Origin: a virus
IMG/VR virus record: IMGVR_UViG_3300018080_000071
Coordinates: 1 to 37,484 of that record
DNA length: 37,484 bases
Reading direction: 5' to 3' (one strand)
Under the pieces are notes generated by a model that saw only the letters and a program-made list of their open reading frames with translations, ran no database searches and was not told the DNA's origin. This document shows, one piece after another, positions 1 through 37,484 of the stretch (positions are counted from its first letter, which is position 1; every line of letters begins with the position of its first letter). Made by a program: the position numbers and the translations under genes.

Positions 1-123
1 ACCCCCCTCAATAGCCTTAACATTGGCATGCCTACGCTCGACATCTCTAGCATCACTTGTCGTTACAACATTGTTCGTTCTCCATTCGGTACTCAGTTTT
101 TCAGCGTCATTAAGCAGGAGTCC
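1..123. repeat. Terminal direct repeat, left copy
   Basis: Positions 1-123 are identical to 37362-37484. The repeat lies inside an open reading frame that continues across the join, so the simplest reading is an assembly overlap of a circular or circularly permuted genome. A true short terminal repeat is less likely because it would cut the replication gene in two. Confidence 0.95.
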
Positions 124-765
124 AACAGAATGTGATTTCCTAACATAAAATTGGTCATTATGAGCTACATAAAACGCTGCGATATCTGGTGCATCTTGAG
201 CTCCGACCCTTTTTATAAATTTCAACATTTGCGAGTTTACCGTTGCATTTCTCACAGGAGGAACCCCATACCTTTTGGTATATGCCCATATATAAACCTC
301 CCATGTCGGTTTAGAATTAGGAGCCTTTGGTCTTTTCTTTTCAGCGATAGCTGGTAAAGAAATATTATTTATATCTGTATCTTTATCTATATCTATATCT
401 ATATCTATATCTGTCTCCAACTTTTTTACACCTTTTTTCGCTGCTTTTATATATTTTCCTTGTTTTTTCAAAAGCTTGGGATACGCAACTTCTAGGTTTC
501 CCTCGGTTATAGTCGCACTAAAGTCAAAGATTCGCTGGAGCTTCGCTAGGTTATCATCTAGCGTTGCCTTGGTTATCCTGCAGGAACGCCTAAAGCTTGT
601 CACAGGAATAATCACAGTTTCATCAAGGTTATCACCATTCCAACGCTTGCATATCTCAGCCATTAGAGCCATCCAAATATGAACCCCTCGGTGACCAAGC
701 TGGTCAATACATTCATCGACTTTATCATCCCTAATGTAATCCGTATCTAACTTAAACCATCTCAT
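1..765 (-). CDS. Putative replication initiator, N-terminal and central part (split by the window ends)
   Basis: This minus-strand frame opens with MRWFKLDTDYIRDDKVDECI and stays open to base 1, then continues at 37361 and stops at 37317. The full protein is about 269 aa. The N-terminal 80 residues look like the winged-helix start of phage O/DnaD-like replication proteins (W-F-K-L-D..., followed by a helix-rich segment with S-F-R-R-S). A charged, repetitive linker made of Asp-Ile pairs is encoded by a hexanucleotide repeat at 371-412. Start: GGAGG lies 7 bases upstream of ATG 765; an in-frame ATG at 771 is too close to it. The gene heads the replication operon, and the next gene overlaps its end by 11 bases. 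The family call is by general resemblance, not by a decisive motif. Confidence 0.75.
   Translation of the reverse strand, partial: MRWFKLDTDYIRDDKVDECIDQLGHRGVHIWMALMAEICKRWNGDNLDETVIIPVTSFRRSCRITKATLDDNLAKLQRIFDFSATITEGNLEVAYPKLLKKQGKYIKAAKKGVKKLETDIDIDIDIDKDTDINNISLPAIAEKKRPKAPNSKPTWEVYIWAYTKRYGVPPVRNATVNSQMLKFIKRVGAQDAPDIAAFYVAHNDQFYVRKSHSVGLLLNDAEKLSTEWRTNNVVTTSDARDVERRHANVKAIEGG
371..412. repeat. Seven tandem hexanucleotides, consensus ATATCT
   Basis: Seven consecutive 6-base units (five ATATCT, one GTATCT, one TTATCT) lie inside the replication gene. On the coding strand they read GAT-ATA, giving an alternating Asp-Ile stretch with single Lys and Thr changes. The unit is a multiple of three, so copy-number change would alter protein length but not frame. 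The tract is AT-rich and could also be the unwinding part of an origin, as in phages whose origin lies within the initiator gene; that is inference. Confidence 0.85.
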
Positions 766-797
766 ATCCATACCTCCCGACATAATTATTTTAATGG

Positions 798-825
798 ATA
801 ATAGATAATCCTCGGCAAAAAACAA
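798..825 (-). promoter_or_regulatory. Candidate promoter for the replication operon
   Basis: On the minus strand TTGTTT (825-820) and TATTAT (803-798) are separated by 16 bases, about 30 bases upstream of the replication gene ribosome binding site. The -10 matches 5 of 6; the -35 is weak. Confidence 0.35.
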
Positions 826-841
826 GATAAAAATAGCCTAT

Positions 842-874
842 AGAAAAAAATTGGGCAGCCCAAAAGAGCTGCCC
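842..874 (-). terminator. Rho-independent terminator of the early operon
   Basis: A 7-bp stem GGGCAGC/GCTGCCC (853-859 with 868-874) is followed on the minus strand by a run of T (850-844). It lies just downstream of the minus gene ending at 921 and separates the early small-gene operon from the replication operon. Confidence 0.85.
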
Positions 875-920
875 TGTTGTTAAGAATCTCAATATGCCAT
901 GTTCTAATGACATAAATATA

Positions 921-1124
921 CTAGCGTTTTTTGTTTATATTGTCAATCTCTGATTTTAGGCTATGAACCATACCCTCAAGATATTCTATTTTATCACATT
1001 GATCAAAGTAATATATAGCCCTACGAACCAAGTCGGTAACAGTACAGCCCTGTTTTAATGCCTCTGTTTTTAATTTCTCATGGATATCCTTCTCTATTGA
1101 AACAAGAATCTTTGAAACTTCCAT
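921..1124 (-). CDS. Ribbon-helix-helix DNA-binding protein (Arc/CopG-like)
   Basis: 67 aa. The N-terminus KILVSIEKDIHEKLKTEALK gives a beta strand followed by the first helix of a ribbon-helix-helix fold. The segment GCTVTDLVRRAIYYFD gives the turn and second helix, and the rest (about 45-67) is helical and charged. Proteins of this family bind operators as dimers through the N-terminal strand pair. AAGGAGG precedes the ATG at good distance. It is the last gene of the early operon driven from about 2.2 kb, with a terminator right after. It is a candidate autoregulator of the early promoters; no toxin partner lies next to it, so a toxin-antitoxin role is not supported. Confidence 0.8.
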   Translation of the reverse strand: MEVSKILVSIEKDIHEKLKTEALKQGCTVTDLVRRAIYYFDQCDKIEYLEGMVHSLKSEIDNINKKR

Positions 1125-1136
1125 AATGCCTCCTTT

Positions 1137-1322
1137 TTATAAAACTCCGATATAGGACAATTTCAAGTCCTTATGAAATTTTAAGAACCCTGCGCCGCTT
1201 AAAATACAAGAATAATTATCAAGCAGAACCTTATAGAGCCGAAGGTCATAATACCTAACTGTATCCACCAATAGCAATTCATCTGATTTTTTAGAATAAA
1301 ATACATCCATAAAAGATATCAT
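1137..1322 (-). CDS. Small hypothetical early protein
   Basis: 61 aa from ATG 1322, which has GGAG 9 bases upstream. A TTG start at 1337 would give 66 aa but has no ribosome binding site. There is no recognisable domain. It sits between a zinc-ribbon gene and a ribbon-helix-helix gene in the early operon with short gaps, so it is probably translated as part of that unit. Confidence 0.6.
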   Translation of the reverse strand: MISFMDVFYSKKSDELLLVDTVRYYDLRLYKVLLDNYSCILSGAGFLKFHKDLKLSYIGVL

Positions 1323-1349
1323 AACACTTGGCTCCAAGATTAAAAGTTT

Positions 1350-1544
1350 TTATTCATCATCAATGATTCTGAAACCTTTACCACAATCAATGAAATTAGG
1401 GATTCTTGCGACATATTTCTCATCACAGCCACCATTTTCACCCTCACAAAAAAAGACCCTATAGTCTTCTGATGCAAGATCATCTTCTGATAAATACTCA
1501 TAGTTGACAATGTCACAGTTTGGGCATTTTACTTTTATCCTCAT
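1350..1544 (-). CDS. Small zinc-ribbon-like protein
   Basis: 64 aa. CPNC near residues 8-11 and a second pair in CEGENGGC (about 33-40) make a plausible four-cysteine zinc site. The rest is acidic. AGGAG lies just upstream of the ATG. No specific family is recognised; such ribbons in small phage proteins often bind nucleic acid or a host protein, which here is inference only. Confidence 0.65.
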   Translation of the reverse strand: MRIKVKCPNCDIVNYEYLSEDDLASEDYRVFFCEGENGGCDEKYVARIPNFIDCGKGFRIIDDE

Positions 1545-1553
1545 ATTCCTCTC

Positions 1554-1766
1554 CTATTTTAGACCAGCTGCATATATATCATCAGCCAACCTACCGATAA
1601 CATCAGAAACCCCCATGGCTTCTAAGTATTCTTTGTATATGATATCAGCTTGCATAGCGATATCCATTGCTGCTGACTCCCAATCGAACCCATCGGATTC
1701 AATCTCTTGAGCAGCCCCTTTGAATTCTGATAAAAATTTCTCATATCTTTTTTTAGACTCAACCAT
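1554..1766 (-). CDS. Small hypothetical early protein
   Basis: 70 aa from ATG 1766, chosen because AGGAGG lies 4 bases upstream. A longer frame reaching 1820 overlaps the upstream gene and has no comparable site. It is acidic and mostly helical by composition (MVESKKRYEKFLSEFKGAAQ...). No domain is recognised. It follows a 118-aa hypothetical gene in the operon from the 2.2 kb promoter. Confidence 0.65.
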   Translation of the reverse strand: MVESKKRYEKFLSEFKGAAQEIESDGFDWESAAMDIAMQADIIYKEYLEAMGVSDVIGRLADDIYAAGLK

Positions 1767-1780
1767 AATACCTCCTTTGA

Positions 1781-2137
1781 TTAACAAGCAGCCCATCCAA
1801 AAAACACAAAGGCTCTGCATCTTTTTCCAACGAAACCCTCACGTTTTCTCATAGCTTTTTTCACTTTTCCTTCTTTGAACTCAATACAACCACACATTCC
1901 TCTTTTGGATAAACCAAACTTCTCATCAGATACGCTCTCTTCTATAAATTTTTGGATGCCCTTTGCACTCTTTGGAGCCAAAGATGTCAAATCTTTGACC
2001 CCACTAGTCGTTGATATCGTCCCATTATATGGGTCAGCCCCATATTGCTCAATGGCTTCTACTACAGCTTGTCTATATGCTTCTTCAATAGTCTTAAAAT
2101 CTCCGATTACAGTAACATAAAAATCTGTTGCTCCCAT
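1781..2137 (-). CDS. Conserved-looking phage hypothetical protein
   Basis: 118 aa. The N-terminal half reads like a small alpha/beta domain (strand FYVTVIGDF, helix with EEAYRQAVVEAIEQYG), followed by the turn-rich DPYNGTISTTSGVKDL, a pattern I associate with phage hypotheticals of unknown function. The C-terminus is basic and ends FVFFGWAAC. AGGAGG lies 6 bases upstream of the ATG. It is the first gene after the 2.2 kb promoter and so likely the most expressed of that set. Confidence 0.7.
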   Translation of the reverse strand: MGATDFYVTVIGDFKTIEEAYRQAVVEAIEQYGADPYNGTISTTSGVKDLTSLAPKSAKGIQKFIEESVSDEKFGLSKRGMCGCIEFKEGKVKKAMRKREGFVGKRCRAFVFFGWAAC

Positions 2138-2179
2138 TTAAGCCTCCTTCTTAGGGTTTTTTATCTGCCCTATATATAT

Positions 2180-2208
2180 ACCCTAACATAATGGCATATA
2201 TAAGTCAA
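2180..2208 (-). promoter_or_regulatory. Repeated early promoter, copy A
   Basis: On the minus strand TTGACT (2208-2203), a 17-base spacer and TAGGGT (2185-2180). The surrounding block of about 60 bases, from CTATATAT upstream to TATATAGGGCAG downstream, is nearly the same as copies B and C. The -10 is the poorest of the three, so this copy may be weak or need activation. It serves the genes from 2137 down to 921. Confidence 0.7.
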
Positions 2209-2251
2209 GCTCTTTTTCTATATATCTGAAATAAAATCAAAGTCTTAGAGC

Positions 2252-2626
2252 TTACTTCTTTTCTTGTCTATACGTTTCACCTTGGATGCTTTTTAAAGTA
2301 GATTCTTCAATAAAAAAGAATCTGTGTTTGTCTAGGTCAATGTTAAATATCTGTTTGGCTACCTCAAGCTTAAAAGCAACCATATATCCAGTTCTAAAAG
2401 GATTCTGACTACCTTCCTCACCATCCTTCACTTCAATTAGTATCACGCCCTCTTCCATGATTTTCTTACATTTATCACAGGGTTCATGATTCATTACTGC
2501 TTGTCTCGGGGCTTCTTCATCATTTCTCATGCGTCCGAATAGCATAACACTCTTGGACTCTCCACAAATAAAGCAGAGCTCAACAGATGGGTTCAAACCA
2601 TGCTTCTCACTTAATCTAATATTCAT
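2252..2626 (-). CDS. Zinc-binding conserved phage protein
   Basis: 124 aa. Two Cys pairs (CFICG near 18-22 and CDKC near 50-53), separated by a stretch with DEEAPRQAV, resemble a small conserved phage protein of unknown function that I have seen start with MNIRLSEKHGLNPS-like sequence. TAAGGAGG precedes the ATG. It ends the operon started by promoter B. A structural zinc site is likely; an enzymatic role is not evident. Confidence 0.7.
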   Translation of the reverse strand: MNIRLSEKHGLNPSVELCFICGESKSVMLFGRMRNDEEAPRQAVMNHEPCDKCKKIMEEGVILIEVKDGEEGSQNPFRTGYMVAFKLEVAKQIFNIDLDKHRFFFIEESTLKSIQGETYRQEKK

Positions 2627-2636
2627 AAAAACCTCC

Positions 2637-2846
2637 TTACTTGTTTGATTCTGAATCTGTCATTGAGCCATCACTCAAAGAGTTCTCAAAGGTGTCATCT
2701 TCATCAATTTCATATCTAGTACCAACTATCACGTTGTGTCCTTTGTAATGTTTCAAATGGACTCTGGCTGCGCTCTCAGCGAATAAGCCATTCTCGCAAG
2801 CCTCAAGTTCCTTACCACAGGTTACACAGTATGCTCTCCAAATCAT
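2637..2846 (-). CDS. Small single CxxC protein
   Basis: 69 aa from ATG 2846 (AAGGAGG 5 bases upstream). A longer frame to 2945 overlaps the neighbouring gene and has no such site. The start MIWRAYCVTCGKELEAC carries a CxxCGK zinc-knuckle half and a third Cys. The centre has ARVHLKHYKGHNV with His residues that could complete the site, and the C-terminal 25 residues are acidic. Function unknown. Confidence 0.65.
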   Translation of the reverse strand: MIWRAYCVTCGKELEACENGLFAESAARVHLKHYKGHNVIVGTRYEIDEDDTFENSLSDGSMTDSESNK

Positions 2847-2856
2847 AAAAACCTCC

Positions 2857-3153
2857 TTATAATGGGTAGCCATCATTGCCATTTGGGTCATAGTCATTAT
2901 CATATGGGTCTTCTTGGTCTTCGGGGTCACAGTCTCCAATCTCATATCTCATCCACTCATCAAAGGTATAGACATCTACTTTTGACTCTTGACCATAAAA
3001 CTCTTTCAAGAACTTCTTAGCCTCATCAATAGAGTCTTTGATATAGTCCTCGTCATGGACACCATCGTCAACATTGAACTCTACCTCACCTTGAAAACCA
3101 TAGTCTCCGACATCTGGATCTCCATACGCCACTATTACAAATTTCTGAATCAT
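2857..3153 (-). CDS. Acidic hypothetical early protein
   Basis: 98 aa from ATG 3153 (GGGGAGG upstream); the frame extends to 3177 without a site. It is very acidic, with a C-terminal tail rich in Asp, Pro and Asn (DCDPEDQEDPYDNDYDPNG). Strongly acidic small phage proteins include DNA mimics, but nothing specific identifies it as one. Its start overlaps the stop of the upstream 59-aa gene (ATGA). Confidence 0.65.
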   Translation of the reverse strand: MIQKFVIVAYGDPDVGDYGFQGEVEFNVDDGVHDEDYIKDSIDEAKKFLKEFYGQESKVDVYTFDEWMRYEIGDCDPEDQEDPYDNDYDPNGNDGYPL

Positions 3154-3329
3154 GCGCCCTCCCCTCTTATAGTCCATTCACATTTTAGTTCATAAAGGTT
3201 CTCATACTTTAGCATCTCACCCCATTTATGTTCGACTACAACTAAACCATTATCCTCGGGGTCTAAATCAATATGCCCTTCTTCTCCACCCATCTTAAAA
3301 ACCAAAAGCCCAATGAGTTTTTCATACAT
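3150..3329 (-). CDS. Small hypothetical early protein (59 aa)
   Basis: The frame starts MYEKLIGLLVFKMGGEEGHI and ends ...CEWTIRGEGA. AGGAGG lies 5 bases upstream of the ATG, and the TGA stop overlaps the next start as ATGA. No domain is recognised. It fills what would otherwise be an unexplained gap in the operon, which supports it being a real gene. Confidence 0.65.
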   Translation of the reverse strand: MYEKLIGLLVFKMGGEEGHIDLDPEDNGLVVVEHKWGEMLKYENLYELKCEWTIRGEGA

Positions 3330-3344
3330 AAAAGCCTCCTATAC

Positions 3345-3626
3345 TTAAAAATTTGTTCTATGGTTACTGACTCTACCACCCCAACCTAAAGCTTCTAAAA
3401 AGCTCTCAAGCTGGCAAAGCTGCTCATATTTTCTATCATAGCTCGCTGACCCACAAGCTTCAGCCACCCTAGTATGCCAAAAACCTAATTCAAAATTTTC
3501 AAAGTCTCTAATGAATCCCTCAATGGTTCCATCAGAATCTTCAAAAATCTCTTTTATTTCAGCTTTTACCTTCGCTGATTTAACATGTTTTTTTAAAGCC
3601 TCAGAAATTTGTTTTTTTGCTTCCAT
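3345..3626 (-). CDS. Hypothetical early protein
   Basis: 93 aa from ATG 3626, preceded by AAAAGGAG; the frame extends to 3668 into the promoter and is not believed there. The lysine-rich N-terminal half (MEAKKQISEALKKHVKSAKV...) is helical. The C-terminal half contains ...WHTRVAEACGSASYDRKYEQ and a Gly-rich end. First gene behind promoter B. No family recognised. Confidence 0.65.
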   Translation of the reverse strand: MEAKKQISEALKKHVKSAKVKAEIKEIFEDSDGTIEGFIRDFENFELGFWHTRVAEACGSASYDRKYEQLCQLESFLEALGWGGRVSNHRTNF

Positions 3627-3658
3627 AGGTTTCTCCTTTTTTTCTGCCCTATATATAC

Positions 3659-3687
3659 AATATAACATAATGACATATATAAGTCAA
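3659..3687 (-). promoter_or_regulatory. Repeated early promoter, copy B
   Basis: TTGACT (3687-3682), 17-base spacer, TATATT (3664-3659; 5 of 6 matches) on the minus strand. Best of the three near-identical copies. The shared spacer TATATATG..ATTATG and shared flanks imply common regulation. It drives the genes from 3626 to 2252. Confidence 0.8.
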
Positions 3688-3744
3688 GCTCTTTCTATAT
3701 ATAGATGAATTTTTTTTTATTTTTTATTGAGGGGTGAGGACAAT

Positions 3745-3759
3745 GACTTACAAGAAGTC
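3745..3759. promoter_or_regulatory. 15-bp inverted repeat upstream of promoter B
   Basis: GACTT-ACAAG-AAGTC, followed by AAG. A near-identical sequence lies the same way upstream of promoter C. The 5-bp arms are too short for a convincing terminator; an operator or activator site is possible. Confidence 0.4.
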
Positions 3760-3774
3760 AAGTCCTTTTTTAAA

Positions 3775-4164
3775 TTATTTGGAAATTTTATCTCTTAATT
3801 CTGCTGCCTTTTCAAAGATGCCCTTAGGTATCAAAAAGTCTAAACCAGCCTCACTGCATTCTTCATATGCGTTTATCAACTTTTGAACAGCCTTAAATTC
3901 ATTTACAGCTACTAACAACTCTCTATCTTTTGGTTCATTTACAACTTCAAACATGTTTTTGAAAAAGTTAATAAGCTTAACGTCTACTGTCTGTCCAGTT
4001 CTTAAAACAACTCTAACCCAATCTTCATTTTCAGGGTTCTCAAAAACTTCACCCTCAGTTCCTATATCAAAGCCACACTCACCATATTTTGTTTTTACTA
4101 TTGAGCCAACTTTACTTTTAAGTTCAGCCTTTTTTAAAACTAGGTTTGCCTTATTGTCTTTCAT
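3775..4164 (-). CDS. Hypothetical early protein with possible KOW/SH3-like segment
   Basis: 129 aa. Residues about 18-60 (VGSIVKTKYGECGFDIGTEG, then WVRVVLRTGQTVDV) look like a small beta-barrel with a Gly-rich turn of the kind seen in KOW/SH3-like domains. The C-terminal 60 residues are helical. AAAGGAGG precedes the ATG. It has its own promoter (copy C) and is the only gene between it and promoter B. Function unknown; the beta-barrel reading is inference. Confidence 0.65.
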   Translation of the reverse strand: MKDNKANLVLKKAELKSKVGSIVKTKYGECGFDIGTEGEVFENPENEDWVRVVLRTGQTVDVKLINFFKNMFEVVNEPKDRELLVAVNEFKAVQKLINAYEECSEAGLDFLIPKGIFEKAAELRDKISK

Positions 4165-4210
4165 ACAGCCTCCTTTAGGGTTTTTTGTTTTTTTTCTGCC
4201 CTATATATAT

Positions 4211-4239
4211 ATACTAGCATAATAGCATATATAAGTCAA
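4211..4239 (-). promoter_or_regulatory. Repeated early promoter, copy C
   Basis: TTGACT (4239-4234), 17-base spacer, TAGTAT (4216-4211; 4 of 6 matches) on the minus strand, followed by TATATATATAGGGCAG as in copies A and B. Drives the gene starting at 4164. Confidence 0.75.
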
Positions 4240-4286
4240 GCTTTTTTTATATATAGACGAACTTTTTTTGATATGGAGGAACAAAG

Positions 4287-4300
4287 ACTTACAAGAAGTC
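4287..4300. promoter_or_regulatory. Inverted repeat upstream of promoter C
   Basis: Second copy of the GACTT-ACAAG-AAGTC element followed by AAG, about 60 bases upstream of the -35 of promoter C. It lies just behind the stop of the second ParB-like gene. Confidence 0.4.
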
Positions 4301-4320
4301 AAGCTCTTTTTAAAGAAAAA

Positions 4321-4827
4321 TTACTGTTTTTTTGGTTCCCATGCTTTTGAGTATTTATGATTCTGAATGTCTTTTCTTTTGAAGACACCATCGGCATACA
4401 GGAGGTCTACCTCACCCTTGTAAGCCCCGATTTCTTGAGCTATCTTTTGTTTGTCAACATTGTGCTTGTCGACTAAAGTTTTTATGATCTCACTCATCCT
4501 GAAAGCAAGGTGAGATCCTTTGGCTCTATTTATTCTTATGGTCAACAGCATTGCATCAGCGTCCGAAATAGGCAATACCACAACTGGAATCTTGCCATTG
4601 TACTTGGCTTTTAATTGAGCCGAGGACTGTGATACCTTCCATCTGTGAAAGCCATCTATTATGATGTTACTACCATTGATTATGATAGGCTGAATCCACC
4701 CATTTTTTAAAATGCTGAATTCTAAGAGCTTCAACTCCTGATTCATACATACATTAGGATTGTAGTTATTCGCATCCAGCTTTGAAGAGTCAATCCATTC
4801 TACATTATTTATAGGGTCTTTTTCCAT
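4321..4827 (-). CDS. ParB/sulfiredoxin-fold protein, short (IbrB-like)
   Basis: 168 aa from ATG 4827 (GTAGGAG 4 bases upstream). Residues 16-65 carry the ParB-N pattern: N-Y-N-P-N, then a helix LKLLEFSILKNGWIQPIII, a strand, and IIIDGFHRW, which replaces the classical GERR/GHGR box. The C-terminal part (RINRAKGSHLAFRMSEIIKT, then a helix-turn-helix-like segment KQKIAQEIGAYKGEVDLL) is typical of small ParB-like proteins. In E. coli, IbrB is a small ParB-like protein encoded with IbrA, a PAPS-reductase-like protein; a PAPS-reductase-like gene lies three genes upstream here. It closes the cassette. Nuclease activity is not implied by the fold. Confidence 0.75.
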   Translation of the reverse strand: MEKDPINNVEWIDSSKLDANNYNPNVCMNQELKLLEFSILKNGWIQPIIINGSNIIIDGFHRWKVSQSSAQLKAKYNGKIPVVVLPISDADAMLLTIRINRAKGSHLAFRMSEIIKTLVDKHNVDKQKIAQEIGAYKGEVDLLYADGVFKRKDIQNHKYSKAWEPKKQ

Positions 4828-4835
4828 TTTTTCTC

Positions 4836-5180
4836 CTACCAAGGTTTTATGACACCATGCTCTCTAGCTAGAATACCAAAGTCATGTCTCCAAACAGGAG
4901 GGTACTTGACCCCCTCTTTTATCTCATTAAAATAGGCTTCAACTTTTTCTTTAGCAAAATGTTTTGAGTGCAACATCATGTGACACCTCCAGCACAGCCC
5001 CTTCAAAAATTTAGTAGGGTGCGAATAGTCAGTATTATGCCATTGTTTGATACCCTCTTCTTGCCCACATTCGCAACACCTTGCTGGAACCGCAGGAATT
5101 TCACCCCTAGCAATAGCCGCCTTAGTTTTTTTCAAAGATGCCATACGTTCTTCTTTTGTCCAGCCATTCCAAGTCCTCAT
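4836..5180 (-). CDS. HNH-like zinc endonuclease or zinc-binding protein
   Basis: 114 aa from ATG 5180, which overlaps the upstream stop as TAATG and has GGGGGTG before it; the frame extends to 5252 without a site. After a basic N-terminal helix (TKEERMASLKKTKAAIARGE) come CCECG (35-39), WHNTDYSHP (47-54), LCWRCH (62-67) and HSKH (71-74). This is the treble-clef layout of HNH-type proteins: two Cys pairs and His/Asn/Asp between them. The expected use is metal-dependent DNA cleavage, but an accessory zinc role in the cassette is equally possible. Confidence 0.65.
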   Translation of the reverse strand: MRTWNGWTKEERMASLKKTKAAIARGEIPAVPARCCECGQEEGIKQWHNTDYSHPTKFLKGLCWRCHMMLHSKHFAKEKVEAYFNEIKEGVKYPPVWRHDFGILAREHGVIKPW

Positions 5181-5566
5181 TACACCCCCCTTTTTACGAA
5201 TGCTATACCATTTTTTTCCCATATCTTGGTAAAACCATTCTTTAAATACCAAAAAACATTTATCTTAGTTGTAGCATAAGCTGTGATACAACTACAATGT
5301 TTTTCTTTTAAAAAATCAAAAACTAAGTTATTTAATGCTGTTGAGATGCGCCGCCCACGATACTCTGGTAAAACATAAAACCCCTTCATTCTACCTACGT
5401 TTCCTCGAAGTATAGCGCACCCACCGACTGCGACCATTTGCTCCCCATCAAAAGCCGCAAACCAAAAGTGATCCTTACCATCACTCAAGACAACTCTCTC
5501 CCTTTTGGCTGCATTGTTCAACCAAAAGATATCAGAATGCTCAACTTGCTTATATTCTATTTTCAT
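5180..5566 (-). CDS. GNAT-family acyltransferase
   Basis: 128 aa. The GNAT core is clear: strand WFAAFDGEQMVAVGGCAIL, strand GRMKGFYVLPEY followed by the acyl-CoA loop RGRRIS (residues 70-75, Q/RxxGxG/A variant), helix ALNNLVFDFLKEKH, then strand ITAYAT and WYLKNGFTKI (the late motif of the fold). Start ATG overlaps the upstream stop (ATGA) and the end overlaps the next start (TAATG), so it is translated with its neighbours. GNAT folds include N-acetyltransferases and the Mu Mom base-modification protein; which of these applies cannot be told from the sequence alone. Confidence 0.85.
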   Translation of the reverse strand: MKIEYKQVEHSDIFWLNNAAKRERVVLSDGKDHFWFAAFDGEQMVAVGGCAILRGNVGRMKGFYVLPEYRGRRISTALNNLVFDFLKEKHCSCITAYATTKINVFWYLKNGFTKIWEKNGIAFVKRGV

Positions 5567-6648
5567 TTCTTACCCTTTACATCTGGCAAGAAAGCCCTTT
5601 TGACAACTCCACCCTTGAAAAGTTTTAGACAATATTCGAAGCTGTATTTGGGTGCTATCTTTGGATTTTTCTGATAGGAGACACATTCTCTATATCTTGC
5701 CATTGCATGTTTGAGTTGGTCTCCCTCAAACTTATTTGCTATCCAGAATCTTAGGTCTATCCAATCCTTCGGGTCTTCCTGCTCATTTGAGAACTTATCG
5801 AATTGTTTACCATATTTATCTTGTACTCCCATTTCCGGAAATACTTTAAGTACCCTATCGTAAAACTCTGCGTCTAATGTCCTCCACTTGTCAAGAGACT
5901 TAGCACTCTCAGCATGTAATGGAGTTGACACCCTTAGAGCTTGGTTCTGTGCAGATTGTCTATCATAGATTTCAGCATAAGGTATCCCTTCATCATAGAA
6001 GAACTTAAAGACATCATTTTCTTCCCAATCGTATATAGGTCTACCTATGCGAACACCTTTGGCACTTGAAGCGCAGACATATGCCTCATTTATGACGTTC
6101 AATACAGCTTTTAATCTAATTATGGACTCGCTGCATCTGATTCCAGTCATGATACAAACTTTACCCTTGTATTCTGCTGCGACTCTTGCGTCCATATTGT
6201 ATTGGTCATATATTTTTGAATCATCAGATATGCTCCAGGATGGCTTCTCCCTAACATAATTTTCTCTATTTGGATCCCATTGTATATAGTCAAAAGTCTT
6301 ACCCAATATATACTTTTGGCTTTTTAATGGAACAGTAAACCAAGTCATGTTTACCCAAGGAAGGCATCTATAGTAATCAACGAAGTCCACTATATGATCT
6401 GGTATAAGCTCCTCATCCCTAAATACTACATTGACGGGGGTTTTATCCCCTAATTCCTCTTTGACTATCCTAGTCAAATGAAGTAGAGCTAGACTATCTT
6501 TACCTCCAGAAAATGATACAACGAAATTGTCATGGGTCTGCATTATTCTTTTTAGCCGCCACTTAGCCGCCTCAAGGACATTCATGTTGCCCATTGGTTG
6601 GGTAGTATTCGCTAGTGTTTTTTTGCCAACTATTTTTACTTGAGCCAT
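5563..6648 (-). CDS. PAPS-reductase-family ATP pyrophosphatase (IbrA/DndC-like)
   Basis: 361 aa. The PP-loop VSFSGGKDSLALLH sits at residues 44-57, preceded by a helix. Later come VNVVFRDEELIPD (substrate strand), MTGIRCSESIIRLKAV (the G-x-R-x-x-E-S-x-x-R signature shared with IbrA-type and related phage enzymes) and IGRPIYDWEENDVFKFFYDE followed by IPYAEIYD, characteristic of PAPS reductases. I see no C-terminal catalytic ECG motif of assimilatory reductases, so adenylation or thiolation chemistry is more likely than sulfate assimilation. Start shares TAATG with the ParB-like gene upstream. The ParB-PAPSR pairing is the core of this cassette. Confidence 0.88.
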   Translation of the reverse strand: MAQVKIVGKKTLANTTQPMGNMNVLEAAKWRLKRIMQTHDNFVVSFSGGKDSLALLHLTRIVKEELGDKTPVNVVFRDEELIPDHIVDFVDYYRCLPWVNMTWFTVPLKSQKYILGKTFDYIQWDPNRENYVREKPSWSISDDSKIYDQYNMDARVAAEYKGKVCIMTGIRCSESIIRLKAVLNVINEAYVCASSAKGVRIGRPIYDWEENDVFKFFYDEGIPYAEIYDRQSAQNQALRVSTPLHAESAKSLDKWRTLDAEFYDRVLKVFPEMGVQDKYGKQFDKFSNEQEDPKDWIDLRFWIANKFEGDQLKHAMARYRECVSYQKNPKIAPKYSFEYCLKLFKGGVVKRAFLPDVKGKK

Positions 6649-7313
6649 TAGATTTTACTCAAATCGACATTTTCTTGAATAAATGAGCAGATTCTTTCAC
6701 TTATAGTCTCGGCTTCTGGCTGCTCTAACTTTAGCTTGGTCAAAAACTTAAACCATATTTCCTGTTCCTCGAGGTTTGAAAAAAGTAGCTGGTATGTAAT
6801 GTTGAAATTCTTTATTGTCACGCCGCTATCACCATCAGATAATGTACCATCCCCTTCATTTTCGTGCTCACTAGGTTCTTCTTCGCCCAAGATATCCGAA
6901 CCCCCAAGTACAGCTGCAATCTCAATCTCGTCCATTCCTGTGACATTCAGGTTATAGTCAAGAGAGTGCAACTCTTCCATTTCAAGTCTAAGATTATTAG
7001 TATCCCATCCAGCGTTAAGAGCTATCTTGTTATCTGCTATGCCAAAGGCTTTTCGCTGTGCTGGAGTAAGCTTGTCATTAAGGATAGTTGGCACTTTTTT
7101 TAGTTTGAGTCTCTTGGCTGCCCTTAAACGACCATGACCAGCCCAAACGACATTCTCGTCATCAATTTGTATAGGGTTGTTAAAGCCAAACTCTTTTATT
7201 GAATTGCAGATTTCATCAATCTGTGCATCAGAGTGAGTCCTTGTATTTCTAGGGTTCTCGATTAGGTCTTCAACCTTTTTTAACTCGATATTTTTAACAA
7301 TGTTTATGTCCAT
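6648..7313 (-). CDS. ParB-like nuclease-domain protein
   Basis: 221 aa. ParB-N domain at residues 10-90: VEDLIENPRNTRTHSDAQID, helix ICNSIKEFGFNNPIQI, then VVWAGHGRLRAAKRL (the GHGR box, 59-62) and VPTIL. It is followed by ALNAGWDTNNLRLEMEEL, which in phages usually links ParB-N to an adenine methylase domain. No methylase follows here; instead there is an acidic linker (SEHENEGDGTLSDGDSG) and a short C-terminal alpha/beta segment (about 166-221). It is the first gene of the cassette, with its own good promoter at 7337-7365. Confidence 0.85.
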   Translation of the reverse strand: MDINIVKNIELKKVEDLIENPRNTRTHSDAQIDEICNSIKEFGFNNPIQIDDENVVWAGHGRLRAAKRLKLKKVPTILNDKLTPAQRKAFGIADNKIALNAGWDTNNLRLEMEELHSLDYNLNVTGMDEIEIAAVLGGSDILGEEEPSEHENEGDGTLSDGDSGVTIKNFNITYQLLFSNLEEQEIWFKFLTKLKLEQPEAETISERICSFIQENVDLSKI

Positions 7314-7336
7314 ATTCTCTCCTTTGGTTAGAATAT

Positions 7337-7365
7337 ATCATAAACATGCCTTATAATTATGTCAA
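7337..7365 (-). promoter_or_regulatory. Promoter of the ParB/PAPS-reductase cassette
   Basis: TTGACA (7365-7360), 17-base spacer, TATGAT (7342-7337; 5 of 6 matches) on the minus strand, about 25 bases upstream of the ParB-like start. It gives the cassette expression independent of the ERF gene. Confidence 0.8.
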
Positions 7366-7368
7366 GTG

Positions 7369-8073
7369 CTATTGTCTAACGGATTGCAGAGCCTCGTTAT
7401 AACTAAACTTTATTATGTCTAGGATCAAAAGATTCCTTTGCTCAGAAGTTAGAAGCCTTGGATTCTCATTGCCATATTTCTCTTTTGAAAACTCAGCGAC
7501 TTGCGCTTTAGTCCACCCCTTTGACTTCATCTTAGCCCCAAGCTCTTTGATCTCTTTATCAACAGCAGTCAAAGTCTTAGACTTTGCTTTAGGGGCTGGA
7601 GGCTTTACCTTAGAAGACTTAGGTAAAGGGGTTGGGGGAGCATCTTCTTCGGGGTCTTTGATGTCAGCGGTAACCAATAGGAACTGCTGGGCAAACAAAA
7701 ACTTCAAGCCTCCAGTTTTTGCTTTGAATATGTCCTTATCCAAAGTATCTGCTGCTACAGTATAAAACTCTGTAGAATGTTTATCTTCTGGATTGTCTAT
7801 ATTGACATATGTTGCTCTAGCTTTAAGCCTACTCTGAAAATTACTACCATGTTTTTCTCTCTCATGGCTTATTTCCTCTATAGACAATACTATTCCAAAT
7901 TCAATAAACATTTTCTGTATATGATTAAAAACATCAACAGCCCTCACATAATTGTATTTAGAATAACTGTTGTAGCCCTCTTTTGGTATTTTTGGGCAGT
8001 TCTCCATGACTCTATGTAGACGCTGGTAAATGTTCAAATCACATAATTCTTTCTTGCTTTTTTTATCACTCAT
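7369..8073 (-). CDS. erf: ERF-family single-strand DNA annealing protein
   Basis: 234 aa. The ERF domain covers residues 12-140: NIYQRLHRVMENCPKIPKEG, YSKYNYVRAVDVFNHIQKMF, a beta region, then the hallmark FYTVAADTLDKDIFKAKTGG followed by LKFLFAQQFLL. A Pro/Lys-rich linker (PPTPLPKSSKVKPPAPKAKS) leads to a small C-terminal helical domain. ERF proteins anneal single strands and serve recombination-dependent phage replication. No partner exonuclease or SSB is evident, so those functions are presumably from the host. First gene of the early region, with a promoter that overlaps an opposing promoter. Confidence 0.88.
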   Translation of the reverse strand: MSDKKSKKELCDLNIYQRLHRVMENCPKIPKEGYNSYSKYNYVRAVDVFNHIQKMFIEFGIVLSIEEISHEREKHGSNFQSRLKARATYVNIDNPEDKHSTEFYTVAADTLDKDIFKAKTGGLKFLFAQQFLLVTADIKDPEEDAPPTPLPKSSKVKPPAPKAKSKTLTAVDKEIKELGAKMKSKGWTKAQVAEFSKEKYGNENPRLLTSEQRNLLILDIIKFSYNEALQSVRQ

Positions 8074-8084
8074 TTTTTTACCCC

Positions 8085-8113
8085 TTGACTATTTTATGTT
8101 TCACATTTATAGT
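8085..8113 (+). promoter_or_regulatory. Opposing promoter for the membrane/secreted pair
   Basis: TTGACT (8085-8090), 17-base spacer, TATAGT (8108-8113). The expected transcription start (about 7 bases on) falls on the A of ATG 8120, so the first mRNA would be leaderless. Confidence 0.75.
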
Positions 8114-8134
8114 TTGAGTATGGAAGAAAGTCAA
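8106..8134 (-). promoter_or_regulatory. Early promoter for the ERF gene
   Basis: TTGACT (8134-8129), 17-base spacer, TATAAA (8111-8106; 5 of 6 matches) on the minus strand, about 33 bases upstream of the ERF start. Its -10 overlaps the -10 of an opposing plus-strand promoter, so the two cannot be occupied together. Confidence 0.8.
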
Positions 8135-8251
8135 GCAAAAAAAAATGTTTTTTTAGACATGTTTATCGCTATGGGCATGTTTTTACTACCCTTTTTATGG
8201 GTGATTTTTACTGCGACTATCCTTTTATGGATTGGGAGGGGTCATGTTTAA
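8120..8251 (+). CDS. Tiny single-span membrane protein (43 aa)
   Basis: MEESQAKK..., then one hydrophobic segment at about 11-37 (FLDMFIAMGMFLLPFLWVIF and on) and a short positively charged end. An upstream in-frame ATG at 8030 lies in the ERF gene and before the promoter, so ATG 8120 is preferred. It is followed with an 8-base overlap by a secreted-protein gene. A holin, antiholin, spanin-related or superinfection-exclusion role are all conceivable; the position apart from the endolysin and the early-type promoter do not decide. Confidence 0.65.
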   Translation: MEESQAKKNVFLDMFIAMGMFLLPFLWVIFTATILLWIGRGHV

Positions 8252-8459
8252 ATACTTTATATTCGCATTTATGCTTTTATCGTTTAGTAGTGCCGCTGTT
8301 CCAGACACTAAGAATCTTTTGAGAAAAACAATTTTACTAAAAAGACAATATCAGGACTTGAACAGGTATCTAAAAAAACAATTGAAGATAAATGAGAGGG
8401 TTCTTCTTATTTTATCAGTTTATGAAAAATCATTGAGAAAAAGTATTGACAGGAAATGA
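8244..8459 (+). CDS. Small secreted helical protein
   Basis: 71 aa from ATG 8244 (GGGAGGGG upstream). Signal peptide MFKYFIFAFMLLSFSSAA with likely cleavage after SSA (about residue 16). The mature part of about 53 aa is basic and coiled-coil-like (LLRKTILLKRQYQDLNRYLK...). The periplasmic charged helix fits a spanin-like or inhibitor peptide but shows no diagnostic motif. Co-transcribed with the 43-aa membrane protein; the pair is bounded by a hairpin at 8515-8536. Confidence 0.7.
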   Translation: MFKYFIFAFMLLSFSSAAVPDTKNLLRKTILLKRQYQDLNRYLKKQLKINERVLLILSVYEKSLRKSIDRK

Positions 8460-8514
8460 CCAATGTGAGACAAAAAAAGAGACACAACCTTACTTTTTTG
8501 AACGCTTTAAGTTA

Positions 8515-8536
8515 AGGGCTCCTTATTGGGAGCCCT
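8515..8536. terminator. Hairpin between convergent genes
   Basis: 8-bp stem AGGGCTCC/GGAGCCCT with a 6-base loop, followed on the plus strand by TAATTTATT. The T tract is imperfect, so termination is likely but not strong. It lies between the plus-strand pair and a convergent minus-strand gene and overlaps the latter's stop. Confidence 0.55.
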
Positions 8537-8690
8537 AATTTATTCTATCTAATGTTGTAAGTGATCCAGATTTATATTCGAAAGAATCAATAATACTCCA
8601 CATGTAGTTTATCATGCCCTCTTCTTCTCCAATGGTGAATGCTGATGTGAAAGTTTTTCCACACCTTGACTCCCAAGAAAAAATATACAC
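8535..8690 (-). CDS. Possible small gene with GTG start (51 aa)
   Basis: Frame VYIFSWESRCGKTFTSAFTI...LTTLDRIN, started by GTG 8690 with TGAGGT 5 bases upstream, directly after the endolysin stop. It fills the space between endolysin and hairpin. No domain is recognised. A real but unrecognised gene is more likely than chance because position, site and frame agree, but no independent support exists. Confidence 0.5.
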   Translation of the reverse strand: MYIFSWESRCGKTFTSAFTIGEEEGMINYMWSIIDSFEYKSGSLTTLDRIN

Positions 8691-8698
8691 AGGATACC

Positions 8699-9400
8699 TC
8701 AAATTAAATCCTTTATGACTTCATATACTGCGTCTCCAATATCTTTTTTCAGCTTATCGAGATTTATCATCTGTTTTTCATCATCTTTTCTTGAGATATT
8801 TAATAATGAAATCAAAGCGTTGCATAGAGCTTTTGGGTAAAGGTCACTATTACTTGTCTCGAAAAGTTTTCTTGAGTCGGCAGTCTCTTTATTACAAAAG
8901 GCTGGCTCAAAAAGGAAGACATGCTTGGCTACGTTGCTGTCAGCCATTGCCCTTAGACAGACAGCTCCCCTTTGGTTTCTTGATATCCTACTGATGCCAT
9001 CTGTGGGGAGGTTGAAATCAGCCCAAAGGACATTTCTACGTTCCTTAATGTCCAATTCTTGGCTTATAAAGTCTGTAAAGCGGTCAACAAATTTGACTGT
9101 TTCTTCTTTTGAATCACTCAACAGCAATGCCTCCATACCAAAGGCTGGCTTGTAAAAAGAATTAAAATGCAATTCAATAGAGACATCAAAGAACATCTTT
9201 GGATACTTCTCTGTTATATTGCTATAGTCGTGTCCATTCTTTGTGAAAGCATAGACTTCACAATCATACTCACCAAGCCTCAAAAAGACTTCTTCTGCTA
9301 CAAATTTTCCATATTTGAACTCTGATATCCCATTGTAAGAAATAGCTCCCTGTTCTTTTTCATCATGTGGTACTATAAGACATATTTTAGGTCTTGACAT
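8699..9400 (-). CDS. Endolysin, N-acetylmuramoyl-L-alanine amidase (Amidase_3-like)
   Basis: 233 aa. Zinc-site residues fit the Amidase_3 fold: H12 in VPHDEKEQGA (the usual GHGG is replaced), E36/E37 in the first helix (KFVAEEV), H78 in ELHFNS, and catalytic E165 in FLFEPAF. The family cleaves the amide between N-acetylmuramate and L-alanine in peptidoglycan. The catalytic domain covers about 1-200; the C-terminal helix (DKLKKDIGDAVYEVIKDL) is amphipathic. There is no signal peptide, so a holin is needed for release. AAAGGAG precedes the ATG. Membrane protein and lipoprotein genes lie just upstream in the same operon, forming a lysis module. Confidence 0.85.
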   Translation of the reverse strand: MSRPKICLIVPHDEKEQGAISYNGISEFKYGKFVAEEVFLRLGEYDCEVYAFTKNGHDYSNITEKYPKMFFDVSIELHFNSFYKPAFGMEALLLSDSKEETVKFVDRFTDFISQELDIKERRNVLWADFNLPTDGISRISRNQRGAVCLRAMADSNVAKHVFLFEPAFCNKETADSRKLFETSNSDLYPKALCNALISLLNISRKDDEKQMINLDKLKKDIGDAVYEVIKDLI

Positions 9401-9456
9401 TGTAATAACTCCTTTGTATCATTTATTTAAGCAAGTAATCACTCATATTTCATATC

Positions 9457-9486
9457 GGGGTAGGTAAAACTACCCCACTTTTTTTT
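9457..9486 (+). terminator. Hairpin with T-run on the plus strand
   Basis: GGGGTAG (9457-9463) pairs with CTACCCC (9470-9476), followed by AC and eight T. It would end plus-strand transcription, although the flanking genes are on the minus strand. It may block antisense read-through from the 8.1 kb promoter's opposite side or act as an mRNA-stabilising hairpin for minus transcripts. Confidence 0.6.
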
Positions 9487-9887
9487 CAATCTACTTGACT
9501 TGTCTTCCAAGTTTTTAATGTAAACAGCCAAAGAACCTTATTGTCCTCCCATACTCGGCATGAATTCTGTAAGTCATTGATATGCTCAAACACCATGAGC
9601 AGGTCATCATCAGATATCAATACATACTTTTGCCCAAGTGAGATATTGTCATCCCCTTGCTTACATTTCATGTAAAAACATTCGTAATATTTATCTTGTT
9701 CTGGATAAGAGTCCAAAAAGAAGCACTCTTGACCATTGTGCTCGTAGTCAGAAGGTACATTCCTACATGATATGTTACCTTCTGCCCTTGGTCTGAAAAG
9801 TTTTGGTGATTTCTCTAACTTCGGGTGCTCTCCCCCAGTTCCACAAGACAACATGAATAACATAATTGTACTAATTAGATAGATCAT
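9486..9887 (-). CDS. Putative outer-membrane lipoprotein (o-spanin candidate)
   Basis: 133 aa from ATG 9887 (AGGA 8 bases upstream); ATG 9896 is possible. The N-terminus MIYLISTIMLFMLSC is a lipoprotein signal with a loose lipobox ending at Cys15. The mature part has about six more Cys, suggesting disulfides, and is longer than typical o-spanins. Its start overlaps the end of the upstream small membrane-type gene in another frame, the arrangement of Rz/Rz1 pairs. It lies next to the endolysin. The spanin role is inference; a lipoprotein excluding superinfection is the main alternative. Confidence 0.65.
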   Translation of the reverse strand: MIYLISTIMLFMLSCGTGGEHPKLEKSPKLFRPRAEGNISCRNVPSDYEHNGQECFFLDSYPEQDKYYECFYMKCKQGDDNISLGQKYVLISDDDLLMVFEHINDLQNSCRVWEDNKVLWLFTLKTWKTSQVD

Positions 9888-10092
9888 CTGCCACATCCTG
9901 CATATCGTCCAACTTACCCATAGGGTCTTGGTTCTTTTTAGCCTTGTCAATTTTTTTCTGTATAGCCTTTTTTCTTTTATTTCTTTGGTACGAATTCCAC
10001 CATTCAACTATCTTAGTGAAAGTGAATTTTAGTAACGTACTAAAAAAGAGTTGGGCAGCAGGCTTTATCGCTGCCCAAATTGAGCTCCACAT
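9871..10092 (-). CDS. Small membrane-anchored lysis protein (i-spanin or holin candidate)
   Basis: 73 aa. The N-terminal 30 residues (MWSSIWAAIKPAAQLFFSTL...) form a Trp-rich amphipathic or transmembrane helix. A very basic stretch (RNKRKKAIQKKIDKAKK, about 38-54) and an acidic tail (DDMQDVADDLSN) follow. The ATG overlaps the stop of the preceding gene (TAATG). Overlap with a lipoprotein gene suits an i-spanin, although it is short for one. The helix near the N-terminus with a charged C-terminus also suits a small class of holin. Confidence 0.6.
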   Translation of the reverse strand: MWSSIWAAIKPAAQLFFSTLLKFTFTKIVEWWNSYQRNKRKKAIQKKIDKAKKNQDPMGKLDDMQDVADDLSN

Positions 10093-10253
10093 TAGAGTAG
10101 GTCTTTTATCTTGGCTAGAGCTTCATCAATTAGTTCAGAACCAACTACGACCAATTTGATTGATGGCTCACCATCCTTATTGGTGTCAAGTGTAACCTCG
10201 ACATTGCCGTCTACGATTTTAGCATCAAAAACTTTTTTTTCTTCTTCTGACAT
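10092..10253 (-). CDS. Small hypothetical protein (53 aa)
   Basis: MSEEEKKVFDAKIVDGNVEV, then a beta-type stretch and an acidic helix ending KIKDLL. AAGGAG lies 6 bases upstream of the ATG; the stop overlaps the next start (TAATG). It is the first gene of the minus-strand lysis group, divergent from the plus-strand island at 10.35 kb. No family recognised. Confidence 0.65.
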   Translation of the reverse strand: MSEEEKKVFDAKIVDGNVEVTLDTNKDGEPSIKLVVVGSELIDEALAKIKDLL

Positions 10254-10303
10254 ATTTACTCCTTTTTGGTTTGTGTGATACTAATATGATAGCAGAATTA
10301 TAT

Positions 10304-10332
10304 TTGCATACAAGCAGAATTTCAACTATTAT
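10304..10332 (+). promoter_or_regulatory. Candidate promoter of the plus-strand virion-protein island
   Basis: TTGCAT (10304-10309), 17-base spacer, TATTAT (10327-10332; 5 of 6). It stands 23 bases before the ATG at 10355. Confidence 0.5.
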
Positions 10333-10354
10333 GGAGAAAACAATAGGAGGATTT

Positions 10355-10834
10355 ATGAGATTTTTTATTTTTATCATGTTTTTTGTATCAATTCTACAGG
10401 CTGTAACATATTCGAATACTCAAGTTCAGAACAAGGTATATTTTCAGACAAGTCCTGTATCACTCGTGTCTAGTGCTCAAGATTTAACAGCATCATGGGC
10501 AAGCGCAGGAGCTCAATTTGACTGTTCGGGAGCTAAAGAAATCGCAGCATGGGTTAACCTTGATATCAATGACTCAACTAATGCTAGAATAAGGCTTCTT
10601 GGCTATCAAACTACAGGTGGAGCTAGTTATCTAATGCCAATATCTACCATTTCTGCATCCGATGTGAAAGTAGAAGATCAATATGTTGAATTCAATAGTG
10701 ATACCGACCAAAAACAGATAGTTGGCTTTACTATAGATAGACTCATACCATATTGTAGATTTGAAGTTGTCGCTGGATCAGTAGGAACAACAGCTGGTCA
10801 AATTGACTCTTTAGACTACACGCTAGGGAGGTAA
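10355..10834 (+). CDS. Secreted virion-like beta protein
   Basis: 159 aa from ATG 10355 (AGGAGG 4 bases upstream); a frame start at 10271 lies before the promoter. A clear signal peptide MRFFIFIMFFVSILQA precedes a beta-rich mature part (SAQDLTASWASAGAQFDCSG, then LGYQTTGGASYLMP...) with two Cys (one in FDCSG, one in PYCRF). The mature sequence resembles small accessory virion proteins with a jelly-roll fold, which usually lack signal peptides. The next gene begins 1 base after its stop. Whether it ends up in the virion or in the periplasm/outer membrane is open. Confidence 0.7.
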   Translation: MRFFIFIMFFVSILQAVTYSNTQVQNKVYFQTSPVSLVSSAQDLTASWASAGAQFDCSGAKEIAAWVNLDINDSTNARIRLLGYQTTGGASYLMPISTISASDVKVEDQYVEFNSDTDQKQIVGFTIDRLIPYCRFEVVAGSVGTTAGQIDSLDYTLGR

Positions 10835-10835
10835 C

Positions 10836-11405
10836 ATGTTAGGATCAAAAGCCCATGAGAAGCCAGCAACGCTTATTCGTGGAGAAGATGTCGTTTGGGA
10901 CGATCTTAGATTCCCTGTTAGTAATGTCAGAATAACAGGTACTAATCCTGCTTCATGGGAAGTGTTTAATGGATTCCAAGTCCTAGGTTTTGAGGCTCAA
11001 GCAGTAAATGATGAACAAATTTATTTTTTAGCTCAACTGCCTCATAGCTACAAACATGGTTCAAATATCAAATTTCACGTTCATTGGTCACCAGAAACAG
11101 ACGATAATGCTACTGTTAGATGGGGGTTAGAATATGTTTGGGCTAATATAAATGATTCCTTGAGTGCCTCATCCACTACTGTTTACAAGGATGTGAACAT
11201 AGAGAATAATGGTGGAGACCACTTAATAACTACAATAGCAGAAATAGATGGTTCTAATAAAACCCTATCCTCAATGCTATTATGTAGACTTTTTAGAAAT
11301 TCATCACATGCCAATGACAACTTTGACGATATAGCGTACTTGTTTGAAGCAGATTTTCATTTTCAAATAGACCAACTAGGCTCTCGACAAGAGTTTATCA
11401 AGTAG
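10836..11405 (+). CDS. Phage structural protein with conserved HVHW motif
   Basis: 189 aa. It contains LPHSYKHGSNIKFHVHWSPE, WGLEYVWANIND, a central SSMLLCRLFRN and the terminal FEADFHFQIDQLGSRQEF. This combination is one I recognise from conserved phage structural proteins of unknown detailed role (often near fibres). No signal peptide, unlike both flanking genes. GGGAGG lies before the ATG. A strong terminator follows at 11411-11437. A receptor-binding or capsid/tail decoration role is plausible. Confidence 0.75.
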   Translation: MLGSKAHEKPATLIRGEDVVWDDLRFPVSNVRITGTNPASWEVFNGFQVLGFEAQAVNDEQIYFLAQLPHSYKHGSNIKFHVHWSPETDDNATVRWGLEYVWANINDSLSASSTTVYKDVNIENNGGDHLITTIAEIDGSNKTLSSMLLCRLFRNSSHANDNFDDIAYLFEADFHFQIDQLGSRQEFIK

Positions 11406-11410
11406 GTTTT

Positions 11411-11437
11411 AGGGGGGTATGTACCCCCCTTTTTTTT
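11411..11437 (+). terminator. Rho-independent terminator
   Basis: GGGGGG pairs with CCCCCC around a TATGTA centre, followed by a run of eight or more T, immediately after the HVHW protein gene. The next gene begins 23 bases later, so it receives only read-through or has a promoter I did not identify. Confidence 0.9.
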
Positions 11438-11459
11438 AATTTTAAAAAAGAGGTAAAAA

Positions 11460-11993
11460 ATGAAATTAACAATGGTGTTATTCTTGTGGGCTAGTGTATT
11501 GCTAGCTTTTGGCAGTTCTAGTAGTGTATCTATGAGCTTCAATGACCATAATATACATGCTGGAAAACATTTTTTCTATCACTCTAACCAAGATGTGACA
11601 GATGCAGATACAATCGTTCGATTCTTATTCGTGACACCATCCGAAAGAGATATTCACGCTAGGTTTTCAATTGAAGCAGAAGATGAATTCATAATTGAAC
11701 TGTATGAGGGTGCAACCACATCAAACAATGGCACTCCTATCACTATTTACAATAACAATAGAAACTCAACAGAAACCGCAACAGTTCTAGGGTTTTCGGC
11801 TCCTACTGTATCTAATGATGGTACGCTTATATGGAAGGGAGTTGTCAACTCAGGGAAAAAGACTTCTCTTGAAAGGCACTTTAACTATGAATTGGTTGCA
11901 AAGAACTCAACAAAGTATATGTTCAAGATAACAAAAACAGCAGCAGGAACCCATTTCATAGAGCCCGACTTCTACTTCTTCGAGCACCCTTAG
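11460..11993 (+). CDS. Secreted virion-like protein
   Basis: 177 aa with signal peptide MKLTMVLFLWASVLLAFG and likely cleavage near SSS. The mature part has ...HNIHAGKHFFYHSN, FVTPSERDIHARFSIE, LYEGATTSNNGTPI, NNNRNSTETA and ...IEPDFYFFEHP, a set of motifs I know from a widespread phage protein family (usually without signal peptide) near tail fibres. AAGAGG precedes the ATG. Its stop abuts the stop of the convergent minus-strand gene with no gap. Transport to the periplasm or cell surface would be unusual for a virion part. Confidence 0.75.
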   Translation: MKLTMVLFLWASVLLAFGSSSSVSMSFNDHNIHAGKHFFYHSNQDVTDADTIVRFLFVTPSERDIHARFSIEAEDEFIIELYEGATTSNNGTPITIYNNNRNSTETATVLGFSAPTVSNDGTLIWKGVVNSGKKTSLERHFNYELVAKNSTKYMFKITKTAAGTHFIEPDFYFFEHP

Positions 11994-12236
11994 TTATTTT
12001 AAAGCATACTCGACCATTAAGTCCATATGACCATTGAACTCGTCCATAAGTAATTTGACGAAGCGTTCACCTGTATGACCATTTTTTATAAACCAAGGCA
12101 GAGCCTCCCTGCCTCTAGGTAGGTTATATAAAACGCATAATGGCTTTGATAAACCGGGGCGACCATCCATTATCTCTAGTAGCATCATGCGCTCAAGTGG
12201 AGACATTTTCTTTTTTTCTGCCATAATGATACTCAT
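11994..12236 (-). CDS. Small hypothetical protein
   Basis: 80 aa; the start overlaps the upstream O-antigen-ligase-like stop (ATGA) with GGGGGAG 5 bases before. Basic N-terminus, then ...SPLERMMLLEIMDGRPGLSK, which could be helix-rich. An inverted repeat GATAC-TCATT-GTATC (12228-12242) lies over the start. No family recognised; the coupling suggests it works with or is regulated with the membrane protein before it. Confidence 0.6.
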   Translation of the reverse strand: MSIIMAEKKKMSPLERMMLLEIMDGRPGLSKPLCVLYNLPRGREALPWFIKNGHTGERFVKLLMDEFNGHMDLMVEYALK

Positions 12237-13372
12237 TGTATCTCCCCCTTTTTTTCAAAAGTTTGTCCTATTAACCATACCCCAAAGAAAGCATGTATAG
12301 GATAGTGAAAAGGATAGTCGAAGGTCATCCCACCGCAAAAAGCCGCTGTCGCAGACAATAAAATAAATCTTCTGTTTTTGAGTTGTCTAAAAAGTATAGC
12401 TACGCATAGGTATATTGTTAGAACTACACCGATATACCCTTGCTCAAGTAGTATTTGTAGCCAATCATTGTGCATGAATATCATCTTGGCATTGCCATCC
12501 CATCCGAAATATTTATATGTATCTTGGATTATTATGCCAAAGACTTTAAAAGTGCCAGTTCCGAACCCTATGAAGTGATTAAGGGGTCTTGTCATGAAAT
12601 AGTCATATGAATGTTTCCAATATCTGAATCTATAAGAATCGTAAAAAAGGTTCTCATCATACAATGATGCAAATAAGAAAATCAAAAAGAACGATACGAT
12701 TGAAATTATGACAGTTTTTTTAGAGCCAAGCCCCTTTGCTACCCCAAATACTAGAATACTCAAAGCTATACAACCTACTGGAACAGAAGTCTTTGAAAGA
12801 ATAATAGCGACTATTGGTATCGGAGCAAGGATTAGTTGTATAGCCCTCTCCTTTTTAAAAATACCATAGCTCTGAAAAACTAAAAATGGGTAGGTCATTG
12901 CAATGAACACTCCATTTATAGAGCCATTGATAAACATACCCCCCCTAAACAAGAATTCATTGCCATTGAGAAATTGAGCTATCACATATATGGAGTTAGC
13001 CAAGCACAGGAAGCCCCATATCGGCTCCAGTCTGTACGCTTTTTTATGTATGCTATGGTATCCAATGAGCAGAAGTGAAGCTATGAGCGTTGCATACGCA
13101 GCGTTCTCCCTTATTGCACCCCCAACATTAGACGGGAAGTGAAAATACATGTTGCCTACCCAACCAGATGTGTATAAACCAGATATAAGAACCCATGCCG
13201 ACATCAAGCCAGCACTAAGGTGATACTCTTTAGATATCTTATAGCAGAAATTTACAATAAGTAGTGACCCAAAAAAAACATAATGAGTCCACCAAGCATC
13301 AGGTGAGGTGAATATACTTTGGATTTTTAAAAAACAAGTGACAATCAGCCCAACAGAAAAGAAGTAAAACAT
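12233..13372 (-). CDS. O-antigen ligase/polymerase-like membrane protein (Wzy_C/WaaL superfamily)
   Basis: 379 aa with about ten hydrophobic segments. The large periplasmic loop carries YRFRYWKHSYDYFMTRP (R248, W252), HFIGFGTGTFKV (about 266-277) and MHNDWLQILLEQGYIG (H301), the pattern of O-antigen ligases and Wzy-type polymerases. The family transfers or polymerises lipid-linked glycans in the periplasm. AGGAG precedes the ATG. It overlaps the preceding small membrane protein by 28 bases and lies between tail-fibre genes and a fibre-like island. In phages such a gene would alter host surface glycans (serotype conversion, exclusion of other phages). The family call is good; the substrate is unknown. 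Confidence 0.82.
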   Translation of the reverse strand: MFYFFSVGLIVTCFLKIQSIFTSPDAWWTHYVFFGSLLIVNFCYKISKEYHLSAGLMSAWVLISGLYTSGWVGNMYFHFPSNVGGAIRENAAYATLIASLLLIGYHSIHKKAYRLEPIWGFLCLANSIYVIAQFLNGNEFLFRGGMFINGSINGVFIAMTYPFLVFQSYGIFKKERAIQLILAPIPIVAIILSKTSVPVGCIALSILVFGVAKGLGSKKTVIISIVSFFLIFLFASLYDENLFYDSYRFRYWKHSYDYFMTRPLNHFIGFGTGTFKVFGIIIQDTYKYFGWDGNAKMIFMHNDWLQILLEQGYIGVVLTIYLCVAILFRQLKNRRFILLSATAAFCGGMTFDYPFHYPIHAFFGVWLIGQTFEKKGEIQ

Positions 13373-13611
13373 GAAAGCTCCTTAATTTTAGATAGTAGCA
13401 TCCTTAGTTCTCCCCCAAGTATCACACTAATTACAAGAGAAAACAAGAAAAAATACATCCAAAAAACGAGCTTGGTCAAAAAAGAGAGCCTTGCTTTTGT
13501 CTGCTCCTTCTCACAGATAGGTAGCCTCTCAAACTTTTCATCTATTGATTTTAGATGCTGTGTTATCAAGGCTATCGAAACCTTAAATGTACTCAAATCA
13601 TCATTACTCAT
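13345..13611 (-). CDS. Small protein with C-terminal membrane span (XhlA-like candidate)
   Basis: 88 aa. Residues 1-45 form a charged helix (LSTFKVSIALITQHLKSIDE...), then a hydrophobic segment at 46-66 (LVFWMYFFLFSLVISVILGG), then a short basic tail. This is the layout of XhlA-like phage membrane proteins, but also of other small tail-anchored proteins. It overlaps both neighbours (8 bases upstream, 28 bases downstream with the O-antigen-ligase-like gene). A holin-associated or ligase-associated role are equally possible. Confidence 0.6.
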   Translation of the reverse strand: MSNDDLSTFKVSIALITQHLKSIDEKFERLPICEKEQTKARLSFLTKLVFWMYFFLFSLVISVILGGELRMLLSKIKELSCFTSFLLG

Positions 13612-13762
13612 TCAGTAAGTCTGCCTCTATTTTAGACAAAACTGAGTCTTTATCCTCACCATTCAAAAAAAGGAATTTGTCAATCCGTTCGACTATCAAT
13701 GTCAACTTCTTGATTCTTTTGATTAGAATGTCTCTTTTTTCTCTAACTTCTTCTACTGTCAT
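13604..13762 (-). CDS. Small coiled-coil protein (52 aa)
   Basis: MTVEEVREKRDILIKRIKKL, then LTLIVERIDKFLFL and an acidic end. TAGGAG lies just upstream of the ATG and its stop overlaps the next start by 8 bases. Heptad-like hydrophobic spacing suggests a coiled coil. It sits directly behind the main tail-fibre gene; a role in fibre attachment or in the membrane group that follows cannot be separated. Confidence 0.6.
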   Translation of the reverse strand: MTVEEVREKRDILIKRIKKLTLIVERIDKFLFLNGEDKDSVLSKIEADLLNE

Positions 13763-13770
13763 TTTTTCTC

Positions 13771-15687
13771 CTAGCTAGTTGGTGCATCATAGTATGGCAC
13801 CCAATAGTCCGTTCCATTTACTTCCGTTCTTAAAAATCCTTGAATACTATTGCCTGTTGTATATGATGTAATGCTATTCGCTGTATTAGCACCTGATGTG
13901 CCAGCAAGAGCTATAAAAGGCTCATTACTATCTCCCTGATCTAAATACAATACTGGAATATTCTCAGCTGACCCTGATTGATCTACATGAAGCTGACCAC
14001 TAGGAAAATTAGTTCCTATCCCTAGCCTCTCTCCATAAAATCTAGCATAAGTGCTATCGTTAGCTCCAAATTCAATAGGCTTTCCACTTGCTGCATTGAT
14101 ATATGTAGTACCGCCATCGTCCTGTCTAACAGCGTAGAATGTACCATAGTTATTTGGGTCGCAGTTATCGTTCTGAAATATGATATCATCTGGATCTTTG
14201 TTCCACGCCCTCAATGAACCATTAGCAACTTTTAAAACATCACCATAAATTGAACCACGTTCCGTACCATCATAATCTTTGATTGGTACGCTAGCTGCTG
14301 TTATTGTGAAGTCCCAATACTCGTAGGCTGTATGTCCGTCAACAGCGCCGAAGGATATCTTTAATCCTTTGTAAACATCTACAGGTGTGGCTGACATGTT
14401 TTGGTTTTGCAGCACCCTACCAGCAGAGCTATTCGCAGAAGTCATTAAATCGAATTGATCGGGCGATGAAGCAACATTAACTATTCTTACTCTGATATCT
14501 GTATCTTCACCATAATAGTCAGAAGCATCTACAACTAAGTCATCCAAGCCGCTGCCTGTGAAGGTTACTGTACCAGCAGAAGAAGCTAGGGTTGGCTGTA
14601 TTTCATTGGCAGCTCCAGCACTAGGAGAAGCCCATGCTACATCTGTCCCATCTGATGTTAGAACCTGATTTGATGTTCCAATAGGGAGTCTAGCCGTTGA
14701 GTTAGATGCGTTTCTGATTAGAACATCCCCTCTAGTTGTCATTGGATCAGAATAGTGTGAGGACTGTGAATGGGTGTAGGCAGTCTCGAAGTTAGTTTCT
14801 TGTGTAGTCGTTATGATTGCATTACTACCCCCATCCGAGAAGTTATCTGCGGTAAATGTTGGAGCAGCTCCACTTGTGACATCTTGATCTATATAACTGT
14901 GATCTGAACCATTTGAACTCGCATGAGTGGTGTTTAGCCCAATAGCAGTATCCATTGTCTCTATTTTATCACGAATTGCATTCTTGGTTGCAGCGTCATT
15001 ATTGGCGTTCCATGATGTAGCATCATAGGCAACGTCACTTGTCGCTACGTTTGATACGTTGTCTAAAGACAGGTCTGACTTTACTTCTGCATAGCTCCTA
15101 CCTTCTATGGTATCTGCGTCTGTGAATCTTGCGAAGTCATTTGCAACTGGAGTGCCAGAAGTATCGACACCACCTGTAGCGTCCTGCCATGAAACATCTG
15201 TTCCATCCGAAGTTAGAACTTGATTCGCTGTACCAACAGGTAGTCTATCAGTAGAGTTTGATGCGTTTCTAAACATGATATCGCCACGAGTTGTCATTGG
15301 ATCAGAAAGTCCACCTGTAGGGTCTGACCATGACACATCTGTCCCATCAGAAGTTAGAACTTGTGTTGCAGAACCAAGAGCAAGCCTATTGGTGGTATTC
15401 GTGGCATCCCTAATTAAGACATCTCCACGAGTCGTTAATGGGTCTGAGTATCCACCTGGAGCTGCCGCCCACTCCAATCCTGTAGGAGTCGCTTTAAGCC
15501 ACTCTCCAGAAGCACCGAGAGCCAATGTGGAAGCTGCCGAACCATCATGGGTCATAAGCTCACCAACACTAGACAATGGTAGAATCCCTTGCTCCATTGT
15601 AGAGCCTGCTAGTCTTAAAACATTAAACCAATTGGCTGTAATTTCCTCACCATTTGATCGTTGTGGAATAGCTGAGAAAGTGGTCAT
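13771..15687 (-). CDS. Tail fibre protein with 40-aa repeats
   Basis: 638 aa. N-terminal module NGEEITANWFNVLR (residues 12-25) recurs in the other fibre gene and probably anchors both to the tail. Three copies of a 40-aa repeat (81-120, 128-167, 313-352; core TTRGDVLIRNASNST...QVLTSDGTDVSW) and a degenerate one at about 41-74 form the shaft. C-terminal part has RLGIGTNFPSGQLHV, a motif common near the tips of phage fibres, and a Gly/Ser/Thr-rich end. No intramolecular chaperone domain is seen. ATAGGAG lies upstream of the ATG. Expected to bind the host surface. Confidence 0.85.
   Translation of the reverse strand: MTTFSAIPQRSNGEEITANWFNVLRLAGSTMEQGILPLSSVGELMTHDGSAASTLALGASGEWLKATPTGLEWAAAPGGYSDPLTTRGDVLIRDATNTTNRLALGSATQVLTSDGTDVSWSDPTGGLSDPMTTRGDIMFRNASNSTDRLPVGTANQVLTSDGTDVSWQDATGGVDTSGTPVANDFARFTDADTIEGRSYAEVKSDLSLDNVSNVATSDVAYDATSWNANNDAATKNAIRDKIETMDTAIGLNTTHASSNGSDHSYIDQDVTSGAAPTFTADNFSDGGSNAIITTTQETNFETAYTHSQSSHYSDPMTTRGDVLIRNASNSTARLPIGTSNQVLTSDGTDVAWASPSAGAANEIQPTLASSAGTVTFTGSGLDDLVVDASDYYGEDTDIRVRIVNVASSPDQFDLMTSANSSAGRVLQNQNMSATPVDVYKGLKISFGAVDGHTAYEYWDFTITAASVPIKDYDGTERGSIYGDVLKVANGSLRAWNKDPDDIIFQNDNCDPNNYGTFYAVRQDDGGTTYINAASGKPIEFGANDSTYARFYGERLGIGTNFPSGQLHVDQSGSAENIPVLYLDQGDSNEPFIALAGTSGANTANSITSYTTGNSIQGFLRTEVNGTDYWVPYYDAPTS
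14632..14751 (-). repeat. Fibre repeat, copy 3
   Basis: Codes for fibre residues 313-352, about 85% identical in protein to copy 2. Set apart from copies 1 and 2 by about 145 residues of different sequence. Confidence 0.8.
15187..15306 (-). repeat. Fibre repeat, copy 2
   Basis: Codes for fibre residues 128-167; a 7-residue spacer separates it from copy 1. Confidence 0.8.
15328..15447 (-). repeat. Fibre repeat, copy 1
   Basis: Codes for fibre residues 81-120, the most diverged of the three clear copies. The tandem units could recombine to change shaft length. Confidence 0.8.
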
Positions 15688-15704
15688 AAAAAAACTCCTA
15701 TAAA

Positions 15705-15926
15705 TTATCTAACTTGATCGTTGTCTTTTTTATCTTTTTTTATCTTTTTCATTTTGCCACCGAAGTCGTGAGTGTGGTTTGGTTTTTTCACATATGGTGA
15801 TTGAGTCGTATCAATCGCACATATCTTTTTCTCACTAAATTCACAGTTCTTGCCGTGTTCGACACCATGAATGTAGCCGCCAACCGCAACCGTAAACCCT
15901 GTCAATAAAATAAATAATGCTGTCAT
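15705..15926 (-). CDS. Small membrane-anchored protein with His/Cys segment
   Basis: 73 aa from ATG 15926 (AGGAGG 4 bases upstream). Hydrophobic N-terminus MTALFILLTGFTVAVGGYIH (anchor or uncleaved signal), then EHGKNCEFSEKKICAID with two Cys, KPNHTHDFGGKM and a lysine-rich tail. It lies between two fibre genes. No family recognised; an exclusion or envelope-modifying role is only one possibility. Confidence 0.6.
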   Translation of the reverse strand: MTALFILLTGFTVAVGGYIHGVEHGKNCEFSEKKICAIDTTQSPYVKKPNHTHDFGGKMKKIKKDKKDNDQVR

Positions 15927-15959
15927 ACTTCCTCCTATATAGATGCGCCCCATTGCGCC

Positions 15960-16721
15960 TTATAAACCGATAAAAAAACCTCTATTGTATGTTGGTCCAT
16001 ATCCACCAGAGTGCGTGATGCCCATTCTACAACTATTGTTACCAGTTGATGCGCTCTTATAGTAAATCCCGCTGAAGCCGCTTGTTGCTGATGCGTAGCT
16101 ATAGCCTGTTAACCCAGCCAATGTTGACATTGACGAGCTGTTGACTTGAGGATATGAACCAGCAGAATGTCCACCTTGATGATCATAATCTATAAATGCA
16201 AATATTTTACCAGTAGGAGCATAAATTGTAACATTAGAGCCGTAGTCTGTGCCATTTCCAGCAGTTCTACTATGAGATGCTATAGCCACCCTTCTTTTCC
16301 AATCTACATTAACCGATTCTTGCGAAGTCTCAAGAGCTTGCAATGCGGTTTTTACGTCAGATGAGTCTGCAATAATTGAACCTATAAAAGTCCCTAGGTC
16401 TGTAGAATTGTCGGCGGCTGCCCCTATAAGAGATGTTACAATTTCTGATATTGCAAATTGGTTGCCACCACTATCCGTTACGCACAGCTTACTTGAAGCT
16501 TCTTGAAGTTTGGAAGTGCCTACATTGACATCACCACTTCCAACTATATAAGCATTATGCCACCTGTATGTATCTGACCCTAAATTGCCAGCTATACTTT
16601 CAACAGAACCCGAGGCATTTCTAGGTAACCAATCACCTATCATTGCAGCCCTTGGCACGTTGAACCAAGTCTGATCAATTGTTTCACCATTAGTCCTTGA
16701 AGTTAAAGTATCTGACCCCAT
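15960..16721 (-). CDS. Second tail fibre/baseplate protein
   Basis: 253 aa. N-terminal NGETIDQTWFNVPR matches the anchor module of the 638-aa fibre. A middle segment (LGSDTYRWHNAYIVGSGDVN) is of a kind seen in fibre shafts. A helix (SDVKTALQALETSQESV) and a Gly/Ser/Tyr-rich C-terminal domain (ending THSGGYGPTYNRGFFIGL) follow, probably a compact receptor-binding tip. GAGGGG precedes the ATG. Neighbouring genes are the baseplate hub and a small membrane protein. Confidence 0.78.
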   Translation of the reverse strand: MGSDTLTSRTNGETIDQTWFNVPRAAMIGDWLPRNASGSVESIAGNLGSDTYRWHNAYIVGSGDVNVGTSKLQEASSKLCVTDSGGNQFAISEIVTSLIGAAADNSTDLGTFIGSIIADSSDVKTALQALETSQESVNVDWKRRVAIASHSRTAGNGTDYGSNVTIYAPTGKIFAFIDYDHQGGHSAGSYPQVNSSSMSTLAGLTGYSYASATSGFSGIYYKSASTGNNSCRMGITHSGGYGPTYNRGFFIGL

Positions 16722-17954
16722 TTATACACCCCTCAATTTAAAAGTTATCTCCATTTTAGTCATATCTATATCCTTTTTCATTACCTTGAACTCATCTGCT
16801 GATGATATTGATAAACTCCATAGTGCATCAGGTAAGACTCCTGATCCACATATGGCAATACCGCAAATTGGCAGTCCGAATTCACCCTCAATATACAGAA
16901 CAGGATAGTCGACATTAACCTTATCCAATAAGTTTATCGCCAAAGTAGTGTAATTGAGTGGAGTTGTTATTATCATTTCAGTTTTTGGGTCTTTGAACTC
17001 GGCTAATAGCGTTGAAAGCATAGCTTCACATTTGGTGCTATTGGTGAAATATGGTATTGATATCTCATTTTTTCTAACACCATACTTAGTTTTAGAATCA
17101 GTATCGGACTCAATAAAGGTTGTATCCTTCCATGTGAAGTAGTTAAAAAGCCTGTGCATACCATTGTTGAGGTCTTTTATTGAGATGATATTTTCAATAC
17201 CATCTGGAGAACCCTGCCCATAGAATGTATATTGTAAGGCAGCACTCGCAGCCCTTGTTTTTATGTATATCGTATCATTCAAGATATAAAGCACACTATT
17301 GGATGCTAGTAGCAGCTCATCCAAAACATCCCTTACTGTAGCATTCTCCATATCGCTTTTATCATCAATAGTTTGATCTGATCCAACGCTTATATTTCCT
17401 GCTGAAACAGTCAGTAAGTCTGTTATTGCCGTTTGGTTCAATATTGTATAAAGGACAGCAGAAGCGGCATCTCCGTTTGATATACTAGCATATGGGACTT
17501 CTACTCTATCGAAAATAGTCTCAAAGCCTAAGACTGTTATAGATATTTCTTCTGTATATGCGTCCTGCCTAAAAGTTTCATCACTGAGCAAGCCCTTGTA
17601 AACCTCATAGTCCTCGCTGATAAATGAATCTCCAGCCTTGGCACATCCACATTCAGTTATTTCCTCGGTAAGTTTGTATATGATTTTTACCTTAGAATCT
17701 CTCCTTTTATAAGCAAAAATAGATTCTGTTGAATCTACATCATTAAATTTTCCAGTTCTATTGCTAAGAGAAATAGTGATACTAGAATTCTTATAGACCC
17801 CTAGTTGGTAGTCTGAGCTATCCGTATCTTGGGATAGTCTACTTATCTTACTAACATATTTGGTTACTTCTATCCATTCAGAAGAATAAGAACCATCTAT
17901 ATCAAATGGAAGTATGTAAACCTTTATTGAGTTTAAGTTCAGTCCGAAGCTCAA
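16722..17954 (-). CDS. Baseplate hub-like minor tail protein
   Basis: 410 aa with TTG start at 17954 overlapping the upstream stop as TTGA, with GAGGT 7 bases before. Domain texture: beta barrel at 1-90 (IKVYILPFDIDGSYSSEWIE... VYKNSSITISLSNRTG), a second at 120-180, then DATVRDVLDELLLASN-type helix around 210-230 and a beta C-terminus. This fits the gp27-like hub that closes the tail tube. It carries CGCAKAG and CGIAICG Cys pairs. Position after a Dit-like protein supports the call; exact family not certain. Confidence 0.65.
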   Translation of the reverse strand: MSFGLNLNSIKVYILPFDIDGSYSSEWIEVTKYVSKISRLSQDTDSSDYQLGVYKNSSITISLSNRTGKFNDVDSTESIFAYKRRDSKVKIIYKLTEEITECGCAKAGDSFISEDYEVYKGLLSDETFRQDAYTEEISITVLGFETIFDRVEVPYASISNGDAASAVLYTILNQTAITDLLTVSAGNISVGSDQTIDDKSDMENATVRDVLDELLLASNSVLYILNDTIYIKTRAASAALQYTFYGQGSPDGIENIISIKDLNNGMHRLFNYFTWKDTTFIESDTDSKTKYGVRKNEISIPYFTNSTKCEAMLSTLLAEFKDPKTEMIITTPLNYTTLAINLLDKVNVDYPVLYIEGEFGLPICGIAICGSGVLPDALWSLSISSADEFKVMKKDIDMTKMEITFKLRGV

Positions 17955-18745
17955 TCTATCACCTCTTGAAGTTTTAGGTCAACCTTCATACCTGTTTGAT
18001 ACAGACCCTTGTACCAATCTGCTTGCCATTCATTTACACATTTTACTAGGTAGATATCCTCCATGCGATACCCCTTGCGCTCAGTCCGATATTGAGTCTC
18101 ATCTCCACCACATGCCCAATACAAGAAACCGCTATTTGACTCAAAGAGTTTTTCAATGATAGTTAGGTCAGCATCACTACTAACAATTTTTACTGATGCA
18201 GTACCAGAAAAAGCACCTATTTTTTCCCTTATTGACATCTTACCACTCAACATTGTGCTTTTTTGTCTATTCCTTGATAGCTTTGACTTGACTATTGCCC
18301 ATGATTCTAATTGTCCTATTCTATCTGTGGCAATAAATTGATAAAGATATTTGTCATCGTCAGCCACCATTGTTCCAGTAATTGTCAGCTTTATTTTTGT
18401 GGTGATTACAGAATCAAAATTATGATGCTTATTGACATCTGAATTTGATGTCTCAGATATGGCAGTAGAAAAATCAGTATATGCCAATCCTGTCCAATAC
18501 TGAATTGTATAAGCCTTAAAATTATGTTTGAGCAATATTATGTCGGTTAATGTTACTGCGTCAGCGAAGTCAATTTCGATATATGTATTGTCGGCATCTA
18601 CACTCCCTGTAGTTATCCATGCAGTCCTGTTTGATCTATTTCTCATATAGTCGACATACGTTGAGCCTTGACTTGCTGTTATTGATACGTTGCTTTTTGA
18701 TAAGTCAGCCTTATTCTTCTCAAAAAAGATAATCTGTTGAGCCAT
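17951..18745 (-). CDS. Distal-tail-like minor tail protein with jelly-roll domain
   Basis: 264 aa from ATG 18745 (GGAGGA upstream); an 8-residue longer frame lacks a site. Residues 30-130 (NRTAWITTGSVDADNTYIEI, DAVTLTDIILLKHNFKAYTI) look like a galactose-binding or discoidin-type jelly roll. The C-terminal half (TASVKIVSSDADLTIIEKLF... GFLYWACGGDE) resembles the tail-tube-like part of distal tail proteins. Follows the tape measure after a 33-aa Cys-rich gene. Possible carbohydrate contact at the tail tip is inference. Confidence 0.65.
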   Translation of the reverse strand: MAQQIIFFEKNKADLSKSNVSITASQGSTYVDYMRNRSNRTAWITTGSVDADNTYIEIDFADAVTLTDIILLKHNFKAYTIQYWTGLAYTDFSTAISETSNSDVNKHHNFDSVITTKIKLTITGTMVADDDKYLYQFIATDRIGQLESWAIVKSKLSRNRQKSTMLSGKMSIREKIGAFSGTASVKIVSSDADLTIIEKLFESNSGFLYWACGGDETQYRTERKGYRMEDIYLVKCVNEWQADWYKGLYQTGMKVDLKLQEVID

Positions 18746-18846
18746 TATTCTTCCTCCGCATCTTCGCAATTACAATGAATATAACACCTATGACAGTCTT
18801 GGCAAAGCTCTTTTCTCTCACATTGAGGACATGTGGGTTCAATCAT
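18745..18846 (-). CDS. 33-aa, seven-cysteine miniprotein
   Basis: Frame starts MIEPTCPQCERKELCQDCHR and ends in an acidic tail. Cys at 6, 9, 15, 18, 21, 25 and 27 with His at 19 and 24: CPQC and CQDC plus HCNC. The start overlaps the tape measure stop (ATGA) and the stop overlaps the next start (TAATG), so it is coupled on both sides. It could bind one or two zinc ions. No known tail part of this type comes to mind. Confidence 0.7.
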   Translation of the reverse strand: MIEPTCPQCERKELCQDCHRCYIHCNCEDAEEE

Positions 18847-20834
18847 GATGATGCCAAACTTAGGTTGCCTCTTTTCACTTGCTCTACTTCAAGCCATTCC
18901 ATAAAGGATTCTGGCTTAATTTTTAGAGTTATTTCAGTAGGTTCAGCAGCTTCTCCACCCTCCCTTGAAGCCATTTCTTCGGCAAATGTTGGAGCTACTT
19001 GTTTAGGAACAACTAATTCACCCGGGGTTAAAAGAGCTGGAACACTATCATGGTTGCCTATCCCCGGCACGAAACCACCCTCATTAAGTCCTGCGACCTT
19101 CGCAGCCCTCTCAACACCGTAAGCTGTGAGCATTGCAGCCGCAGCAGTACCGAGTGCTGGTCCGATAAATGGGATTGGAGCCAATGACGCATATGCTGCA
19201 ATCGCACCTTGCGCTGTACTAATCCCTATCTGAGTTATTGCCGCAGACTTACCCATAGCTTTCATCGCTGAGTTGCTTGAATTCTGTAAAGCCGCTAGAT
19301 TATTCAATGTATTGGCTTGGGCAGCGACTTTTTCTTGGTTGGTTAGGTTTTCAAAGTCAGCCATTTTTCTCATTTCAGCCATTTTTGCCTTGAATAGATT
19401 GTCTGCGCCCTTCTTTTCACTTTCATGATATTTTTGAGTAAGTTCTTTTTTTCTTTCAAGTAGTTCGAAGTGTCTTTGAGCATCAAGATCGTTCCTTGCC
19501 AACTCCCTCTCGACTTTTTGAAGCTCTGTTTCTTCCTTGGCTATAGCGTCCTGTTCTGCTATCTCAAGGTCTTTGGCTCTTGCCGCTTCTGCGCTGGAGT
19601 CTTTTTCGGCTAACATTTGAGCCTTTGATGCTTCTGCTTGCTCTGCTTGTTTTTGTAGCTTGATCTCTTTTGTTCGTTCGAGTGTTTCTGAAAAGCCTTC
19701 TTGTAGGTCTTTCCACCCTTTTTGTATCTGTTCTTTATCGAAAGTGAAGATCCCCTTAATGATATTCCCTAAACCTCCACCTATTTTTCCTATTTTTTGA
19801 GCAAAAGCCTCAAAGAAGGAAGCCATGTTAGTCCATATAGCCTCCCAATTCATAGCTACTTCGGCTAATACTACTACGAGCAATCCGATACCTGTAGCTC
19901 CAAGTAACCCTTTGACCCCAAGAGACATAATCCTTGTAGCCATTGCAGAAGCCATCATGGCGGCTTTTAATTTCATGAATACTAAAGCACCTGTGGCTGC
20001 AACAGAAACGAATCCTGTCAAGGCTGTGCCTCCTAGTAGGAATACTGCTGCCATTTTTGCGAAGATAGGGTTCGCTCTAGCGAAATCTAATAGTTTTTTT
20101 AAACCTTGAGCTGCATATATAAACGCAGGAGCCAATTCTTTACCAACGTCCTCGACCAAATCACCAAAAGTATTACTTAACTGCTTAAAGATACCTGTAC
20201 CTTGAGCCGCAGCCGCAGCCGCACCCTTGAATTGAGAATTCAACTCCTTCATTATGATGGCTTGAGCTGCTTGAAGCTGTCCTGATTCTTGTAAAACCTT
20301 AATTTGCTCTTTTTGTTGAGCAGTAAACGTGACACCTGTTCTTCCTAAAGCAGATACTCCAGCTATAGGATCGTTTAGAGCCTTACCTAGCTGTACTGCA
20401 GAAGCTTTCAAGTCTTGCCCCATGACTGTAGACATGTCCAGCATAGCTTGTGAAGCTTCTGGAAAAACGTCCTTACCGATATTCTTAAAGGTCAAAAGTA
20501 GATTCTGTCCTCTTATTATGTTTTCATCACCATAGGTAGAATTCTCTTGCAATGCCGAAGCCATCTTGTGAACTTCACTAGCTGCCAACCCTGCTGCCCC
20601 TCCTGTCGCTCTAATGATTGTTTCGGTCTGCCTTTGAACTTGGGCTTGCTTGTCAAAAGCGGCAATTGACAAGCCTACTGTAGCCGTTAGAGCTGCAAAA
20701 GCGACCCCCGACTTTTTGGCTGTTGAAGCAAGAGTGTCTTCTAAGTTTTTGGTTTTATCCTCAATTTGCTTTAGTTTGTCTTTATAGCCCTTGATGTTGG
20801 CATCAATTTTAATCATTAGATCAGAACTTGCCAT
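18843..20834 (-). CDS. Tail tape measure protein
   Basis: 663 aa. N-terminal coiled coil (LKQIEDKTKNLEDTLASTAK), the tape-measure core with LQENSTYGDENIIRGQNLLL, KALNDPIAGVSALGRTGVTF and ...QLQAAQAIIMKELNSQFKG, hydrophobic segments at about 255-330, a long charged coiled coil at about 390-500, and the C-terminal GGFVPGIGNHDSVPALLTPG (expected in tape measures). It sets tail length and may form the DNA channel; 663 aa suits a tail of roughly 100 nm by the usual rule of about 0.15 nm per residue. Follows the tail chaperones, as is normal. Confidence 0.9.
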   Translation of the reverse strand: MASSDLMIKIDANIKGYKDKLKQIEDKTKNLEDTLASTAKKSGVAFAALTATVGLSIAAFDKQAQVQRQTETIIRATGGAAGLAASEVHKMASALQENSTYGDENIIRGQNLLLTFKNIGKDVFPEASQAMLDMSTVMGQDLKASAVQLGKALNDPIAGVSALGRTGVTFTAQQKEQIKVLQESGQLQAAQAIIMKELNSQFKGAAAAAAQGTGIFKQLSNTFGDLVEDVGKELAPAFIYAAQGLKKLLDFARANPIFAKMAAVFLLGGTALTGFVSVAATGALVFMKLKAAMMASAMATRIMSLGVKGLLGATGIGLLVVVLAEVAMNWEAIWTNMASFFEAFAQKIGKIGGGLGNIIKGIFTFDKEQIQKGWKDLQEGFSETLERTKEIKLQKQAEQAEASKAQMLAEKDSSAEAARAKDLEIAEQDAIAKEETELQKVERELARNDLDAQRHFELLERKKELTQKYHESEKKGADNLFKAKMAEMRKMADFENLTNQEKVAAQANTLNNLAALQNSSNSAMKAMGKSAAITQIGISTAQGAIAAYASLAPIPFIGPALGTAAAAMLTAYGVERAAKVAGLNEGGFVPGIGNHDSVPALLTPGELVVPKQVAPTFAEEMASREGGEAAEPTEITLKIKPESFMEWLEVEQVKRGNLSLASS

Positions 20835-21056
20835 TTATCTCCCCTTGTTAAATCTTCTTTTGATCTTCTCAAGTCCAGTTTTTATGATTTCTTCCTGTTG
20901 TTTTTCTTGTTCTGGAGTCAATTTAATTGCAACCCTGTCAACAGGTCTTGTTATTGGCTGCATTTCTCTATCATGTAGTCTAGCCTGATTAACTAACGTA
21001 TTATGGCTCCTAATATAGATGTTTGATAGAGCTATGGATACCTCCCTTTCGGACAT
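20835..21056 (-). CDS. Tail assembly chaperone, C-terminal (gpT-like) part
   Basis: The frame here is open far upstream of ATG 21056: it runs without a stop to the A-run at 21149-21157 and contains TDWGEIYDRIAYEYGYSFDQ, which is typical of the second half of frameshifted tail chaperones. So the main product is probably the fusion with the gene before it (about 245 aa), not a separate 73-aa protein. The C-terminal part is charged (LTPEQEKQQEEIIKTGLEKI). Confidence 0.75.
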   Translation of the reverse strand: MSEREVSIALSNIYIRSHNTLVNQARLHDREMQPITRPVDRVAIKLTPEQEKQQEEIIKTGLEKIKRRFNKGR

Positions 21057-21094
21057 AGAGCTTATCTGGTCAAAAGAATATCCATATTCATAGG

Positions 21095-21571
21095 CTATTC
21101 TATCGTAGATTTCACCCCAATCTGTTCTTCCGTATCTTCTTCCTTCACTTTTTTTTTATTCATCTTGGCTATTTCATCAAGTATAGGCTGTGACCCCATC
21201 ATACATCTAATGTATTCTGTCATGACAAGCTCAGTATCCCTTGCTCCCTCGATTAATTCACCAAAGAACTCCCAAGCGTATTTCCTTCTTTTTATAGGTT
21301 CTCCATTTGGATCAATTTCTTCGATATCTTTTGCTAAAAAGTGCGCTTTTGACTCGTTGTTGAGTTGATAAAATACGCATTTTAGCATTGTTTCAACATC
21401 TGGATTATTCTCATTGAAGATGTTGGTAGCGTCCTTACCGAAGTTCCTTTGATACCAAGCCTTATCCCTCAAACTCAATTTCCTAAAGGTGTAGGTCTTA
21501 CCCTTTATTTCAAATGATGCTTCTTCTGGATTTAAGTCTTTTAGGTCAATAAATTTTTGGTCTTCTGACAT
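21095..21571 (-). CDS. Tail assembly chaperone (gpG-like)
   Basis: 158 aa in the unshifted frame: MSEDQKFIDLKDLNPEEASF, then FEIKGKTYTFRKLSLRDKAW (beta hairpin typical of phage tail chaperones), helical middle, and a charged end with NKKKVKEEDTEEQ. The A9 slip site lies at codons for NKKK. AAGGAG precedes the ATG. It prevents premature assembly of the tape measure and recruits tail tube subunits. Own promoter at 21590-21617, since the moron island separates it from the tail tube gene. Confidence 0.8.
   Translation of the reverse strand: MSEDQKFIDLKDLNPEEASFEIKGKTYTFRKLSLRDKAWYQRNFGKDATNIFNENNPDVETMLKCVFYQLNNESKAHFLAKDIEEIDPNGEPIKRRKYAWEFFGELIEGARDTELVMTEYIRCMMGSQPILDEIAKMNKKKVKEEDTEEQIGVKSTIE
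21149..21157 (-). other. Programmed -1 frameshift site (A9 run)
   Basis: Coding-strand AAT-AAA-AAA-AAA-GTG. Slipping back one base in the A-run moves the ribosome into a frame that stays open to 20835. This gives a 141 + 104 residue fusion, the G/GT arrangement of siphovirus tail chaperones. Position (between tail chaperone and tape measure) and the sensible protein on the far side both support it. Confidence 0.85.
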
Positions 21572-21589
21572 TTTAGCTCCTTATAAATC

Positions 21590-21617
21590 ATTGTATCAAA
21601 AATATTTTTTCTTGCAA
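21590..21617 (-). promoter_or_regulatory. Promoter of the tail assembly operon
   Basis: TTGCAA (21617-21612), 16-base spacer, TACAAT (21595-21590; 5 of 6). TTGCAA is its own reverse complement and is used as -35 in the other direction as well. Confidence 0.6.
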
Positions 21618-21639
21618 TACTTCTTAATCGTGATACTAT
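21612..21639 (+). promoter_or_regulatory. Promoter of the plus-strand glycosyltransferase island
   Basis: TTGCAA (21612-21617), 16-base spacer, TACTAT (21634-21639; 4 of 6). Shares its -35 hexamer with the minus-strand tail promoter, giving a symmetric divergent pair with GATAC at both -10s. Confidence 0.55.
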
Positions 21640-21682
21640 TTTATTAAGAGAGATAAATCAACATAAAAAAGGAGTTATGCTG

Positions 21683-21859
21683 ATGCCTAAGATAAAAGAC
21701 AATTGGATTCATGCCAGATGCACCCAAAAACAAAAGAATAAGATTAAGAAAGTCGCAGCCATGTATGGGCTATCTGTGAGTGAGTGGGTTATCAAAACAG
21801 CTTTAGATCATGTCCCTGAATACAAACCAAAGGAGTCAAAAAGAAGTGCCAATATTTGA
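21683..21859 (+). CDS. Ribbon-helix-helix-like small protein
   Basis: 58 aa from ATG 21683 (AAGGAG 8 bases upstream; ATG 21677 is too close). WIHARCTQKQKNKIKKVAAM gives strand plus helix 1; GLSVSEWVIKTALDHV gives the turn and helix 2 of a ribbon-helix-helix or DUF1778-like fold. It heads the island and may regulate the divergent promoter pair just upstream. Basic overall. No toxin gene is adjacent. Confidence 0.7.
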   Translation: MPKIKDNWIHARCTQKQKNKIKKVAAMYGLSVSEWVIKTALDHVPEYKPKESKRSANI

Positions 21860-22079
21860 GTTTGTATGCCCATCATGTGGAGCAACTATTGAAGATTACA
21901 TGTCTTATGATGCTAGCGAAAAGGCTGATGTCATGCCATGTGTATGTCAACCCGGGGTCTTTATGTCAAAGAAATTCCCTAGGAATACTGCTGTAAAATA
22001 CAATTGCACAGGCTTCTACCATACTGATAGCAAAGAGTGGGGTAAGAAAAAGGTCAAAAAAAGAAGGAGTTGGACTTGA
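21846..22079 (+). CDS. FmdB-type zinc ribbon protein
   Basis: 77 aa from GTG 21846, chosen because the resulting start MPIFEFVCPSCGATIED matches the FmdB family N-terminus (MPxYEYxCxxCG) and GGAG lies 10 bases upstream. The second Cys pair is MPCVCQPG. The tail is basic (GKKKVKKRRSW). Function in the family is unknown; the zinc ribbon suggests nucleic-acid or protein contact. Overlaps the upstream gene by 14 bases and the next start by TTGA. Confidence 0.75.
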   Translation: MPIFEFVCPSCGATIEDYMSYDASEKADVMPCVCQPGVFMSKKFPRNTAVKYNCTGFYHTDSKEWGKKKVKKRRSWT

Positions 22080-23239
22080 GTAAAATGCTAAAAGCTAAAG
22101 ATGAGCCAGCTAAAATAACAGCTAGGGACATCTTAAAGCTTGGTGAAACATGTTTCTACTGTGGTAAAAGCATCTTAAATGAGGACGGAACGATTCAGCA
22201 ATTTCTGACAGTCAATCCTCAAGACGGATACGTTGCCCATAAGGTATGTAGGATAAAAAACAAGCCAGAAGATCAACTTACAATCCTTATAACTATGGGT
22301 TCTTATGCCATAGGAGATACAATAACAATAACTCCAGTTTTACGTTTTATAAAAAAGACTTACCCAAAGTGCAAATTGAGTCTGATAACTGTATTTCCTG
22401 ACTTATTCAAGTACAATGAGGACGTTGACAATGTGATTCCATGGCACGACACTGTAGATAAAAATTACATGGCTCAATTCGACTATGCCCTTGACCCATT
22501 TAGACCAATGGACGTTCTTAGAGGAAGACACATGTTGACCCATTCTGTTGACTTTGTTTCAAGACCAGTTTTTGGTCACTCATTGTTACCTGATGATATG
22601 CAGTATAAAGTCAAATATTCATATGTTGAAGAAGAAAGTGCTTTCAAAAAGGCATCCAAAAAATTTGACTTAGAAAAACCATTCATCGTGATCAATCCAT
22701 ATGATTCTGGATGGGAGTCTCGATCTTTAGGTAAAGACTTTTGGAGCGAAGTTATAAAATCAATAAGGTCAGAGTACAAAGATTACCAACTTATAGCCCT
22801 CGGAGGGTCAAGAAAAGAATATGACAAGGAACAACTTGACAATCATATCGAGTTTGATGGACTTATAGAATTCTACGATCAATTGTCTCTATTGGAGTCA
22901 ATTGCCATTATGGATAAAGCGGCTTGCGTTGTAACAGCTGATACGGGAGCGTTACATATGGCTGCTTGCACCAAAGACACTAAAATTCTTGGAATTTTTA
23001 CTGTTGTAAAAAGCAGATATAGAGTGCCTGTCAGAAATGGCGAGGTCGGTTACAACTTTTTGGCTGTTGAAGAGGATTGCCATTGTAGCTACGCTCATAA
23101 ATTTTTCACAGGAGACTTAGTTATAAGTAAATGTCCTAGAGAGTATCCTAGCTATAAATGCCACCCTTCACCCGAAAAGGTTATCAAGACACTTGGAGAG
23201 TTGATGGATGGAAAAGCACACTATAGACCCCATATGTAA
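22076..23239 (+). CDS. GT9-family glycosyltransferase (heptosyltransferase-like) with N-terminal zinc finger
   Basis: 387 aa from TTG 22076 (GGAG 6 bases upstream, overlapping the previous stop as TTGA). Residues 26-58 hold CFYC...HKVC, a likely zinc site absent from standard heptosyltransferases. GT9 features follow: GDTITITPVLRFIKKTYP (80-97), KPFIVINPYDSGWESRSLG for the central Rossmann switch, and VVTADTGALHMAA (about 285-297), the donor-site D-T/S-G-x-x-H signature. GT9 enzymes add ADP-heptose to LPS core. The extra Cys-rich C-terminal part (EDCHCSY, SKCPREYP, YKCHP) is unusual. It probably modifies host LPS or a phage component. Confidence 0.82.
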   Translation: MSKMLKAKDEPAKITARDILKLGETCFYCGKSILNEDGTIQQFLTVNPQDGYVAHKVCRIKNKPEDQLTILITMGSYAIGDTITITPVLRFIKKTYPKCKLSLITVFPDLFKYNEDVDNVIPWHDTVDKNYMAQFDYALDPFRPMDVLRGRHMLTHSVDFVSRPVFGHSLLPDDMQYKVKYSYVEEESAFKKASKKFDLEKPFIVINPYDSGWESRSLGKDFWSEVIKSIRSEYKDYQLIALGGSRKEYDKEQLDNHIEFDGLIEFYDQLSLLESIAIMDKAACVVTADTGALHMAACTKDTKILGIFTVVKSRYRVPVRNGEVGYNFLAVEEDCHCSYAHKFFTGDLVISKCPREYPSYKCHPSPEKVIKTLGELMDGKAHYRPHM

Positions 23240-23360
23240 GTCATGTGGAAGTAATGCAATTATTCTGAATGATATTAATTCTGCGTACAAAGGCTTGATC
23301 TTTATATCTTGCGTATGTCAAATATGTGGGTATGCTTGGGAAATGACCCCTACAGAATAG
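23208..23360 (+). CDS. Tiny zinc-ribbon protein (50 aa)
   Basis: MEKHTIDPICKSCGSNAIIL ... SCVCQICGYAWEMTPTE. Cys at 10, 13, 35, 37 and 40 form a CxxCG...CxxCG ribbon. ATG 23208 lies inside the glycosyltransferase gene in another frame (GGAG 9 bases upstream), a 32-base overlap. It ends shortly before the shared terminator. Function unknown. Confidence 0.65.
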   Translation: MEKHTIDPICKSCGSNAIILNDINSAYKGLIFISCVCQICGYAWEMTPTE

Positions 23361-23370
23361 CTCTTGAAAA

Positions 23371-23397
23371 GAAAAAAGGGGGAGTAAAGACTCCCCC
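23371..23397. terminator. Bidirectional terminator between the island and tail tube gene
   Basis: GGGGGAGT (23378-23385), AAAG loop, ACTCCCCC (23390-23397). On the minus strand the stem is followed by a T run (positions 23377-23372), closing the head-to-tail-tube operon. On the plus strand it follows the tiny zinc ribbon gene, with ATAATTTT behind. Confidence 0.9.
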
Positions 23398-23403
23398 ATA
23401 ATT

Positions 23404-24294
23404 TTAAACTGGAGATGTCGGACGTATCCACCTGACTTGGCAGACAGCGTCTTCGCTAGAATCGTAAAGGACTTCTGATTTGATCTCCGCTTCTGAAAAA
23501 TTCTTAGCTTCGAAGTTAAAAGGCATACCGATTGCTCGACACCTATAACAATCTATAGCAAAGGATTCTCCATTGCCTCTTGGTTCTGTGGTTAAGTATG
23601 CTCCAAATTCTGGAGTTCTATCCGATGCAGCACCAAGTTTCACTACATAATCTGAGCTTGCTGGAGGTTTGACCTCAAAGTAAGCTGTATCATCAGCAGT
23701 TAAAGCTACAACACCTGATCCACCTGTTATCTGCAATCCAAAGTCGGCTACATCAGTAGTAGCTCCAGAATCAGATACAGTCAATGCTGCGCTTGTTATC
23801 TTTAATGTTTCATCTACATAAGTAGTGTCAGTTCCTCTTGAGAAATCGAAGTCAGTAAGGTTATATAGGTCTACTGTTGTAGCGTCTACCGCCTTGACCA
23901 TATATTTCCCTGCTTTCAAGTTTGAACTACTACCAGAAAGAACGCCAATAGATGCAATACCTGTAGAGGCATCACTTACTGATGTTCCATTGAAATTGGT
24001 TAGTGTTGTTACTGAGCCTGATCCTGTACCACTTTTGGTAGGAGCCTTGCCCAAGAACAATTCAAACATGAACTCTTCATACTGTTGAGGCTTAAAATTT
24101 AGAGTACCACTTTTGTAACCATCTTCAACAGCCCAAGAATACGCATAAGAACCACCATTGAGTTTCACTAACTCGCCAGTAAGCTCAAGAGACGCACCCG
24201 ATAAGACTTTGATGATACCATAAGGCATACCATCAGTTAGTTGATAAGGTGTCACAGAGTGGATTCCAAAAATATGTTTGCTAGCTGGTAGCAT
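23404..24294 (-). CDS. Major tail tube protein
   Basis: 296 aa, mostly beta. YGIIKVLSGASLELTGELVK and SYAYSWAVEDGYKSGTLNFK fit the tail tube start; residues 95-225 are Ser/Thr/Gly-rich and could be an inserted surface domain; the end (RCRAIGMPFNFEAKNFSEAE) returns to the tube fold. AAGGAGG precedes the ATG. It is the last gene of the head/neck operon, followed by a strong terminator. Placement after terminator-type and neck genes supports the call. Forms the non-contractile tail shaft. Confidence 0.75.
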   Translation of the reverse strand: MLPASKHIFGIHSVTPYQLTDGMPYGIIKVLSGASLELTGELVKLNGGSYAYSWAVEDGYKSGTLNFKPQQYEEFMFELFLGKAPTKSGTGSGSVTTLTNFNGTSVSDASTGIASIGVLSGSSSNLKAGKYMVKAVDATTVDLYNLTDFDFSRGTDTTYVDETLKITSAALTVSDSGATTDVADFGLQITGGSGVVALTADDTAYFEVKPPASSDYVVKLGAASDRTPEFGAYLTTEPRGNGESFAIDCYRCRAIGMPFNFEAKNFSEAEIKSEVLYDSSEDAVCQVRWIRPTSPV

Positions 24295-24307
24295 AAGAAA
24301 ACCCTCC

Positions 24308-24778
24308 TTAGTTCATTGTTATTTCTAATCCTACCCCAACAGCATCAAAGATCTGGGCGTTTTCTGATGCCAATGCGACAGGTGTTAGATTAGATAGTTT
24401 GACTTTTACACCACGAAAAATGTTGTTATATTTTTCTTCAATGACTTCATATATAGCCCTTTGATATCTGAATATTCTCTTGTATCTATCAGAATCGTTA
24501 TTCTGACAAAAGCATATTAAGACATTGAGCTTCAATCCTGTAATATGGGCTCCACCTATGGCTGAGTCCAATGGCATGTCTTCTATGTATATAAGTACGA
24601 ATGGATCGTAGTTGGCTACTGTTCCATATATTTCTTGTATGAATATTGCATTTGAATCAAATGAGCTTAATACGCTATCACCCTTTTCAGTATTCAATGC
24701 TGAGATTTTAGCATCCAAGTTTGAAACAATTACTGCTTGTAAATCTGAGAGAAAATTCTCATTGTCGTATCTACCCAT
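24308..24778 (-). CDS. Tail terminator/completion protein candidate
   Basis: 156 aa. N-terminal helix with LSDLQAVIVSNLDAKISALN, then beta strands (DPFVLIYIEDMPLDSA, LKLNVLICFCQNN) and a helix with RYQRAIYEVIEEKY: the alpha/beta layout of gpU-like tail terminators. The start overlaps the previous stop (TAATG), GGAG before it. Situated between a neck protein and the tail tube, as expected. Confidence 0.65.
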   Translation of the reverse strand: MGRYDNENFLSDLQAVIVSNLDAKISALNTEKGDSVLSSFDSNAIFIQEIYGTVANYDPFVLIYIEDMPLDSAIGGAHITGLKLNVLICFCQNNDSDRYKRIFRYQRAIYEVIEEKYNNIFRGVKVKLSNLTPVALASENAQIFDAVGVGLEITMN

Positions 24779-25320
24779 TAGACGCTCCTTAGTGTCTCTT
24801 TAATGTGGTTGTCTATGTATCCTACCCATCTTTTGAGCCTTCCTGCATCCCTTTGGGCTCCAGCTTCGGGTCCGATAAATAGGATTTTTCTCATAGGCAT
24901 TTTTTTAGTACCTGTTTGATGATATCTTGCGTATGGTACTGATGTTCCTATTATCATGTATGTGGAAGCTATTTTCAATATAGCGTCCTTGTGTGAAGGG
25001 TTCGTGACAGATTCCATTAGTCTACCACCAGCCTTCAATATCGGATAGGTAAAACCATAGTGGACTTTTTTATACTCTTTGTAACCACCCTTGTATAAAG
25101 CAGCATATCCTCTTTTGTTTCTCCAAAAAGCTCTAAAAGGCTTTGTCGACAAGTCGGGATATTGACCCCTACTACCCATTTGGAAAATAGCTTTTTCAGA
25201 TTTATAAAAATCTGCTGCAATAAGCTTAAAAGGTATCTTTAGATTGGCTCCTTTTTTTAGAGCCTCATCTATCTTTTGCTTAAATTCAAGATCATTTTCT
25301 ATAGAGTAGCTTGTAAACAT
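24778..25320 (-). CDS. Neck/head-tail joining protein candidate
   Basis: 180 aa. FKQKIDEALKKGANLKIPFK and a C-terminal YARYHQTGTKKMPMRKILFI followed by GPEAG. The Y-H-Q-T-G-T-...-P-R/M-x-F-I/L-G segment is typical of HK97 gp10-like and related Mu virion morphogenesis (gpG) proteins. The beginning follows the previous stop by 1 base and lacks a strong site. Its role is joining head and tail. Confidence 0.72.
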   Translation of the reverse strand: MFTSYSIENDLEFKQKIDEALKKGANLKIPFKLIAADFYKSEKAIFQMGSRGQYPDLSTKPFRAFWRNKRGYAALYKGGYKEYKKVHYGFTYPILKAGGRLMESVTNPSHKDAILKIASTYMIIGTSVPYARYHQTGTKKMPMRKILFIGPEAGAQRDAGRLKRWVGYIDNHIKETLRSV

Positions 25321-25321
25321 A

Positions 25322-25762
25322 TCACCATTGCTCAGAATCTATTTCAAAGATTGGTTCGACATCATTGGTATTATTGTAATCCTTGAAACCATACTTGTTT
25401 GAGGACGCTCTTGGAGCATCTGATAGCTGCCTACGTTCTGCGATATCTTTGACTTCATCTATGATATTTTTTGCAGAAGTCGCAAAGGATTCTTGGTCTT
25501 GTGCTATTCCAGCTTTTAAGCCAAGAGCCCTATTGACTCTTAGTTGAACTAACTGAGTCGCATACATTTTCATTAAACTGAATGAAATTGGGGAAGAAGC
25601 CTCGAGTATCGGAGTTGAATAAAAACTTCCAATCTGAGTGTCTAATCTTGCGCTTGCTTGGCTACACCAAGTAGCTAGTGTGCTTGATGTTATAGAAGTA
25701 GCAGAACCAAAAGTTATTGTCTTATATTCTGCTGCGATATCTGTTGAACTACAATATGACAT
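25322..25762 (-). CDS. Head-tail connector candidate (gp6/DUF1320-like)
   Basis: 146 aa. MSYCSSTDIAAEYKTITF, a Ser/Thr-rich helix start (SSTLATWCSQASARLDTQIG) and SLMKMYATQLVQLRVNRALG give an all-helical adaptor with an N-terminal sequence like DUF1320/gp6 connectors, which bind below the portal. GGAGG precedes the ATG. Preceded by a terminator-like hairpin at 25784-25799. Confidence 0.65.
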   Translation of the reverse strand: MSYCSSTDIAAEYKTITFGSATSITSSTLATWCSQASARLDTQIGSFYSTPILEASSPISFSLMKMYATQLVQLRVNRALGLKAGIAQDQESFATSAKNIIDEVKDIAERRQLSDAPRASSNKYGFKDYNNTNDVEPIFEIDSEQW

Positions 25763-25773
25763 TTTCTTCCTCC

Positions 25774-25799
25774 AAAAAGAAAAGGGGGGATATCCCCCC
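25774..25799 (-). terminator. Terminator-like hairpin inside the structural operon
   Basis: GGGGGG-ATAT-CCCCCC followed on the minus strand by TTTTCTTTTT. It lies between capsid-region and connector genes, so it probably attenuates rather than ends transcription, giving more capsid than connector mRNA. Confidence 0.75.
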
Positions 25800-25806
25800 T
25801 TGAACT

Positions 25807-26031
25807 TTACATATCAGGTAGGTCTAACTTCTTAGATTTTTTCTTAACTACCTTTTTTGGGGCTGGCACATCTTCTTTTATCTCTTCTACAAGCCCCTCT
25901 TTTAGTAATTGAGCTACACATTTTTTTTCAAGGTCAGATTCTTTAACTTCTTCACCCTTCAAAAAGCTGTTACTTCTTTTGATTAGTACCTGTTTTCTTC
26001 CAACGGTTACATTGGTATTAAATTTTAACAT
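25807..26031 (-). CDS. Small basic structural-region protein
   Basis: 74 aa from ATG 26031 (AAGGAG 6 bases upstream; the frame extends to 26070 into the upstream gene). LKFNTNVTVGRKQVLIKRSN suggests a small beta part, SDLEKKCVAQLLKEGLVEEI a helix, then a Lys/Pro-rich tail (PAPKKVVKKKSKKLDLPD). Such small genes after the capsid gene often code for neck or DNA-binding virion proteins; no family is certain. Confidence 0.6.
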   Translation of the reverse strand: MLKFNTNVTVGRKQVLIKRSNSFLKGEEVKESDLEKKCVAQLLKEGLVEEIKEDVPAPKKVVKKKSKKLDLPDM

Positions 26032-26041
26032 GATTGTCTCC

Positions 26042-26713
26042 TTAGTATAAACATCTGTAGTTTTGAACAAAGTAGAAGTCTACATTGGAACCATCAGCAG
26101 CACTGTTTGGGTCGCAGTAGTTTTTTTCAACTTCGTCAACATCTGCGTTGCATGTGGCTTGAGTTGCTTCTCTTGTACCATTGAATACAGTTTGAATAAC
26201 ATCTCCAGCTTGAGCAAGACAATGCTTTAAGCCAAGCTTGTCTGTAATTCCGACTGTCCATGTAGCTCCATATGGGCTATCTTCTGCTGGAAATACAATT
26301 GAGCTTACTGTCTTGAAAGCCTTTGTTCCTGTTGTAGCTGTTGAAGCGTTAGCCAAGAAAGCTAAAGTATCTGTGATAGCTTCACCATGAATGTTAGTAC
26401 CTGTGATTACAACATTTCCTGCTGCAACATCTGCTGTGGTGCCTCCAGGTGTGACCACTAGAACTCTTGGTACATCTGGCTGTGCTGTAAATGTTGATAC
26501 TGTAGCCGCAGCACCAGAATCATCTCCATCATTTGCTGTCAAGATATATGCAGTAGAAGCCGCTGCTGGAGCAGATACCCTTTGATATTCAAGCATCTTC
26601 TGAGCTGGAAGTTTCAAGTCCCTACCCATGTTTCTATCATATACTTTTGCAATACTGTAGTTTGATACGAAAGCGAAAGCCACGAATGCTAGAATGATAT
26701 GAATAATTTTCAT
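26042..26713 (-). CDS. Head-region structural protein with signal peptide
   Basis: 223 aa from ATG 26713 (GGAGG 5 bases upstream). Signal peptide MKIIHIILAFVAFAFVSNYS with likely cleavage after SIA. The mature part holds DVPRVLVVTPGGTT, GNVVITGTNIHGEAITDTLA, GTKAFKTVSSIVFP and ...TDKLGLKHCL, motifs I recognise from a common phage structural protein encoded just after the major capsid gene. A Cys-rich C-terminus (five Cys) is extra. A secretion signal on this protein is odd: either it is a surface-exposed moron derived from a capsid gene, or the hydrophobic start has another use. Confidence 0.75.
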   Translation of the reverse strand: MKIIHIILAFVAFAFVSNYSIAKVYDRNMGRDLKLPAQKMLEYQRVSAPAAASTAYILTANDGDDSGAAATVSTFTAQPDVPRVLVVTPGGTTADVAAGNVVITGTNIHGEAITDTLAFLANASTATTGTKAFKTVSSIVFPAEDSPYGATWTVGITDKLGLKHCLAQAGDVIQTVFNGTREATQATCNADVDEVEKNYCDPNSAADGSNVDFYFVQNYRCLY

Positions 26714-26730
26714 TTTATCCTCCAAGATAA

Positions 26731-26752
26731 GGGGTGACTAATGAGCCACCCC
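26731..26752. other. Intergenic hairpin after the capsid gene
   Basis: GGGGTG (26731-26736) pairs with CACCCC (26747-26752). There is no T tract on the minus strand, so an mRNA-stabilising or processing hairpin is more likely than a terminator. Confidence 0.5.
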
Positions 26753-26763
26753 TCAATAAAAAA

Positions 26764-27708
26764 TTAAGCTACTACGTCCTTCGCTAGATATCCAAGGTTT
26801 GCATCTGTTAGAACCATGTCATAGTCCATTGTATGTACTAGTTCTTTAGACATAGGTGGGTTTGACTTAGGAGTCTTCTGTACGATTTCAGCGTTTGATG
26901 CTGGAACTACTGTAACACCAAGATAGTTCTCTTCAAGAGAAGCTACTTTTGGGCTATAAGCCAATACGAAGTGTTTACCCCATACTGGAGATAGTGAGTC
27001 AGTCTGTCCTAGATCAGAACTGTTATACATAGCTGTACCAACTAGAACTTCTGAAACGTCCAATGCAGAAGCCAATTCAGCGTTAGACATCAAGCCAGCT
27101 CTTGCTCTTGAGAAACCTAAGTTTTCAAGAATTTGAGGGTGATACCTTAGTTTATTCTTAACATGCCAGCCCATGATAGCGATACATTCAGCAGGATTCT
27201 CACCACCATTATCATAAATTGATGCTTGAGCAGTCTGGATGTCTCCAATTGGGTCTGAATTAGTGTAATCTGACCACTGAGATTCACCAGAAAGTGTAGT
27301 ATTCTTTGTCATAATTGATGTTGAGTTGATGATATCAGCCATAGCTTTTTCTCTTGCGAGCATGAGCATTGTTTTTAGCTGACGAGTTCTGATTGACTCA
27401 ATATCAAAAGGTAGGTCATAGTTAGCGTAGTCTTCTTTTGTGATAATATCACTTAGTCCATGGTTTTCAATGATAAAAGTATCACTTGAAGTTGTTTCAA
27501 CATGAATCTGTCTAGCTTTTCCTCTACCACCCATTACTGAGTTTACAATTCTTAGGCTTTCTTTTCCATAAGAACCTAGTTTACCTGTTAGGTTTTTAGA
27601 CTTTACTTCTGGAAAAATTCTCTTATTGATGAATCTGCTTTCATCCTGAAAAAGTCCTCTTGAGAATCCAGCCAAGAGTTTGTCATTTATTGCATGTGAT
27701 TGTCCCAT
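26764..27708 (-). CDS. Major capsid protein
   Basis: 314 aa. N-arm (AINDKLLAGFSRGLFQDESR), the E-loop-like segment VMGGRGKARQIHVETTSSDT, the spine region ENHGLSDIITKEDYANYDLP with FDIESIRTRQLKTMLMLARE, and A-domain AECIAIMGWHVKNKLRYHP. The layout matches lambda-gpE/P22-independent HK97-fold capsids. AAGGAG precedes the ATG. Located after protease and decoration genes, as expected. No N-terminal delta domain, since the scaffold is in the protease gene. Confidence 0.85.
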   Translation of the reverse strand: MGQSHAINDKLLAGFSRGLFQDESRFINKRIFPEVKSKNLTGKLGSYGKESLRIVNSVMGGRGKARQIHVETTSSDTFIIENHGLSDIITKEDYANYDLPFDIESIRTRQLKTMLMLAREKAMADIINSTSIMTKNTTLSGESQWSDYTNSDPIGDIQTAQASIYDNGGENPAECIAIMGWHVKNKLRYHPQILENLGFSRARAGLMSNAELASALDVSEVLVGTAMYNSSDLGQTDSLSPVWGKHFVLAYSPKVASLEENYLGVTVVPASNAEIVQKTPKSNPPMSKELVHTMDYDMVLTDANLGYLAKDVVA

Positions 27709-27718
27709 TATCTACTCC

Positions 27719-28108
27719 TTATGCGTCTGCTGCATGTGGTTCAAGGTTAACAACATCAATAGCGATAACATCACCGCTATCTCCAGCCTCAAGTGCGATA
27801 GCAACGCAAACTTCTCCAGCTGCATCTACGACTTCGAGGTCACCATTTGCTGTGCATGTCAATTGAGCCATAGCCGCAACTGATTCTGCTAGTTTACCGA
27901 GAGCACCACCACCAACGCCAGCGATTTCTGCGAACTGACCAGATGCGCTTGGTTTGTTCATTAAAAAACCAATAGACTTACCATTGGCATCACTTACAAT
28001 GTTGATATGCTTTGAATCAGAGCCTATCTTCATTGCATAATACTGTTTAGATGACAAATCTGCATCTGCCATGTAGCTAGTAATTCTTGCTTGTGGATGT
28101 GAACTCAT
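27719..28108 (-). CDS. Capsid decoration protein (DUF2190/gpD-like)
   Basis: 129 aa. SSKQYYAMKIGSDSKHINIV, GKSIGFLMNKPSASGQFAEI, GGALGKLAESVAAMAQLTCT, GDLEVVDAAGEVCVAIALEA: the Gly/Ala-rich beta pattern of DUF2190-type decoration proteins that bind the capsid outer face. AAGGAG precedes the ATG. Set between protease and capsid genes, the standard place. Confidence 0.78.
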   Translation of the reverse strand: MSSHPQARITSYMADADLSSKQYYAMKIGSDSKHINIVSDANGKSIGFLMNKPSASGQFAEIAGVGGGALGKLAESVAAMAQLTCTANGDLEVVDAAGEVCVAIALEAGDSGDVIAIDVVNLEPHAADA

Positions 28109-28111
28109 TAC

Positions 28112-29101
28112 TTACTCCTTGTTTAGATTTTTGAACTTATCAGTTTTTAAAAGTTCGCTGATAGCTTCTTCTAGTTCAATATTTTTTTCTGCTGAGAGAG
28201 TCTTAGCTTCACCTAGTAGAGTCTCTTCTGTTTGAACTTTTGGCTCTTTTGATGAACCTTGTTCTTTTTCATTAAGCTCGATAGCCTTTGCATCTTTGAA
28301 GATACCTTTGATATTGTCAATTGACAATGTCATTAGAGCATCTTTCTGTGCTGGAACTATCTTCTTTTCAGAAAGTAGCTCATTGAGATATGCTACTTTT
28401 TCATCATTGAGTTTTTCATCATTGAGTTTTTTGACTTCGTCCTTTAGGCTTTTGTTTTCTTCGCCTAGAGTCTTATTAGTCTTTGAAAGCTCAACAATTG
28501 ACTTCTCAAGACTTTCGTTTTTCTCTTGAAGCTTTTTGATTTCTTCCATTTTTTTCTCTGCCTCCGTTAATTTAGTAGTCGGTTTCATTTTTTTAACAGC
28601 TGGTCTATTGGTTAATCCTCCGCCCAGCAGGACATACCCAAAAGACTTACCATTTTCACCATCAGTATATGCTGTATCGAACTCTGCTGATAGATACCTA
28701 AACTCACCATCTATGAGCTTTTTGGCACCTTTAGGAGTCCATTTTACATCCAGCCATAATTCCTTACCTTCATTTTCGGTATATACATCTTTGACCCATC
28801 CTGCGGCTTCTGCCCATGAATCGTGAGAATAGTCAATAGCGAGGTCTACCCCTCTTACATTATCCTTGAAGTTTTTGACCATTTCAGATAAGTGCTCTTT
28901 TTTAATTTTCACATCACCATATCTTGGGTCTTTGAAACTTATAGTCCTCAAGAGTTGAATCTTTTTTGGAGCTTCAAGTTTTATGTCTTCACTTTCTCCA
29001 ACAGATGCGGAGAGTACAAGTTCTGATAGACATTGAACCCTATTGTTTTTTGGGTTACAAGAAAAGATTACCTTATTATCGAGGTCTTTAGTGTCACGCA
29101 T
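28112..29101 (-). CDS. Mu gpI-like head maturation protease with scaffold domain
   Basis: 329 aa. Protease domain at about 45-175: VDLAIDYSHDSWAEAAGWVK (H93), LWLDVKWTPKGAKKL, EFRYLSAEFD (S138) and GGGLTNRPAVKKM, matching the phage I-like protein family. Residues 178-245 are a strong coiled coil (EKKMEEIKKLQEKNESLEKS...), and the C-terminal part is helical: a fused scaffold as in Mu gpI/gpZ. It cleaves scaffold during head maturation. AGGAGG precedes the ATG. Confidence 0.85.
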   Translation of the reverse strand: MRDTKDLDNKVIFSCNPKNNRVQCLSELVLSASVGESEDIKLEAPKKIQLLRTISFKDPRYGDVKIKKEHLSEMVKNFKDNVRGVDLAIDYSHDSWAEAAGWVKDVYTENEGKELWLDVKWTPKGAKKLIDGEFRYLSAEFDTAYTDGENGKSFGYVLLGGGLTNRPAVKKMKPTTKLTEAEKKMEEIKKLQEKNESLEKSIVELSKTNKTLGEENKSLKDEVKKLNDEKLNDEKVAYLNELLSEKKIVPAQKDALMTLSIDNIKGIFKDAKAIELNEKEQGSSKEPKVQTEETLLGEAKTLSAEKNIELEEAISELLKTDKFKNLNKE

Positions 29102-29152
29102 ATTTTTCCTCCTGTATTTTTAATTATGCCTCATTTGGTATCCAAAAGTCAA

Positions 29153-31360
29153 TCACTTGAGTGTTATTGACTTCTTCTGAGTTTCATTTGGTGCTATTTC
29201 ATCAATTGGAACCTTCTTTTTACTCGCTCTGAGATTGGCTCTCAAGGAAGTTTTACAATTATGGTGTAGTGGTGGATGAAATTCTAACGCCCTGCGGTCT
29301 GATACTTCAAAAGTTTTATTTGCTAGGTATTGACATATGGCTGAAACAGGACTCGGATTAACGAACGTGAAACTCTCTACAGCCTCTTTCATTTCATCAT
29401 CAAAGAATGTGTCTAATCTTGCCTTATTTACTATCTGTGAAGATATAGTCCCTGCTGCTAGAGTTGAGGTCTTTATTGATTTCTTAACAGCCTTATCTAA
29501 GTCATGTCTGATGACTTCTGCATCTTCTGTTATCCCTTCTGTGGTGGCAAAAGCCAACTTGGATTTTTTCTCGATATCTTTTGCTTGCGTGTCTCCAATT
29601 ATGCCTACGAACATAGCAACGAACTCTTCTGTTCTCTTTTTACCCTTAGATTGGGCAAATTTTACTTCGCTGAGCTTTAGTTCTTTTACAACTTGAGTCC
29701 TGACTTCGTTTGAAGCCTCCATGAACAGGCTCTTTAGTTCTTTTTTGTACTTTGTGATACCTTGTATGCTCAAATTATTTATTGATTTGATGCCCATTCC
29801 AGCCCTGTAGTTCTTGATAATCTTATCGTTGTATTTGTTAGCCATTTCTGTGAGTTGTTCTTGGGCTAAAGCCTCATATCTTTTTGCTAGAGAAACAATA
29901 GATGGCTTTGCTGCGGCTAGAGATATAGTAGAGGTGTTTTCGGCTCCGAATGGCTCTACCGAGTCGGATTTACCTCTGTCTGACTTCTTCAACACCTTCT
30001 CTTCTTCTTCTTTGTCTTTCACAGCCTTCTTTTGGTTCTCTTTTGAGTCTATATTTTCCTCTTTTACCTCTTCCTCCACATCCTCTTCTGGTAAGTCCTT
30101 TTCTTCTGGAGCTGGTTGTGGTGGTGCTTTAGGTGTTTTTACCTTCGGTTCTTCTTCTTCCACTTCTTCTGGTAGTTCATATGACTTTCTAACATGAGCC
30201 CTTAGACCATCATCTGGTTTTAAGAGTCCATCCCTAGCCAATATCGAGAGGATATCTGCCAGTTCTTTTCCAGCCTTGTCTTTGATGCCAGCATGTTTAA
30301 TTTTTGGGTAGAAATCACGTTCTCCATACTTGTAAGTGATCAGTTCGTTTATCCAACTCTGCGCTCCACGAGCTGCCACATTGGCAAGGTATATTAGGCT
30401 GTTCAAAAAGAAGTCTGATTGATCGTTAGATAGTGCATAAGAACCTGAGCCTTGAGAACCTAATAAGAGGAAGTTCGCAAGGAACCTTCTCATTATGAGA
30501 GAATCTTCATAGTCGATAGCTGTTTTCACTTTTGTAGCATCAAACGGAGTATCTATAAACTCAATGTCCCAAACCGCTGTGCCATCTGGTGATACAGGAA
30601 CCCCAATGTAGTTTTTCTCATGTGAGGATAATGCTGCTACCATATTGATGAAATTGTTATATTCGGCAGTCCCATGTAAGCCCTGTGGGAATTTAGCCTT
30701 TGGTGTCGCTATTGCGCTTTTTTCTATACCAATTGACATCAATTTTAGAAAAGTATTTTTTCTAAGCCAAGCACCATAGCAAGGTCTTAGCATTGAAACG
30801 CCCTCGAAGTTATCACCTTCTGCATTTATCGAAAAGTGAGTTAAGAACTTTGCTGGTATAGTAGTGAAGGATTCTAAGTCCCCTTGAGCCTGCTGTTCAA
30901 CATTGTCGAGTGAACCATCTTTGATGTTCCAAGATTCTATCGTTCTTGGTGATCTCCACCCAAGCTTTTTGAACCCAATATAGTCTCCCCATTTCTTGTG
31001 CTTGATAACAACCTTGTGTACTTTTTCAAAGAGGGAATATCCAAAAGGAATAAAAGTCAAGATTTCTCTAAGTTTATCTTCCCAACATTTATCTAGGTCT
31101 TCTTTTATGATGAATTCTGCGAAGTCTGCTATCTCCTTTTCTTGCTTCGATTCATCAACGGGTTCTACATACCAATTGGCACTTGCAATAGTGTTTATCA
31201 CAGCATCAAGAGCCTGTGATACTTGCCCATCTGACCGCCTCATCTTATCGTAGATGTCAGCCCCATATGAGCCATATAAGTCTTGCAAGTAATCCTCTTG
31301 AAATTGACCCGAAAAGATTTCAATACCACTTTTACCTATCTCTTTATTGTTTACTGGCAT
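29153..31360 (-). CDS. Portal protein (Mu gp29/DUF935-like) fused to gpF-like minor head domain
   Basis: 735 aa. Residues 1-395 match DUF935 portals: MRRSDGQVSQALDAVINTIA, the FGYSLFEKVHKVV segment, GWRSPRTIESWNI, RRFLANFLLLGSQGSGSYAL. Residues 400-470 are an acidic Glu/Lys/Pro linker. Residues 480-735 resemble the Mu gpF-like minor head protein, ending with NPSPVSAICQYLANKTF and FHPPLHHNCKTSLRANL (H695-T704). In Mu these are two proteins. GGAG precedes the ATG. Packages DNA and links head to neck. Confidence 0.83.
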   Translation of the reverse strand: MPVNNKEIGKSGIEIFSGQFQEDYLQDLYGSYGADIYDKMRRSDGQVSQALDAVINTIASANWYVEPVDESKQEKEIADFAEFIIKEDLDKCWEDKLREILTFIPFGYSLFEKVHKVVIKHKKWGDYIGFKKLGWRSPRTIESWNIKDGSLDNVEQQAQGDLESFTTIPAKFLTHFSINAEGDNFEGVSMLRPCYGAWLRKNTFLKLMSIGIEKSAIATPKAKFPQGLHGTAEYNNFINMVAALSSHEKNYIGVPVSPDGTAVWDIEFIDTPFDATKVKTAIDYEDSLIMRRFLANFLLLGSQGSGSYALSNDQSDFFLNSLIYLANVAARGAQSWINELITYKYGERDFYPKIKHAGIKDKAGKELADILSILARDGLLKPDDGLRAHVRKSYELPEEVEEEEPKVKTPKAPPQPAPEEKDLPEEDVEEEVKEENIDSKENQKKAVKDKEEEEKVLKKSDRGKSDSVEPFGAENTSTISLAAAKPSIVSLAKRYEALAQEQLTEMANKYNDKIIKNYRAGMGIKSINNLSIQGITKYKKELKSLFMEASNEVRTQVVKELKLSEVKFAQSKGKKRTEEFVAMFVGIIGDTQAKDIEKKSKLAFATTEGITEDAEVIRHDLDKAVKKSIKTSTLAAGTISSQIVNKARLDTFFDDEMKEAVESFTFVNPSPVSAICQYLANKTFEVSDRRALEFHPPLHHNCKTSLRANLRASKKKVPIDEIAPNETQKKSITLK

Positions 31361-31420
31361 GTTTTTCTCCTTGATTTTATATATTATGGCTTATTTATTT
31401 TTTGATTGCAATACCTTTGA

Positions 31421-32701
31421 CTACCAACTATTCGAGTTCAAGCTTGATGACATAGGTTTTAGATCGCTCATAGCATCATCCTCCCTGAATGTGGCTATCT
31501 TGCCATGCCTGTAAAAAGCAAGTATTATGGCATCTGCCAAGTCGGGAGACTTATTTCCTCTTTTTTTGTATTCATCCTTTGACTCAACGCACCTTCGACC
31601 CCTTCTGTCCAACCTCCATTTTCTACTTGTAAGCTCATGGAATAGCTCTTGGTCTTTTGGTATGCTTATTTCTTTTACCATTTCTGAAAATTCGAACCAT
31701 GCCTCACTAATGAGCATATCGTATTTATTCTTATTCTTTGGTGCGCCACCAAATACGATATCGTATGTCTTGCTGTAACCATCCTGCCTTAAAATATCGC
31801 AGACACCACCCCCGACACCTGTTGAGTCTACCTTGATGATATCGTCTTTAGAGCAAAATTGTTTCACCTTGTTTGCCACTTCTGGAACCGATAATTTTTT
31901 ATAAATCTTGTAGTCTATTACTGCCAGCCCTTTTCTTTTGAAGAGGACAGTTCTGTCCTGACCGAACCTAGCGACATCGACACCCACCTCTGTCTTACCG
32001 AAGGTATCTTTGGGTCTTTCTGTTGCCTTCTTTAAAGCCTCTCTTGAGATAATAGAGTCTTCTGATTGGTATAAAGGCTCACCTTCCCATACATGGAGGT
32101 ATTTGTCGTAGTCATTTTCCTTCATGAACTTCATTTCATCCAAAAGGATATCTGATATGAATGGATTATCACGATATGTAGAGTTGTAGTGCCAAACATC
32201 ATCCCTTGGTGTATTGACGAATGTTTCATATACTGGATCGAGCTCTAAAAATCTATTGAACGAAAACCATATTTCTGAGTTCTGCTTTCTTATCGTTGGG
32301 ATAAGAAGGTCTATGGAAGCCTGTTTTATGGCATGGGCTTCTTCACACCATGCGATATCAATACCCTCAGTAGACTTTATCTCCTGAAAATTCATGTGTA
32401 AGCCCCTATAGATGAATTCTGTCCCTGTATTGACGTTCGTTATTGTTTTATTTGTGTATTTGTAACCTGGAAATTTATGTTTTTCTATAAGGTCTGTTAG
32501 TAGTTTATGAACAGAATCGGCAATTGAATTCTGAATTTCTCTAGTACAAAGAATCCTAAGTTTTTCTTTACACCCTTTGAGCAGTAGAGCCTGTGCGATA
32601 TTGTAACTCTTACCCGAGCCCCTTCCTCCCGACAGGACTTTATACCTTTTGGGCTTGAACAATGGAGCAAAGCTCTTTGGCATTGTTATATTGTAATCCA
32701 T
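31421..32701 (-). CDS. terL: Terminase large subunit (PBSX/Terminase_3-like)
   Basis: 426 aa. Walker A SGGRGSGKS (24-32), Walker B IDIAWCEEAH (114-123), coupling motif in WHYNSTYRDNPFISD, and the RNase-H-type nuclease domain with GVDVARFGQDRTV (about 240), VDSTGVGGGVCD (about 290) and KSPDLADAIILAFYRHG (C-terminal Asp). ATP-driven DNA packaging and cutting of concatemers. It follows terS with a 4-base gap and precedes the portal. Family suggests headful or cos, not decidable here. Confidence 0.93.
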   Translation of the reverse strand: MDYNITMPKSFAPLFKPKRYKVLSGGRGSGKSYNIAQALLLKGCKEKLRILCTREIQNSIADSVHKLLTDLIEKHKFPGYKYTNKTITNVNTGTEFIYRGLHMNFQEIKSTEGIDIAWCEEAHAIKQASIDLLIPTIRKQNSEIWFSFNRFLELDPVYETFVNTPRDDVWHYNSTYRDNPFISDILLDEMKFMKENDYDKYLHVWEGEPLYQSEDSIISREALKKATERPKDTFGKTEVGVDVARFGQDRTVLFKRKGLAVIDYKIYKKLSVPEVANKVKQFCSKDDIIKVDSTGVGGGVCDILRQDGYSKTYDIVFGGAPKNKNKYDMLISEAWFEFSEMVKEISIPKDQELFHELTSRKWRLDRRGRRCVESKDEYKKRGNKSPDLADAIILAFYRHGKIATFREDDAMSDLKPMSSSLNSNSW

Positions 32702-32705
32702 TGTC

Positions 32706-33104
32706 TCACACGAAGTTTACATTGAGATTTACAGTATGGTCTACAGTCTCTTTAACTTCAACGTCTGATTTATCCCTCCAGCCAAACTTGTTTTTCATTG
32801 CAAAAATGATCAATGTAGAGTTGGGGGTTAGTTTCTTCTCAAACTTGGAACCATCAGGTCTCTTTTCAATAACAGTATTATGACCCATAGCAGCCCTAAC
32901 GTATAGAGTCTCCCAAAAGAGCAATTCTCTCTGCTTACCCTCCTTTTTGGCTTCGGAAAAAGCTTTATGTCTTTTTTCCCATGCGTATAAGGTATCTAAA
33001 TTTACCTTGATTTTTCCTGCAAAAGCCTTGTAGGACAGTCCTTTACCAAGATGCTCTATGAGTTCAGCACAATACTTCTTGTTGTACTTACTCGGTCTAC
33101 CCAT
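32706..33104 (-). CDS. terS: Terminase small subunit
   Basis: 132 aa. MGRPSKYNKKYCAELIEHLG is the common TerS start; helix-turn-helix in SYKAFAGKIKVNLDTLYAWE (about 24-43), then a helical oligomer part (KEGKQRELLFWETLYVRAAM) and a C-terminal segment (TLIIFAMKNKFGWRDK). It recognises the packaging site and stimulates TerL. No own ribosome binding site is evident; it likely depends on coupling with the ribbon-helix-helix gene before it. Confidence 0.88.
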   Translation of the reverse strand: MGRPSKYNKKYCAELIEHLGKGLSYKAFAGKIKVNLDTLYAWEKRHKAFSEAKKEGKQRELLFWETLYVRAAMGHNTVIEKRPDGSKFEKKLTPNSTLIIFAMKNKFGWRDKSDVEVKETVDHTVNLNVNFV

Positions 33105-33115
33105 GCTGAAAACGA

Positions 33116-33280
33116 CTAATTACTGTTTTTTTTTGTTATTTTATGAGCCATTTGACGTACAACATCCGACATTGAAGTCGAATTGCTGGCACACCAAACT
33201 TTCAGATTCTTATGTAGTGTTTCTGGTAAGTAAACTGTTGATCTAACCATCTTAACATCATTATTCTTATTTTCTGGCAT
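33116..33280 (-). CDS. Ribbon-helix-helix protein before the terminase
   Basis: 54 aa. VRSTVYLPETLHKNLKVWCA (strand and helix 1) and STSMSDVVRQMAHKIT (turn and helix 2): a textbook ribbon-helix-helix with an N-terminal extension. AGGAGG 4 bases upstream of the ATG. It is the first gene behind a candidate late promoter at 33297-33325, so it may control its own operon of packaging and head genes. Confidence 0.8.
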   Translation of the reverse strand: MPENKNNDVKMVRSTVYLPETLHKNLKVWCASNSTSMSDVVRQMAHKITKKNSN

Positions 33281-33296
33281 ATGCCCTCCTAATATA

Positions 33297-33325
33297 TAAA
33301 TACCTTATAACATACTTAGTGTCAA
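33297..33325 (-). promoter_or_regulatory. Candidate late promoter for the packaging/head operon
   Basis: TTGACA (33325-33320), 17-base spacer, TATTTA (33302-33297; 3 of 6). Perfect -35 with a weak -10 is a pattern of activator- or repressor-controlled promoters. Positioned 17 bases before the ribbon-helix-helix gene. Confidence 0.55.
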
Positions 33326-33328
33326 GGC

Positions 33329-33535
33329 TTAAAGTTCGAAGTCTTTGTATTTTTTCTTCCAATTCTCGTTTGCGATTCTTCTTTTTTCACTTATTTTACC
33401 ATGGGCTTCACGATATTCCTTTGACTTACAACTTTTACAAATTGATCTTCTGTATCCATCTTTTTTTATAAAATAGAATTCTTCCTCATGCTTCACGATA
33501 TGACACCTTAGACACTTTATCCTATTTTTCTCCAT
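33329..33535 (-). CDS. Small zinc-finger protein
   Basis: 68 aa. CLRCHIVKHEEEFYF followed by CKSCKSKEYREAHG: two CxxC pairs 20 residues apart with a basic C-terminal helix, like small phage zinc fingers annotated in HNH-type families. GAGGTG precedes the ATG. It overlaps the preceding 53-aa gene. DNA binding is likely, cleavage not evident. Confidence 0.7.
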   Translation of the reverse strand: MEKNRIKCLRCHIVKHEEEFYFIKKDGYRRSICKSCKSKEYREAHGKISEKRRIANENWKKKYKDFEL

Positions 33536-33683
33536 GTTTCACCTCATATTTTTCCTCAACTTCTGACAATATCTTATTCTTTAAAGCGATACAGCAAGCA
33601 AAGCCATTGGTATATGAATCTATGATTTCTATAACCTCATCAAGTATAGCTTTCTGCGCTTCAACAAGATCCTCTCTACTCAT
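33522..33683 (-). CDS. Small helical protein (53 aa)
   Basis: MSREDLVEAQKAILDEVIEI... with one Cys pair in FACCIAL and a charged end. GAGGG upstream; it overlaps the DUF1508-like gene by 8 bases and the next start by about 14. No family recognised; the tight overlaps support it being real. Confidence 0.6.
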   Translation of the reverse strand: MSREDLVEAQKAILDEVIEIIDSYTNGFACCIALKNKILSEVEEKYEVKHGEK

Positions 33684-33888
33684 AACTACCCTCATCATAT
33701 CTGTTGAACTCTGCTACCTCCCATCGTAGAAGCTCTAACCCTTCAATAGCTCCACGCCTACTGGCATAGCCTTGACCAGAATCACCAAGAATACGCCCGT
33801 TTCGAGCCTTAACTCTCCATCTCCATTTGCCTCTCTTATCCTTGTAAAACTGTATTTTACCATCTCTCTTGATCACTTTTTTATACAT
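33676..33888 (-). CDS. DUF1508 (YegP-like) domain protein
   Basis: 70 aa. IQFYKDKRGKWRWRVKARNG, then RILGDSGQGYASRRGAIEGL match the DUF1508 repeat (F-Y-x-D-x-x-G-x-W-R-W-R-x-x-A-x-N-G). Family function is poorly known. One repeat only, where bacterial YegP often has two. Start follows directly on the previous stop (TAGATG). Confidence 0.78.
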   Translation of the reverse strand: MYKKVIKRDGKIQFYKDKRGKWRWRVKARNGRILGDSGQGYASRRGAIEGLELLRWEVAEFNRYDEGSYE

Positions 33889-34062
33889 CTATTCATCCTC
33901 TACTTTTTTGCCATCCTGAGTCTCACCTAAAGGAAAACTCGTCTGCTGATTATCACTTGGTTTTTTCAAGGTGGATTCATCTAACTTGAACATCCTACAT
34001 TTGCCACCATCAAAAGAAATACATCCATCAATATGTTTTTGACAATTCCGACACATATACAT
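33889..34062 (-). CDS. Small Cys4 protein (57 aa)
   Basis: MYMCRNCQKHIDGCISFDGG, then KCRMF...: Cys at 4, 7, 14 and 22 as a likely zinc knuckle, followed by a polar, probably disordered tail (TSFPLGETQDGKKVEDE). AGGAG lies 9 bases upstream of ATG 34062. Function unknown. Confidence 0.6.
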   Translation of the reverse strand: MYMCRNCQKHIDGCISFDGGKCRMFKLDESTLKKPSDNQQTSFPLGETQDGKKVEDE

Positions 34063-34083
34063 ATACTTTTTCTCCTTTAAAAA

Positions 34084-34155
34084 TTATGATAAGAAAATCA
34101 AACAAAGACAAAAAATCACTAAAAAAACCACCAAAGGTGATATGTCTACATACAT
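34084..34155 (-). CDS. Possible membrane micropeptide (23 aa)
   Basis: MYVDISPLVVFLVIFCLCLI plus three residues: one transmembrane span. AAAGGAGGGTTT directly before the ATG is as strong as any site in the genome, which is the main reason to list it. Confidence 0.5.
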   Translation of the reverse strand: MYVDISPLVVFLVIFCLCLIFLS

Positions 34156-34168
34156 AAACCCTCCTTTT

Positions 34169-34264
34169 TTAAAAATATCCTAGAATATGACAAACAACGT
34201 CTACAATTGTATATAGGATACAAATTATCGCTATGGTTCCTGTTATTTGGTACTTTTGGTGCAT
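34169..34264 (-). CDS. Possible membrane micropeptide (31 aa)
   Basis: MHQKYQITGTIAIICILYTI...ILGYF, one hydrophobic span. It starts 2 bases after the stop of the preceding gene with no clear site, so coupling would be needed. Together with the next 23-aa frame it fills 200 otherwise empty bases. Confidence 0.4.
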   Translation of the reverse strand: MHQKYQITGTIAIICILYTIVDVVCHILGYF

Positions 34265-34266
34265 AC

Positions 34267-34494
34267 TTAACATAAACCACTCACATGAATGTTCTCTTTA
34301 GGTATGCTCTTCGACCCTAAAATAACATAAACATTTGGGTACTCATCACCCTTATACCACTCTATAGATGCAGATACAGCGATTTTACTGTCTCCAACAC
34401 TACCCCATAATAGCTTTGCTGATTGCCTTTCATTGCCCATATGACCAGAGCCTTTTCCTCGATCAGTATAGTGTTCAATGTATAACCTTGACAT
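34267..34494 (-). CDS. Small hypothetical protein
   Basis: 75 aa. MSRLYIEHYTDRGKGSGHMG, then a beta-type KIAVSASIEWYKGDEYPNVY. AAGGAGG 4 bases upstream of the ATG. It lies directly after the HNH gene. Unknown function. Confidence 0.65.
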   Translation of the reverse strand: MSRLYIEHYTDRGKGSGHMGNERQSAKLLWGSVGDSKIAVSASIEWYKGDEYPNVYVILGSKSIPKENIHVSGLC

Positions 34495-34503
34495 AAACCC
34501 TCC

Positions 34504-34803
34504 TTATTTTTTCATATTGACCCATTGACTCGCAGCTGTATAGCTTCTTGGTTCTATTCCAAGAGCTTTACAGAAATCTATTTCACTCCAAATTGTAAGC
34601 CTTGTATCACTATGTCCTACATGGCAATGCCAGCATGTCGTTTGGATATTCTTATAATGATTAATCCAATCTATACCATCAGTTTTATTGCCTTTACCAT
34701 AGTATTTCTTATTGACTTTGGTTTGCGGGAATTTATGATGCCTTTGTATAAAGCGTTGACTCACCAACTCCCTACCACATGTTGGACATTTATATTCTAT
34801 CAT
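34504..34803 (-). CDS. HNH endonuclease
   Basis: 99 aa. CPTCGRELVSQRFIQRHHKF (zinc pair 1 and the HH of the active site), then NIQTTCWHCHVGHSD (Asn, zinc pair 2 and final His). Spacing suits the HNH treble clef. In many phages such an enzyme near the terminase helps packaging or concatemer cutting. It stands about 1.5 kb before terS here. AAGGAGG before the ATG. Confidence 0.8.
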   Translation of the reverse strand: MIEYKCPTCGRELVSQRFIQRHHKFPQTKVNKKYYGKGNKTDGIDWINHYKNIQTTCWHCHVGHSDTRLTIWSEIDFCKALGIEPRSYTAASQWVNMKK

Positions 34804-34823
34804 GAACCCTCCTTACAACTTGG

Positions 34824-34852
34824 AAGGTAGCGTATTTATGTTGCTATGTCAA
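34824..34852 (-). promoter_or_regulatory. Possible promoter before the HNH gene
   Basis: TTGACA (34852-34847), 17-base spacer, TACCTT (34829-34824; 3 of 6). The AGCTTGACA context and CAACAT spacer recall the repeated early promoters. Confidence 0.45.
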
Positions 34853-34853
34853 G

Positions 34854-35012
34854 CTATTTTTCTTTTATTACACGATAATCTTTTGGGTGGATCCATACTC
34901 CACCAATGATTTCAGACATTACGAAGACCCCTCTAGGGTCAGCCCTAAGAACCTCATAGTATATGCCATTTTCAAGATGTGGAGTGTCAACTCCTATATA
35001 TTGGACGATCAA
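34854..35012 (-). CDS. Small protein with TTG start (52 aa)
   Basis: Frame IVQYIGVDTPHLENGIYYEV... DYRVIKEK, TTG 35012 overlapping the previous stop (TTGA) with AAGGAG 6 bases upstream. Beta-rich, like short SH3-type barrels (GVDTP..NGIYYEVLRADPRG..). Fills the gap between two genes, which supports it. Confidence 0.6.
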   Translation of the reverse strand: MIVQYIGVDTPHLENGIYYEVLRADPRGVFVMSEIIGGVWIHPKDYRVIKEK

Positions 35013-35464
35013 GAAAAGCTCCTTAAATCCTTTATCTTGGCAACGTAAGCCTGTTTTTGAAAAGTGAACTTGCCGTTTTTCTCACCCTCTTTGAATTTTT
35101 TAGACTTTTTTACATATTCAAGGCATGGTAAGTATCCTAGAATCCATGCTTTCTTAAAGCTCTTATGTATTAGTACAAAAGCAAAGTAGTCAATGTCCTG
35201 TTGTATCTCATGTACCGAAACATCAAACTCCTGCTGTGGGTAAACATTTATTTTTTTTGTGGACACTAGAACCCTTATGCCCTTCCAATCGACATTATGT
35301 TGGCATCTATTAGTTAACTCAGAGCCTACCATAGCTTTAGAAGCGATATCTTTGCCCAAATTATCAATGAGCCTACCAACTAGACCACTAGAAACATTTT
35401 TACTCCTTAATGTTTTTTCGATATTATGAGCTAAAGTGTCTCTAGTAATATTAACCTCGATCAT
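35009..35464 (-). CDS. Hypothetical protein, possible restriction-endonuclease-like fold
   Basis: 151 aa. After a helical N-terminus, VDWKGIRVLVSTKKINVYPQ, then DYFAFVLIHKSFKKAWILGY and FTFQKQAYVAKIKDLRSF resemble phage proteins that I associate with a PD-(D/E)xK-like core. The expected acidic catalytic residues are not clearly present, so nuclease activity is doubtful. GGGGGAG precedes the ATG. Part of the replication operon. Confidence 0.6.
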   Translation of the reverse strand: MIEVNITRDTLAHNIEKTLRSKNVSSGLVGRLIDNLGKDIASKAMVGSELTNRCQHNVDWKGIRVLVSTKKINVYPQQEFDVSVHEIQQDIDYFAFVLIHKSFKKAWILGYLPCLEYVKKSKKFKEGEKNGKFTFQKQAYVAKIKDLRSFS

Positions 35465-35475
35465 ATCTCCCCCAA

Positions 35476-35826
35476 TTAAATATTAGAATACTTAGTTAAA
35501 AAGTTTGAAAAATCTGCACCATATGATTTTTCTATGCTCAATAAGACATTCCGACAAAAGAATTTTAGCATTCTCCTATTTTCTACTGTTGGAGCTAAAA
35601 CCCTTGACTCATTACTAAAAACCTTATCCACATGTTTGATTATGATATCCATATTGATTGTCTCGGAGACCATACCATTTATTTCGCTCTCCATATGATC
35701 TGTGAGCTTTTCAGATAAATGCTGATAAGTATAAAATGGTATGCCATACCCATTGACACCCTTGTAATCTCTTAAAAATCTTTCTATGTTTTTCTTTAAC
35801 TTGGTTCTATCTTTCACTAACGACAA
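35476..35826 (-). CDS. Hypothetical helical protein
   Basis: 116 aa with TTG 35826, or 113 aa from GTG 35817, which has GGAAGG 10 bases upstream. Helical throughout (KLKKNIERFLRDYKGVNGYG ... NRRMLKFFCRNVLLSIEKSY). It overlaps the preceding gene by about 20 bases. No family recognised; in a replication operon a DNA-handling role is possible. Confidence 0.55.
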   Translation of the reverse strand: MSLVKDRTKLKKNIERFLRDYKGVNGYGIPFYTYQHLSEKLTDHMESEINGMVSETINMDIIIKHVDKVFSNESRVLAPTVENRRMLKFFCRNVLLSIEKSYGADFSNFLTKYSNI

Positions 35827-35995
35827 CCCTTCCTGCTTTACACCAACTTGGTTTACCCATATATATATTTCTCACCCCTGCGATTCTTACCGCCCTATTG
35901 GCTATTGTAACCTTGTATAGATAACAATAGTCTAAAAAAGTAGTATTTGAAAAAAAGCGACAATCCTTGCATTTTTTAGGAGGTATATATTCCAT
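35807..35995 (-). CDS. Small Cys-rich protein
   Basis: 62 aa. CKDCRFFSNTTFLDYCYLYK ... PSWCKAG: four Cys (CxxC, C, C) of the sort seen in small phage zinc proteins beginning K-x-C-x-D-C-x-F/Y-F. The ribosome binding site is weak. Function unknown. Confidence 0.6.
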   Translation of the reverse strand: MEYIPPKKCKDCRFFSNTTFLDYCYLYKVTIANRAVRIAGVRNIYMGKPSWCKAGRVVVSER

Positions 35996-36004
35996 TGGTA
36001 TATT

Positions 36005-36208
36005 CTAAAGCTCTGATATAAATTTGTCAAATTTGTCTTTTATCTCCAAATAAACTACCGGCTCTATGATATCCAAATCACATGTTGCGTCTCTCTTCAT
36101 TGAGCACTTATTGTCAAGCACTATTCTTAGAATATCCCATTTGAGTTTTTCTAAGCAATCACCACAGACTTTTGCTCTACTAGTCATGTAAGCCATTTCA
36201 CTCGTCAT
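36005..36208 (-). CDS. Small hypothetical protein
   Basis: 67 aa from ATG 36208 (GGGGGTG upstream). AKVCGDCLEKLKWDILRIVL with a CxxC pair, then further single Cys residues. It overlaps the 46-aa zinc ribbon gene by 11 bases. Unknown function. Confidence 0.6.
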   Translation of the reverse strand: MTSEMAYMTSRAKVCGDCLEKLKWDILRIVLDNKCSMKRDATCDLDIIEPVVYLEIKDKFDKFISEL

Positions 36209-36338
36209 CTTCACCCCCAAAGTATTCATCACTCGCTAGGTTCTGACTATAGCATTTTCTACAGACCATTCGCTTCAACTTTTGATCATAGATCATATAA
36301 CCAGAATACCCACAGCTACAACATGTCATATTTGCCAT
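36198..36338 (-). CDS. Tiny zinc-ribbon protein (46 aa)
   Basis: MANMTCCSCGYSGYMIYDQK, then VCRKCYSQN and an acidic end. CCSCG plus CRKC form a zinc ribbon. GGAGG 8 bases upstream of the ATG; overlaps both neighbours by 11-13 bases. Function unknown. Confidence 0.65.
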   Translation of the reverse strand: MANMTCCSCGYSGYMIYDQKLKRMVCRKCYSQNLASDEYFGGEDDE

Positions 36339-36514
36339 TTTACATGCCTCCAAGTTTTTCCATAAAGTATAGCTTGAATAGAACCTGTTGAAACATTAAA
36401 GATTCTAGCTATAGCCTTTTGCATAATTCTGTCTTTGAACCACATTGATCTAATTCTGTTGATGTCTTTTTCTATCAACTTAGACTTTGGGTGCTTTGAC
36501 CCTCTTTTCCTCAT
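36326..36514 (-). CDS. Small helix-turn-helix protein
   Basis: 62 aa. Basic N-terminus (MRKRGSKHPKSKLIEKDINR), then KAIARIFNVSTGSIQAILYG and KTWRHV: a helix-turn-helix of the type found in homing-endonuclease or phage regulatory proteins (I-A-x-x-F-x-V-S...I-x-x-I-x-x-G-x-x-W). AAAGGAG precedes the ATG. Could bind the replication or early region; may be a remnant of a mobile HNH protein because no nuclease part follows. Confidence 0.72.
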   Translation of the reverse strand: MRKRGSKHPKSKLIEKDINRIRSMWFKDRIMQKAIARIFNVSTGSIQAILYGKTWRHVKWQI

Positions 36515-36528
36515 AATGACACTCCTTT

Positions 36529-36735
36529 CTAAAAAATTTCACGATAAAACCCATTGAATAAAGTCTTCTCTCTTTCAAGAACGTGAATTTCTAAGGCATT
36601 GCACCCCTTCGATGGATCCACCTTTTTTTTGAAAAGTAGGCAAATAGAACCTTCGCATCCTTCAACAAGGAAGCGGCAATTGCCATTTTCGCTTAAACAT
36701 TTTCCACTTATTTTTATTTTTTGAAAACACTTCAT
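36529..36735 (-). CDS. Small Cys-rich protein
   Basis: 68 aa from ATG 36735; a TTG start at 36771 inside the helicase-loader gene gives 80 aa. Neither start has a good site. Cys residues in MKCFQ, GKCLS, GNCRF, GCEGSIC and GCNA (six in 50 residues) suggest zinc or disulfides. No family recognised. Confidence 0.55.
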   Translation of the reverse strand: MKCFQKIKISGKCLSENGNCRFLVEGCEGSICLLFKKKVDPSKGCNALEIHVLEREKTLFNGFYREIF

Positions 36736-36748
36736 GTCGGTTAGTCTA

Positions 36749-37327
36749 TTATGTCCTGTTGATTTTATCAACTAGTTTTTTTACTTCTAGGTTAATTTGT
36801 TCAGGACTGTTCTCAATTAGATGCTGTTTGTCAATCCCAAGCACCCCCTTTTGCTTTGCCATAATAGTAGCCTTATCCCTTAGACTTTTATCTGTTCCTA
36901 ATGTAAGCTTCCACCTTGGTGCTGATCGTGTCACTAAAGCCTGCTTTACCATTTTATCATAAATCTCTAAGAACGCTGATCTAGCGGCAATGGTGTCTCC
37001 TGATGCAATAAGATCATAAACTGCCTCATATGACTTTCTCATGGGCTCTGTCCATACCGCAGAATCACTTTCACTCTTTGGTAACATTGCCCAAGCTTCA
37101 TTAGGGGTAGGATGTCCTGTGTCAATCCGTTGAATTATGTCTGCTACTGTCGGGAATCTGTTTAGCTCCATCCTACAGCGTTTTAAGGCTTTTAGAATAT
37201 CTGGTGTCTCATATCCACTAAGGTCATCTAGCATTAAAGCTATTTGAATCTCTGATAATCTCTTGCCATATATCTCACTCATGGTTAAGAACACTTCTTT
37301 TAAGTTCAACACAACATTATTTTTCAT
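36749..37327 (-). CDS. Helicase-loader-like replication protein (G39P-like candidate)
   Basis: 192 aa. N-terminal helical domain with EVFLTMSEIYGKRLSEIQIA, LDDLSGYETPDILKALKRCR and NRFPTVADIIQRID. The L-x-x-R-x-P-T-V-A-D-I pattern with surrounding helices is what I expect from phage helicase loaders (Bacillus G39P and relatives). C-terminal part is basic and helical (SEVKWTEP-like WTEPMRKSYEAVYDL). It follows the initiator gene with an 11-base overlap, the usual order initiator-loader. No phage helicase is present, so it would load the host DnaB. Confidence 0.65.
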   Translation of the reverse strand: MKNNVVLNLKEVFLTMSEIYGKRLSEIQIALMLDDLSGYETPDILKALKRCRMELNRFPTVADIIQRIDTGHPTPNEAWAMLPKSESDSAVWTEPMRKSYEAVYDLIASGDTIAARSAFLEIYDKMVKQALVTRSAPRWKLTLGTDKSLRDKATIMAKQKGVLGIDKQHLIENSPEQINLEVKKLVDKINRT

Positions 37328-37484
37328 CGGTAAGTCCTTTCAATTTTTGAATCATATTTACACCCCCCTCAATAGCCTTAACATTGGCATGCCTACGCTC
37401 GACATCTCTAGCATCACTTGTCGTTACAACATTGTTCGTTCTCCATTCGGTACTCAGTTTTTCAGCGTCATTAAGCAGGAGTCC
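37317..37484 (-). CDS. Putative replication initiator, C-terminal part
   Basis: C-terminal 55 residues of the gene whose start is at 765. The frame enters from the right edge (the terminal repeat), crosses the unique bases 37361-37317 and ends in ...LKGLTDEK. Its TAA stop (37319-37317) lies inside the start of the next minus-strand gene (ATG at 37327), an 11-base overlap typical of translational coupling in a replication operon. The fragment alone has no recognisable domain; its meaning comes from joining the window ends. Confidence 0.75.
   Translation of the reverse strand, partial: GLLLNDAEKLSTEWRTNNVVTTSDARDVERRHANVKAIEGGVNMIQKLKGLTDEK
37362..37484. repeat. Terminal direct repeat, right copy
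   Basis: Exact second copy of bases 1-123. Joining the two copies gives a unit genome of about 37,361 bp and restores one uninterrupted minus-strand gene. Confidence 0.95.

Follow-up and report, generated by a model that had tools for sequence, protein, structure and literature searches.

The closest described counterpart of the locus reported here is the IbrA/IbrB pair of E. coli (YbdN/YbdM type), in which homologues of two of its proteins, a PAPS-reductase-like enzyme (PAPSR) and a ParB-like protein (ParB_B), are encoded by adjacent or nearly adjacent genes and have their catalytic-type residues in common with ours. The pair lacks the extra upstream ParB-like protein (ParB_A), the GNAT or methyltransferase-like (MTase-like) protein and the HNH-like protein of the locus. 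Mom of phage Mu, a modification enzyme, is assigned to the GNAT superfamily. Dnd, Ssp and type-4 BREX systems also contain a PP-loop enzyme of the PAPS-reductase superfamily, accompanied in Dnd by a ParB-superfamily protein, but their defining cysteines and partner proteins are absent here. The CmoA-CmoX-CmoY system, which makes 5-carboxymethylcytosine in phage DNA, links an AMP-forming, asparagine-synthetase-like ATP ligase with, often, a ParBc protein (PMC12783734); our five genes differ in lacking the C5-methyltransferase-like CmoX as well as CmoA, and their PAPSR is of IbrA type, not asparagine-synthetase-like. In the Dpd DNA modification system, DpdB is a ParB-like ATPase (PMC12839542).

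Among phages, Bacillus phage 035JT001, Arthrobacter phage Salgado, M. abscessus prophage prophi79-1 and Mycobacterium phage Compostia carry the core ParB_A - PAPSR - ParB_B, with about 40-44% (PAPSR) and 51-58% (ParB_B) identity to the proteins of our window, that is, the whole 37,484-nucleotide stretch of viral DNA that was analysed. They differ from it in having an MTase-like protein in place of the GNAT, or neither (Compostia). We know of no experimental function for any of these four cassettes. In the literature consulted, mostly papers outside subscription, IbrA/IbrB are mentioned in phages, and neither the cassette nor an alternation of GNAT and methyltransferase is described. A link to 7-deazaguanine modification through Mycobacterium cluster B found no support, the modified phage Rosebush (PMC6884629) not being shown to carry the cassette.

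Organization of the locus

The five genes are packed on the minus strand from 7313 to 4321, all in one direction, as a sequence-only reading of the window had described and as checking of the ORF calls confirmed. ParB_A (6648..7313, 221 aa), a ParB-like protein with a conserved C-terminal domain, is followed by PAPSR (5563..6648, 361 aa), an IbrA-type PP-loop ATP pyrophosphatase-like enzyme, then by a GNAT acyltransferase (5180..5566, 128 aa, pI 9.6) in an exchangeable position that we call slot X. Next come the HNH-like zinc protein (4836..5180, 114 aa from its ATG, a TTG at 5252 also being open) and the IbrB-type ParB-like protein ParB_B (4321..4827, 168 aa, with a DGFHR motif), whose ATG at 4827 is preceded by AGGAG and for which a TTG at 4842 is also open. 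In this order, the junctions are a 1-base overlap, a 4-base overlap (ATGA), a 1-base overlap and an 8-base gap, so that four genes are joined by three overlaps of 1-4 bases, as had been stated, and only a few bases separate the last two, which overlap by 7 bases if the TTG start is used.

The promoter proposed for these genes also stood up: a site TTGACA-17-TATGAT (7337..7365, minus strand), set 23 bases ahead of the start codon of ParB_A, which has the Shine-Dalgarno sequence AAGGAG, agrees at 11 of 12 positions with the sigma-70 consensus, a consensus match only, and is the best in the region, where promoter-like sites are in no excess over chance (14 versus 12.2 +/- 4.0). A second promoter-like site downstream of the cassette, TTGACT-17-TAGTAT with TG before the -10 (4211..4239, minus strand), suggests that the genes beyond have their own promoter.

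The five proteins

Both ParB_A and ParB_B contain a ParB_N domain (Pfam). ParB_A matches PF02195 (2.3e-7), phrog_15396 (1e-45) and phrog_498 (1.7e-44, N-terminal part only). In phrog_498 the match covers residues 32-172 of 633, the ParB part of ParB-methylase families, and PADLOC MTase_II is matched over this part too; ParB_A is indeed devoid of the methylase domain, as had been noticed. Its family is strongly acidic (median pI 4.6). ParB_B matches phrog_2159 (2.3e-65) and ParB/Noc CTPase-fold entries in the PDB, and is 50-60% identical to the ParB_B of other cassettes, with DGFHR invariant. Judged by sequence profile only, the cassette ParBs appear related to ParB-fold CTPases/NTPases. They did not pass as chromosome or plasmid partition proteins: only the N-terminal domain was above cut-off, TIGR00180 was below it for both, and no ParA was found among the proteins scanned.

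PAPSR matches PF01507 (PAPS_reduct, 2.5e-12) and phrog_2302 (3.7e-86), and conserves the motifs SGGKDS, D-x-E and G-x-R-x-x-E-S-x-x-R (GIRCSES..R in the window protein). Its AF2 model (pLDDT 87), for which the alignment rows came from the window and the fetched contigs only, is nearest to the FAD synthase PAPS domain and CysH; the PP-loop relatives TilS and TtuA are also among the fold matches. CysH models score far short of their cut-offs (TIGR00434, 16 versus 165 bits), and there is no conserved C-terminal ECG-type cysteine. The observation that the PP-loop and the G-x-R-x-x-E-S-x-x-R motif are present and the ECG motif absent was thus correct, and it extends to the family, whose 66 members have no invariant cysteine at all; the sole column with 92% cysteine (225) is alanine in the window protein. 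The phage PAPSRs form a distinct subfamily, shorter than IbrA (median 361 versus 433 aa).

The GNAT is assigned with PF00583 (2.8e-11; 44.1 bits for a gathering threshold of 20.7), and its AF2 model (pLDDT 96) has the GNAT fold (Foldseek E 5e-9). It matches ordinary N-acetyltransferases. The suggestion that it might act like Mu Mom had to be abandoned: the two share a superfamily, but no sequence relationship is detectable (hhalign probability 0.3%) and the predicted structure is that of an ordinary GNAT. Cassette-family GNATs are strongly basic, with pI >9 in 33 of 33, compared with 40% of background ORFs above 8.5, a comparator made of ORFs and not of GNATs; most other GNATs tried as comparators proved to be IbrA/IbrB-linked as well. 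Such a basic pI also fits RNA or ribosomal-protein substrates.

In relatives, slot X may hold a SAM-methyltransferase-like protein instead. None of 21 members of this family has the [DNS]PP[YFWH] motif of DNA amino-methyltransferases; RRxxPE and EGR are conserved instead, and PDB searches relate the family to small-molecule, protein and RNA methyltransferases.

The HNH label of the fourth gene held in part. No Pfam match was found, but the protein matches the endonuclease family phrog_2340 (8.4e-5 with the window protein, 8e-10 with the best relative), and the pattern CxxC...H...CxxCHx3H is invariant across its family; it may also be merely a zinc finger. Another HNH-like ORF lies near terS in the window (34504-34803), and in some relatives (for example L006) a further HNH-type gene, unlike that of the cassette, accompanies the terminase. 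That the cassette protein is simply the packaging HNH is disfavoured on account of these separate terminase-side genes.

Recurrence of the cassette and exchange of slot X

The gene-neighbourhood search called for by the sequence-only reading, which had named a set confined to this genome as evidence against it, found the set recurring in many unrelated phages: of the contigs surveyed, 8 besides the window share its genes and their order, and another 13 have them in a second arrangement. The recurrence of one set in one order argues against a chance grouping, and supports the view that the five genes are a conserved functional cassette with a ParB_A-PAPSR-ParB_B core.

Slot X was occupied by a GNAT in 28 of 52 loci, by an MTase-like protein in 15, by neither in 9 and by both in none (Fisher p 2.9e-7 for mutual exclusion, uncorrected for relatedness). 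The HNH-like protein accompanies the GNAT in 28/28 loci and the MTase-like protein in 12/15. Between loci L013 and L016, 92.6% nucleotide identity over 3.6 kb stops just before slot X (4 bases) and similarity returns inside the HNH-like gene; L009 and L006 show a similar swap, with flanks at 81% and 71%. Well-supported branches of the PAPSR tree force at least 8 switches of slot X. The ParB_A and ParB_B trees each require 9 changes and the HNH tree 5, a difference which indicates that the HNH-like gene tends to move with X. Adjacency without functional pairing could also produce such joint movement.

In 10 of 10 relatives tested, terL is the first large gene downstream of the cassette, and at least 4 distinct terL families are found among them; most relatives have the cassette directly upstream of terS-terL. 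The window cassette is an early-region neighbour of ERF, a long way from terL (31421-32701).

Bacterial genomes contain related sets. The likeness to E. coli IbrA/IbrB pointed out from the sequence proved right: cassette-derived profiles find PAPSR with a ParB_B close by in almost every one of 78 bacterial loci, and cassette relatives carry IbrA/IbrB annotations. Four loci of bacterial genomes (L106, L116, L152, L178) have IbrA-GNAT-IbrB or GNAT-IbrA-IbrB sets; most bacterial pairs are without GNAT or MTase. A Klebsiella IbrA gave no match when sought in the E. coli context by megablast.

What could the cassette do?

With its alternating slot X, the cassette has the look of a chemical marking system not yet described, whose target is probably phage DNA. 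Modification of nucleic acid, most likely of phage DNA before packaging, is the function that we tentatively favour, at somewhat less than even confidence. The ParB-fold proteins would bind nucleotide and then load on or select DNA. The PP-loop enzyme would use ATP to adenylate, and thereby activate, a target group, and what it installs would be an amine or hydroxyl, not sulfur. The GNAT could then acetylate this group in the window, or the MTase-like protein alkylate it elsewhere, giving two versions of one mark; this mark, or the site, may determine what the HNH-like protein recognizes or cuts. Exchanges in slot X might serve immune evasion, an altered mark changing the visibility of the DNA to host nucleases. 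Recurrence, GNAT/MTase exclusion, swaps between conserved flanks, HNH pairing, basic GNATs and terL proximity speak for modification, as do the GNAT-bearing bacterial sets and the likeness of the PAPSR fold to FAD synthase and CysH; the ParB-linked carboxymethylation of phage cytosine and DpdB, both cited above, are precedents. The absence of [DNS]PP[YFWH] from the MTase-like family and its resemblances weaken the case for a DNA target, and bacterial IbrA/IbrB, mostly alone and viewed in print as regulatory, argue against modification. A bolder version, which we consider improbable, has the core write an adenylation-dependent group and X turn it into a finished mark, acetyl or alkyl, while a co-travelling HNH-like nuclease spares marked phage DNA and cuts that of the host or of rivals; bacterial IbrA/IbrB would then be the same enzymatic core, and not a regulator.

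Regulation is the alternative to be taken most seriously, although we find it unlikely: the pair would be a transcription co-activator, with the GNAT or MTase modifying a regulator and the HNH-like protein and ParB_A binding DNA. The PAPSR-ParB_B core is the IbrA/IbrB pair, which is recorded, in annotations and in PMC4490671, as a co-activator of prophage gene expression, and the E. coli homologues ybdN-ybdM are discussed as possibly regulatory (PMC9068703). However, catalytic-type motifs are kept across phages and bacteria (SGGKDS and GxRxxES in PAPSR, DGFHR in ParB_B), and regulation leaves unexplained why two group-transfer enzymes alternate in one slot. Modification of tRNA or rRNA is common among PP-loop enzymes, GNATs and small Rossmann methyltransferases. 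A cassette acting on these RNAs, perhaps in host takeover, would agree with TilS and TtuA among the PAPSR folds, with basic GNATs and with RNA methyltransferases among the PDB and PHROG relatives of the MTase-like protein; terminase proximity and the ParB and HNH-like proteins point instead to DNA, and we give this reading little weight. Still less probable is a packaging accessory that regulates cutting by the terminase or labels the DNA for it. The usual place before terS-terL, beside unrelated terL families, is in its favour, but the window cassette lies elsewhere, several of these phages have a separate terminase-side HNH, and specific contact with the terminase is unlikely because the terminases differ in family.

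Two further ideas are very hard to sustain. Modification remains the best account of the locus, but the thiolation that had been offered as one form of it does not survive. PAPSR shares a superfamily with DndC and SspD, and weak DndC and BrxP matches lie mainly over the PP-loop; yet DndC uses three Fe-S cysteines and a cysteine dyad (PMC10853773), and sulfur transfer of this type is unlikely because the PAPSR family is without an invariant cysteine. In addition, the TIGR03183 score was 18.6 bits for a cut-off of 290, and DndA, DndD, DndE, SspB and SspC were not found among the five cassette proteins. We therefore reject phosphorothioation and base thiolation on cysteine conservation and family scores. 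Unrelated morons lying side by side without joint function deserve as little credence: slot X is itself mosaic, and gene mosaicism is common in phages, but the same set recurs with different terminases, in two orders, and with the exclusion and co-occurrence statistics given above.

Implications

The IbrA/IbrB pair, known from numerous bacteria and phages and long unexplained, gains a concrete biochemical setting, as an enzymatic core whose partner is an interchangeable transferase of acyl or methyl type. Should DNA bear the mark, this would be a new modification of phage DNA that occurs naturally in two forms. L013 and L016 are a ready-made matched pair of phages for testing these forms, and direct tests are possible with the relatives in culture on B. 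subtilis, Arthrobacter and M. smegmatis.

Genome and gene layout

This virus record of 37,484 bases carries an exact 123-base direct terminal repeat (1-123 and 37362-37484) and so is probably complete, a genome of ~37.4 kb assembled as a circle. It encodes the terminase, portal, capsid and tape measure proteins of a phage. Its genes lie mostly on the minus strand; plus-strand genes occur at 10271-11993 (+) and 22070-23239 (+), one matching phrog_5335 (an unknown PHROG) and the last, weakly, phrog_27389.

All five cassette genes run in one direction on the minus strand (7313-4321), as the sequence-only reading had it. The stop-start overlaps it described are found at the first three junctions (1, 4 and 1 bases). 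The HNH-like gene and ParB_B are separated by an 8-base gap, provided that ParB_B starts at the ATG at 4827, where there is a good ribosome-binding site. The promoter proposed for the cassette is supported by a site at 7365-7337 with 11 of 12 consensus bases. Promoter-like sites are no more numerous in this region than expected by chance, so the case rests on quality and position, not on count. An extended -10 promoter-like site lies directly downstream of the cassette (4211-4239, minus strand), ahead of the gene 4164-3775.

Both ParB_A and ParB_B contain a ParB_N domain, and the Pfam scores of GNAT and PAPSR exceed the cut-offs. ParB_A resembles phage ParB-methylase proteins in their N-terminal ParB portion, the methylase being absent, as had been noticed. 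Strong acidity marks the ParB_A proteins (6648-7313 in the window, and relatives), with a median pI of 4.6 and a net charge near -14; in a DNA-binding ParB this is unusual. Tandem ParB_A pairs occur in several relatives, for example L022, L036, L039, L040, L066 and L068. Behind the HNH label stand conserved zinc and histidine positions and a match to a PHROG endonuclease family, but Pfam gave nothing useful, and we prefer 'HNH-like', with a putative nuclease role. A second, unrelated small HNH-like ORF (34504-34803, minus strand) lies near terL and terS (32706-33104); the cassette gene is thus not the terminase-side HNH.

Recurrence and the exchangeable slot

A PAPSR scan of viral contigs gave 18 loci, an alignment query up to 80 viral loci and another 80 from bacterial genomes, and six profiles were run against every ORF. 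Counts refer to the 52 loci in which PAPSR scored more than 180 bits and the contig reached far enough downstream. The exact window order, ParB_A-PAPSR-GNAT-HNH-ParB_B, occurs in 9 of them, the window (L001) and eight others, L051 and L052 being near-duplicates; the set therefore recurs in other genomes, a point on which the sequence-only reading could have failed. Thirteen of the 52 have the order ParB_A-PAPSR-ParB_B-GNAT-HNH.

The slot is occupied by GNAT in 28 loci and by a SAM-methyltransferase-like (MTase-like) protein of ~185 residues in 15, never by both, and by neither in 9 (Fisher p = 2.9e-7, inflated by related sequences). Because of this kinship, contig pairs and trees were added as further lines. 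Contigs L013 and L016 share 92.6% nucleotide identity across 3.6 kb spanning ParB_A, PAPSR and ParB_B; similarity stops 4 bases short of the ParB_B end, at the start of the slot gene, MTase-like in one and GNAT in the other, and returns 183 bases into the HNH-like gene. The recombination junction lies within that gene (L013 7566-8300, L016 4716-5260), its N-terminal half being replaced along with the slot and its C-terminal half retained. L009 and L006 show the same swap pattern, at 81% and 71%. On quick trees without bootstraps, with some long branches including the window's own, the slot label requires 9 changes for PAPSR (of which well-supported branches demand at least 8), 9 for each ParB and 5 for HNH. 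The slot gene has been exchanged repeatedly. The HNH-like gene is present in 28/28 GNAT loci, 12/15 MTase-like loci and only 2/9 loci with neither, and its protein tends to move along with the slot gene, which physical adjacency alone could produce.

The MTase-like family (phrog_11826; L003 7535-8089, L009 7544-8098, L013 7566-8123, L020 7109-7660, L022 7965-8570) has a SAM-type glycine motif, with conserved RRxxPE and EGR replacing the usual catalytic motifs; the DNA amino-methyltransferase motif is absent from 21/21 proteins. It would be an unusual Rossmann enzyme. As for the GNAT, the suggested likeness to Mu Mom was not supported, no relation being detectable and the structure model (pLDDT 96) being that of an ordinary GNAT.

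Function of the cassette

The proposed kinship with IbrA/IbrB is well founded: cassette-built profiles detect neighbouring PAPSR and ParB_B genes in almost every one of 78 bacterial loci, which identifies them as IbrA-type and IbrB-type. Gene regulation in the IbrA/IbrB manner may be what the cassette does, but we consider this rather unlikely. Modification of RNA is more doubtful still. All 33 cassette GNATs have a pI above 9, whereas 40% of ORFs of similar size exceed 8.5; such basic enzymes would be expected to act on nucleic acid, though RNA or a ribosomal protein would fit too. A packaging role seems less probable again; the first large downstream gene is the terminase large subunit in 10/10 relatives tested, from at least 4 distinct families, but in the window the cassette adjoins ERF, in the early region.

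Thiolation, one of the modifications first envisaged, is very improbable. DndC is described as carrying a cysteine dyad in addition to three Fe-S cysteines (PMC10853773), whereas PAPSR has no invariant cysteine across the family (the best column, 225, reaches 92% and is alanine in the window), so that sulfur transfer of the DndC type is unlikely. It is hardly credible that these are unrelated morons.

What the sequences show is which genes the cassette holds and in what order, the exclusivity and swaps at the slot, and which residues are conserved; the target and chemistry are inferred, with modification of DNA as the likeliest reading. The PP-loop and the G-x-R-x-x-E-S-x-x-R motif are conserved in PAPSR from phage and bacterial subfamilies alike, and the PAPSR model (pLDDT 87) most resembles the FAD synthase PAPS domain, CysH, TtuA and TilS. 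Since FAD synthase transfers AMP, the predicted fold favours an adenylation step. Phages are known to hypermodify DNA. IbrA/IbrB is already a named pair, and phage annotations label pieces as PAPS reductase and ParB nuclease; neither the five-gene cassette nor the alternation of GNAT and MTase-like genes turned up in the part of the literature covered. Precedents are a ParB-linked carboxymethylcytosine pathway that uses an AMP-forming ligase (PMC12783734), and the Dpd system, whose DpdB is a ParB-like ATPase (PMC12839542).

In some bacterial loci a GNAT from the same broad family lies between or beside the IbrA/IbrB pair (Sphingomonas, L106 8197-8661; Bordetella, L116 8233-8709; Achromobacter, L152 8005-8745; Prevotellaceae, L178 6561-6986), so the GNAT link reaches beyond the cassette phages. 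In DNA modification by the cassette, the ParB proteins, with nucleotide, would load on or select DNA, PAPSR would adenylate a group and install a nucleophile, the GNAT or MTase-like enzyme would cap it, and the HNH-like protein may read or cut at the mark or site.

Follow-up and report, generated by a model that had tools for sequence, protein, structure and literature searches.

Bidirectional promoters of bacteria, as characterized by Warman, Grainger and colleagues, are described in the available parts of their reports as divergent transcription start sites located 7-25 bp apart that share a -10 element, and 19% of the RNAs detected in E. coli are stated to arise at such promoters (PMC12825309; PMC10268837). 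Specifically, 24% of the E. coli bidirectional promoters sit between two divergent mRNAs, and the preferred separation of the two starts is 18 bp, with distances of 10 and 23 bp also preferred (PMC12825309). Positions -7 and -11, occupied by T and A, respectively, are the best conserved of the -10 element, the available text stating no strict requirement for either (PMC10268837). One polymerase sterically excludes the other at these promoters; in vitro, the basal activity of all five tested E. coli examples was too low for any mutual effect, and competition emerged upon improvement of one -35 element, bdcR being the only promoter without a response, or in the presence of an activator (PMC12825309).

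Related arrangements have been described on a plasmid and in phages. The divergent promoters Pr and Pc of plasmid pLS20 have overlapping boxes, each -10 being thought to coincide with the -35 of the other, and in the part of the report available a genuine switch is made there by a regulator encoded at the junction together with DNA looping (PMC4207663). For phage rV5, bidirectional promoters between two genes have been predicted from sequence (PMC3606486). Among the literature matches listed, none was found by title to report an experimentally mapped bidirectional promoter in a tailed phage, though one may exist in print. The lambda promoters are not known to share a -10, and the cI mRNA initiated at PRM is leaderless, transcription starting on the A of its first ATG.

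Architecture of the erf junction

The junction considered here belongs to a stretch of 37,484 bases and 38% G+C that comprises the entire virus record IMGVR_UViG_3300018080_000071 (the window) and in which head, portal, terminase, tape-measure and Erf-like genes are encoded. A gap of 46 bp lies between the leftward Erf-like gene, whose start codon is at 8073, and a rightward ATG at 8120, and two promoter-like sites on opposite strands occupy this junction (Table 1), the minus-strand site extending into the 8120 ORF. The -35 box of each site matches at five of six positions. The boxes, their 17-nt spacings and the four bases common to the two -10 elements are exactly as a preliminary description had given them.

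Table 1. Positions of genes, promoter-like sites and associated features
Feature	Position	Strand	Details
Erf-like single-strand annealing protein (erf)	7369-8073	-	234 aa; phrog_155 3.5e-21; Pfam ERF 1.6e-10
Rightward promoter-like site, TTGACT-17-TATAGT	8085-8113	+	TTGACT 8085-8090, 17 nt, TATAGT 8108-8113 (direct reading and script check); predicted start 8120
Leftward promoter-like site, TTGACT-17-TATAAA	8134-8106	-	TTGACT 8134-8129, 17 nt, TATAAA 8111-8106 (direct reading and script check); predicted start 8099
TATA common to both -10 boxes	8108-8111		own reverse complement (direct reading)
43-aa ORF	8120-8251	+	one hydrophobic stretch; no Shine-Dalgarno
71-aa ORF	8244-8459	+	N-terminus resembling a signal peptide; strong ribosome site GGGAGGGG
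Terminator-like hairpin downstream of the rightward cassette	8515-8536	+	9 pairs, 6 of them G-C, then T-containing tail
Repressor-like ORF	921-1124		weak PHROG transcriptional repressor and regulator matches, 6e-4 and 8e-4
Second divergent junction	10253(-)/10355(+)		shared -10 at 10297-10304
TTGAAA-17-TATAAT	10325-10297	-	stronger site of the second junction
GTGATA-18-TATATT	10275-10304	+	shares TATA with the minus site
Third divergent junction	21571(-)/21677(+)		palindromic TTGCAA 21612-21617, usable as -35 both ways
TTGCAA-16-TACTAT (rightward) and TTGCAA-16-TACAAT (leftward)	21590-21639	+ and -	each an extended -10 (TGA before)
NikA-like protein	21677-21859	+	Pfam 8e-10
TTGACA-17-TAGAAT	35995-36035	-	predicted start exactly on ATG 35995 of a 62-aa ORF without Shine-Dalgarno

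When starts are placed seven bases past each -10, a rule applied to sequence only, those of the two sites lie 21 bp apart and diverge. The predicted separation falls within the 7-25 bp range of bacterial bidirectional promoters, and the boxes are disposed as in those promoters, with the common TATA contained in both hexamers and a -35 on either side; polymerase would likewise bind in one orientation at a time. Several differences are nonetheless apparent: 21 bp is not among the preferred distances, positions -7 and -11 do not coincide reciprocally here (the minus -7 is A), and the junction belongs to a phage, its starts being predicted. The likeness to rV5 lies in sigma70-type matches reading both ways between divergent phage genes, likewise recognized from sequence, the overlap of boxes not being stated in the available portion of the rV5 report. 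Together these features suggest that the junction is a bidirectional sigma70-type promoter, a reading that is somewhat favoured; the shared -10 arrangement is already known and common, and this locus is probably an ordinary case of it.

With a TATA core readable on both strands and TTGACT on each side, host RNA polymerase could melt this DNA in either of two orientations. Initiation to the left near 8099 would yield an erf mRNA carrying a predicted 26-nt leader and an AAGGGG ribosome site, while rightward initiation near 8120 would yield a short transcript that spans the 43-aa and 71-aa ORFs as far as the hairpin, its first ORF being translated leaderless. The assignments made in the preliminary description hold for both directions: the recombination gene addressed by the minus site is that of the Erf-like annealing protein, and the plus site is directed at the 43-aa and 71-aa ORFs, followed by a terminator-like hairpin. 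Exclusion of a second polymerase would be a physical consequence of the common -10, as had also been proposed; it would most likely be passive and weak, turning regulatory only if one side were strongly activated. The term "face-to-face", on the other hand, is misleading: because the predicted starts point apart, the transcripts would not collide, and only the polymerase footprints would face and overlap each other. The sequence, its geometry, the ranks of the sites and the gene context are established, and from them we infer promoter activity, start sites, leaderless translation and weak competition.

Within the rightward cassette, the A of ATG 8120 is the predicted plus start of transcription. 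A clear Shine-Dalgarno sequence is present at many genes of the phage and absent at this ATG, and the 8120 ORF is a candidate for a leaderless mRNA. In this predicted start on the ATG it would be like lambda PRM/cI, but no repressor-like gene is found at 8120. At E 0.001 neither PHROG nor Pfam offers a family for the 43-aa ORF, a looser cut-off returning one match under the curated cut-off (PEN-2, E 0.011), and codon usage gives this ORF no coding support, given that 71% of stop-free 43-codon stretches score at least the same. Its end is overlapped by 8 nt by the start of the 71-aa ORF, for which no PHROG or Pfam family was found at E 0.001 and no relative was found in phages (tblastn) or in viral_contigs. 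The cassette is oriented against the prevailing gene direction, and it resembles, by our reading, a small autonomous cargo unit.

Strength of the two sites and possible transcription in one direction

The two sites differ in quality. The plus site, with 10 of 12 matches, passes a promoter scan, ranks 7th among 74,908 -10 positions by weight matrix and carries both T at -7 and A at -11, as expected; it is probably a promoter. In the same ranking, whose frequencies are general ones and may not match the sigma preference of the host, the minus site stands 20th of 74,908. Its -10 has the expected A at -11, but A rather than T at -7, on account of which it is absent from the promoter scan list. No other strong candidate appears on the minus strand between erf and 8200, the next best ranking 1093rd, and by weight matrix the plus and minus sites are the junction's only strong candidates. 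The minus site is thus likely to be a promoter as well, with less certainty for the erf direction because of the missing T at -7.

Under the strongest alternative, the rightward site alone would be functional and read-through from leftward genes upstream would account for erf transcription, the minus match consisting of the self-complementary TATA of the plus -10 and a chance TTGACT. Consistent with such a view are the missing T at -7, the failed scan and the finding that no minus-strand terminator-like site is listed between 8699 and 8074, such that read-through from 8699-9400 (-) would be possible. The minus site nevertheless retains its high rank 26 nt ahead of a good erf ribosome site, and a TTGACT at 17-nt spacing beside a TATA is not automatic. 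One-way transcription is a possibility to be taken seriously, albeit a doubtful one.

Chance pairing and the search for related junctions

A second alternative holds that both matches are non-functional as promoters, or that the phage relies on other signals in its host. Pair counts at strict thresholds, which exceed the chance level but were made after the fact, bear upon this view. Where both hexamers were required to match at least 5/6, two pairs with overlapping -10 elements were present in the window as compared to a mean of 0.083 in 60 dinucleotide shuffles of it, at least one pair occurring in 5/60; among sites scoring 9.4 or more by weight matrix there were again two pairs, against a mean of 0.066, with at least one in 19 of 318 shuffles. 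The second strict pair (18283-18333) is equally strong and lies inside a coding gene (17951-18769), demonstrating that such pairs can arise without an obvious role, and looser criteria (4/6 for each hexamer, 9/12 in all) gave no excess, with 12 pairs versus 9.1 +/- 3.4 in shuffles. Against a chance origin, the erf pair falls in intergenic DNA, which by the gene list makes up 12% of the window, and is placed precisely where a pair of divergent start codons calls for two promoters. With respect to single sites, the promoter scan of positions 1-18000 gave 62 versus 58.1 in shuffles, while 21 sites in the window reached the 9.4 score versus a shuffle mean of 11.9, which suggests that real promoters are probably among them. 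On balance, chance matching is an unlikely explanation of the junction.

Relatives were sought for both the gene and the junction. Searches with Erf returned two distant relatives in viral_contigs (30% and 26% identity), one in genome_contigs (27%) and, by tblastn, eight phage records, all below 60% identity; a search of 20 virus records matched two, identical to the two viral_contigs relatives, and in the stretch read neither of these has a divergent gene directly before erf. The nearest relative by head protein (L117, 47%) gave no Erf, amidase or PAPS-reductase match. The junction pattern was matched by one of 116 loci, namely the window itself (L001), and within these loci and the stretches read around erf in the two viral_contigs relatives, no other sequence was found to have this junction.

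Divergent junctions in related phages were surveyed with crude ORF calls in 113 sequences, comprising the window and the 112 loci L002-L113 and leaving out L114 onward. The survey yielded 21 junctions flanked on either side by a ribosome site; the window's own junction lies outside this set because its ORF is too short and has no ribosome site. Overlapping -10 pairs were observed at one of the 21 junctions at score 7 (0.35 in shuffles), four at score 6 (1.35) and six at score 5 (3.65). Two of the matches, L051 and L064, share coordinates and scores and probably represent one sequence type, and the excess of overlapping pairs at divergent junctions is suggestive only.

The proposed switch, and divergent junctions elsewhere in the phage

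The preliminary description had proposed a candidate mutual-exclusion switch; in such a switch, high occupancy in one direction would shut off the other and separate recombination from the membrane/secreted pair during infection. The common -10 does bar simultaneous occupancy, both sites carry 5/6 -35 boxes, "up" changes in the -35 cause competition at E. coli bidirectional promoters (PMC12825309), and overlapping divergent promoters are part of a real switch on pLS20 (PMC4207663). Yet the geometry is that of a known bidirectional promoter, and as the five E. coli cases described in the available text were too weak at basal level to compete (PMC12825309), a switch is not what one would assume by default. 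The pLS20 system, moreover, needs its junction-encoded regulator and looping (PMC4207663), none of which was found here, neither junction product resembling a regulator. A search of the junction gave neither feedback nor an activator or operator: erf is the first leftward gene, and for the rightward ORFs there is no family match at E 0.001, although small proteins of this kind could still regulate. The site holds no operator-like perfect repeat, its repeats including a 9-nt palindrome that lies within the 43-aa ORF, as well as A/T runs. A dyad formed by the two -35 boxes was considered as an operator and rejected, its 22-nt arms being only 73% complementary and attributable to the boxes and A/T tracts. 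A switch is very unlikely at this junction.

The same description referred to a genome without a recognisable repressor, a claim that is doubtful in light of the weak repressor-like match at 921-1124 and of the NikA-like protein, which we take to be of the ribbon-helix-helix type. If the site favoured above as a bidirectional promoter is active both ways, it would represent an instance of this promoter class in a phage, where compact divergent junctions are expected, and could serve to examine whether, in contrast to the weak E. coli cases, occupancy at phage promoters is high enough for the opposite directions to compete; otherwise it is a routine way of fitting two promoters into 46 bp.

Overlapping promoter-like elements also occur at the phage's two other divergent junctions. 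At the second, the predicted starts are separated by 21 bp, the same distance as at erf; at the third, the -10 arms ATTGTATCA/TGATACTAT form an inverted repeat, a possible site of self-regulation beside the NikA-like gene. Moderate overlapping pairs are common by chance (nine in the window at score 7 versus 5.2 expected), so these two junctions provide a lead only. That compressed divergent promoters are the general design of the phage at all three junctions, with a leaderless gene at 8120 and ribbon-helix-helix proteins tipping the direction between replication and small secreted or membrane cargo genes, is the least probable proposal of all, and highly speculative.

A second candidate leaderless mRNA is provided by the 62-aa ORF at 35995 (-). 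At two of the 21 top sites, the predicted start coincides with the ATG of an ORF 35 or more codons long, versus a mean of 0.16 at other offsets in this post hoc comparison.

Additional observations concern leftward genes and promoter-like elements elsewhere. PAPS-reductase-like and ParB-like genes lie side by side on the minus strand (5563-6648 and 6648-7313), which also carries a further ParB-like gene (4321-4842). Three near-identical promoter modules, GCTTGACTTATATATGNNATTATGNTA...TATATATAGGGCAGA, are present on the same strand at 2164-2220, 3643-3700 and 4195-4250, two of which are followed by AACCCTAA ahead of a strong ribosome site. Three occurrences of TATATATAGGGCAGA compare with 0.18 by chance, and the module, whose core pattern has no exact copy in viral_contigs, is probably a repeated leftward promoter of the phage with a regulatory leader and TTGACT as its -35. 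Finally, at 34039-34270, the window's top-scoring promoter-like site, TTGACA-17-TATACT on the plus strand, points into an intergenic stretch in which only a 23-aa ORF was found and which possibly encodes a small RNA.
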